Source: an uncultured Verrucomicrobiota bacterium (lineage in GTDB: Bacteria > Verrucomicrobiota > Kiritimatiellia > Kiritimatiellales > Pontiellaceae). From it: a stretch of 39,362 nt of DNA. The stretch covers positions 1 through 39,362 of the forward strand of contig CAJYAJ010000012.1 of assembly GCA_913065005.1 (NCBI GenBank), given 5' to 3'. Position 1 is the first letter of the stretch; each line of letters begins with the position of its first letter. Positions 1-39,362 of this stretch are shown here, piece after piece. Under the pieces are notes generated by a model, which saw only the letters and a program-made list of their open reading frames with translations, did no database searches and had not been told where the DNA came from. Both the position numbers and the translations under genes were made by a program.

Positions 1-2
1 AG

Positions 3-389
3 ATAGAGCGATTGATTGAATTAAGCGGGAGTGCGGAGCAGTTTGATCTGATCATGGATCGGGTGTTTTTGCAGTATCGTTCGATGATGAATGAGGTGCC
101 GGAGGATGTATGGCCGATTATAAAAGAAGAGTTGAACGGAGAGATGTTTAACGAGCTCATGCGGTCGATGATTCCGGTTTATGCCAAGCATTATTCGATG
201 GAAGATATTCAGGCTCAAATAGATTTTTATGAATCGCCTGCTGGTCAGCGCATGGTGAAGGTCATTCCTGAGATAACGGATGAGGTGACGCTACTATCGA
301 TACAATGGGCTGAAAAACTAAATAAAGAAATACAGATGCGCATCCAAGAACTAGGGAAACAAGAAGCTGTTGCCGAAGAGCAGATGTAA
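3..389 (+). CDS. DUF2059 domain protein, 5' end outside the window
   Basis: The frame is open from the first bases of the window, so the true start probably lies upstream; the first possible internal start is a TTG at 12. The visible 125 or so residues carry the DUF2059 hallmark: a segment Pro-Val-Tyr-Ala-Lys-His-Tyr, then an acidic stretch, then FYESPAGQRMV, followed by a Pro-Glu-Ile turn and a long C-terminal helix. DUF2059 proteins are usually exported and of unknown biochemical role; the signal peptide would be in the missing part. The gene ends 6 bases before the end of the convergent alr gene. The family call is good; the function is unknown. Confidence 0.75.
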   Translation: MERLIELSGSAEQFDLIMDRVFLQYRSMMNEVPEDVWPIIKEELNGEMFNELMRSMIPVYAKHYSMEDIQAQIDFYESPAGQRMVKVIPEITDEVTLLSIQWAEKLNKEIQMRIQELGKQEAVAEEQM

Positions 390-395
390 GGGGTT

Positions 396-1502
396 TTAGT
401 CGACGAGTTTGTGGTGAAGATTGCGGCCCATGTGGCAGGTGATCTCGTAGGGAATGGTGTGGGCGAGTTTAGCAAGATTCTCTACGCTGTTGGGAGCAGT
501 TGCATGGGCAGAGATGATTTCAACGGGATCGCCTATGTTTATCTGAGGGTGATCGGTGATATCAACCGTCATTTGGTCCATACTTACGCGCCCGCAGACG
601 GCGGCAGGTTTTCCATGAATATGAACAACGGCTTGATTGGAGAGGGAGCGGAAATAACCATCACCATAGCCGATCGGTACGACTGCCACGCGGCTATCTC
701 GGGGGTATTGATGGGTTCTTCCGTATCCGCTAAAGCTGCCGGAGGGCATTTTTTTGATCGCAATGATTTGTGCATATACACTCATGCAGGGTCGAAGGTT
801 GATCTTGGATCGAAGGTGTTCTGCATAGTGGCAGCCATAGACGGAAAGACCGGGGCGGACGAGATCGAGATGGGTGTCGGGGTGATGGATCAAGGCGGAG
901 GTATTGGCGGCGTGTCGGGTGAGGGGATTGTTCTTGGGGAGGACATCGAGAAAGGTGTTTAGCTGTTGGTGCATGTAGGTTGTGTCGGGGTCGTCGGAAG
1001 AGGCAAAGTGGGTGTAGGCGCCTGTGAGCTGGATATGGGGTGTTTTCTCGATAAGTGAGAAGAGGTTGGTGGCTTGTGCGGCAGCGACACCGAGGCGTCC
1101 CATGCCGCTATCGATTTTAAGGTGAATGGGGGCGGTTTTTTGGCAGCGTTTTGCGGCGGCAGCAACGGTTTCGAGGGCGGCTTTTGACATGACGGTTTGT
1201 GTTACGCCTTGCCGGATGAGTTCCTCTTGAATGTCGGTTTCATCAAAATAGGCAGAGAGTAGGCAGAGGATGAATCCGGTGTATCCGTAGGATCTAATTT
1301 CTAGCGCTTCGGAGGGAGAAGCGACGATGAAGCCGTCGGCATGTTTGGCGAGGGTGGGATAGAGCAGATTGAGTCCGTGTCCGTAGCAGTTGTCTTTTAC
1401 GACGGGGCAGAGTTGAACGCCGGGGTTAATTTTTTTGCGAAGTTCTTGCAGGTTGTGTTGAACCGCGGAGGCTGAGATGGAGGCGGTTAAATAGTTCTTC
1501 AT
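396..1502 (-). CDS. alr: Alanine racemase
   Basis: This PLP enzyme interconverts L- and D-alanine in the cytoplasm and supplies D-Ala for peptidoglycan. The 368-residue length is typical. The PLP-binding lysine is K36 in the motif VVKDNCYGHG; many homologues have Ala-Asn-Ala in place of Asp-Asn-Cys. The RPGLSVYG motif is at 216-223 and the second catalytic tyrosine is Y260 in SGYGRTH. The N-terminal TIM barrel and C-terminal beta domain are both complete. It is the last gene of a leftward run murJ - argC - 50-codon gene - alr, starting 21 bases after the small gene, which suggests co-transcription. MurJ in the same run exports the lipid II whose stem peptide needs D-Ala. Confidence 0.95.
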   Translation of the reverse strand: MKNYLTASISASAVQHNLQELRKKINPGVQLCPVVKDNCYGHGLNLLYPTLAKHADGFIVASPSEALEIRSYGYTGFILCLLSAYFDETDIQEELIRQGVTQTVMSKAALETVAAAAKRCQKTAPIHLKIDSGMGRLGVAAAQATNLFSLIEKTPHIQLTGAYTHFASSDDPDTTYMHQQLNTFLDVLPKNNPLTRHAANTSALIHHPDTHLDLVRPGLSVYGCHYAEHLRSKINLRPCMSVYAQIIAIKKMPSGSFSGYGRTHQYPRDSRVAVVPIGYGDGYFRSLSNQAVVHIHGKPAAVCGRVSMDQMTVDITDHPQINIGDPVEIISAHATAPNSVENLAKLAHTIPYEITCHMGRNLHHKLVD

Positions 1503-1523
1503 GTGGGGCGAAGGTCTCTATGT

Positions 1524-1676
1524 TTATCGGTGATAGAAGTTTTTTTCGCGCCAGGCACGGGATTCGACATTGACGTTTTGATTATGCTGTTTTTGGGCTT
1601 CAGCATCGTTGAGTTGGGGAAGCTCTTTGAGGGAAGTGGGTTTTTTCTCAGGGGGATTTATGGGTTGTTCATTCAT
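1524..1676 (-). CDS. Small hypothetical protein, 50 residues, between argC and alr
   Basis: I do not recognise this protein. The frame begins with ATG at 1676, preceded by a GGAG ribosome-binding site about 10 bases upstream, and ends with TAA at 1524-1526. It starts about 20 bases after the argC stop and ends 21 bases before the alr start, so it fits exactly into the operon. The peptide begins MNEQPINPPEKKPTSLKEL, is hydrophilic and proline/lysine-rich at the N-terminus and Asn/Gln-rich in the middle, and ends in a basic aromatic segment (AWREKNFYHR). There is no signal peptide or membrane segment. Evidence for coding is the ribosome-binding site and the snug fit; no domain is recognised. 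Confidence 0.6.
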   Translation of the reverse strand: MNEQPINPPEKKPTSLKELPQLNDAEAQKQHNQNVNVESRAWREKNFYHR

Positions 1677-1696
1677 GGTGTTTTTTTCTCCATCGA

Positions 1697-2746
1697 TTAA
1701 GGATATTGCCCGGGGTGTTGGAGGGCGGTATCGGGTTCAAAGCCATACAGATGATTGAGCACTTGTAGGGCATTACCAGCTTGTCCTTTCATTAAGTTAT
1801 CGATGTGGGAGACGATCCGCAGTCGTTGGGTTCGTTCATCTATATCGACGGTGAGGTTGCAGTAGTTGGTGCCCCGAACATCGGCGATCGATGCGGGTTG
1901 GTTGGCGGGTTGAACGCGGACGAATCCGGGATGAGGATAGAAGGTTCGGTAGATATCGAGCGCGGTGTTGATATCGGTTTCTTTTATGTCGGCATAGCAG
2001 ACGCTCATGATACCCCGGCAGACGGGAACGGCTTGAGCAGTGAAGGTGATCTGGAGTTCTTGATCGCAGAGTAGACCGAGTTCTTGTTCGATCTCTACCA
2101 TGTGTTGATGGCCGCTGAGTCGGTAGGCGTTCATGTTGTCATAGCGGTTGGGATAGTGAAAGCTGGGGTTGGGCTTTTTGCCAGCTCCGGAGATGCCGGT
2201 TTTGCAGTCGCAAATGATGGAGCTGAGATTGATGATGCCGGCTTTGACGGCAGGGGCGAGAGCGAGAATACAACTGACGGCGAAGCAACCGGGATTACCG
2301 ACGAGTTGTTGTTTGGTGTCGAGGGCGTGAAGTTCGGGGAGTCCGTATTGAGTGGCAGGGAGTAGCTCAGGCGCCGCATGATGAGGATCTTTGCCTAGAA
2401 AATTGGCATAGCTGGCATAACGTTCGGGGGTGTTGAATCGGAAGTCGCCGCTGTAATCGATCACTTTTGCCCCTTTGTTGAGTTCATCGGCGGCGGATTG
2501 CATGCCGACCCCATCGGGGGTGGAGTAGATGACGAGATCGTAGGCTTCGGTGGCTTTAGGATCGTCCGGAGATACAATGGTTTGATCACAAAAGCCGCGC
2601 AAATGGGGGAATACATCGCTCATGGAGCGACCGGTATCGGAGAGACTGACCAAGCAGGCAATCTCAACGTGTGGGTGTTTGAGTAGAAGTTCGGTGATGC
2701 CTACACCGCCGTATCCACCTGCGCCTACAATTTTTGCCTGGATCAT
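1697..2746 (-). CDS. argC: N-acetyl-gamma-glutamyl-phosphate reductase
   Basis: ArgC reduces N-acetylglutamyl phosphate to N-acetylglutamate semialdehyde with NADPH, the third step of arginine (ornithine) synthesis. The Rossmann motif GAGGYGGVG is at residues 8-16, the catalytic cysteine is C154 in GNPGCFAVS, and the histidine-containing segment SGHQHMVEIEQ lies near residue 217. The 349-residue length is normal. The ATG is preceded by a strong GGGGAG ribosome-binding site. No other arginine gene is in the window, so its partners must be elsewhere. It lies between murJ and a 50-codon gene in a leftward run, which is functionally mixed. Confidence 0.95.
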   Translation of the reverse strand: MIQAKIVGAGGYGGVGITELLLKHPHVEIACLVSLSDTGRSMSDVFPHLRGFCDQTIVSPDDPKATEAYDLVIYSTPDGVGMQSAADELNKGAKVIDYSGDFRFNTPERYASYANFLGKDPHHAAPELLPATQYGLPELHALDTKQQLVGNPGCFAVSCILALAPAVKAGIINLSSIICDCKTGISGAGKKPNPSFHYPNRYDNMNAYRLSGHQHMVEIEQELGLLCDQELQITFTAQAVPVCRGIMSVCYADIKETDINTALDIYRTFYPHPGFVRVQPANQPASIADVRGTNYCNLTVDIDERTQRLRIVSHIDNLMKGQAGNALQVLNHLYGFEPDTALQHPGQYP

Positions 2747-2816
2747 ATTTATCTCCCCAATTAGTTAAGAAGCATAACAAGGCGGAAAGCAAAGTCCATC
2801 GTTTAGATGGTTCAAC

Positions 2817-4382
2817 TCACTTCGATTTACGGCGCAGGGCTTGGATGATTTCCTGTTGTTCGGGGCGGGAGCGGGAGAGGAGCAGGTAGGTGGTGATTCC
2901 AAAGGCGATGGCGCTTGTGAGGGCGATGAGTTGATTGATTTTTTCGGCAAAGGGGAGGAGTTGGAATAGGAAGCTGAAGAAGAGTCCGGTGAGGGCGCCC
3001 ATGATGAGGGCGCGTCCGAGGTGTTGAGCGGCGTCGGTGATGAGTGAGCGGCTGGGCAGGGGGGGCAGTCGTTTGTTTAGGGTGCGGATGAGAAGCAACA
3101 TGCCGATGCCTTCGGCGAGTACGGTGGCGGCGGCCATGCCGGCGTGTTTCCAATAGGTGGGTAGGAGCCAGACGGCGAGGAGATTGAACAGCAGGTTGAG
3201 TCCGACAACGCGGATGCCGATGCGGACGGGAGTACGGGTGTCTTGGAGGGCGTAGAAGGCGGGGACGATGAGTTTGGCGGCACTGAAAATGATGAGTCCG
3301 GGGGCATAGCAGGCGAGGGCTCGGGCGGCGAGGCAAGTGGAGTTTGCATCGAAGGCACCTTGCCAGTTGAAGAGGGTTGTGAGAATGGGTGCGCTTAGCC
3401 AGAGGAGTCCGACTGCGGCTGGAATCATGATATAGAGCATGTGTCGAAGGGTGGTGGTGAGGGTGGTGGTGATGGCGGCTCGGTCGGCTTGGGCAGCTTG
3501 ATTACTGAATGTGGGCAGGAGGACGGTTCCGAGGGCGGTGGCAATTAAGCCGAGTGGAAAGTAGATCATGCGTTCGCTGTAGAAGAGGGCGGCGGGGGCC
3601 CAGTCTCCGATCCAGAGCGCGAGTAGGCGATCGATAACGACGTTGAATTGGGTGACGGCAACGCCGAGGGCGGCGGGTCCCATGAGGAGGAGCATCTTTT
3701 TAACGCGGGGGTCTTGATGGAATAAAGCGGGTCGGAAACGGGCACCTTGTTTTGAGAGCGAGGGAATTTGAATGCCCAGTTGAAGGATGCCGGCGATCAG
3801 GACGCTCCATGCCAAAAGATGAATTTGATCAGGTTGGCAAGCGATTCGTGGAAAGCATAGCGTGAGGGTGGCGATGAGCGTTAGGTTCAGCAGGGTGGGT
3901 GCAAAGGCGGAGATGGTGAAGTGACCTCCAGCATTGAGCAACCCCATGCTGAGGGCGGCGAGGCAGATGAAGATGAGGTAGGGCAACATGATGCGGGCGA
4001 GTGAGAGGGTGGTGTGCCAGGAGGGGCTGAGGGTGTCGAGTTGAAGGCCAAGGGTGAGCAAGCCGATCCCGATTAGGGTGATGAGAAGAAGGAGTAGGGT
4101 GAGCAGTGTGCCGACGCGTTGAGCTAGTTTCCATGCGGCGGGTGCACCTTCTTTTTCTCTGGTTTCTACAAATAGTGGGATGAAGGCGGCGGAAAGGGCG
4201 CCTTCTCCGAAGAGTCGACGGAATAGGTTGGGGAGGGTGAAGGCAACGAAAAAGGCGGAGGCAAGTAGACTCGTGCCGAGGTGATAGGCGATGAGAATAT
4301 CACGTAGTAAGCCAAAGCAGCGGCTCATGAGTGTGAATCCCCCGACGGTTCTTGCTGAGTGAAGAATACGATTTGCTTGCAA
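2817..4382 (-). CDS. murJ: Lipid II flippase MurJ
   Basis: MurJ (MviN) is the inner-membrane MOP-superfamily flippase that moves lipid II to the periplasmic face for peptidoglycan assembly. The 521-residue protein is almost entirely hydrophobic helices, consistent with 14 membrane segments. The N-terminal signature is present: a Ser-Arg-x-Phe-Gly-Leu-Leu-Arg-Asp stretch at about 20-28, then NLFRRLFGEGALSAAFIP at about 52-69. The middle contains a Pro-Phe/Tyr-Pro-Leu-Gly stretch (YFPLGLIATALG) typical of the family. It is the first gene of the leftward run ending in alr and is divergent from the LpxC-like gene, with 90 bases between the start codons. The downstream gap to argC is 70 bases. Confidence 0.95.
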   Translation of the reverse strand: MQANRILHSARTVGGFTLMSRCFGLLRDILIAYHLGTSLLASAFFVAFTLPNLFRRLFGEGALSAAFIPLFVETREKEGAPAAWKLAQRVGTLLTLLLLLITLIGIGLLTLGLQLDTLSPSWHTTLSLARIMLPYLIFICLAALSMGLLNAGGHFTISAFAPTLLNLTLIATLTLCFPRIACQPDQIHLLAWSVLIAGILQLGIQIPSLSKQGARFRPALFHQDPRVKKMLLLMGPAALGVAVTQFNVVIDRLLALWIGDWAPAALFYSERMIYFPLGLIATALGTVLLPTFSNQAAQADRAAITTTLTTTLRHMLYIMIPAAVGLLWLSAPILTTLFNWQGAFDANSTCLAARALACYAPGLIIFSAAKLIVPAFYALQDTRTPVRIGIRVVGLNLLFNLLAVWLLPTYWKHAGMAAATVLAEGIGMLLLIRTLNKRLPPLPSRSLITDAAQHLGRALIMGALTGLFFSFLFQLLPFAEKINQLIALTSAIAFGITTYLLLSRSRPEQQEIIQALRRKSK

Positions 4383-4444
4383 GCCAACCTCTCTGTTTTA
4401 CTTTGCTTTCAAGTCCAGATCGTTTTAAAGGTAGGGTAATCAAG

Positions 4445-4458
4445 GTTTGAGTTCAAAC
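4445..4458. promoter_or_regulatory. 14-bp palindrome between murJ and the LpxC-like gene
   Basis: GTTTGA and TCAAAC form a perfect inverted repeat around a 2-base centre, ending 14 bases before the ATG of the LpxC-like gene in the divergent intergenic region. It could be an operator or a weak hairpin in the leader. No regulator is identified and nothing in the sequence shows that it is bound. Confidence 0.3.
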
Positions 4459-4472
4459 AGGAAGCGGATGTT

Positions 4473-5510
4473 ATGAGTGAGGGAATAGGACGGGTACTTG
4501 CCGGTGATGAAAGTGCGATCTCTGCTTCATGGAATGAGATGCAGAGGCAGTCTGTGGATTGGAACTTAAGTGGAAAAGAGCTGCCTCGGTTACGGTGTAT
4601 GCAGACGACGTTGGCTCGATCTGAGTCTATTTCTGGGCCGGGCACGTTTATGGGAAAGGCTACGCGGTCGATTGTATTGGAGCCAACGACGTTGGAGGGC
4701 TGGTGGTTAGATCGGACTGATTTGCCGGGTTCATTGCCGATTCGGGTGGGGATTTCTAATGTATGGACGACGGGTCAGATCGTGAGTAATATTGTGCTAC
4801 GAAGCGGTAATCCTCATAACTATGTTCGGATGGTGGAGCATTTGATCTGTTTGCGGATGGGCATGAGTGTGGATAATTTGGTGATTAAGCTCGATTCTGG
4901 TGATCCGCCTCTCTTTGATCAAGGAAGTCTGGATGTGGTGGAAGCGTTGGATCGGTGTGGTCGAGTGGAGAGTGATAAGCCGGTTTCGTATTTGAGTGTG
5001 CCTCATCCTGTTTCGGTGGGAGGAACGTATGGTGATTTTGTTACGTTGGCACCGCCGTTGGATCCGGAGAATCCGCAGTTGACGATTGATTGTGCGATTG
5101 ATTTTAAGACGCATATCGGGCAGCAGCGGATTGTGTTTCCGGTGTGCGAGGAGTTGATGCGGATGGCATCGGTGGCGCGAACGAATACGTCGTGGGCGAA
5201 GGTGTTGTATTGCCGTACGATTGGGCGGTTGTTTGCGGATGTGCGGAATTTGGGATATACGTCTCAAAACGTGCTGATTGCGGGGCGGAATCGGTATATG
5301 AATGAGCCGCGGTTGGTGCATGAGGGGAAGGCGTTGGAGGCGGTGTGGCATCGGTCGGTGTTGGATTTGTTGGCGGCGATTGCGTTGATTCCGAATGGGC
5401 AGTTTGTGGGGCATATTACGTCGTATAAGGCGGGGCATCGGTTGGATTGTGAGTTGATGCGGCAGTTGTATTTGAATGAGGTGCTGGTTCCGTTGGAGCT
5501 GGGTGGATGA
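4473..5510 (+). CDS. LpxC-like protein (UDP-3-O-acyl-GlcNAc deacetylase family), divergent
   Basis: LpxC is the zinc deacetylase that commits UDP-acyl-GlcNAc to lipid A. This 345-residue protein is longer than usual LpxC (about 305) through an N-terminal extension of about 60 residues. Domain I features follow: an RTDLPG segment near 81-86, then VEHL with E122 and H123 matching the catalytic Glu and first zinc His. Domain II has [10 protein letters not shown] near 209, CRTIGRLF near 247, and [10 protein letters not shown] ending at H322, matching the C-terminal active-site His. The central motif is odd: LpxC has His-Lys-x-x-Asp followed by Gly-Asp, but here it reads [10 protein letters not shown] (H293-D298), with one extra residue between the zinc His and Asp and the Gly-Asp lost. 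It may be an inactive or altered-substrate paralogue. The start has AGGAAG upstream. The stop overlaps the yjbQ start (ATGA). Confidence 0.75.
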
Positions 5511-5923
5511 AGAGTTTTCGTAAGGAGCTTTGGTTTGAAGCACCGCAGCGACGGCAGATCGTTCCTATTACGCCGGAGGTGGAGGCGTGTTTGGCGGAGT
5601 CGGGTATTCGGGAGGGGCTTTGTTTGGTGAATGCGATGCATATTTCGGCGTCGGTTTTTATCAATGATAACGAGAGCGGGCTGCATCGGGATTATGAGCG
5701 GTGGTTGGAGAAGCTGGCACCGGAGAAGCCGTATGATCAGTATGATCACAATGGATATGAGGATAATGCGGATGCGCATCTAAAGCGAACGATTATGGGG
5801 CGTGAGGTGGTGGTTGCCGTTACGGATGGTGCGCTTGATTTTGGGCCGTGGGAGCAGATCTTCTACTATGAGCTGGATGGGCTTCGTAAAAAACGGGTGC
5901 TGGTGAAGATTATCGGGGCGTAA
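5507..5923 (+). CDS. yjbQ: YjbQ/UPF0047 family protein
   Basis: The 138-residue protein is a full-length YjbQ family member. It shows the family's conserved stretches in order: [15 protein letters not shown] near 45-59, an ERWLEKLAP helix, a tyrosine/aspartate-rich loop, [15 protein letters not shown] near 92-106, then [15 protein letters not shown] and a C-terminal strand ending KIIGA. Family members have been annotated as secondary thiamine-phosphate synthases on the basis of weak activity, but their main role is unsettled. The ATG overlaps the stop of the LpxC-like gene by 4 bases (ATGA), so the two are translationally coupled. It ends 18 bases before the end of the convergent ABC gene. 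Confidence 0.9.
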
Positions 5924-5941
5924 TTTCTATCTATTCAATGA

Positions 5942-7693
5942 TCATGCTTGATGTTGCATGAGTTGGCAGAGCTGATGGTAGTAGCCATGGTGGGCTATGA
6001 GTTCATCGTGGGTGCCTGAGTCGATTAATTCGCCGCCGCGCATGACTAGAATTCGATCGGCATGGCGGATGGTGGAGAGTCGGTGGGCAATGATGATGCT
6101 GGTCCGGTTTTGCATGAGTTTTCCAAGTGCATCTTGAATGAGGAGTTCGGTGGCGGTGTCGATGCTGGCGGTGGCTTCGTCGAGGACGAAGAGGAGTTCG
6201 GGATTTTGTGCAAAGGTTCGTGCCATTACGAGCAGTTGTTTTTGTCCGAGTGAAAGTCCTTCACCGCGTTCATTTAGGGGTGTGTTGTAGTTGTTTTTAA
6301 GTTGATCAATGAAGGTGTGTGCATTGACGGTTTGAGCGGCTTTTTCGATTTGTTGTGTGGTGAGGTCGGGGTTGTGTAATCCGATGTTATCGGAGATGGT
6401 TCCTGCAAATAGGAAGGGGTCTTGGAAGACATATCCGAGTCGCTGGCGCAGGTCGGTTTGGTCGAAGTCACGGATGTTGATGCCATCGATGGTGATGGTG
6501 CCTTGTTGGATGTCGTAGAAGCGGCCGATGAGGTTGATGATGGTGCTTTTTCCGGCTCCGGTGGCACCCACTATGGCGAGGGCTTGTCCGGGTTCCACTT
6601 TGAAGGAGAGATCTTTAATTACCCAGTTGTCGTCGTCGTAAGCAAACCAGACGTTTTTAAATTCGATGGTTCCGCTAAGTTGAGGTGGAATAATGGGGTG
6701 TTCGTTGTTTTGAATGTCGGGTTGCCGGTTGAGTAGGGAGAAGACTCGTTCTACCGAAGCGAGTGCAACTTGAAAGGAGCTGGCTTTTTCTGAAAGGGAG
6801 CTGAGGGGGCGGAAAAAATCCCGGACGTAGGCAAGGAATGCGACGAAGATGCCGAGGGTGATGAATTCAGAGCCGTTGAGTAGCAGGATGCCTCCCATTC
6901 CAAGAATGAGGAGTGAGGCAAGGGCTTGCCCGCCTTCGACGGTGGGAAAGGAGAGAGAAAACCAGCGGACTTCTTTGAAGTAGGCGGTGCGAAGTTGGGT
7001 ATGTTTTTCATCGAAGTCTTGGATGGCGGATGCTTCGCGGTTGAAGAGCTGGATGGTATTCATGCCGGTTAAGCTTTCTTGTAGGTAGGCATTTTGAGCG
7101 GCTTGTTTATCGCGAATTTCGCGGTTGGCATTTCGAAGGTTGCGATTGATATACACGAGAAGGGCGTAGAGAACGGGGAGGGTTAAAAAGAGGGTGCCTG
7201 CGAGGGGTGGGCTGATATAGAGCATGTAGCCCATAATACCGAGTAACATAAAGAGGTCGGCGAGGGTGCCGACGACTCCGTCGGTTACAAAGTTCTGAAG
7301 GCGTTCAATATCGGATGTGACTCGCGTCATGAGAGTGCCGACGGGTGTGCGGTCGAAATAGGCTTGGTGCATGGTGAGGACTTTTCTAAAAACGGCAAGA
7401 CGGAGGTCATAAATAATGCGTTGCCCGATGTAGGCGGTAAGTAAGCCTTGTAGATATCGCACGAGATGGCCGATGCCGGCGATGACGACATAGAGGAGGC
7501 TTAACTTTCCAAGGAGTTCGATGCGTTGATCGACGGGTTGATCGGGCTGCATGAGGCAGTCGTCGGTGATGCGCTGGATGATGAGTGGTAGATAGTTGAT
7601 TGCGAGTGAGGTGGAGAGGATGAGCAAAAAGGCGCCTGCCAGCCAGAGGCGGTAGGGTCGAATGTATGTGAGCAATTGACGTGTTATTTTCAT
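5942..7693 (-). CDS. ABC exporter half-transporter (MdlB-like), catalytic-Walker-B partner
   Basis: This 583-residue protein fuses an N-terminal six-helix exporter domain (about 1-320) to an ATPase domain. Walker A is GATGAGKS (376-383), Walker B with catalytic glutamate is LFVLDE (E506), and the switch histidine lies in IIAHRLS. The signature motif is LSLGQ (480-484) instead of LSGGQ. Its partner, upstream and overlapping by 4 bases (ATGA), has a normal signature but no catalytic glutamate. Together they fit a heterodimeric exporter such as TM287/288 or LmrCD, with one consensus and one degenerate ATP site. The substrate cannot be told from sequence; multidrug or lipid export are the usual roles. 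Confidence 0.9.
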   Translation of the reverse strand: MKITRQLLTYIRPYRLWLAGAFLLILSTSLAINYLPLIIQRITDDCLMQPDQPVDQRIELLGKLSLLYVVIAGIGHLVRYLQGLLTAYIGQRIIYDLRLAVFRKVLTMHQAYFDRTPVGTLMTRVTSDIERLQNFVTDGVVGTLADLFMLLGIMGYMLYISPPLAGTLFLTLPVLYALLVYINRNLRNANREIRDKQAAQNAYLQESLTGMNTIQLFNREASAIQDFDEKHTQLRTAYFKEVRWFSLSFPTVEGGQALASLLILGMGGILLLNGSEFITLGIFVAFLAYVRDFFRPLSSLSEKASSFQVALASVERVFSLLNRQPDIQNNEHPIIPPQLSGTIEFKNVWFAYDDDNWVIKDLSFKVEPGQALAIVGATGAGKSTIINLIGRFYDIQQGTITIDGINIRDFDQTDLRQRLGYVFQDPFLFAGTISDNIGLHNPDLTTQQIEKAAQTVNAHTFIDQLKNNYNTPLNERGEGLSLGQKQLLVMARTFAQNPELLFVLDEATASIDTATELLIQDALGKLMQNRTSIIIAHRLSTIRHADRILVMRGGELIDSGTHDELIAHHGYYHQLCQLMQHQA

Positions 7694-9465
7694 GCATCAC
7701 CTTCCAGTTGTTGTTGAAGATTTTGCTGAAGATGTAGTTCGGCATAATAGCCGGGTTGAGTGAGGAGCTCTTGGTGGGTACCTTGCTGTGTGATGTGCCC
7801 ATTTTCAATAACGATAATACGATCAGCGTAACGAAGGGTAGAGATCCGGTGGCTGATAAAGAGTGTGGTTCGCTGATCCATAATGGGTTTGAGTTTTTGC
7901 ATGATCGCGGCTTCGGTTTGGGTGTCGACGGCGGAGAGAACATCATCGAGAATAAGAATTTCAGGGCGACGGGCGATTGCGCGTGCAATGGCGGTGCGTT
8001 GACGTTGTCCGCCAGAGAGGGTGACGCCGCGTTCTCCGAGGAGCGTTTGAAGTCCTTTTGGGAAACCTTCTATTTCGTTGGTGAGGTGGGCGGCTTCAGT
8101 GGCCCATGCGAGGGTGTCGGGTTCATGTTGAGTAAGCCCAAAGGCGAGGTTGTGCTCAAGGGTTTTGGAGAAGAGGATGGGTTCTTGGAGGGCGCAGCCC
8201 ATTTTTTTACGGATGGTTTGTAGGGGGAGTTGCTGAAGTGGAACTCCGCCGAGGGTGATTTCGCCTTGGGTGGGATCAACGAGACGGGCGGTTAGGGCGG
8301 CTAGCAATGATTTACCGCATCCGGTGGGACCGGTGATGCCTAACGTGGTTCCGGTGGGGATGGTGAGGGAGAGTTGGTTGATCAGTTTGCGATCATCGAT
8401 CTCGAGTGAGACGTCTTTGAATTCAATATCATGATGGGGAAGGGGTTCGGTTTGGGGGGTCTCGGTATCGGTGAGTTTGGGTTCTGCATCGAGCATGGAA
8501 CGCACTCGACCCCAACTGACGACGCCGCGTTGATAGAGGCTGGAGGTCCAAGAAAGAGCCAGTAGAGGCCATTGCATGTAGAGTAGATATTGAATAAATT
8601 GGGTGAGCGTTCCGAGGGTGAGCTCTCCGGCGATGATGCGGCGACCGCCGACGTTTAGAATGAGAATCATTCCCACGCCAAACCAGAATGCCATGAAAGG
8701 CCAGAGGCTTTGTCGGGTTGCCTGCATGAGCATATTTTTTTTGATGAGTCCTTGGTTTAATCCTTCAAACTGTTGATTGCGGCGTTCTTCGAGGGCAAAG
8801 CCTTTCAGGCAGCGTATTCCGCTGAAGCTTTCTTGAGAGAAGTTGGAAAGCTCTGAGACTTGTTCTTGGAGTTCTTTTTGGCGTCGTCGCATGACGCGTA
8901 AGATGAGGAAGAAGATGATGACCATGGGGACGTATAAGGCATAAACGATGAGTGCAAGTTGTCTGTCTGTAAGAAGCATGACGATGAGCGCGAACACCAG
9001 GACAACAATGGTTCGAATGCCTTGTAGAAGACCTTGTCCGATGGCATCGCGTACCATGTTGATATCGGATGAGAGGCGCGTCATTAAATCGCCGGTTCGT
9101 TGGGTGTGAAAATAGGAGGCATCAAGGCGTGTGAGATGCGCGAAAATGTCTTTACGAAGATGATACTCGGCTTTGTGGGAAAGTTTAAGTGGGATTTTGC
9201 GAAGTAAACGTGAGAAGACAACGGCGGTGAGGCCAAAGAGAAAATAGCGAAGTAGGAGGGTGTAGAGTTGAGCGTGGTCCAGTGCTTGGTCGGTCAGACC
9301 ATCAATAACCAGTCGCATGAGATAAGGAAGATAGAGGTTGATTCCAACCGCTACGAGGACGGCGATCGTGGTATAAATGATCTCGCGGCGATAGGGCCGA
9401 ACGTAGGGCATAATTTTAGCAGTTGGTTGATTGATGTGTTCTCTCCGTTGAGCGGTCCATACCAT
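7690..9465 (-). CDS. ABC exporter half-transporter (MdlA-like), degenerate Walker B partner
   Basis: The protein has about 591 residues: an N-terminal exporter membrane domain (roughly 25-320) and a C-terminal ATPase. Counting from the ATG at 9465, Walker A is GPTGCGKS (379-386), the signature LSGGQ is canonical (483-487), and the Walker B reads ILILDD, so D508 replaces the catalytic glutamate. This is the change seen in the non-catalytic subunit of heterodimeric exporters. An in-frame GTG two codons upstream (9471) is an alternative start. The stop overlaps the start of the second half-transporter (ATGA), giving equal, coupled expression. The next gene upstream is divergent. Confidence 0.9.
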   Translation of the reverse strand: MVWTAQRREHINQPTAKIMPYVRPYRREIIYTTIAVLVAVGINLYLPYLMRLVIDGLTDQALDHAQLYTLLLRYFLFGLTAVVFSRLLRKIPLKLSHKAEYHLRKDIFAHLTRLDASYFHTQRTGDLMTRLSSDINMVRDAIGQGLLQGIRTIVVLVFALIVMLLTDRQLALIVYALYVPMVIIFFLILRVMRRRQKELQEQVSELSNFSQESFSGIRCLKGFALEERRNQQFEGLNQGLIKKNMLMQATRQSLWPFMAFWFGVGMILILNVGGRRIIAGELTLGTLTQFIQYLLYMQWPLLALSWTSSLYQRGVVSWGRVRSMLDAEPKLTDTETPQTEPLPHHDIEFKDVSLEIDDRKLINQLSLTIPTGTTLGITGPTGCGKSLLAALTARLVDPTQGEITLGGVPLQQLPLQTIRKKMGCALQEPILFSKTLEHNLAFGLTQHEPDTLAWATEAAHLTNEIEGFPKGLQTLLGERGVTLSGGQRQRTAIARAIARRPEILILDDVLSAVDTQTEAAIMQKLKPIMDQRTTLFISHRISTLRYADRIIVIENGHITQQGTHQELLTQPGYYAELHLQQNLQQQLEGDA

Positions 9466-9522
9466 AGGCACTCAGGTTTGTATTTCAAGTTTCGTTTGAA
9501 GTGGAGCGAAGTTACAGAATTT

Positions 9523-9568
9523 TGGCAAGGGAGTTGCCATTGACTTTGATTAGAGGGAAGAGTAGAAA
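9523..9568 (+). promoter_or_regulatory. Palindrome followed by a sigma70-like promoter for the oxidoreductase-miaB pair
   Basis: TGGCAA and TTGCCA form a perfect inverted repeat around GGGAG at 9523-9539. It is followed at once by TTGACT (9540-9545), a 17-base spacer and TAGAAA (9563-9568), a reasonable -35/-10 pair about 57 bases before the ATG at 9625. A palindrome abutting the -35 element is a usual place for an activator or repressor. A second weaker hairpin can form in the leader around 9572-9602. The regulator is unknown. Confidence 0.4.
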
Positions 9569-9624
9569 AATGCGCTTGCAACCACATCGTTGTATGCTTG
9601 CGCCTAAATTATGGGAGCGATAAT

Positions 9625-10284
9625 ATGTTAACAGCAACTAAAATACGATTCACGGGAGCCGTTCAAGAGGTTCGTCGACTAACGGATGAGACGATTGTTC
9701 TACGTATGGAGCGGGGCGATATTGATTTTGAGCCGGGGCAGTATGTGCGAATCGGGGTTGATGGAGATTCTGAAATTCGTGATTATTCGGTCTATTCGGG
9801 AAATAATAAGCCGTATTTGGAGGTGCTTTTACGTCGTGTGGAAGAGGGGTTGGTATCGAAACAGTTATTTGGCCTTGAAGCGGGCGATAAGGTGATGATT
9901 GGTGGGCCATATGGGCATTTCAAGTTGGTGGAGGAAGTGCGATCAAACCCACTCTTGTTCATTGCAACGGGAACAGGCATATCGCCCTTTAGAAGTTTCT
10001 TGGAGTCGTATAAAGGATTACATTATCGTCTGATTCATGGCACGAGTTATTTGAATGAGGGATATGAAAAAGAGATTTATGGCGATCGCTATTTTCATTG
10101 TGTTTCTCGGGAAAAGGGCGGTGATTATCAAGGACGTGTGACAGACTATTTGAAAGATGTCGAATTTACACCAGATACGAATGCGTTTTTATGCGGTAAT
10201 TGCGATATGATCTATGATGTCTTTGATTTACTGCAAGAGCGTGGATTGCCAACCACACAAATTCATACAGAAGTTTATTTTTAA
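9625..10284 (+). CDS. Ferredoxin/flavodoxin-NADP+ reductase-like flavoprotein
   Basis: The 219-residue protein has the two domains of the FNR family. The FAD domain carries RDYS (52-55) in the RxYS position and GPYGHF (94-99). The NAD(P) domain carries GTGISPFRS (116-124) and a C-terminal CGNCDMIYDVF (190-200), where the nicotinamide-side Cys-Gly motif sits, ending in an aromatic Phe that may stack on the flavin. It likely moves electrons between NADPH and ferredoxin or flavodoxin. An upstream TTG at 9598 would add nine residues, but the ATG at 9625 has a GGGAG site 8 bases upstream. It lies 5 bases before miaB, a radical-SAM enzyme that needs reduced flavodoxin or ferredoxin, which suggests it may supply electrons to MiaB; that link is inference. 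Confidence 0.85.
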   Translation: MLTATKIRFTGAVQEVRRLTDETIVLRMERGDIDFEPGQYVRIGVDGDSEIRDYSVYSGNNKPYLEVLLRRVEEGLVSKQLFGLEAGDKVMIGGPYGHFKLVEEVRSNPLLFIATGTGISPFRSFLESYKGLHYRLIHGTSYLNEGYEKEIYGDRYFHCVSREKGGDYQGRVTDYLKDVEFTPDTNAFLCGNCDMIYDVFDLLQERGLPTTQIHTEVYF

Positions 10285-10289
10285 TTGTT

Positions 10290-11645
10290 ATGAAGTGCTG
10301 TGTTATTACGCTGGGTTGCCAGATGAATCAGTCCGATTCAGAGCGAATCCGAAGCGTAATAGAAGGCGTGGGTTTTGAGATGACCGATCGTGAGGAGGAG
10401 GCTTCTTTGATCGGTATTGTAGCTTGCTCGGTTCGACAAAAAGCGATTGATAAGGTCTACAGTAAGATCCATAAATGGAACCAATGGAAGAAAGAGCGTG
10501 ATCTGGTTACCTTTGTTTCAGGGTGCATCTTGCCAGCAGATGAAGAGAAGTTTTTAAAGCTGTTTGACCTGCTTTTCCGGATGAACCAATTGCGTGAATT
10601 GCCCGATATGCTTCGTCAGTGTGGTATGGCTACGGCGTTTGCGGCGCGGAATCCATTGGATTCGGTGAATCGAGTGGATGATTTAACCGATTTTTGGCAG
10701 GTTAATCCCAGTTATAGTAAATCGTTTGAGGCGTTTGTTCCGATTCAGAATGGGTGTGATAAATTTTGTTCTTTTTGTGCCGTTCCTTATACTCGGGGTC
10801 GTGAAGTATCGCGCTCAAGTCGGGAAATTATTCAAGAAATAACATCTTTGGTCGCTAAGGGTGTCAAGTCCATTACGTTGTTAGGGCAGAATGTTAATTC
10901 GTATGGATTAGATCGAGCGGGGGAGGAGATTTCTTTTGCCGATTTGTTGCGTAAAATTGGGGAGCTCGGAAAAGAATCAGACAAAGACTTTTGGGTCTAT
11001 TTTACTTCTCCACATCCGCGGGACATGACGCGTGAAGTAATAGAAGTGATTGCTACCTATCCGGTCTTAGCAAAACAGATTCATCTGCCTCTTCAGAGTG
11101 GCGATGATAAATTGTTGCGTCGGATGAATCGGAATCATGATGTGGCGGATTATATGGAAGTGGTTAGGGATATTCGTGAATTAATCCCGCAGGCGACGCT
11201 ATTTACAGATATTATTGTTGGGTTTTGTGGTGAGAGTAAGGAGCAGGTCGAGCGAACCGCTGAAGTTATGTTAGATGTTCAATATAACATGGCATATATC
11301 GCGAAGTATTCGCCGCGTGTGGGCGCTCGTTCGGCCCGTTGGGAAGATGATGTCTCGAATGAAGAGAAGAGTGAGCGGTTAGCGCGGTTAACAGAGGTGC
11401 TAAAGCGAACCTCTTTACTTCACAATGAGTCGTTAATCGGCAAGCGAATGAAGGTTTTGGTGGAGCGGGTCGATCCGCGGGTAGAAAATGCGGTGGCGGC
11501 GCGGACAGAGGGTAAATTACCTGTACGTGTGAGTAACGTTTCGGAGGAGGCAGTCGGAACCTTTATGGAGGTGGAGATTACCTCGGCATCCGAACTTTCA
11601 CTGAGTGGAAATCAAGTGCATCATGCGATATTGATTAGCTCTTAA
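10290..11645 (+). CDS. miaB: tRNA-2-methylthio-N6-dimethylallyladenosine synthase
   Basis: MiaB is a radical-SAM methylthiotransferase that adds the 2-methylthio group to i6A37 in tRNAs reading UNN codons. The N-terminal UPF0004 domain has three cluster cysteines: C10 in TLGCQMNQSDSE, C46 in VACSVR (usually Asn-Thr-Cys), and C79 in VSGC. The radical-SAM cysteines are C156, C160 and C163 in CDKFCSFC. A LGQNVNSYG stretch and a C-terminal TRAM domain (about 385-448) complete the family layout. The 451-residue length is normal. The IGQNVNSYG-type motif and the MNQSDSE motif favour MiaB over RimO or MtaB. It follows the FNR-like gene by 5 bases, so the two are probably one operon. Confidence 0.93.
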   Translation: MKCCVITLGCQMNQSDSERIRSVIEGVGFEMTDREEEASLIGIVACSVRQKAIDKVYSKIHKWNQWKKERDLVTFVSGCILPADEEKFLKLFDLLFRMNQLRELPDMLRQCGMATAFAARNPLDSVNRVDDLTDFWQVNPSYSKSFEAFVPIQNGCDKFCSFCAVPYTRGREVSRSSREIIQEITSLVAKGVKSITLLGQNVNSYGLDRAGEEISFADLLRKIGELGKESDKDFWVYFTSPHPRDMTREVIEVIATYPVLAKQIHLPLQSGDDKLLRRMNRNHDVADYMEVVRDIRELIPQATLFTDIIVGFCGESKEQVERTAEVMLDVQYNMAYIAKYSPRVGARSARWEDDVSNEEKSERLARLTEVLKRTSLLHNESLIGKRMKVLVERVDPRVENAVAARTEGKLPVRVSNVSEEAVGTFMEVEITSASELSLSGNQVHHAILISS

Positions 11646-11682
11646 TTTATTTAAGCAGCAGGGCATCTTTTATTTTTAGGTA

Positions 11683-12213
11683 GTTAGTTCAAATGGCACA
11701 TATTTAGCCGTTGCTGCCTATGGAAATGCTATGGATGCTGATTTTCAGCCCTACACAAGTTTCTCGAAGGTAGATAATAACTTAACTGATGAAGACAATG
11801 ATGGATTACCAACACATCTGGAAATATTAGCGGGTACAGATGATAATAGTTTCGATAGTGATGGAGATCTTTTTGGAGATTATGTCGAATACTACACTGT
11901 TGGATTCAACCCAGTCGTTAATGTGTATTTTTCATTAACTTCTAATGTGCCGGAAGGATTAGATCCTATCTATTATATAGTTAGTCAGCCAACACCCTCA
12001 ATGCTTTCAACTAATGAGGCATATTCAATGCTAGACTCTGCTTATGCAGATGACATCGTCATGAGTGTGTCTAATGATGTGGCTGAAATTGTCATGACGA
12101 TTGAACAATCGACGAATTTATCAGTTGGTTCATGGATAACAAATAAGTTTGTAACAAACTCAATACCTGTTGATTCAGATGCATCGTTCTTTAGATTTCG
12201 TCTCGTTGAATGA
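11683..12213 (+). pseudogene. 3' remnant of a secreted protein with a thrombospondin-type-3-like repeat
   Basis: The longest reading from an ATG (11731) gives 160 residues, but the frame continues upstream to 11683 with peptide-like sequence (SSNGTYLAVAAYGNA) and no start codon, then hits a TAG at 11677. This suggests the tail of a larger gene that lost its 5' part. The visible part has an acidic repeat (DEDNDGLPTHLEILAGTDD, then SFDSDGD) of the calcium-binding thrombospondin type 3 kind. The C-terminus, with an EQSTNLSVGSW segment and FFRFRLVE at the end, resembles tails of secreted proteins in Kiritimatiellota-like genomes. No signal peptide remains. Composition is more AT-rich than in the neighbours. 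It could instead be a short real gene; a GGA sits 6 bases before the ATG. Confidence 0.5.
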
Positions 12214-12276
12214 TGAATAATTCTTTTATGCCGAAAGAAAAATAGAATGGACCTCTCAGAGCCATCAAGGATCTAC

Positions 12277-12379
12277 GATTGTTGCTTTTTGTTTGCTGGA
12301 TATCGTTGAATACAGGCACGGATGGATGTGGGCTTAGTAGAGTGCTCGGATCAGATGGAGCGGGTAAAGAACATCATAT
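12277..12379 (+). pseudogene. Fossil of the start of an rmuC gene
   Basis: Bases 12313-12365 match 12971-13023 inside the intact rmuC at 40 of 53 positions without gaps, including a 17-base exact match. Read in the rmuC frame, the fossil gives IQARMDVG, then SDQMERVKNII, against LQTRMDAG and SDQMERVEQIM in RmuC, preceded by a hydrophobic stretch that matches the RmuC membrane helix. An in-frame TGA and a TAA at the end show that it is dead. An in-frame ATG at 12247 could be the old start. The intact gene lies 580 bases downstream on the same strand. Confidence 0.7.
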
Positions 12380-12387
12380 GTGGTTGT

Positions 12388-12406
12388 AACTTTCACTAAG
12401 TGGAAA
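12388..12406 (+). repeat. 19-base near-copy of the miaB 3' end
   Basis: This stretch differs at one position from bases 11593-11611 near the end of miaB. In the matching frame it reads LSLSGK, against LSLSGN in MiaB. It follows directly after the rmuC fossil, the order expected at the junction of a tandem duplication running from miaB's tail to rmuC's head. The match is short, so by itself it could be chance. Confidence 0.45.
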
Positions 12407-12408
12407 AC

Positions 12409-12442
12409 CGCTTGATCAGCATTCGACTGAACCGATCAAGCG
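12409..12442 (-). terminator. Possible terminator of the lysine-rich DUF2934-like gene
   Basis: CGCTTGATC and GATCAAGCG form a perfect 9-base stem with a 16-base loop, 10 bases past the stop codon of the leftward gene. On the minus strand the stem is followed by GGTTTTCC, a short T-run. The long loop and weak T-run make this only a moderate candidate. Confidence 0.4.
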
Positions 12443-12451
12443 TGTACTGGC

Positions 12452-12766
12452 TCAGAGTAGGTTTTGTATTTCTTCTTGTGCGGCATTCCAATATTCGCAG
12501 GGATCTTTTTTAAATTGGTCGTTGAGTGCCGCGAAATAAGCAGCTTGTTCCGTCATGGTGTAAATTTGTTCGGAGTTGTAGGTGGGTTTCTTTTTGGGTG
12601 TGGCTTTTTTCTGAGCTGGGATTTTCTTTTTTACGGCCGATTTTGGAGTGGCTCTCTTTTTCGTAGGGGTTTCTTTGATTGTGGATTTTTTAGTGGGTGT
12701 TTTTTTCGAGGCGATTGATTTGGTTTTGTTTGTTGTTGTTTTTTTGTTTGTTGTTTTTTTCGTCAT
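12452..12766 (-). CDS. Lysine-rich histone H1-like tail with C-terminal DUF2934-like domain
   Basis: The 104-residue protein has two halves. Residues 1-60 or so are a Lys/Thr/Pro/Ala tail with repeated TPKK- or TPTKK-like units, as in bacterial histone H1-like proteins that bind DNA or RNA without a fold. The C-terminal part (about 65-104) contains EQAAYFAALN and CEYWNAAQEEI, resembling the DUF2934 pattern of an alpha-helical AAY...W..A..EI motif. The ATG has an AAAGGA ribosome-binding site. It is divergent from rmuC, with about 126 bases between the starts. A nucleoid-associated role is plausible but not shown; the tail match is compositional. Confidence 0.7.
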   Translation of the reverse strand: MTKKTTNKKTTTNKTKSIASKKTPTKKSTIKETPTKKRATPKSAVKKKIPAQKKATPKKKPTYNSEQIYTMTEQAAYFAALNDQFKKDPCEYWNAAQEEIQNLL

Positions 12767-12892
12767 GGCTCTAATCCTTTCTGTTAATAATTTAACTAAT
12801 CTTATTAAGAAAATAGGATTTGTATTAAAAAGTCGATCAATGATTTGAAATTCTTGTTTAGTGAATCGATCATTCTTTGGTTTAATGTAGAT

Positions 12893-14032
12893 ATGGATGG
12901 AATATTAATAGTGATGGGATGGTTGCTTTTGCTGGGGCTTGCTTTGCTCTTGGTGGGTTTTGTTCGTTTGCAGACGCGAATGGATGCGGGTATGCGACAG
13001 CGTTCGGATCAGATGGAGCGAGTGGAGCAAATTATGCGTGAGCTAGAGAAGGAGCTGCGGGAAGATGTGGATAAAGTGCGCCAGCGCGTTGATGAATCGT
13101 TGGAGCGCAGTGGGCGGCAGTTAGGAGAACGGTTTAAAGAACTGGTTGCAACCAATGAGCGTCGGTTGGGTGAAATTAGCGGTCGGGTTGAGGAGCGCTT
13201 GGATAAGGGATTTGAAAAAACAACCAGCGTCTTTAGTGAAGTTCAAAAACGATTGGCGTTGATTGATAAGGCGCAAGAGGAGATGGCGGCATTATCGGGG
13301 AATGTAGTTTCATTGAAGGAAATTTTGGCAGACAAACGGTCACGAGGAGCCTTTGGTGAAGTGCAGTTGAGTGGCTTAATTACGAATGTTATGCCGCCGA
13401 ATAGTTATGCTGAGCAGTATACGTTTGGAAGCGGAGTTCGTGCGGATTGTGTCCTTTTTTTACCCGAGCCTACGGGTACGCTTTGTATTGATTCGAAGTT
13501 TCCTTTGGAAAGTTATCAGGTGATGGCAAGTCCGGATCGTTCAGATCCGGAGCGAAAGCAAGCGGAGCAACAGTTTCGGCAGGATATTAAAAAACATATA
13601 AAAGATATCGCTGAAAAATATATTATTCCGGGAGAGACTGCTGATGGTGCGGTGATGTTTATTCCGGCGGAAGCGGTATTTGCAGAGATTCATGCGCGGT
13701 TTCCTGATTTGGTTGAAACGGCGCAGCAAGCACGGGTTTGGTTGACGTCACCCACGACGATGATGGCGGTGTTGACGACATCTCGAGCTGTGCTAAAGGA
13801 TGCAGCTACGCGAAAGCAGGTGCATATTATTCAAGATCATTTAGTGGCTCTGTCGAAAGATTTTGAGCGGTTTCAATCTCGGATGGGAAATTTGGCAAAA
13901 CATATTGATCAGGCGAATCGGGATGTGGAAGAGGTGCATACATCGGCCCGAAAAATTTCAAGTCGCTTTGAAAAGATCGAAAAAGTGGAGTTGCATCAGG
14001 AGCCGGAACTCTTAGATGGACTGGAAGATTAA
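12893..14032 (+). CDS. rmuC: RmuC family protein (putative DNA recombination protein)
   Basis: RmuC proteins limit inversions at short inverted repeats in E. coli and contain a predicted PD-(D/E)xK nuclease core. Here the 379-residue protein has one N-terminal membrane helix (about 4-23), a long Arg/Glu-rich coiled coil (about 25-140), then the conserved domain: KRSRGAFGEVQL, a segment ending ADCVLFLP, CIDSKFPLE with the likely nuclease Asp and Lys, then FIPAEAVFAEI and VWLTSPTTMMAVL, followed by a C-terminal coiled coil. The ATG at 12893 is chosen because it places the membrane helix right at the start; an upstream TTG at 12845 would add 16 residues. A dead copy of its first codons lies at 12277-12379. 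It ends by overlapping the stop of the convergent zinc-protein gene. Confidence 0.88.
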   Translation: MDGILIVMGWLLLLGLALLLVGFVRLQTRMDAGMRQRSDQMERVEQIMRELEKELREDVDKVRQRVDESLERSGRQLGERFKELVATNERRLGEISGRVEERLDKGFEKTTSVFSEVQKRLALIDKAQEEMAALSGNVVSLKEILADKRSRGAFGEVQLSGLITNVMPPNSYAEQYTFGSGVRADCVLFLPEPTGTLCIDSKFPLESYQVMASPDRSDPERKQAEQQFRQDIKKHIKDIAEKYIIPGETADGAVMFIPAEAVFAEIHARFPDLVETAQQARVWLTSPTTMMAVLTTSRAVLKDAATRKQVHIIQDHLVALSKDFERFQSRMGNLAKHIDQANRDVEEVHTSARKISSRFEKIEKVELHQEPELLDGLED

Positions 14033-14406
14033 AGGTTGAATTTCGAATCGCTGTTTTCTTTGCGTTTATTGAATTGAGGGCAGCTGTCGGTGGCTTGAAC
14101 CTCTTTCTTATGAAGGGCACAGAATTGCGTGAAGGGGTTTACGATGTAGTTTGCACAGTGTCGACAGAGGGTTTTAGCTTCGGATTGAGAGAAGAGTTGG
14201 GGATTTTTGGGTCGATCGGAATTGGTAAAGATGGCGGTTTGAGGGGTGTCGTGGCGAAAGGGTACGGCGTCTTCGTTGGGATAGACGTGGCCGCAAGCAG
14301 AGCAACTGAGACATTCACCTGTTTTGGTTAGCCCGTGGTATAGCGCATCGCGTTGTAAGAAACTTTCCGTTCCGCAATTGATGCAATTGATCTCTACTTT
14401 TGCCAT
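14029..14406 (-). CDS. Small cysteine-rich protein, likely zinc-binding
   Basis: I do not recognise a named family. The 125-residue protein has two cysteine clusters. The first is a zinc-ribbon-like pair, CINC near residue 8 and CSAC near 36, separated by a basic segment. The second is CRHC near 80, then FCALH and a final Cys in DSCPQF, a spacing like small proteins that coordinate one metal through CxxC...C...C. There is no signal peptide, so it should be cytoplasmic. The ATG at 14406 is only 26 bases from the start chosen for the divergent dprE1-like gene, so their promoters must overlap or lie in each other's leader. The stop overlaps that of rmuC by 4 bases. Confidence 0.75.
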   Translation of the reverse strand: MAKVEINCINCGTESFLQRDALYHGLTKTGECLSCSACGHVYPNEDAVPFRHDTPQTAIFTNSDRPKNPQLFSQSEAKTLCRHCANYIVNPFTQFCALHKKEVQATDSCPQFNKRKENSDSKFNL

Positions 14407-14432
14407 CAATTCTATGTATATTGATTGCAGCT

Positions 14433-15782
14433 ATGGAACAAGTGGTAAATGAGATGCAGAATCAAAAGGTAGCGGATTGGGGCAATTACCCGGTCGTGGA
14501 GGCAGAGACCGTTCGGTTTGATCAAGCGGATCAGCTCCAAGTGGCGCTTGGAAAGCCGGGTGAAGTGATTGCGTATGGGAATGGGCGGAGTTATGGCGAT
14601 GCCTCATTACAGAAGCGGGTGATCATGACGCGTTCGTTCCGTTCGTTCTTATCGTTTGATGCGGCTACCGGTATAGTTTGTTGTGAGTCGGGAGCTTTGT
14701 TGGCTGAGTTGTTGGAGGCGTTTGTGCCACGTGGTTGGTTTTTGCCGGTTTCGCCGGGAACAAAGTTTGTGACGGTGGGTGGTGCTGTTGCGGCAGACAT
14801 TCATGGAAAAAATCATCATGTAGAGGGTTCGTTCGGGGCGCATGTGTTAGCGTTAGAGGTGATGCGAGCGGATGGTTCGGTTATTCGCTGTTCGCGGGAG
14901 GAACATCCTGAATTTTTTACACTGACGGTGGGCGGTATGGGATTGAGTGGGGTGATTATGAATGTAACCCTGCAATTAAAAGCGATTGAGTCGGCTTGGA
15001 TGCAACAGCAAACCGTTCGGGGGTCGCGGTTGAGTGAGTTGATGGATGCGTTTGAATCGGATGAGGATTGGACGTATTCAGTGGCTTGGGTGGATACCTT
15101 GGCGGGTGGTGATGCGCTGGGGCGGGGATTGTTGATGCGGGGTGAGCATGCGACTGCTGAACAGGTGCAGGGTCGTTCGGTTGGGGCAGGTACTTCGCAG
15201 ATGAAGATAAACGTGCCTCTTTTTTTGCCGAATGGATTATTGAATCGAGGCACGATGAAGGCATTTAATAGCGTTTATTATCATCGAAATCAGCAACCAG
15301 TCAGGGAGCGCTTGGTTCATTATGAGTCGTTTTTTTATCCGTTAGATTCGATTGGGAATTGGAATCGGATCTATGGTCGGCGTGGGTTTATGCAGTATCA
15401 ATTTGTACTTCCACGGGCGACGGGTCGGGTGGCGGTTGAGGTGATCTTGAAGAAGATTCAAGCAAGTGGATTGGGTTCCTTTTTAGCGGTGCTTAAGTTG
15501 TTTGGTGAGCAGGAGAGTTTTATTTCGTTTCCCATGGCTGGTTATTCGTTGGCGCTTGATTTTCCGGTTTGTTTTGAGGTGTTCAAGTTGATGAAGGAGT
15601 TGGATGCGATGGTTGCTGACTGGGGGGGGCGTCTCTATTTGGCAAAAGATGCGCGGATGGATGAGGCGATGTTTGCGAAAACCTATCCGCATGCGAATGA
15701 TTTTAGAGAGGCAATTGCTTTGTTGAACGGGGGTTCAACTCGCTTTAGTTCGTTGCTATCGAATCGATTGGGGATTACATAA
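14433..15782 (+). CDS. DprE1-like FAD-dependent oxidase
   Basis: DprE1 oxidises decaprenylphosphoryl-ribose at C2' as the first half of epimerisation to the arabinose donor. This 449-residue protein matches the family over its whole length: the FAD-binding GNGRSYGDAS near 49-58, VTVGGAVAADIHGKNHH near 113-129, TVGGMGLSG, the segment FLPNGLLNRG, the YGRRGFMQYQF region, and AKDARM near the C-terminus. The position equal to Cys387 of the mycobacterial enzyme, where benzothiazinones attach, is Ala here (SLALDFP). An alternative start is ATG 14454. The stop codon shares one base with the start of the DprE2-like gene. The lipid-linked sugar is unknown; in Gram-negatives these pairs occur near polysaccharide genes. 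Confidence 0.88.
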   Translation: MEQVVNEMQNQKVADWGNYPVVEAETVRFDQADQLQVALGKPGEVIAYGNGRSYGDASLQKRVIMTRSFRSFLSFDAATGIVCCESGALLAELLEAFVPRGWFLPVSPGTKFVTVGGAVAADIHGKNHHVEGSFGAHVLALEVMRADGSVIRCSREEHPEFFTLTVGGMGLSGVIMNVTLQLKAIESAWMQQQTVRGSRLSELMDAFESDEDWTYSVAWVDTLAGGDALGRGLLMRGEHATAEQVQGRSVGAGTSQMKINVPLFLPNGLLNRGTMKAFNSVYYHRNQQPVRERLVHYESFFYPLDSIGNWNRIYGRRGFMQYQFVLPRATGRVAVEVILKKIQASGLGSFLAVLKLFGEQESFISFPMAGYSLALDFPVCFEVFKLMKELDAMVADWGGRLYLAKDARMDEAMFAKTYPHANDFREAIALLNGGSTRFSSLLSNRLGIT

Positions 15783-16513
15783 TGGAACGCATATTAATCA
15801 TCGGTGCCACTTCGGATATGGGTCAAGCGTTTGCACACGCGTGTGCATTGCAGGGATCATCGATTATGTTGGCAGCGCGTAATGAAGCTACCTTGGAGCG
15901 AGTGGCGAATGATTTACGTGTGCGTTGTGAGGTTGGGGTGAGCACGCATACTTTTGATGTATTGGATATGGAGCAGCATGAAGCTTTTTATGCGTCGTTA
16001 CCGGAGCGGCCGGATGGGGTGATTTGTTTTGTGGGATTGCTTGGTGATGCGGTGAAGTGTCGGCAATCATTTGAGGCGGCACGGCGGGTGTTGGATACGA
16101 ATTTTACGGGCGTGATTTCGATTTTAGATCGGGTGGCGGATGAGTTCGAGAAGCGGGGTCGAGGTTGGATCGTGGGAGTGAGCTCGGTAGCGGGTGATCG
16201 GGGTCGGGCACCTCGATATCATTATGGTTGTGCGAAGGCGGGATTGAATGCCTATCTCTCGGGGTTGCGTCAGCGGTTGTTCAAGTCTGGTGTTTTTGTG
16301 ATGAATGTGAAGCCGGGGTATTGTCGGACTAAGATGGTTGCGGGATGGGATCTTCCGGCTGCGATGACGTCTGAACCGGATGAAGTGGCAAGGGCGATTT
16401 TGAAGGCGTTGCGTCGAAAACAAGAGACGCTCTATGTGCGTTGGATGTGGCGATGGATTATGGGCGTGATTCGCTTGTTACCGGAGTTTATTTTTAAACG
16501 ATTAAAAATATGA
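15782..16513 (+). CDS. DprE2-like short-chain dehydrogenase
   Basis: This 243-residue SDR is the likely reductive partner of the upstream oxidase: DprE2 reduces the 2'-keto sugar to the arabinose configuration. The cofactor motif GATSDMG is at 8-14, the catalytic serine is near S135 in VSSVAGDRGR, and the YxxxK pair is Y148 and K152. The C-terminal end (about 220-243) is basic and hydrophobic, as in DprE2, and may touch the membrane where the polyprenyl substrate sits. The start is the TAATG overlap with the oxidase gene, so the two are translationally coupled. It ends 1 base before the end of the convergent decarboxylase gene. Confidence 0.88.
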   Translation: MERILIIGATSDMGQAFAHACALQGSSIMLAARNEATLERVANDLRVRCEVGVSTHTFDVLDMEQHEAFYASLPERPDGVICFVGLLGDAVKCRQSFEAARRVLDTNFTGVISILDRVADEFEKRGRGWIVGVSSVAGDRGRAPRYHYGCAKAGLNAYLSGLRQRLFKSGVFVMNVKPGYCRTKMVAGWDLPAAMTSEPDEVARAILKALRRKQETLYVRWMWRWIMGVIRLLPEFIFKRLKI

Positions 16514-16514
16514 G

Positions 16515-17474
16515 TTATTTGCCTGCGCTCAGGAGCGTATCGAAATATTCAATGGTTTTATCGAGCCCTGCTCGTAGTTCGATTTGAGGTTCCCAGTTGA
16601 GATGCTGTTTCGCTAAGGTGATGTCGGGACGCCGCTGTTTGGGGTCATCTTCGGGTAGGGGTTTGAATACTAATTCTGAGGAAGAGTTCGTGAGTTCTAA
16701 AATGGTTTCGGCTAGTTCAATCATGGTGAATTCACCGGGGTTGCCGAGGTTGATGGGGCCGGTTACGGATGAATCGCTAGCCATTAGTCTAATAAAGCCT
16801 TCGATGAGATCATCGCAATAGCAAAAGGAGCGTGTTTGTTTGCCATCTCCATAAATGGTGATGGCGTCGCCTTGCAGTGCTTGCATGATGAAGTTGGAGA
16901 CGACGCGTCCGTCTTGTGGATGCATGCGGGGTCCATACGTGTTGAAAATCCGGACGACTTTGATCTCTAGTTGATGCTGCCGGTGATAATCAAAAAAGAG
17001 GGTTTCTGCGCAGCGTTTTCCTTCGTCGTAGCAGGAGCGGATTCCGATGGGATTGACGTTGCCCCAGTAGGATTCTGGTTGTGGGTGAATCGTCGGGTCG
17101 CCGTAGACTTCGGATGTAGAGGCTTGGAGTACTTTTGCTTTCACACGATTGGCTAAACCGAGGACGTTGATGGCTCCATGGACGCTGGTTTTTGTGGTTT
17201 GAACTGGATCAAATTGGTAGTGCACGGGTGAGGCTGGGCAGGCAAGGTTGTAGATCTCGTCGACTTCAACATAAAAGGGAACGGTGACATCTTGGCGCAT
17301 GAGCTCAAAGTAAGGGTTGTCCATCAGGTGGGCGATGTTGGCTTTTCGCCCCGTAAAAAAATTGTCCATGCAGAGCACATCATGACCTGCATGGAGTAGC
17401 TGCTCACAGAGGAAAGAACCAAGGAAACCGGCCCCACCAGTGACTAAGACACGTTTTTTTATTACTTCTTTCAT
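16515..17474 (-). CDS. UDP-glucuronate decarboxylase (UDP-xylose synthase) family
   Basis: This NAD-dependent extended SDR of 319 residues matches UDP-xylose synthases, which turn UDP-glucuronate into UDP-xylose. The NAD motif GGAGFLG is at 13-19, the catalytic Y149 and K153 lie in SCYDEGKR, and the family segments [13 protein letters not shown] near 75-87, TSEVYGDP near 120 and NTYGPRM are all present. The ATG has an AGGAGA ribosome-binding site. It is convergent with the DprE2-like gene and divergent from the aminotransferase. With the DprE pair it makes a pentose theme for a surface polysaccharide, which is inference from proximity. Confidence 0.9.
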
Positions 17475-17545
17475 GCACTTCTCCTAAAGGCGAATAGTAG
17501 AACATGAGCTGTAAAGGAATAGAATTTTAAATCGATTAAATTTAG

Positions 17546-17563
17546 GTATGCTATTTTGCATAC
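17546..17563 (+). promoter_or_regulatory. Inverted repeat in the leader of the aminotransferase gene
   Basis: GTATGC and GCATAC form a perfect 6-base inverted repeat around TATTTT, ending 16 bases before the ATG at 17580 and just ahead of the AAGGA ribosome-binding site. It may be an operator or a small leader hairpin. It is short, so chance is possible. Confidence 0.3.
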
Positions 17564-17579
17564 GTTAAAAAGGAATTAT

Positions 17580-18551
17580 ATGAAAAAAATACCGATTGTT
17601 GGGGCAGATCAGTGGCGATTGAAAGCAGATTTAGGGCGAGCGTCGTTGTATGCGATGTATGCGTCGACAACGGGTTGTATTACGACCGATCCGATGGTGA
17701 TGACGGTACCGGTGGATGATCATTTGGTGCATCGTGGAGATGGGGTATTTGAATCGTTCAAGTGTGTGGAGGGAAGTATGTATAATCTGGATGCTCATTT
17801 GAGGCGGCTAGAAGTTTCCTGTTTAGCCATTGGATTATCGCTGCCGGTCGAGTTGCATTTGTTGAAGGAGGTGGTAGTTCAGACGGTTCGAGCGGGGGGG
17901 GCAAAAGATGCGTTGGTGCGTTTGTTGGTTTCGCGAGGTCTGGGTACAATGGGAATTGATCCTTCGGCCTGTTCAGGAGAGCAACTTTATGTGGTGGTAT
18001 ATCCATTGAATACAACGGGTGGGGTGGGTGCTTTTTCATCGGGTGTGCGGGTGATCACGAGTCAGATTCCAGTGAAACCTGGTATGTTTGCGCGGGTGAA
18101 GAGTTGTAATTATTTACCGAATGTTTTGATGAAAAAAGAGGCGGTAGATGGTGGAGTGGATTTTTCGGTTTCGGTGGATGAAAGCGGATGTTTGGGTGAG
18201 GGAGCAACGGAAAACTTTGGGATTGTTTCGGCGGACAATCGGCTTTTGATGCCCCCGCCGGAGCGGGTGTTGGCGGGAACGACGGCGAAGCGGGCCATGG
18301 AGCAGGCGCAGCAATTGGTGGATGAAGGTCTATTGAAAGAAGCGGTTTATGAACCCATTCCGATGGATGAGGTTCGGCGGGCGAATGAGATGCATGTTTA
18401 TGGAACAACCCCTAATATTACCTCGGTGATTGAGCTGGATGGGGTCGCTGTGGGTAATGGGGTTCCGGGGCTTGTGGCAAAACGTCTTTATGAGCAGATG
18501 CGAACGGAGATGTTGCCGCAGAGTGAATGGTTAACACGGGTATTTGAGTAG
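17580..18551 (+). CDS. Class IV PLP-dependent aminotransferase
   Basis: The fold is that of branched-chain and D-amino-acid aminotransferases and aminodeoxychorismate lyase. The 323-residue protein has HRGDGVFES near 51-59, the PLP lysine K174 in VKSCNYLPN, E207 in the GEGATENF segment that contacts the PLP ring nitrogen, and a late GTTPNITSV loop at the phosphate end. The HRGDGVFES and NYLPNVL motifs resemble D-amino-acid aminotransferase-like and 4-amino-4-deoxychorismate lyase-like members, so the exact substrate is open. The ATG at 17580 has AAGGA upstream; an upstream in-frame start at 17556 is less likely. It ends 4 bases before the CYTH gene, in one operon with it. Confidence 0.85.
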   Translation: MKKIPIVGADQWRLKADLGRASLYAMYASTTGCITTDPMVMTVPVDDHLVHRGDGVFESFKCVEGSMYNLDAHLRRLEVSCLAIGLSLPVELHLLKEVVVQTVRAGGAKDALVRLLVSRGLGTMGIDPSACSGEQLYVVVYPLNTTGGVGAFSSGVRVITSQIPVKPGMFARVKSCNYLPNVLMKKEAVDGGVDFSVSVDESGCLGEGATENFGIVSADNRLLMPPPERVLAGTTAKRAMEQAQQLVDEGLLKEAVYEPIPMDEVRRANEMHVYGTTPNITSVIELDGVAVGNGVPGLVAKRLYEQMRTEMLPQSEWLTRVFE

Positions 18552-18555
18552 TTGT

Positions 18556-19023
18556 ATGGGTGTTGAAATTGAGCGTACATTTTTAGTGTCTGATGGTGTG
18601 TGGCAGTCACAGGCGGATGAGGGTCTTGTGTGTGTGCAGGGTTATTTGGTTGCTACACCGGAGTTGACGGTGCGGGTGCGAATAATGGGGGTTCATGGAT
18701 TTCTCACCATCAAAGGGGCGACTGAAGGGATTCGTCGATCTGAATATGAATATCCGATTCCGTTGGAGGAGGCCGAAGAGTTATTGCATAGCTGCTCTAT
18801 CCGTGTTGAGAAGCGACGGTATCGGGTTGAGGTTGAACAGCATGTTTGGGAGGTGGATGTGTTTACCGGAGCGAATGAAGGATTGGTTCTTGCGGAGGTG
18901 GAGCTTTCATTTGAAGAGGAATTTTTTGTGCGTCCGAATTGGCTAGGAGATGAAGTTTCAGATGACGCGCGCTACAGCAATGCGCGGCTTGCTCAAGAGG
19001 CATTTTCAAGTTGGGCTAAATAG
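18556..19023 (+). CDS. CYTH domain protein (triphosphate tunnel metalloenzyme family)
   Basis: The 155-residue protein begins MGVEIERTFLV and has the eight-stranded CYTH pattern: TVRVRIMG and FLTIKG strands, EKRRYRVE in the middle, and an acidic strand LAEVELSFEEE near the end. CYTH proteins hydrolyse or bind triphosphates with metal. The usual ExExK signature is altered here, with Thr in place of Lys (EIERT). Acidic and basic tunnel residues are otherwise present. It follows the aminotransferase by 4 bases. Its last 31 bases overlap the end of the convergent photolyase-related gene. The specific activity is unknown. Confidence 0.8.
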   Translation: MGVEIERTFLVSDGVWQSQADEGLVCVQGYLVATPELTVRVRIMGVHGFLTIKGATEGIRRSEYEYPIPLEEAEELLHSCSIRVEKRRYRVEVEQHVWEVDVFTGANEGLVLAEVELSFEEEFFVRPNWLGDEVSDDARYSNARLAQEAFSSWAK

Positions 19024-20489
19024 GTTTCTGCATTCTGAAGATGATGTTGTTGTTTGGTTGCATCCATTTTATCAAAGGTGTGGATGAGCATGGAGAGGCG
19101 GGGATTTTTTAGAAAGAAAGTTCGTTGCTTGTTCATGAAGCGCCAGAAGAGCCCGTCCCAAGTAGCTTGCCAGTCACCTTTTCCGTAGTTGCTCATTTTC
19201 AGGATATAATTACTGGAGCTGATATAGGGTTTGGTGGACATGAGCCCACCATCGGCAAATTGGCTCATGCCGTAAACATTGGGAACCATGACCCAATCAT
19301 AGGCATCGATAAAGAGTTCCATAAACCAGCGGTAAACTTCATCGGGGTCGATTTCGCAGAGGAGCATGAAGTTGCCGAGAATCATGAGGCGCTCGATGTG
19401 GTGGCAGTAGCCGGTTTGGAGGACGGTGCGGATGGCATCATCAACGGGTTCAATGCCGGTGGTGGCGGTGTAGAAAGCGTCGGGCATGGGGCGGCTAAAA
19501 TTCCAAAAGTTACGGGTACGTTCTTCAGTTCCTTTGGCTTCGTAGATGCCGCGGATAAATTCTCGCCAGCCGATGAGCTGGCGGATGATGCCTTCGGTGG
19601 AGTTGATAGGAATGGCGTGCGTCTTGGCATGTTGCAAAAGGGTATCAATAATCTGCTGGGGTTGCAGCAGTCCGGTATTGATGAGCGGTGAGAGGAGGCT
19701 GTGATGAAGAATGGATTGATTCTGAACGATGGCGTCTTCATAGGTGCCGAATTCTTCAAAGCGGTGGTGAAGGAATTGCTCTAACCATGCGGCGGCTTGA
19801 GTATGTGTGTTTGGATAGAGCGGGTGTGATTCGAGTTGTCCGGGTGCATCCGTAAAATGGGTTTCCACATATTGAACGGCTTCAACGTGTTGGTCGCTGG
19901 ATACTGGAAACTGGATGGATGGGGGGGTGCGGTCTTTGGGATATTTTTTACGGTTTTCGGTGTCGAAGGTCCACTTGCCGCCAGCGGGTTGGGTTTCGTT
20001 TTCGAGGAGGATGTTGCGGGTGAGGCGTTGCTCTTTGTAGAAGACGGATTGATGGAATTTTTTTTTGGAGGGTTTGAAGAAGGTTCTATTTTGTTCGGGG
20101 GTGTTGAGAAAGAGGGGCGAGTCGATCAGACTGAGTTCAATGTGATGTGTTATGCAACTCGACCGGATGCGTTGGCTTAGATAGGTATCGGTTGGATCGA
20201 TGATTCGGATCTGTTGAACGCTTTTTTTTGAGAGTTCAGCGATAAGAACCCGGATATCGTGCTGAGGCTGATGCGCTTCGATGTAGTGTACGGTTGCTCC
20301 GTTGATTTCGAGTTCGTTCTGATAGGCTTTCATGGAGGCACGATGAAAGGCAATTTTTTGTTTATGAAAAGCATATTGGGTAAAAAACAGATGTTCTTCA
20401 ATGAGATAGATGGGCGCATCCGTTAATGGGAACGGTGCGGGTTTGAAAAGTTGATGGGGGAAAACAAGTTGTACGAGAGTGGTCTCCAT
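18993..20489 (-). CDS. Deoxyribodipyrimidine photolyase-related protein (DPRP, prokaryotic (6-4) photolyase/CryB clade)
   Basis: The 498-residue protein has the DPRP layout: an N-terminal alpha/beta antenna domain, then a helical FAD domain with GWREFIRGIY near 307-316, the double His H363-H364 in CHHIERLM, a stretch ending PNVYGMSQFADGG near 403-415, and the KPY...SNYILKMSNY run near 420-435. In the Agrobacterium PhrB type, a CxxC and an ACPFN motif here help hold a 4Fe-4S cluster. This protein instead reads MSNYGKGDWQATWDGLFWRF, with no cysteines, so the cluster is probably absent. It follows a VIT-type transporter gene by about 30 bases in a leftward run. DNA repair or light sensing is likely. 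Confidence 0.85.
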   Translation of the reverse strand: METTLVQLVFPHQLFKPAPFPLTDAPIYLIEEHLFFTQYAFHKQKIAFHRASMKAYQNELEINGATVHYIEAHQPQHDIRVLIAELSKKSVQQIRIIDPTDTYLSQRIRSSCITHHIELSLIDSPLFLNTPEQNRTFFKPSKKKFHQSVFYKEQRLTRNILLENETQPAGGKWTFDTENRKKYPKDRTPPSIQFPVSSDQHVEAVQYVETHFTDAPGQLESHPLYPNTHTQAAAWLEQFLHHRFEEFGTYEDAIVQNQSILHHSLLSPLINTGLLQPQQIIDTLLQHAKTHAIPINSTEGIIRQLIGWREFIRGIYEAKGTEERTRNFWNFSRPMPDAFYTATTGIEPVDDAIRTVLQTGYCHHIERLMILGNFMLLCEIDPDEVYRWFMELFIDAYDWVMVPNVYGMSQFADGGLMSTKPYISSSNYILKMSNYGKGDWQATWDGLFWRFMNKQRTFFLKNPRLSMLIHTFDKMDATKQQHHLQNAETYLAQLENAS

Positions 20490-20519
20490 GTCGCTTTTTC
20501 GTTTGGCTGATCGGGATGC

Positions 20520-21227
20520 TTACAGCGATACGTTGAAGAGGTTGCCAACGAGCGCGGTTAAGAGCATCGCAAGAACCCCCCAAAAACAGACGCGGGCGGC
20601 TCCTCGGAGTGGGGAAGCTCCGCCAATGAAGGATGCGGTTGCGCCGAGAATCGCGAGAAGGATAATCACGAGCGCAGGAACGCCATAGAGTAAAAGCTCG
20701 TTAGGGAATATAGCTACGCTAAGTACGGGAATAATGCCACCTACAACAAATGCAAGTGCCGACCAAAATGCTGCTTGGATGGGGTTTGCACTGAGTTCGT
20801 CGGTGATGCCAATTTCATCTCGGGCGTGTGCTTCTAGTGCGTTGTGTGCGGTCATTTGTTTGGCCACTTCTAGTGCGAGTGCCTCGTCGAGTCCGCGTTT
20901 TTTATAGATAGCAGCCAGCTCATGCATCTCTTCTTCGGGATATTTTTCGAGGGCTTCCGCTTCCATGGCAAGATCGGCACGTTCGGTGTCTTCTTGTGAT
21001 CTAAACGGTACAGACTCACCGGCTGCCATGGCGCAAGCGCCTGCTACAAGCCCGGCAGTTCCGGCGAGCATGATGCCGCCAGTGGAGGTGCCAGCCGCAG
21101 AAACGCCAACGATAATACTGGCTACAGAGACGATGCCGTCGTTTGCTCCGAGGACGGCGGCGCGGAGTCCTCCGGAACGATGGATGCGGTGATTTTCTTC
21201 GTGATGGTTTTCGTGATGTTCGCCCAT
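20520..21227 (-). CDS. VIT1/CCC1 family iron or manganese transporter
   Basis: These membrane proteins export or store Fe2+ or Mn2+. The 235-residue protein starts with a His/Glu-rich cytosolic tail, then a first helix pair with the family motif LRAAVLGANDGIVSVASI near 21-38 and an MAAGESVPFRSQ segment, a cytosolic helical domain rich in Glu (about 78-145) that could hold metal, and three C-terminal helices from about 150. Usual family members read EYVSVSSQ or similar where this one has ESVPFRSQ. The start lies 1 base after the folE stop, so it is in the leftward run with folE. The metal is not shown by the sequence. Confidence 0.88.
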   Translation of the reverse strand: MGEHHENHHEENHRIHRSGGLRAAVLGANDGIVSVASIIVGVSAAGTSTGGIMLAGTAGLVAGACAMAAGESVPFRSQEDTERADLAMEAEALEKYPEEEMHELAAIYKKRGLDEALALEVAKQMTAHNALEAHARDEIGITDELSANPIQAAFWSALAFVVGGIIPVLSVAIFPNELLLYGVPALVIILLAILGATASFIGGASPLRGAARVCFWGVLAMLLTALVGNLFNVSL

Positions 21228-21228
21228 G

Positions 21229-21771
21229 TTATGATCCGATCAGTTTTAAGAATTCATTTCGAGTGGATGCATCTCTTCTGAAGCTGCCGAGCATGGCGGA
21301 GGTGACCATGTTGGAGTTTTGTTTTTCCACGCCTCGCATCATCATACAGAGATGTTGGGCTTCGATCACGACGCCTACGCCGTCGGCCTCTAATCGAGTT
21401 GAAATGGTTTTGGCCACTTGATGGGTAAGGCGTTCTTGGATTTGAAGACGCCGAGAGAAGAGATCAACGATACGAGCTAGTTTACTGACACCTAATACTT
21501 TTCCATTGGGAATGTATCCAATATGGCATTTGCCAAAGAAAGGAAGCATGTGATGTTCGCAGAGACTGTAGAGTTCAATGTCTTTAACGATAATCATGTG
21601 ATTATCTTCGACGGTGAAGACGGCATCGTTGATGACTTCTTCTAGATTTTGGCGATAGCCATCGGTTAGAAATTTCATGGCTTCTGCGGCTCGATCGGCT
21701 GTTTTAAGTAGGCCTTCTCGTTGGGGATCTTCGCCGATGTGTTTGATGATATTTAAATATTCTTTGTTCAT
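21229..21771 (-). CDS. folE: GTP cyclohydrolase I
   Basis: FolE converts GTP to 7,8-dihydroneopterin triphosphate, the first step of folate synthesis. Zinc ligands are visible: C71 and H74 in LCEHHMLPF and C142 in [10 protein letters not shown]. The 180-residue length is normal for the bacterial enzyme. The ATG at 21771 has a GGAG site 7 bases upstream; an upstream in-frame start would add 14 unlike residues. It lies in a leftward run with cstA upstream (56 bases) and the VIT-type gene downstream (1 base). The window also carries folD and the gcv genes, which use the folate product. Confidence 0.95.
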
Positions 21772-21827
21772 TAAGGTCTCCGATGAGCTTTTATATGGAG
21801 GAGATAAGACCATTTGTAAAGGTCAGC

Positions 21828-23534
21828 TTAGGTGACTTTCTTTTGAGTGCGTAGCTGTATTAAAACACGAACACCTTCAATAATCATCCATGATTGGAGG
21901 AGCATTATCAGTATTCCGATAGAAAAAAGGAGTCTGTTTTGATCTTCCCAAAAGGTGATTAGGTTGATTTTCATGGCCCATGCGGTCATGACGAACATGA
22001 AAATCATGGGGAGGGTTGTGATCCAAATGGGCCGGGATTTGCGGGCAAGCCATACGGTGATAACGAGCAGGGCGAGTCCGCCGAGTAGTTGGTTAACTGC
22101 ACCAAATAGAGGCCACAGGAGTAGGGCGCCTTTTCCTCCTTCACCCGAGAAGGCAAGTAGGAGGGCGCTAATTACGGCGATGGCGGTGGCAGGGTGTTTT
22201 TTGGCGAGTGCGGGTGCTCCCAAATGAGTGGTGATCTCGGCAACGACATAACGTTGTAATCGGGTGGCGGTATCGAGTGTGGTTGCGGCGAATGCGGCAA
22301 CGAAAAGCCCCATGAGTGCTGAAGCATATGCGACGGGAATACCGACGGATGCAATCAGATTGCTTGCACCGGTGACAAAGGCAGCGATTTTAGCGCCCAA
22401 TCCTTGAGCACTTTGCCATGAGGCATATTGCGCTTGGAAGGCGGCGGTGCCTTTGAGCTGTCCAGTTTCGCTGTCGAGTCCGAGTCCGAGTCCGGCTCCG
22501 CAGGCAATTAATACGAGTATGGCGAGAAAGCCTTCGAGAAGCATGCCTCCGTAGGCAATGGATTGAGCATCTTTTTCATTCGCACATTGTTTTGAGCTGG
22601 TGCCGGATGCGACTAAACAGTGAAAGCCTGATATGGCTCCGCAGGCAAGGGTGATAAAGAGAAGAGGAAAGAGTGGGGGGGCTCCGGGTGGATCAGGTTG
22701 ATAAACGGGGGCGACCATATCGGGTCGTGCGATGAAGATGCCGATGAGTAGGAGGGTCATGGCAATGATGAGCTGGAAGGCATTAATGTAGTCGCGGGGT
22801 TGGAGCAGAAGGGTGACGGGAAGGGTTGATGCAATATACGCATAGATCAGTAATAAAATCACCCAACTGCCTACGGGGCTCATGCCCCATACGATGGGTA
22901 GTTCAATCGGAAAGATCGACCCGATCGCGATGGTGATATACATGAGAATGGCGGCCATGATACCGGAGGTTAGATGGGATTTACCTTTTTTGTAGACCCG
23001 ATGACCAAGCCAAATCGCGAGCGGAAGCTGCAACCAAACGGGGGCAACAGATGCGGGAAAAATATGAAAAACTGAGGCGATGACGACCCCGAAAATGGCA
23101 ATGACGATCCAGAGGGCGAAAAAAATGATGAGAGTGAAAAGTAGCCGAACACGGGGATTAATCAAATCTCCGGCAATATCGCCGATGGTTCTGCCTTGAT
23201 GACGGAGACTGATCATCATGGAACCAAAATCATGGACGGCACCCATGAAGATGGATCCAATAAGAATCCACAATAGAGCGGGTAGCCATCCCCAGATGAT
23301 GGCGATGGCAGGCCCCACAATCGGTCCGGTGCCGGCAATGGAGGTGAAGTGGTGTCCAAAGAGAACGAATCGAGGGGTGGATACATAATCGATGCCATCT
23401 TGTTCGGTTTCGCTGGGACAGGCTTTAGTTGGGTTGATTTGAAATAGCTTGCGGGCCAAAAAGCGTCCATAGCTATGGTAGGCTATTAGATAGAGTAGAC
23501 CGGAAAGGATGGCTAAAACTAATGAACTCATCAT
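21828..23534 (-). CDS. cstA: CstA family carbon-starvation transporter
   Basis: CstA-family proteins are inner-membrane transporters of pyruvate or peptides. The 568-residue protein has the hallmark RFVLFGHHFTSIAGTGPIVGP near 56-76 and many hydrophobic helices (about 14-16 segments). A further conserved stretch GFHCLVASGTSSKQ lies near 303-316. It is shorter than E. coli CstA (about 700) because the C-terminal part is reduced. It heads the leftward run with folE, the VIT-type gene and the photolyase-related gene. It is divergent from gcvT, with 114 bases between the starts. Confidence 0.92.
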   Translation of the reverse strand: MMSSLVLAILSGLLYLIAYHSYGRFLARKLFQINPTKACPSETEQDGIDYVSTPRFVLFGHHFTSIAGTGPIVGPAIAIIWGWLPALLWILIGSIFMGAVHDFGSMMISLRHQGRTIGDIAGDLINPRVRLLFTLIIFFALWIVIAIFGVVIASVFHIFPASVAPVWLQLPLAIWLGHRVYKKGKSHLTSGIMAAILMYITIAIGSIFPIELPIVWGMSPVGSWVILLLIYAYIASTLPVTLLLQPRDYINAFQLIIAMTLLLIGIFIARPDMVAPVYQPDPPGAPPLFPLLFITLACGAISGFHCLVASGTSSKQCANEKDAQSIAYGGMLLEGFLAILVLIACGAGLGLGLDSETGQLKGTAAFQAQYASWQSAQGLGAKIAAFVTGASNLIASVGIPVAYASALMGLFVAAFAATTLDTATRLQRYVVAEITTHLGAPALAKKHPATAIAVISALLLAFSGEGGKGALLLWPLFGAVNQLLGGLALLVITVWLARKSRPIWITTLPMIFMFVMTAWAMKINLITFWEDQNRLLFSIGILIMLLQSWMIIEGVRVLIQLRTQKKVT

Positions 23535-23648
23535 CTACAAGTACCTCAGTTTTTCGATTGGATAAATATATTTTCGGTTCAAAAAAGGATTCTTTTTCGA
23601 TTCCAGTTGCGTGGTAGTAGACTCTGCTTGTAGATTGTGTTGAGATTT

Positions 23649-24719
23649 ATGAAAAAGACAATTCTTCACGAAAAACATCTCGCGCTCGACGCTCGTATGG
23701 GTGAGTTTGGCGGTTGGGATATGCCGATACAATATGCGGGTATTCTCGCAGAACATCAACAGACCCGGACGGCCGCTTCTTTGTTTGATATCTGCCATAT
23801 GGGTGAATTTGAAATTTCAGGGCCCACGGCGGAGGCAGACTTGGATCGGTTGCTCACCTGCTCGATTGCTACGTTGGATGTGGGTCAGGTTCGATATGGA
23901 TATTTGCTCAATAAAGCGGGTGGTGTTTTAGATGATTTAACAGTTTATCGTATAGCAAATGATCGGTTTTGGTTGGTGGTGAATGCGGGTACAGCGACGA
24001 CGGATGCCGCTTGGATTAGGGAGCATCTTCAGCAGACAACGGGGTTTAACGATGTTTCTGACCAATTTGCTAAATTAGATTTGCAAGGTCCTGCCGCGAG
24101 GAGCGTACTTCAAGTGGTGTGTGAAGATTCTTTTGCAGATCTTCGATATTTTCGGTTTCAATCGCTGAAGGATGGTTGGGTGAGTCGGACAGGTTACACG
24201 GGTGAACTAGGCTATGAGGTGTATGTGCCGATTGATGAAGCTGCTGCCTTGTGGGATGCATTTTTGGCGCATCCGAAATGTGCGCCTGCGGGTCTGGGTG
24301 CGCGCGATACGTTGCGGTTGGAGATGGGATATCCATTGTATGGGCATGAATTAGATGCGATGCATTCTCCGGTTGAGACGGGTGATGGGTTGTTTATTGA
24401 TTGGAATAAAGCATTCATGGGTAAAGCGCGGTGCGAAGTGGATCGAGTGGAGAGGTCGCAACGGGTCGTTGGATTGCAACTTGCTTCCAAACGGGCTGCT
24501 AGAGAACAAGATCGTGTGTATTATAAAGATCAGCTTGTCGGGTATGTAACCAGTGGATCTCTGGCACCTAGCTTGGATGTGGCGGTGGCACTGGCACGCG
24601 TGCATGGTTCTTGTTGCGAGGTTGGGCAGATGCTTCAGGTGGAAATTCGTGGACGTTTTCAAGAGGCGCAGGTGGTATCACTTCCGTTTTATCAATCGGG
24701 TAGTGCTCGCGTGAAATGA
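23649..24719 (+). CDS. gcvT: Aminomethyltransferase (glycine cleavage T protein)
   Basis: GcvT moves the aminomethyl carbon from the H-protein lipoate to tetrahydrofolate, releasing ammonia. The 356-residue protein has GGWDMPIQY near 21-29, ICHMGEFEISGP, a YGYLLNKAGGVLDDLTVYR stretch with the folate-binding Asp, RTGYTGELGYEVYVP, and ARDTLRLEMGYPLYGHEL near 217-234. The ATG at 23649 is chosen over the TTG at 23637. It starts the run gcvT - gcvPA - gcvPB. No gcvH lies between gcvT and gcvPA (only 35 bases), unlike the common order. I found no glycine-riboswitch pattern in the 114 bases upstream. Confidence 0.95.
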   Translation: MKKTILHEKHLALDARMGEFGGWDMPIQYAGILAEHQQTRTAASLFDICHMGEFEISGPTAEADLDRLLTCSIATLDVGQVRYGYLLNKAGGVLDDLTVYRIANDRFWLVVNAGTATTDAAWIREHLQQTTGFNDVSDQFAKLDLQGPAARSVLQVVCEDSFADLRYFRFQSLKDGWVSRTGYTGELGYEVYVPIDEAAALWDAFLAHPKCAPAGLGARDTLRLEMGYPLYGHELDAMHSPVETGDGLFIDWNKAFMGKARCEVDRVERSQRVVGLQLASKRAAREQDRVYYKDQLVGYVTSGSLAPSLDVAVALARVHGSCCEVGQMLQVEIRGRFQEAQVVSLPFYQSGSARVK

Positions 24720-24754
24720 AGAGGAATTAACAAGGATAAGAGGAGTAGGTTACT

Positions 24755-26119
24755 ATGAGCAAAACCCCGTTTTGTGCAACGAGTGAGCAAGATCAAGCGA
24801 TTATGTTTGAGGCATTGGGCATTGAGTCTTTTGATGATTTATTTGCGGCGATTCCAGATCATCTTCGGGCGGATTCGCTGAACATTCCTGATGGGATGTC
24901 TGAAATGGAGATGATGCAGCATATCCGTAGAGTGGCATCAAAAAATGCATCGCACTTGGTTAATTTTTGTGGAGCGGGTTTTTATGATCACTATATTCCG
25001 GCGGCGGTTAATGCGTTGGCAAGTCGGGGTGAATTTTATACGGCTTATACACCTTATCAGCCGGAGGCGTCGCAAGGAACTCTTCAAGCGGCGTTTGAAT
25101 ATCAGACTGCGATCTGTCGTTTAACGGGTATGGAAGTGGCAAATGCGTCTCTTTTTGATGGAGGTTCGGCTTTGATTGAAGGGGCGATGATGGCGCTGCG
25201 TCATACGCGGCGGAATCGGGTTTTGGTGGACGAGGGCGTTAATCCCATTTACCGAGAGATGCTACGGACTTATACGCATAATCTTTCGGTGGAATATGCA
25301 GAAGTGCCGTTGGGCAAGAATGGGATTGCTGACCGCGAGGCATTTAAAGCTGCGATGGATGATCAAACGGGTGCGGTCTTGTTTCAAAATCCTAACTTTT
25401 TCGGATGTTTAGATAATCTTAAGGATTTAATTGATGAGGTGCATGAGACAGGAGCTTTGGCTGTGGTATCGGTCTATCCGATTGCGCTTTCACACATTGA
25501 AACACCGGGTGCGATGGGGGCGGATATTGTCACGGGCGAGGGTCAGAGTCTTGGATTGCCGCTTAATTTTGGGGGTCCGTATCTCGGATTTTTTGCGGCA
25601 CGGAAAAAATTGGTTCGGAAGATGCCGGGTCGGATTGTGGGTGAGACTGAGGATGGAAAAAGCCGACGTGGATATGTTTTAACGCTTCAGGCGAGAGAGC
25701 AGCATATCCGTCGTGAGAAAGCGACTTCGAACGTTTGCAGTAATGTGCAGGTGTGTGCATTGCGAGCGATTATCTATCTCTCACTGGTGGGACGTGAGGG
25801 GTTTTTAGAAGTGGGTCGAGATTGTATGGATCGTGCGAGTTATGCGTGGCACCGCTTGATGGAGATTGATGGAGTGGAACCTGCTTTTAACCGCCGTTTC
25901 TTTAATGAGTTTGCGATTCGACTCCCTCGGTCTGCCAAGACGGTGGTGAGTGAGTTGATAGAGCAGGGGGTTGCTGGCGGTTTTCCGGTGGGTCGATATT
26001 ATGAAGAGATGGATGACCTCTTGCTGTTGGCTTTCACAGAGAAGCGAACGAAAGAAGAGATTGATTTGTTTGCAACGAAGTTAGAGAGCACGATCAATCG
26101 AGTGGAGGAAATGGTATGA
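24755..26119 (+). CDS. gcvPA: Glycine dehydrogenase (decarboxylating) subunit 1
   Basis: GcvPA is the N-terminal half of the split P protein; with GcvPB it decarboxylates glycine and loads the H-protein. The 454-residue length is normal. Family segments visible include LVNFCGAGFYDHYIPAAV near 65-82, YTPYQPEASQGTLQ near 96-109, and GEGQSLGLPLNFGGPYLG near 252-269, followed by RRGYVLTLQAREQHIRREKA. A GGAGTAGG stretch precedes the ATG. The last 4 bases overlap the start of gcvPB. The split form is typical of many bacteria outside the enterics. Confidence 0.95.
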   Translation: MSKTPFCATSEQDQAIMFEALGIESFDDLFAAIPDHLRADSLNIPDGMSEMEMMQHIRRVASKNASHLVNFCGAGFYDHYIPAAVNALASRGEFYTAYTPYQPEASQGTLQAAFEYQTAICRLTGMEVANASLFDGGSALIEGAMMALRHTRRNRVLVDEGVNPIYREMLRTYTHNLSVEYAEVPLGKNGIADREAFKAAMDDQTGAVLFQNPNFFGCLDNLKDLIDEVHETGALAVVSVYPIALSHIETPGAMGADIVTGEGQSLGLPLNFGGPYLGFFAARKKLVRKMPGRIVGETEDGKSRRGYVLTLQAREQHIRREKATSNVCSNVQVCALRAIIYLSLVGREGFLEVGRDCMDRASYAWHRLMEIDGVEPAFNRRFFNEFAIRLPRSAKTVVSELIEQGVAGGFPVGRYYEEMDDLLLLAFTEKRTKEEIDLFATKLESTINRVEEMV

Positions 26120-27564
26120 AGTTGATTTATGAAAAATCTTCTCCGGGTCGTCCAGGTGTGCAGATGACATCGATTAAAATCTCGGATTCTGAGGAGATTC
26201 CATCGCGGTATTTGCGGGCTGCACCGCCAGAGCTTCCGGAGGTATCCGAAGCGGAAGTGGTTCGTCACTTTACGGCGCTGTCTCGTTTGAATTATTCGAT
26301 TGATACGCATTTTTATCCGTTGGGATCATGCACGATGAAGTATAATCCGAAAGCGTGCGAAGCAGCGGCGAATCTCCCTGAACTAATGGAAGTGCATCCG
26401 CTTTGGCCTCAGCTTTGGGGTGGAGGAATGCTGACGCAGGGATCGTTGGCGATTTTATATCGAACCGAACGGATGCTCTCTGAAATTACGGGGCTTGATG
26501 AATTCACTTTGCAGCCTATGGCAGGTGCACATGGTGAGTTGACTGGAGTGATGTTGATGGCGGCGTATCATGCCGATCAGGGCAATGATCAGAAAGATCA
26601 TATCATTGTGCCTGATTCAGCGCATGGAACTAATCCGGCGAGTGCGATGTTAGCGGGCTATGATGTGGTAACGATTCCATCTGATGCAAAGGGCATGATG
26701 GATTTTGATCTCTTCATGAAAGCGTTAAATGAGAAGACGGCGGGCGTGATGCTTACGTGTCCGAATACATTGGGTGTTTTTAATACGCGGATCCGAGAAA
26801 TTTGTGATGCGGTCCATGCGGTCGATGGTTTGATGTATTATGATGGTGCAAACTTTAATGCGATAATGGGTCGCTATAAACCGGGCGAGATCGGTTTTGA
26901 TATTTGCCATCTTAATTTACATAAATCATTTGCTACGCCTCATGGTGGGGGTGGTCCGGGAGCTGGTCCGGTGGGAGTGGTTGAAAAGCTAAGGCCGTAT
27001 TTGCCAATCTCGCGAGTGAAACGGCGGGCAGAGGGCACCTATGTGTTGCATTATGATGAACCGAAGAGTATCGGCTATATTGCTCCTTTCTATGGTAACT
27101 TTGGTATTTTAGTCCGTGCTTATGCGTACATGGTTTCGTTGGGTAAGGAGGGGTTATTGGGTACCAGTAATCGAGCGGTTTTGAATGCAAATTATTTAAG
27201 AGAGCGCCTTCGTCCACTGTTCGGCGTGGAAAAAGCTGAGCGGTGTATGCATGAATTTGTATTTTCAGGTGAGTTTTTGAAGAAACATGGTATTCATGTT
27301 TTGGATGTGGCGAAAGGGTTGATCGATCGGGGTTTTCATCCGCCAACTATTTATTTCCCGTTGAATGTGCCTGAGGCGGTCATGATTGAACCGACGGAGA
27401 CGGAAGATCTGGATACATTAGATCGCTTTGTAGAGGTGATGAAAGAGCTGTTTGAACTGGCTGAATCTAATCCAGATGCGCTTCATGAAGCGCCTATTAC
27501 AACTCCGGTTGGGCGCTTGGATGAGGTGAAGGCAGCGAAGGACATGCGATTGAGCTGTGAATGA
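26116..27564 (+). CDS. gcvPB: Glycine dehydrogenase (decarboxylating) subunit 2
   Basis: GcvPB is the PLP-bearing half of the split glycine decarboxylase. The 482-residue protein has the PLP lysine K270 in NLHKSFATPHGGGGPGAGP, the N-terminal FYPLGSCTMKYNP near 66-78, QPMAGAHGEL near 133-142, and SAHGTNPAS near 168-176. The C-terminal region binds the tail of subunit 1. The start overlaps gcvPA by 4 bases. It is the last gene of the run; the next gene, a small cysteine-rich protein, starts 87 bases downstream. Confidence 0.95.
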   Translation: MKLIYEKSSPGRPGVQMTSIKISDSEEIPSRYLRAAPPELPEVSEAEVVRHFTALSRLNYSIDTHFYPLGSCTMKYNPKACEAAANLPELMEVHPLWPQLWGGGMLTQGSLAILYRTERMLSEITGLDEFTLQPMAGAHGELTGVMLMAAYHADQGNDQKDHIIVPDSAHGTNPASAMLAGYDVVTIPSDAKGMMDFDLFMKALNEKTAGVMLTCPNTLGVFNTRIREICDAVHAVDGLMYYDGANFNAIMGRYKPGEIGFDICHLNLHKSFATPHGGGGPGAGPVGVVEKLRPYLPISRVKRRAEGTYVLHYDEPKSIGYIAPFYGNFGILVRAYAYMVSLGKEGLLGTSNRAVLNANYLRERLRPLFGVEKAERCMHEFVFSGEFLKKHGIHVLDVAKGLIDRGFHPPTIYFPLNVPEAVMIEPTETEDLDTLDRFVEVMKELFELAESNPDALHEAPITTPVGRLDEVKAAKDMRLSCE

Positions 27565-27651
27565 GGATTAATTTGAAGTGTAATTTTGAACGGACTGAAA
27601 CGTATAGTTACTAACTTGACGATAAAATTGATACTTAAACAGGAGTTATAA

Positions 27652-27822
27652 ATGAAAAAATTATTGGGAATGGCACTATTGGTATTATTTGTTGCAAGCA
27701 GCGCTTCATTAGCTTGTGGCTGTGGTTGCAAGGCAGAGAAATCAGAAAAAGCGAAAAAAGAAGCCTCAAGTGAAAAAGGTTCTTCATCTTGTGGGGGATG
27801 CTCTGCTAAAAAATCTGCTTAA
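27652..27822 (+). CDS. Small exported cysteine-rich protein, 56 residues
   Basis: I do not recognise this protein. The ATG has an AGGAG site 6 bases upstream and the gene is followed by a strong terminator, so it is very likely real. Residues 1-20 form a signal peptide (MKK, then a Leu/Val/Phe core, then SSASLA). The mature part starts CGCGCK, passes through a Lys/Glu/Ser linker and ends with CGGCSAKKSA, giving five cysteines in two clusters. The position of the first cysteine after SLA is near but not a standard lipobox. A metal-binding or redox role in the periplasm is plausible, but nothing shows the metal. Confidence 0.8.
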   Translation: MKKLLGMALLVLFVASSASLACGCGCKAEKSEKAKKEASSEKGSSSCGGCSAKKSA

Positions 27823-27848
27823 TAACCGGTTGAGCGAATAAAAAGAAA

Positions 27849-27875
27849 GCCCTCTTTTATGTAGAGGGTTTTTTT
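27849..27875 (+). terminator. Intrinsic terminator after the small cysteine-rich gene
   Basis: CCCTCT and AGAGGG pair around a 7-base loop and are followed by seven T residues, 27 bases after the stop codon. An A-rich stretch on the 5' side lets the stem extend. This is a standard rho-independent terminator and separates the small gene and gcv run from folD. Confidence 0.85.
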
Positions 27876-27954
27876 GTATCTTTTCGGAATGAGTTTGCGA
27901 GTCGGGCGTTGAAATCGTATCGTGCGGTCTTACGTTAAAAATGAGGAAACGATC

Positions 27955-28848
27955 GTGGCGGCGAAAATCATTGATGGAAAAGCCATTGCCGAAGCAGTTC
28001 GGAGTGAATTAAAAGAGAGAGTAGCAGCGTTATCAGCAAAGGGAACAACCCCAGGATTGGGTGTTATCCTTGTGGGGGACAACCCAGCTTCTCGGTCGTA
28101 TGTGACGGCAAAAGAACGCGCTTGTGAAAGCATCGGAATCTATTCGGACGACAATCGATTACCAGCGGATACGTCAGAAACCGATCTTTTAAATAAGATT
28201 AATCAGATGAACCAAGATTCTCGTATTCATGGAATTCTTGTCCAGTTACCGCTTCCGAAGCATATTGATGAATCAACGGTTTTGTTGGCCATTGATCCTG
28301 CAAAGGACGTAGATGGATTTCATCCGATGAATGTGGGTAAAATGATGATTGGAGAAGAGACCTTCTTTCCATGTACGCCGCACGGGGTGGTTCAGATGTT
28401 AATGCGAAGTGGCATTGAGACTGCGGGCAAGCATGTGGTTGTGGTAGGGCGAAGTAATATTGTGGGCAAACCAGTTGCGAATATGTTGTTGCAAAAAAAA
28501 GAGGGTGCAAATGCTACCGTTACGTTATGCCATACTGGAACCACTGATCTTGGCTCTTTTTCGCGGCAGGCTGATATCTTAATTGCGGCTTCTGGTTGGC
28601 CGAATACGGTGACAACCGACATGGTTAAGCCGGGTGCGGTTGTGATTGATGTGGGCGTGAATCGCGTGGAGGATGCTTCTAAGAAAAATGGATATCGATT
28701 GGTGGGAGATGTCGATTTTGATGGGGTATCTACGGTAGCTTCGCATATTACACCGGTGCCGGGTGGCGTAGGTCCGATGACGATTACAATGCTTTTGTAT
28801 AACACAGTTTTATCTGCAGAAATAGAATTTGAAAAAGGAGACAGGTAA
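27955..28848 (+). CDS. folD: Bifunctional methylene-THF dehydrogenase/methenyl-THF cyclohydrolase
   Basis: FolD interconverts 5,10-methylene-, methenyl- and 10-formyl-tetrahydrofolate. Its product pool is fed by the glycine cleavage system encoded just upstream. The 297-residue protein, read from GTG 27955 with GAGG upstream, has Y49 and K53 in the SYVTAKERACESIGI segment, the QLPLPKH motif near 100, the DVDGFHPMNVGK stretch, the Rossmann VVVGRSNIVGKP, and the C-terminal PVPGGVGPMTITML. An earlier start at 27922 would add 11 residues. The stop overlaps the start of the next gene (TAATG). Confidence 0.95.
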   Translation: MAAKIIDGKAIAEAVRSELKERVAALSAKGTTPGLGVILVGDNPASRSYVTAKERACESIGIYSDDNRLPADTSETDLLNKINQMNQDSRIHGILVQLPLPKHIDESTVLLAIDPAKDVDGFHPMNVGKMMIGEETFFPCTPHGVVQMLMRSGIETAGKHVVVVGRSNIVGKPVANMLLQKKEGANATVTLCHTGTTDLGSFSRQADILIAASGWPNTVTTDMVKPGAVVIDVGVNRVEDASKKNGYRLVGDVDFDGVSTVASHITPVPGGVGPMTITMLLYNTVLSAEIEFEKGDR

Positions 28849-29618
28849 TGAAAAAAAAGCATCTTCAATGGATATGTATCGTGGGATTTGTATGGCTGAA
28901 CACGCAGGCGGTTCGGGCAGATGGGCGTGTTTTATTAATGGTTCCCCATGAGGAAGAGATGATTAAAGTGGGATTGGATCTAGCTGAACGACATCCTAGT
29001 TTGTTGATTAGTTATCGGTTGGGCGCACAAAACACCGCGGCTTTAAAGGGGTGGACGGGTACTGAGTGGGTGTATGTTTCCGTGGAAAATTTTCAGTCTG
29101 GCAATTTTTTCCGTGAAGGTCCGGATGAAGCTATTATTATTCAATCCTATCAGCCTTTTCCAGAGGGACTGATTCCGAGTGAATCTTGGTGTGATGGAGT
29201 GTATAAAATACATTCCAATGAGCTGCGTCCGGTGATTCATTTGGTGGGGCAGGCGTTGCACTTTAAGTATGATGATTGGAAGTGGTTTGAAAAACGATAC
29301 GATACACCCATCTCGCAGCTGAACCCAACAGAGTCGGGGATTCATTGGTATAATCGTCGCTTGGGAGATGTCTTTAAAGGCAAGCGTGTTAGTGGTCATG
29401 AAGATCATCTTCTTTGGGAAATTGTTCGAGCATCAAAAATAATGGTTGAGGTTCCCATGGGGTCTGAGGAAGAGGTGCAGACGATTCTTATTTCAGATGA
29501 GGAAGGCAAGTTAGATGCTCCTTTAGTCATTGAAGAGGAGTTGCCTGAGGAGGAGGTAAATCCATTAGAATTGGATCTGCCGTTGGCTGAAATTGTCTCT
29601 TCTGAATCAGAGGCGTAA
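28848..29618 (+). CDS. Exported protein of unknown function
   Basis: I do not recognise this family. The first 25 residues are a signal peptide (basic start, hydrophobic core, then QAVRA-D). The mature part begins GRVLLMVPHEEEMIKVGLDLAE, then a mixed alpha/beta stretch with several Trp and Tyr residues in the centre, and a very acidic, low-complexity C-terminus (EEELPEEEVNPLELD) that may be flexible. There is no clear enzyme motif. The start overlaps the folD stop (TAATG), so translation is coupled. The last 12 bases overlap the end of the convergent TPR gene. Confidence 0.75.
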   Translation: MKKKHLQWICIVGFVWLNTQAVRADGRVLLMVPHEEEMIKVGLDLAERHPSLLISYRLGAQNTAALKGWTGTEWVYVSVENFQSGNFFREGPDEAIIIQSYQPFPEGLIPSESWCDGVYKIHSNELRPVIHLVGQALHFKYDDWKWFEKRYDTPISQLNPTESGIHWYNRRLGDVFKGKRVSGHEDHLLWEIVRASKIMVEVPMGSEEEVQTILISDEEGKLDAPLVIEEELPEEEVNPLELDLPLAEIVSSESEA

Positions 29619-30740
29619 GCGTTCGAGTTGTTGGATTACTTCCTGTTTTTCTCGGGTCTGTTCCGGTAATTCAGCTAGCGCTATTTCAAGCTCTTGCTCT
29701 GCTTCGGTGTGTCGTTCTAGTTTTTCTAAAATATTCGAGCGATAGATAAGTGATCGGATGCGTCTTTGACGGTGGTGCATGGCATGTTGAAATTGACTAA
29801 GAGCTTGTTCCCATTCTCGGCAGTCATAGAGGACTTTTCCACAATCAAATCGTAATTGTAGATCATTTGGTGAGCGCTCGACTTGACGTTTAATTTGTTC
29901 AATCCGTAGTTGATCGTGTTCGCTACGCAATGAATCGATCAGATCGGTATCATGTCGGTCTTGAGCGGCAGCGAGTTTAAAGTTGATTTGGTGTTCGCGG
30001 GCGAGATAGAGCCGTTTCTCCAGTCTGAGTTGTGGGGTCTGTTGCTCGCTGAGGTAGTGGGTGAGTTCGGCAATAGCTTGGTCGAATTGACGGGTACGAA
30101 GTTGGCTATCGAGATATTGCATTCGAAGATCTACATTGTGGGGATCTTCTTCGAGCTTTTTTTTGAGGGTGTTTTTTGGATCTTCAGTTTGTTGGCTTTT
30201 TTCTCGGGCTATTTGAAGGGCCGTAGACAGTTCTTGGTTTTCGGGTTGAAGACGTGTGAGAGCTTCGAGTGTTTCGATTTCAATGGAGATGTATTGATTT
30301 TTTTGGGCAAGGTCGAGCAATTGATACATGAGAGTGGTTTCGTGGGGCTGGGCTTGACTCAACGCCTGAAGGGCTTGAAGTGCGAATTTAATTTTACCTG
30401 ATTTTTTAGCGGATTGGATCAGAATTTGAGTGGTGTGCATACAGGTGGGGTTCATGAGCCAAATTTGTTCGCAGCGTTTGTAGCGTTTAGCCACTTGTTT
30501 GGGAGGAATAAGGTGATAGCTAAGAACCAGTATAAATTTTTGAAGGTTTTGTGTGAGGGTTAGATTGGCTTGTTGGAGGGCGAGTTCGGTGGCGGCACGG
30601 TAGTGAGATTTACGGGCGGTTGAATCGCCGGGAGCTTCTTGACGGGCGCTCTGGAATAGCCTGATGGCATCTCTATAATCGCCTTTTAGATGAGCTTCGT
30701 TGCCTTCGTGGAGTAGTTCGTTGAGTTTATTTTTATTCAT
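29607..30740 (-). CDS. TPR-repeat protein
   Basis: The 377-residue protein is all helical with TPR-like repeats. The first is near residues 9-40 (NEAHLKGDYRDAIRLFQSA), and the last ones lie near 295-360 with the typical Trp/Gly/Tyr/Ala pattern (YDCREWEQALSQFQHAM). The middle is degenerate helical repeats. There is no signal peptide or membrane segment, so it is probably cytoplasmic and acts as a binding scaffold; its partner is unknown. It follows cardiolipin synthase by 6 bases in the same direction and converges with the exported-protein gene, overlapping it by 12 bases. Confidence 0.85.
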   Translation of the reverse strand: MNKNKLNELLHEGNEAHLKGDYRDAIRLFQSARQEAPGDSTARKSHYRAATELALQQANLTLTQNLQKFILVLSYHLIPPKQVAKRYKRCEQIWLMNPTCMHTTQILIQSAKKSGKIKFALQALQALSQAQPHETTLMYQLLDLAQKNQYISIEIETLEALTRLQPENQELSTALQIAREKSQQTEDPKNTLKKKLEEDPHNVDLRMQYLDSQLRTRQFDQAIAELTHYLSEQQTPQLRLEKRLYLAREHQINFKLAAAQDRHDTDLIDSLRSEHDQLRIEQIKRQVERSPNDLQLRFDCGKVLYDCREWEQALSQFQHAMHHRQRRIRSLIYRSNILEKLERHTEAEQELEIALAELPEQTREKQEVIQQLERLRL

Positions 30741-30746
30741 GCGTTT

Positions 30747-32246
30747 TTAGAGAAGTGGGGTTAGTAGCGAACAGAAATTTTCTGCAAGACGATTAAAATT
30801 AGAACGTTGTTTCCATATCTCGTAATCAAGTTCGGTACTGGCGGCGATATCTTCCTCGATAATGTGCTTAATTTTTCCAGCGGTTTTTTTGTTTTCGATG
30901 AGGATGGTGCTTTCATAGTTGAGTTCAAGGCTTCGAATATCGAGGTTGGCAGTACCGATGAGCGCAATTTTTCGGTCGATAACCATTGATTTTGCATGAA
31001 TAAAGGGGGGCTTGCGGAGATAGACACGGACTCCAGCCGAGAGCAGGGTTTCGTAGAGGGCTTTGGAAGCGAGTCCCGCATATTTGTGATTATTTTTTTC
31101 GGGTAGGATGAGTTTCACGTCAACACCACGGCGGGCTGCAGAGCGCAACGCGGTTAGGATTTCGGGGGTGGGAACAAAGTAGGGGGTCGTGATGAGTATT
31201 TGTTTGCGAGCAATAACAATGCAGTTGAAGAATATTTCGGAAAGCATGCCGGGGCGACTGGAGGGACCGCTGTCGATGAGCCGGGCAGGTGTTTCTCCGA
31301 TGGGTTCGTTGATAGGAAAGTGCGTTTCGGTGAGTAGGTCTATGATCGGTTCGTTGCTCATGAAGTGCCAGTCGCTGAGAAAGGAGAATTGGAGTTCGTT
31401 TACGATGGGACCTTCGGCGCGAAAGTGGTAGTCGCGAATGGCGGTTCTTCCGTTGCAGGATCGATTGTCATTGCCGATATTAACACCACCAAAGAAGGCG
31501 GTTGTGCCATCGATGATGAGGTTTTTCCGATGATTGCGTAGGTTGATTTGAAATCGACGACGGAGGAGGTTGGCTTGTTTCCAGGCGGCAATTTGTAGAT
31601 TTGGAATTTTTTTGTAGCGGTGAAAAAGTCCTGTCCAGTGGGCTTTGGTGGAACCGAAGGCATCGTAGAGAAGGCGAACTTGTACGCCGGCTTTCGCACG
31701 CTCCTCGAGGGCTTGTATGAATTGCTTGCCGATGGTGTCGTTGTTGATGATGAAACTTTGGAGGTGAATATGTTTTGTGGCATGGCGAATGCTGTGAAGC
31801 ATTTGGGGGTAGGCTTGGTCTCCACTGATGAGCGGTATAAATCGATTGCCGTCGAGCAACGGATGTTCGGGGTTGAGGTTGTCGACGACGGTGTTGATTC
31901 GGGCGATACGAGGGCTTTGATCGGTGATTTGCTGGCTTGGTTGTTCAAGGTTCCAGGCGAGGTGGGGGGCAGATTCGGTATGTAATTTTTTGCGCTGTTG
32001 TTCGATGATTTTTTCGGCTTCTCGGCGAGCGATATTTTTTCTGGATACGCGGTCGATGGAGAGGGTTATGTAGAGTAGGGGACCGAGAATTGGAAATGTC
32101 CATGCAAGAAAGATCCAGAGCAGAGTGGCGCTGGCGGCGCGTCGTCTGTGTAGTGCGTGGAGGGTGATGGTGATAAATATAACCAGATGTGCTGTGGTGG
32201 GGATGAGTACCCAGTAGTTGAATTCGACTGGTTCTGGATGTGGCAT
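30747..32246 (-). CDS. cls: Cardiolipin synthase (phospholipase D family)
   Basis: Cls condenses two phosphatidylglycerols into cardiolipin at the inner membrane. The 499-residue protein has two N-terminal membrane helices (about 10-60), then two HKD active-site motifs: NHRKNLIIDGTTAFFGG near 240-256 and FIHAKSMVIDRKIALIGT near 415-432, each with His, Lys and Asp. The spacing and two-motif layout are normal. It is divergent from an EEP-family gene, with 85 bases between starts; in E. coli the clsB (ybhO) gene is next to the EEP gene ybhP, so the two may work together. The TPR gene follows by 6 bases. Confidence 0.92.
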   Translation of the reverse strand: MPHPEPVEFNYWVLIPTTAHLVIFITITLHALHRRRAASATLLWIFLAWTFPILGPLLYITLSIDRVSRKNIARREAEKIIEQQRKKLHTESAPHLAWNLEQPSQQITDQSPRIARINTVVDNLNPEHPLLDGNRFIPLISGDQAYPQMLHSIRHATKHIHLQSFIINNDTIGKQFIQALEERAKAGVQVRLLYDAFGSTKAHWTGLFHRYKKIPNLQIAAWKQANLLRRRFQINLRNHRKNLIIDGTTAFFGGVNIGNDNRSCNGRTAIRDYHFRAEGPIVNELQFSFLSDWHFMSNEPIIDLLTETHFPINEPIGETPARLIDSGPSSRPGMLSEIFFNCIVIARKQILITTPYFVPTPEILTALRSAARRGVDVKLILPEKNNHKYAGLASKALYETLLSAGVRVYLRKPPFIHAKSMVIDRKIALIGTANLDIRSLELNYESTILIENKKTAGKIKHIIEEDIAASTELDYEIWKQRSNFNRLAENFCSLLTPLL

Positions 32247-32307
32247 GATTAGAGAGTAGTTAATTCGATTATTTTTTCAGTAAAAAAGAGATGAGAGTTG
32301 TCATTTT

Positions 32308-32333
32308 TATATGGAAAGGTAGGGTCCATATAT
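32308..32333 (+). promoter_or_regulatory. Hairpin with the ribosome-binding site in its loop, EEP gene
   Basis: TATATGGA and TCCATATA form an 8-base stem that ends in the A of the ATG at 32332. The 9-base loop AAGGTAGGG carries the ribosome-binding sequence. If the stem forms in mRNA it would hold the start codon and present the ribosome site in the loop. The stem is AU-rich and weak, so it may open easily; a role in control is inference. Confidence 0.4.
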
Positions 32334-33072
32334 GCGCTTTATTCTCTATAATATGTGTTATGGGACGCATCGAAATCAGCGGCGTTTTCCTTTATTGGGC
32401 TTGTTGGGTCGTACCCATGATCATCTTGATGAGATTATCAATTTTTTACGGGATGAGAAACCGGATGTTATCGGGCTTGTGGAGGTGGATGCGGGTTCTT
32501 ATCGTTCGGGGCGCGTGAGTCAGGTGGAGAAAATTTCTTCGGAGTTGGGTCATTATCATACCTATTGTTCGAAGTATGGAGTTCGTTCAAAGTGGCAACA
32601 TGTACCCGTCTATAATCAGCAGGGAAATGCGTTTTTGGCTAAGAACACGATTCAGGAAGCGCGCTATCACTACTTCGAGAAGGGGATGAAAAAGCTGGTG
32701 ATTGAGTTGGAGCTGGAGGAGGTTACGTTCTTTCTGGTGCATTTGGCGCTGACATATAGAAAGCGTTCAGAGCAGATTATTCATTTGTATGAAATGATTC
32801 GAAAGACAGATAGACCGTATATTGTGGCGGGAGATTTTAATGCGTTCATGGGGGAGCAGGAAATTCACTTGCTGATGGCGGCCAGTCAGTTAGAAAATGC
32901 GAATGTGTTGAATTTGCCGTCCTATCCAAGCCGCCAGCCAAAACGACATCTAGATTTCATTTTGCACAGTCCGGAGATTCGGGTGACTAATTTTCGTATG
33001 CCGGATTGTCGACTCTCTGATCATCTTCCGCTGATATTAGATTTTGAGGTGGTTGGGGATAGCACTGATTAA
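32332..33072 (+). CDS. Endonuclease/exonuclease/phosphatase (EEP) family protein
   Basis: The 246-residue protein has the EEP metal-dependent hydrolase pattern: an early FILYNMCYG strand, PDVIGLVEV near 45-53 with the metal-binding Glu, IVAGDFNAF near 164-172 with Asp and Asn, and LSDHLPLIL near the C-terminus with the catalytic Asp-His pair. There is no signal peptide. The substrate could be nucleic acid, phospholipid or a phosphoester. Its neighbour on the other strand is cls, matching the E. coli ybhP-clsB arrangement. Its last 4 bases overlap the stop of the convergent gene. Confidence 0.85.
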   Translation: MRFILYNMCYGTHRNQRRFPLLGLLGRTHDHLDEIINFLRDEKPDVIGLVEVDAGSYRSGRVSQVEKISSELGHYHTYCSKYGVRSKWQHVPVYNQQGNAFLAKNTIQEARYHYFEKGMKKLVIELELEEVTFFLVHLALTYRKRSEQIIHLYEMIRKTDRPYIVAGDFNAFMGEQEIHLLMAASQLENANVLNLPSYPSRQPKRHLDFILHSPEIRVTNFRMPDCRLSDHLPLILDFEVVGDSTD

Positions 33073-33722
33073 AGTGCATCGATGGATCTGAGGTAGTCGA
33101 CATCTTGTTTGGAGAGCATGCCAAAAGGAAAATCTTTTGTAATGCCGCGTTTTTCATCTTTGAGAAAGACCTTGCTGCCTACTTTTTTAACAAAGATGGC
33201 TCGTGCTGATCGGGTTTGACCTTTGACGTTAAACGTCCAGTCGCGATATGCGATGGTGATTTTAGGCATTTCGTCTTCCATGTTTTGGTTTTCAACGATG
33301 ACTTGCTCGTTTTTCACAAAGGTGGTTTTGAGTCCATCAACGAGAACGCTTTCAAGCGGCCCGTCTTTGCCAATGCGGAGGTTGAAATAACCATCTGCGC
33401 CATCATCAAGTAATACGGCGCTTTCCTCATAATCAACGGGTTCATATTCGACGGTATAGAAGCCGAGATAGGTGGGCGTATTGTTAAAAAGAAGCACACG
33501 GTAGTTACCGGTTTTTAAATACCCAACAAAGGCGTGGTAGTAGGTATCTTCGTGTTTGATAGTTCCAATTTCATCAAACTTAAAATCCTCTGGGTAATGA
33601 TCTTTACCTGCTTGGGTTAAGGCTGTTTCGATAACGTCGTCATTCTTGGGTGGATTCTTTTTTTCGGCGTGAGCAATGCCACTCGTTATAGAAAGTAGTA
33701 AGCAGATAGTTAGTAATCTCAT
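33069..33722 (-). CDS. Exported protein with an SHD1-like C-terminal domain
   Basis: The 217-residue protein has a signal peptide (MRLLTICLLLSITSGIAHA). The C-terminal 55 or so residues resemble the SLA1 homology domain 1 found in many PVC-group exported proteins: a RDWTF strand, an ARAIFVKKVG strand, a KVFLKDEKRG turn and an FGMLSKQDVDYLRS end. The middle is unknown beta-rich sequence. The ATG at 33722 has GGAG 9 bases upstream and gives a clean signal peptide; the ATG at 33734 would add four residues. A -35-like TTTTCA and -10-like TATATC on the minus strand lie just upstream. Function unknown. Confidence 0.7.
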   Translation of the reverse strand: MRLLTICLLLSITSGIAHAEKKNPPKNDDVIETALTQAGKDHYPEDFKFDEIGTIKHEDTYYHAFVGYLKTGNYRVLLFNNTPTYLGFYTVEYEPVDYEESAVLLDDGADGYFNLRIGKDGPLESVLVDGLKTTFVKNEQVIVENQNMEDEMPKITIAYRDWTFNVKGQTRSARAIFVKKVGSKVFLKDEKRGITKDFPFGMLSKQDVDYLRSIDAL

Positions 33723-33798
33723 CTCGTTCTCCATTTTGACAAGATATAGCGATTCAATTGGGGGATGAAAAGATTCTTTTATCCTATCTGTTAAATGA

Positions 33799-33823
33799 GA
33801 CTTGCGGAACGAGTCGTTTTTTT
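33799..33823 (+). terminator. Intrinsic-terminator-like hairpin upstream of efp
   Basis: GACTTG and CGAGTC pair (one GU) around CGGAA and are followed by GTTTTTTT on the plus strand. No plus-strand gene ends here: the nearest is the EEP gene, more than 700 bases upstream with a leftward gene between. It may end a short leader or small RNA that starts near the TTGACA at 33736, or act as an attenuator for efp. Confidence 0.5.
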
Positions 33824-33904
33824 CGTTGAGCTGACTGATTTTTATTTTGTTGTGGAGTTCATCTCAATCTATGATACGCCTTTTCATGAATTGAGGGAGA
33901 AGGT

Positions 33905-34471
33905 ATGTATAGCGCATCTGATTTAAAAAAGGGGCTGAAGATTGAAATTGATGGAGATCCCTGTGTGATCACTCAGTTTGAGTTTTCTAAGCCAGGTAAA
34001 GGGCAGGCACTTTATCGGTGTAAAATTAAAAACCTCATTTCAGGAAATACGTTTGATAAGACCTATCGCTCGGTTGAAAAGGTGGATAAGTGCGCGTTAA
34101 TTTCTCGGGATTACACCTTCTCTTATCTTGATGGTGATACGTATGTTTTTTCTGACAATGAGACCTATGAGGAGGCGTTGTTAAGTTCAGAGCTTCTTGG
34201 AGATCGACGCTATTTTATTGTCGATGATATGTCGGTTGAAATTTTGTTTCACAATGACCGAGCTTTAGATGTGACTCTACCTAATTTTATTGAGTTAACG
34301 ATTGCGGAGACCGAACCAGGTGCGCGTGGGGACACGGCGACAAATGTGATGAAACCGGCTAAAATAGAAAATGTATATGAATTGAATGTTCCTATTTTTA
34401 TTAATGAAGGTGATTTGATTCGAATCGATACGCGTACGGGAGAGTATGCGGACCGTGTGGCGAAAGGGTAG
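33905..34471 (+). CDS. efp: Translation elongation factor P
   Basis: EF-P relieves ribosome stalling at polyproline stretches. The 188-residue protein has the three-domain KOW/OB layout of the family. The modified lysine is K32 in PGKGQA, the position beta-lysylated by EpmA in E. coli, and the C-terminal GDLIRIDTRTGEY is typical. The ATG has AGGGAGAAGG upstream. The stop shares one base with the GTG start of epmA, so the target and its modifying enzyme are translationally coupled. EpmB, the lysine 2,3-aminomutase partner, is not in the window. Confidence 0.95.
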   Translation: MYSASDLKKGLKIEIDGDPCVITQFEFSKPGKGQALYRCKIKNLISGNTFDKTYRSVEKVDKCALISRDYTFSYLDGDTYVFSDNETYEEALLSSELLGDRRYFIVDDMSVEILFHNDRALDVTLPNFIELTIAETEPGARGDTATNVMKPAKIENVYELNVPIFINEGDLIRIDTRTGEYADRVAKG

Positions 34472-35340
34472 TGGAAGTGCGATCTGCACTCGAAGCTCGC
34501 GATCAGCTTTTAAAAGGTATTCGATCTTGGTTTTCGGATGCAGCATTTGTTGAAGTAGAAACGCCATTGGTGCTCTCGACCCCCTGTATGGAAGAGCATA
34601 TTGATGCAATGAGTTGTGGAGATCGGTTTCTGCGTACATCACCTGAGCTCTATCATAAACGCATATTAGCGGGGGGAATGAAGAAGATCTATGAGGTCGG
34701 TCGTTGTTTTCGAGCGGATGAAGTAGGACGACTTCATCATCCTGAATATACGATGCTCGAGTGGTACCGGTTGGATGCAACATACGAAGATGTGATGAGA
34801 GATGCACAATCATTGATCACGAAGTTGGCACAGCATTTTTCGACCCCACCACCCACCTTTCATACGTTTCGAGTGAAGGATCTATTTATGGAACTAACAG
34901 GTTGGAATCCCTTAGCATCGTTTGATGCCGATCGATTTGATGAGGTATTGTGCGAACAAGTGGAACCTTATTTCACTGCATTGGGAGGAGCTTCTTTTCT
35001 GATGGATTATCCGAAAGAAGCGGCGGCTCTTGCTCGTTGTGTTGGCACGAAAGAGATCCATGCAGAACGGTGGGAGCTCTATGTGAATGGAGTAGAGCTG
35101 GCAAATGCCTATTCTGAATTGACGGATCCTGAGGAACAACGAAATCGATTTGAACAATGGGCAGGGAAACGGGCAAGCCGGAATCAAGTGATCTATCCCA
35201 TTGATGAGGCTTTTTTGGAGGCTTTATCTCATATTTCAGCGGCGGGTGGTGCTGCGCTCGGTGTCGATCGGCTCTTATTGTGGTTGTTAGATAAAGATAC
35301 ATTGGATGATGTTCTTCCTTTTCGTGAGGTGTGGAAATGA
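34471..35340 (+). CDS. epmA: EF-P--(R)-beta-lysine ligase
   Basis: EpmA (YjeA/GenX/PoxA) is a class II lysyl-tRNA synthetase paralogue that attaches beta-lysine to EF-P. The 289-residue length shows that the anticodon-binding domain is absent, as expected. Motif 2 is GRCFRADEVGRLHHPEYT near 77-94 and motif 3 is GAALGVDRLLLWLL near 261-274. The start is GTG at 34471, sharing a base with the efp stop (TAGTG). The stop overlaps the murG start (ATGA). The pairing with efp makes this call firm. Confidence 0.94.
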   Translation: MEVRSALEARDQLLKGIRSWFSDAAFVEVETPLVLSTPCMEEHIDAMSCGDRFLRTSPELYHKRILAGGMKKIYEVGRCFRADEVGRLHHPEYTMLEWYRLDATYEDVMRDAQSLITKLAQHFSTPPPTFHTFRVKDLFMELTGWNPLASFDADRFDEVLCEQVEPYFTALGGASFLMDYPKEAAALARCVGTKEIHAERWELYVNGVELANAYSELTDPEEQRNRFEQWAGKRASRNQVIYPIDEAFLEALSHISAAGGAALGVDRLLLWLLDKDTLDDVLPFREVWK

Positions 35341-36455
35341 TCGAACGATTTGTAACAGAGGAAAAGGAGTCTTTGCATGTGGCGGTCGCGTGCGGCGGAA
35401 CAGGGGGGCATACGTATCCTGGTTTAGCCGTTGCGCATGCTTTGCAGGAACGAGGGCATCGCGTTACGCTGTGGATGTCTGGTAAAGATGTGGAGTGTCA
35501 GACGGTTGAGGGTTGGCAGGGGGATATCGTGACTATTCCGGCTGAAGGGTTTCAGTTTGGGCTTTCATGGAAAAGCATCCGTACCCTCTTTCGTCTCTTT
35601 CGTGCATTTTTCTTTGCACTTCCGATGTTGAAAAAAGATCGGCCGGATGTGGTATTGGCTATGGGAAGTTATAGTTCATTTGCTCCGGTTGCAGGCGCCA
35701 TTTTTCTGCATATTCCTTATGTTCTACACGAGGCTAATGTTGTGCCGGGTCGATTGGTTTCGATGATGTCTTCACGCGCGTCAGCGATTGCTATTAGTTT
35801 TGAGGCGAGTCGGTACTATATGAAGCATCCGTGGTTAACCGAAACCGGAATGCCATTACGAATTGATTTGCAAGGACAGATGGATCATCAAGCGGAATCG
35901 GAAGGCGGTCCGTTTTCAATTTTAGTTACGGGCGGAAGCAGGGGAGCTCAGCGTTTAAATGAAGTTATTCCGTTGGCATTGCGCCAAGTGAAAGCATCTG
36001 GAGCCCTCCTGCGGGTTGTGCATATTGCCGGGTTGAATCCACTAGAACCTATTCAGCAACACTATGCAGAAGGGGGGATGAATGCTGAAGTGCTCTCATA
36101 CGTCCATGATATGGAAAAACAGTATCAAACCGCAGATATGGTTATTTGTCGTGCGGGAGCTTCGACCTGTGCAGAGGTGTGTGCATTTGGAAAACCTTCT
36201 CTTTTAATTCCCTATCCGTATGCGGTTCGAGATCATCAGATGCTGAATGCCCGAGCATTGGAAAAGGCAGGTGCGGCGGATGTTATTGCCCAAAATGAGC
36301 TGACGGTGGAGTGGTTGGCGAGTTATGTGATGGAAGTGATGGAGGATCGATCGCGTAGGACTAATCAAGCGCGGGCCGCCCGTGCATGTGCAAATGTGCA
36401 CGCGGCAATAGATGTAGCCACGTTAATTGAGCAGGTTCATTATGCCAAAAAATGA
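35337..36455 (+). CDS. murG: UDP-GlcNAc:undecaprenyl-PP-MurNAc-pentapeptide GlcNAc transferase
   Basis: MurG makes lipid II on the inner face of the membrane. The protein has 372 residues. The N-terminal glycine-rich loop GGTGGHTYPG is at 20-29, followed by the MGSYSSFAPVAGA segment and HEANVVPGR near 137; the C-terminal half has VTGGSRGAQRLNE near 199-211 and ICRAGASTCAEV near 267, where UDP-GlcNAc binds. Homologues usually read GGHIFPA where this has GGHTYPG. The ATG at 35337 overlaps the epmA stop (ATGA). It overlaps murC by 14 bases. Confidence 0.94.
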   Translation: MIERFVTEEKESLHVAVACGGTGGHTYPGLAVAHALQERGHRVTLWMSGKDVECQTVEGWQGDIVTIPAEGFQFGLSWKSIRTLFRLFRAFFFALPMLKKDRPDVVLAMGSYSSFAPVAGAIFLHIPYVLHEANVVPGRLVSMMSSRASAIAISFEASRYYMKHPWLTETGMPLRIDLQGQMDHQAESEGGPFSILVTGGSRGAQRLNEVIPLALRQVKASGALLRVVHIAGLNPLEPIQQHYAEGGMNAEVLSYVHDMEKQYQTADMVICRAGASTCAEVCAFGKPSLLIPYPYAVRDHQMLNARALEKAGAADVIAQNELTVEWLASYVMEVMEDRSRRTNQARAARACANVHAAIDVATLIEQVHYAKK

Positions 36456-37713
36456 ACCCGATTGGCGTGATCAGCTCCAACCCGACCGACACATTCATCT
36501 GATTGGGATTGGGGGTATGGGCATGGCGGGGTTGGCGATCTTGCTTCACGAGCGGGGCTTGCAGATTAGTGGATGTGATACCGTGGCAAATCGCCAGACA
36601 GCGTATTTGAAAGCACGCGGTATTCCGGTCGAATTCGATCATGACGTTGCACATCTTGAAGGGTGTGATTTGTTGATTCGCAGTTCGGCGGTATCACTCG
36701 ATACAGATGAAGTTCAGGAAGCTATACGCCAGTGTATTCCGGTGGTTCAGCGAGGCTATGTGTTAGCGGAGTTGGTTCGGGATCGAATCTGCATCGGGGT
36801 GGCAGGTAGTCATGGTAAAACCAGCACAGCCGCCATCTTATCGCAACTGTTGCAATCGGGTTTTGCGATTGGTGGTGAGATAGGGGGGGGAGCTGGATTG
36901 GCACGTGATGGAAGATGGATGGTCACGGAATTAGATGAGTCGGATGGCACGCTCACGCAATTTGAGCCTGATTATACCATTTTAACGAATGTGGATGATG
37001 ATCATTTAGATCATCATGGAAGTCGTGCCCAGTTGAATCACTGCTTTGAACAATTGATTTTTCAAACTAAGAAGACGGTATTCTATGATGCAACGGATTC
37101 AAGATCGGTTGCGCTCTGTGCTGCGTATGAAAAATGTCAGCCAATTAAGCAGGATGCAGATGCGAAGCTGATCCCTTTTCCGGGAGCCTATAATCAGCAA
37201 AATGCGGCGGCTGCCTTGATGGTTGCGGATCAGTTTGTATCCCGAGAAATGAGCCAAACTCGATTGAGAGCGGTTCAACCTGTCCGTCGCCGTTTTGAGT
37301 CTCTTTATCGAAATAAGGGGATTCAAATTATTACCGATTATGCCCATCACCCAACCGAAATCAACGCACTGATTGAGGCAGCACGAGAGTGCGAGTATAA
37401 ACGTGTATTGGCGATCTTTCAGCCTCATCGCTACTCTCGAACGTATGCGCTTAAGGCTGAATTTGCCACCGTTCTTGAAAAGTTGGATCGAGTGATATTG
37501 GTGCCGGTCTATCCCGCTTCCGAACCGTGGATAGAGGGGGGTGATAGTAGCGATATCCTCGCCATTTGTCATAAACAGGGGTGGGATCATATTCAAGAGG
37601 TGGAGCAACTTGATTGCGCTTGGACGGAGATGGAAAATTCATTGAGATCAGGCGATTTATTGCTACTCATTGGAGCAGGTAATATTGATTACTTACGAAG
37701 TAAGATTAAATAG
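36442..37713 (+). CDS. murC: UDP-N-acetylmuramate--L-alanine ligase
   Basis: MurC adds L-Ala to UDP-MurNAc with ATP. The 423-residue protein has the N-terminal IGIGGMGMAGLA near 21-32, the ATP loop GSHGKTS at 122-128, the TELDESDGTL and ILTNVDDDHLDHHG motifs of the central domain, and the C-terminal DYAHHPTEI near 301-309 that defines the MurC group. The ATG at 36442 lies inside the end of murG with GAGCAGG upstream. MurG and murC being adjacent is common in dcw clusters, but ftsW and murB are not seen; the genes after it are unrelated. Confidence 0.94.
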   Translation: MPKNEPDWRDQLQPDRHIHLIGIGGMGMAGLAILLHERGLQISGCDTVANRQTAYLKARGIPVEFDHDVAHLEGCDLLIRSSAVSLDTDEVQEAIRQCIPVVQRGYVLAELVRDRICIGVAGSHGKTSTAAILSQLLQSGFAIGGEIGGGAGLARDGRWMVTELDESDGTLTQFEPDYTILTNVDDDHLDHHGSRAQLNHCFEQLIFQTKKTVFYDATDSRSVALCAAYEKCQPIKQDADAKLIPFPGAYNQQNAAAALMVADQFVSREMSQTRLRAVQPVRRRFESLYRNKGIQIITDYAHHPTEINALIEAARECEYKRVLAIFQPHRYSRTYALKAEFATVLEKLDRVILVPVYPASEPWIEGGDSSDILAICHKQGWDHIQEVEQLDCAWTEMENSLRSGDLLLLIGAGNIDYLRSKIK

Positions 37714-37790
37714 TTTGAACAGAATCTTTTTTAAGGGGTCTTTTGCTATACAGAGACTCAAGTTTATACGAGCGTGAAAATGTTTTTAGC

Positions 37791-37810
37791 ATTGCAATTA
37801 TAGTTGCAAT
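37791..37810. promoter_or_regulatory. 20-bp palindrome upstream of the HMA gene, possible operator
   Basis: ATTGCAA and TTGCAAT form a perfect inverted repeat around TTATAG, 61 bases before the ATG of the HMA protein gene. The intergenic region is 158 bases long and AT-rich. A TTGACT follows at 37822, but no good -10 lies at the right distance. The symmetry and place suit a metal- or stress-responsive repressor, but no regulator gene is next to it. Confidence 0.45.
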
Positions 37811-37871
37811 AAGGAGATGAGTTGACTATTTCTATGTGTAGTATTTGATCATTAAATCGTAGGAGAAAAAG

Positions 37872-38282
37872 ATGAAATTTATATATATATTTTTAATTTC
37901 ACTGTGGTGTTTTGGGTATTCGTACGGTTCCGCAGAGCATGCTCAGGAGATAAATGAAGCCGAGTGTTCGGAACGGATGATCACGTTATTGGAGGAACAT
38001 CCCGAAGCCGTGATCGTTCATGTGAAAGGATTGGTCTGTTCGTCTTGTGGAATTGGGATTCGAATTGGGTTAGCAAAAATAGATGGATTGGATCGATCGA
38101 AATTTATCAATGGTGTTAAAATAGATTCAAGCAACCAGTACGTAGTTATGGCTACGGATCAGACAATTGATTTTGATTTGGTCTTTGAAAAAATTTATAA
38201 TGCAGGCTATGACCCGATTCACCTTTGCTACAAGAAAGCGGGTCAGATTGTGCGAGTCAAAGCACCGGAGCGTACATCATGA
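37872..38282 (+). CDS. Exported heavy-metal-associated (HMA) domain protein
   Basis: The 136-residue protein starts with a signal peptide (about 1-20, ending YSYGSA). The mature part has one HMA-type domain: VKGLVCSSCG near 51-60 with the metal-binding C56 and C59, then the IDGLDRSKFINGVKID strand and a C-terminal FEKIYNAGYDPIHL helix-strand. HMA domains bind Cu+ or other soft metals, usually in the cytoplasm; an exported single domain suggests a periplasmic chaperone. The ATG has AGGAG upstream. The stop overlaps the next gene (ATGA). A 20-bp palindrome lies upstream. Confidence 0.85.
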   Translation: MKFIYIFLISLWCFGYSYGSAEHAQEINEAECSERMITLLEEHPEAVIVHVKGLVCSSCGIGIRIGLAKIDGLDRSKFINGVKIDSSNQYVVMATDQTIDFDLVFEKIYNAGYDPIHLCYKKAGQIVRVKAPERTS

Positions 38283-39079
38283 AATGGGGAGTTATTGTTT
38301 TCATTCTAGCGGTGGTGACGAGTTGGGCGGATCAACCCATAATGAATATGATGCCCCGCTGGGATGGTGGCTATGGCATTCAAGTGCTCTATGATTATAT
38401 TGATCGTGAAGATCTGTTAGAGGGCGATGAAACTATTCACAAAGGATGGAGTGAGACCATCCAGCAGGTGCATATTCAGGGCGTATATACGTGGGATCGA
38501 TCCATTCGAATCACCGCAAAATTACCGGTGGTTCTCGATGCAGAACGTATCAATCTGGTGGACGGACAGCGGGTGGTTCAGCAGGATAAAGGCATTGGCG
38601 ATCTAACGCTTGCCCTTCCATTAAAAAAATATTTCAATTTAATGAAGCGAACGGGTAATTGGTCAGTTGCACCTCAGATTCGAGTTCCACTTGGCTCATC
38701 AGATGAATATGAAGTATGGGATCGTGTGTGGGGAGCCGGTCTTTTTGTTGGATATGAAACGGAAGTACGGCATTGGTTCTTTGCAGCTGGAACAGGGTAT
38801 TGGACCTTTGAGGCTGATGAACCAAACGAATGGCATGCATCGGTCGATGCGGGTTGGAATTTTAGAGATAATGCGCAACTGTTGTGGGAGAGCGATTGGC
38901 ATTATGAAGATGACGGAAAACAGTTTGCATCTTTAGGTCCTGCGCTCTACTGGCGACATAACGATCATACTCATCTCCGTTTCGAATATAAGCGAGCGGT
39001 AGCTGCTTCAGCGCCAGATAATACCTACGACCATGTGGGCGGAAATCGTTGGCAGATGGGAATTGGCTTCGTTTATTAA
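38279..39079 (+). CDS. Outer-membrane beta-barrel-like protein coupled to the HMA gene
   Basis: The 266-residue protein has a signal peptide (MKWGVIVFILAVVTSWA), then MMPRWDGGYGIQV and a series of alternating, aromatic-rich strands such as KLPVVLD, GDLTLALPLK, WSVAPQIRVPLG, GAGLFVGYETEV, FFAAGTGYWTFE and a C-terminal Trp/Phe strand ending GIGFVY. This is the look of outer-membrane barrels related to the MetA/phenol-degradation type. It lacks a recognisable enzyme motif. The start overlaps the HMA stop (ATGA), so the two are coupled; a joint role in metal or solute handling is inference. Confidence 0.75.
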   Translation: MKWGVIVFILAVVTSWADQPIMNMMPRWDGGYGIQVLYDYIDREDLLEGDETIHKGWSETIQQVHIQGVYTWDRSIRITAKLPVVLDAERINLVDGQRVVQQDKGIGDLTLALPLKKYFNLMKRTGNWSVAPQIRVPLGSSDEYEVWDRVWGAGLFVGYETEVRHWFFAAGTGYWTFEADEPNEWHASVDAGWNFRDNAQLLWESDWHYEDDGKQFASLGPALYWRHNDHTHLRFEYKRAVAASAPDNTYDHVGGNRWQMGIGFVY

Positions 39080-39189
39080 GGCGACTCCTTCCGACAGGAA
39101 CCGGAGGAGATATGAGGTAAAGTTTTTTTGTAAACGGGCGTGGAATATGCCTTAATAACTAGTTCTTCGTATTTTTAAAAGAGGGCTCG

Positions 39190-39362
39190 ATGTATATCAA
39201 AAAGCTTCAGTTGATTATTCTTTTCTGTGTGGGTGGTTCAGTGGCAGCTCACTCATCTTCGGTCGTGAGTATTTCTAATAACGTAGACCGGATGGAAGTA
39301 TATTGGTCAAGTCTAGTGAATCAAACCTATGAGGTTCTGGTTTCAACCCACTTAGTGGAGGG
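39190..39362 (+). CDS. Start of an exported protein, 3' end outside the window
   Basis: The frame starts with ATG at 39190 after GAGGG and runs to the end of the window without a stop. The first 21 or so residues form a signal peptide (MYIKKLQ, then a hydrophobic core, then AAHS). The next part, MEVYWSSLVNQTYEVLVSTH, resembles the Trp-x-x-(x)-x-Tyr-x-Val-x-x-Ser-Thr repeat unit seen in secreted proteins of PVC-group bacteria. Too little is visible to name it. The 110 bases before it hold a weak hairpin and no other gene. Confidence 0.65.
   Translation, partial: MYIKKLQLIILFCVGGSVAAHSSSVVSISNNVDRMEVYWSSLVNQTYEVLVSTHLVE

Follow-up and report, generated by a model that had tools for sequence, protein, structure and literature searches.

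How does a dead start of rmuC come to lie some 580 bases upstream of the living gene, in the chromosome of an uncultured, marine-type relative of Pontiella? The stretch of DNA analysed here (the window, 39,362 nucleotides) is one contig of a genome of 1.2 Mb that is 79% complete and in 44 contigs. The initial annotation had drawn attention to 53 bases, 12313-12365, that match rmuC at 12971-13023; this match (75% identity, 17 identical bases in a row) and the peptide read from it, IQARMDVG...SDQMERVKNII, are both present as described. With gaps allowed the likeness covers 12282-12382 against 12939-13040 and scores 36; the maximum among 500 dinucleotide shuffles is 18, and the runner-up place for the fossil query in the window, on either strand, scores 16. 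A search of the window's own genome with 12277-12379 (E <= 0.001) returns the query itself and rmuC only, and the direct repeats of at least 40 bases that lie within 3 kb of each other in the window form two families: the fossil with rmuC, and a low-complexity run inside a histone-H1-like gene.

For comparison we used genomes of the same family or genus, 29 including the window's own (28 in the genus-level comparisons of the H1-like gene and miaB). Two relatives carry most of the argument: G009, whose proteins are 97% (MiaB) and 91% (RmuC) identical to those of the window, and G004, for which the figures are 81% and 78%. In G004 the H1-like gene lies between miaB and rmuC, whose matches are about 415 bases apart. 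The G009 genome is 63% complete, and its spacer was deduced by abutting two contig ends at the rmuC start codon: one contig stops at miaB plus about 170 bases, which reach the start codon, and another opens within codon 2 of rmuC; a search of this partial genome found no H1-like match. The question raised with the original observation, whether the spacer between the two genes is single or doubled in related genomes, thus has an answer: single in G004 and, by contig-end abutment, single in G009. Among the 29 family genomes a query of 12214-12451 finds, at E <= 0.001, only the window's own, G004 (by its miaB-tail part) and G009 (by its rmuC part). miaB and rmuC are seen less than 1 kb apart on the same contig in the window and G004 only; they share a contig at a distance of 7-16 kb in G001, G002, G007, G010 and G019, and in the remaining genomes they lie on separate contigs or one of them has no close match.

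Table 1. Features of the miaB-rmuC interval, with positions in the window.
Feature	Position	Strand	Basis
miaB, tRNA methylthiotransferase, living	10290..11645	+	NCBIfam MiaB equivalog TIGR01574, above cut-off
19-bp miaB stretch repeated downstream	11593..11611	+	G004 alignment halts at 11611, resumes at 12388
Insert replacing 13 bases of the G009 spacer	11695..12213	+	519 bp; holds ORF 11731-12213 (160 aa)
rmuC fossil	12214..12382	+	G009-type leader (12214-12287) and 5' end (12286-12382)
Junction of two allelic versions	12383..12387	.	G009 and rmuC alignments stop at 12380-12382; G004 alignment starts at 12388
miaB 3' end fossil, G004 type	12388..12451	+	58/64 identical to G004
Histone-H1-like protein, 104 aa, G004-like	12452..12766	-	NCBIfam H1-like, E 2.3e-4, under its cut-off
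Living rmuC leader and 5' end (to ~codon 26), G004-like	12767..12975	+	distance ratios; best breakpoint 12976
Living rmuC body, G009-like (87-89%)	12977..14032	+	Pfam RmuC, E 1.3e-65

The fossil is a pseudogene fragment of rmuC, with homology beyond chance and a protein that cannot be made. It was correctly called dead, although by one in-frame stop and not several: a TGA at 12307-12309, just before IQAR and adjoining a deletion of 2 bases as compared with G009; from there the reading frame stays open through the junction until a TAA at 12397-12399. The fossil has lost its start codon and roughly the 15 codons that begin the gene (some 81 bases, by comparison with the abutted G009 contig ends), so that the hydrophobic stretch which had been noted is in the place of the RmuC membrane helix, as claimed, but is a mere leftover of it; at the other end the fossil is cut off at about codon 47. 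Nothing suggests a function for the remnant, and an Rfam search of 3000-15000 yielded no RNA gene at gathering score.

Where this fragment came from is told by its leader part, 12214-12312, of which the aligned portion is mostly leader (12214-12287). Against the G009 contig ends it scores 29.5, which none of 1000 shuffles reaches; the corresponding values are 13.8 (reached by 21 of 1000) against G004 and 11.8 (321 of 1000) against the living copy. A dead rmuC 5' end is therefore what the initial annotation had found, but the decay of a duplicate of the living start explains it poorly, both because its leader matches G009 and not the living copy, and because a miaB 3' end fossil and the H1-like gene, each alignable with G004, come directly after it.

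This second fossil had been missed. The miaB 3' end at 11593-11611 recurs at 12388-12406, with 18 of 19 positions identical; the repeat scores 17, the shuffle maximum is 15 (n=500) and a pair of overlapping sites on the opposite strand score 16, so that taken by itself it is weak evidence, and it acquires weight only through G004. The window and G004 are colinear over 3762-18588 but for an insertion between 11611 and 12388, and 12388-13038 aligns with G004 end to end, from the last miaB codons through the opposite-strand H1-like gene into rmuC. The living miaB, in its last codons (from 11612), is of G009 type: miaB tail and spacer (11593-11694) agree with G009 at 87 of 98 positions, and the G004 match is limited to the first 19 bases. 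At 12383-12388 the ends that are joined have, by eye, no homology in common, rmuC at about codon 47 abutting a miaB tail. The rmuC fossil marks one side of this junction, between two allelic miaB-rmuC versions set head to tail.

The living rmuC changes ancestry in its turn. Along the living path, informative sites in 12767-12970 are G004-like at 59, G009-like at 18 and neither at 12, and in 12971-14032 the counts become 57, 210 and 32. The best breakpoint is 12976 (Fisher p 2.8e-19, a nominal value for the best of 700 cut points), and the distance ratio d(window,G004)/d(G009,G004), 0.30 (12776-12898) and 0.42 (12899-12975) before it, is 0.95, 1.00 and 0.88 after it. In RmuC as now encoded, a membrane helix of G004 type would precede a body of G009 type.

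The explanation that we favour, with a probability of about 0.6, is that a segment of one type (A) was imported into a chromosome of the other (B), the fossil being the original start of rmuC and the present start the imported one. Version B, related to G009, comprises miaB, a short spacer and rmuC, without the H1-like gene, and is most likely the ancestral state; version A, related to G004, comprises miaB, an inverted H1-like gene and rmuC. An incoming A-type fragment of ~590 bp would have carried a miaB 3' tail, the H1-like gene, and the rmuC leader with its first ~26 codons. On the right it would have entered the resident rmuC near 12976 by homologous recombination; on the left its miaB tail (12388) would have been fused to about codon 47 of that gene, with no homology visible between the two. 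By this exchange rmuC would have acquired its leader, start codon and membrane helix from the A-type DNA, and its former start, stranded upstream, would then have decayed by deletion, frameshift and stop. The sequences show the two ancestries, the junction and the switch point; we infer the direction of transfer, its having been a single event, and its mechanism, by one-sided homology or by unequal sister-chromosome exchange. Of these inferences the direction is the weakest point.

Identity along the interval bears on import in both senses. miaB and the rmuC body are 87-95% identical to G009 and 74-82% to G004. Within the segment, identity to G004 is 91% over 12388-12451, 95% over 12452-12620 (the C-terminal half of the H1-like gene), 71% over its N-terminal half (many gaps), 86% in the spacer and 79% in the rmuC head; 12388-12620 has no counterpart at the G009 locus. 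At fourfold sites the window agrees with G004 at 16/18 in the H1 C-terminal part, against 79/158 in miaB and 45/118 in the rmuC body (p = 3e-4), which favours import because a middle part that had descended together with the flanks should differ from G004 as they do. It is the H1 C-terminal part that carries this silent-site evidence, the whole H1 alignment giving 17/25 and the rmuC head 5/10; the unevenness of G004 identity along the segment, together with the low fourfold agreement in the rmuC head, we count against import.

The H1-like protein itself has a Lys/Thr/Pro-rich N-terminus and a more conserved C-terminus (YNSEQIYTMTEQAAYFAALNDQFKKDPCEYWNAAQEEIQNLL), and its residues 25-104 are 82% identical to those of G004; it reaches no family cut-off in Pfam, and matches to it at E <= 0.001 are present in 24 of the 28 genus genomes, the window's own counted. 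Slow silent change in this gene was considered in place of import. In codon identity over the H1 C-terminal part, the window and G004 (39/44) are the top pair of the 153 formed by 18 of the 28 genomes, those with a full miaB to hand and an H1 match, and the same pair stands at 0.55 in miaB; yet G001 and G010 follow closely (35/41), and the test is not decisive alone.

An ancestry step across the junction, with each flank from another lineage, was set aside: over the 1-kb bins to which G004 and G009 both align, the two flanks have similar d09/d04 values, 0.61 (1-11439) or 0.67 (3762-11439) on the left and 0.61-0.63 on the right. Both flanks are thus sister to G009, and the likeness to G004 in the middle piece is a local one. 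In bin 5001-6000 the window is again nearer to G004 (d04 0.066 vs d09 0.162), from which it follows that exchange with a G004-like lineage did happen in the window's genome.

Two observations concern other parts of the window. The stretch 5020-5860, which runs from the last part of ORF 4473-5510 through the greater part of ORF 5507-5923, is 92-100% identical to G004, the 97-base-bin median being 78%, and with bin 5001-6000 it marks a separate exchange; and bin 30001-31000 is nearer to G004 (0.220) than to G009 (0.341), over 123 shared sites only.

The same junction could have arisen with the roles reversed, version A being native and a B-type fragment (miaB tail, spacer and rmuC head to codon 47) having been added upstream, its left end by miaB homology and its right end without homology. 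We consider this unlikely, though it has a good deal in its favour. A G004-like miaB 3' end was already present in the common stem of the window and G009: the tract 11440-11611 is 95% identical between the window and G004 and 91% between G009 and G004, with 77% upstream, and is an older exchange common to the window and G009, so that the place was exchanged earlier or more than once, which makes the direction of its latest exchange uncertain. A convergent H1-like gene within 500 bp after miaB is common in the genus: besides the window's own, 23 genomes have an H1 match, and 13 of them show this arrangement. The fossil, too, leans towards G009: of the ten sites of 12971-13040 that distinguish the living copy from G009, it follows G009 at 5, the living copy at 3 and neither at 2, which counts against import since duplication of the resident body after the split from G009 should have left the fossil nearer to the living copy. 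These ten sites do not decide the direction, and in 13 of 18 outgroup loci (G003, G013, G014, G019 and G026 left out) RmuC N-termini look too variable for the ancestral head to be identified from them. What weighs against reversed roles is the living rmuC head and leader, whose closeness to G004 (ratio 0.30-0.42) and distance from G009 both exceed what simple vertical descent would give in a genome sister to G009; an A-type exchange is needed even then.

Closest to the view of the initial annotation is a tandem duplication within the lineage, of the living segment from miaB tail to rmuC head, after which the upstream copy would have decayed. Two successive rounds of miaB tail followed by rmuC head fit such an event, as does the identity of fossil and living copy at 75% of 53 bases, but we judge it improbable. 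Copies made in this way should be closer to each other than to relatives, and the leaders are not, the fossil's matching G009 (0/1000) and the living one matching it no better than chance (321/1000). A four-way MAFFT alignment gives a weaker sign to the contrary, with the fossil slightly nearer to the living copy (0.59) than to G009 (0.57), but it was probably misled by a wrongly closed 81-base deletion. Besides, the tail of the living miaB has just 19 bp in common with the G004-type one, and the upstream copy is without an H1-like gene.

That the assembly merged reads of two co-occurring strains is very unlikely. The window is indeed one contig of an incomplete genome, and its halves resemble two genomes; but the fossil has its own deletion, frameshift and stop, and is hence no live strain's rmuC, the A half differs from G004, and by eye the joins share too little sequence for an assembler to be misled (nothing at 12383-12387, some six bases at 12966-12973). 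Chance similarity, for which only the short length of the match might speak, is negligible, as none of 500 shuffles reaches the score, the sole other match in the genome is rmuC, and the rmuC of G009 matches the fossil independently (83% over 58 bp).

Import of the A-type segment has a known counterpart in homology-facilitated illegitimate recombination, where, in the accessible text of PMC3240628, incoming DNA has homology at one end and is joined illegitimately at the other. The present locus reads as a putative scar of that kind, with one boundary in homologous rmuC (~12976) and the other (12383-12388) lacking visible homology by eye, and with the recipient sequence at the join partly duplicated; unlike that system, it belongs to an uncultured Pontiella relative, and its donor, recipient and direction are inferred from sequence only. 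In the arrays of Vibrio T6SS effector-immunity genes and Rhs loci, as far as the available part of PMC5361080 describes them, a partly homologous incoming module displaces its resident counterpart, which is left as an orphan, and a mechanism akin to one-sided recombination is proposed there. Here too an incoming module would have pushed a resident piece aside, but the orphan is the dead 5' end of a housekeeping gene, whereas those covered in that text are immunity genes, which are kept, and 3' ends. Transformation of Streptococcus pneumoniae gives tandem merodiploids by unequal sister-chromosome exchange (PMC3784515, in the portion available), likewise with copies of a region in tandem; those described in that portion span ~100-900 kb and arise via repeats, whereas here ~0.6 kb is involved and there is no repeat at the join. 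Like ordinary gene remnants beside a parent gene, finally, the fossil is a truncated, frameshifted, non-coding relic; unlike them, it comes from another allele and not from the present 5' end of the adjacent gene.

The locus is accordingly a new and well-readable example of a known process at a housekeeping locus, not a new kind of event or system. It means that a fossil beside a living gene is not necessarily its decayed duplicate, but can be the original start displaced by import, and that such a scar locates an exchange between lineages with a local gene difference of ~20-25%. The succession of gene head, neighbour's tail, neighbour gene and whole gene offers a pattern by which scars of one-sided recombination could be searched for in unculturable genomes.

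A more speculative idea, and a doubtful one, is that in this clade the miaB-rmuC interval is a small exchange hot spot, in which the H1-like gene would be a cassette with the ends of its neighbour genes as homology arms, arrivals swapping those ends and leaving the old ones as fossils. Were this so, each arrival could bring a new MiaB C-terminus and a new RmuC leader and membrane helix, as in Rhs/T6SS arrays but at housekeeping genes.

The miaB fossil may be more than a relic. A hairpin predicted in 12396-12450 (55 bases, -19.0 kcal/mol; -19.1 in G004, -4.7 for the G009 tail) adjoins the 3' end of the H1-like gene, which is on the minus strand, and is followed on that strand by GGTTTT. It may be the terminator of the H1-like gene, in which case part of the apparent miaB fossil would be a retained regulatory end.

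The 519-bp insert upstream of the rmuC fossil is possibly itself a displaced gene end. The protein of its ORF resembles parts of larger proteins in the genus, with 36% identity to a 621-aa frame in G018, and a stop-bearing relative of the ORF is found at G000:C13:13688-13825.
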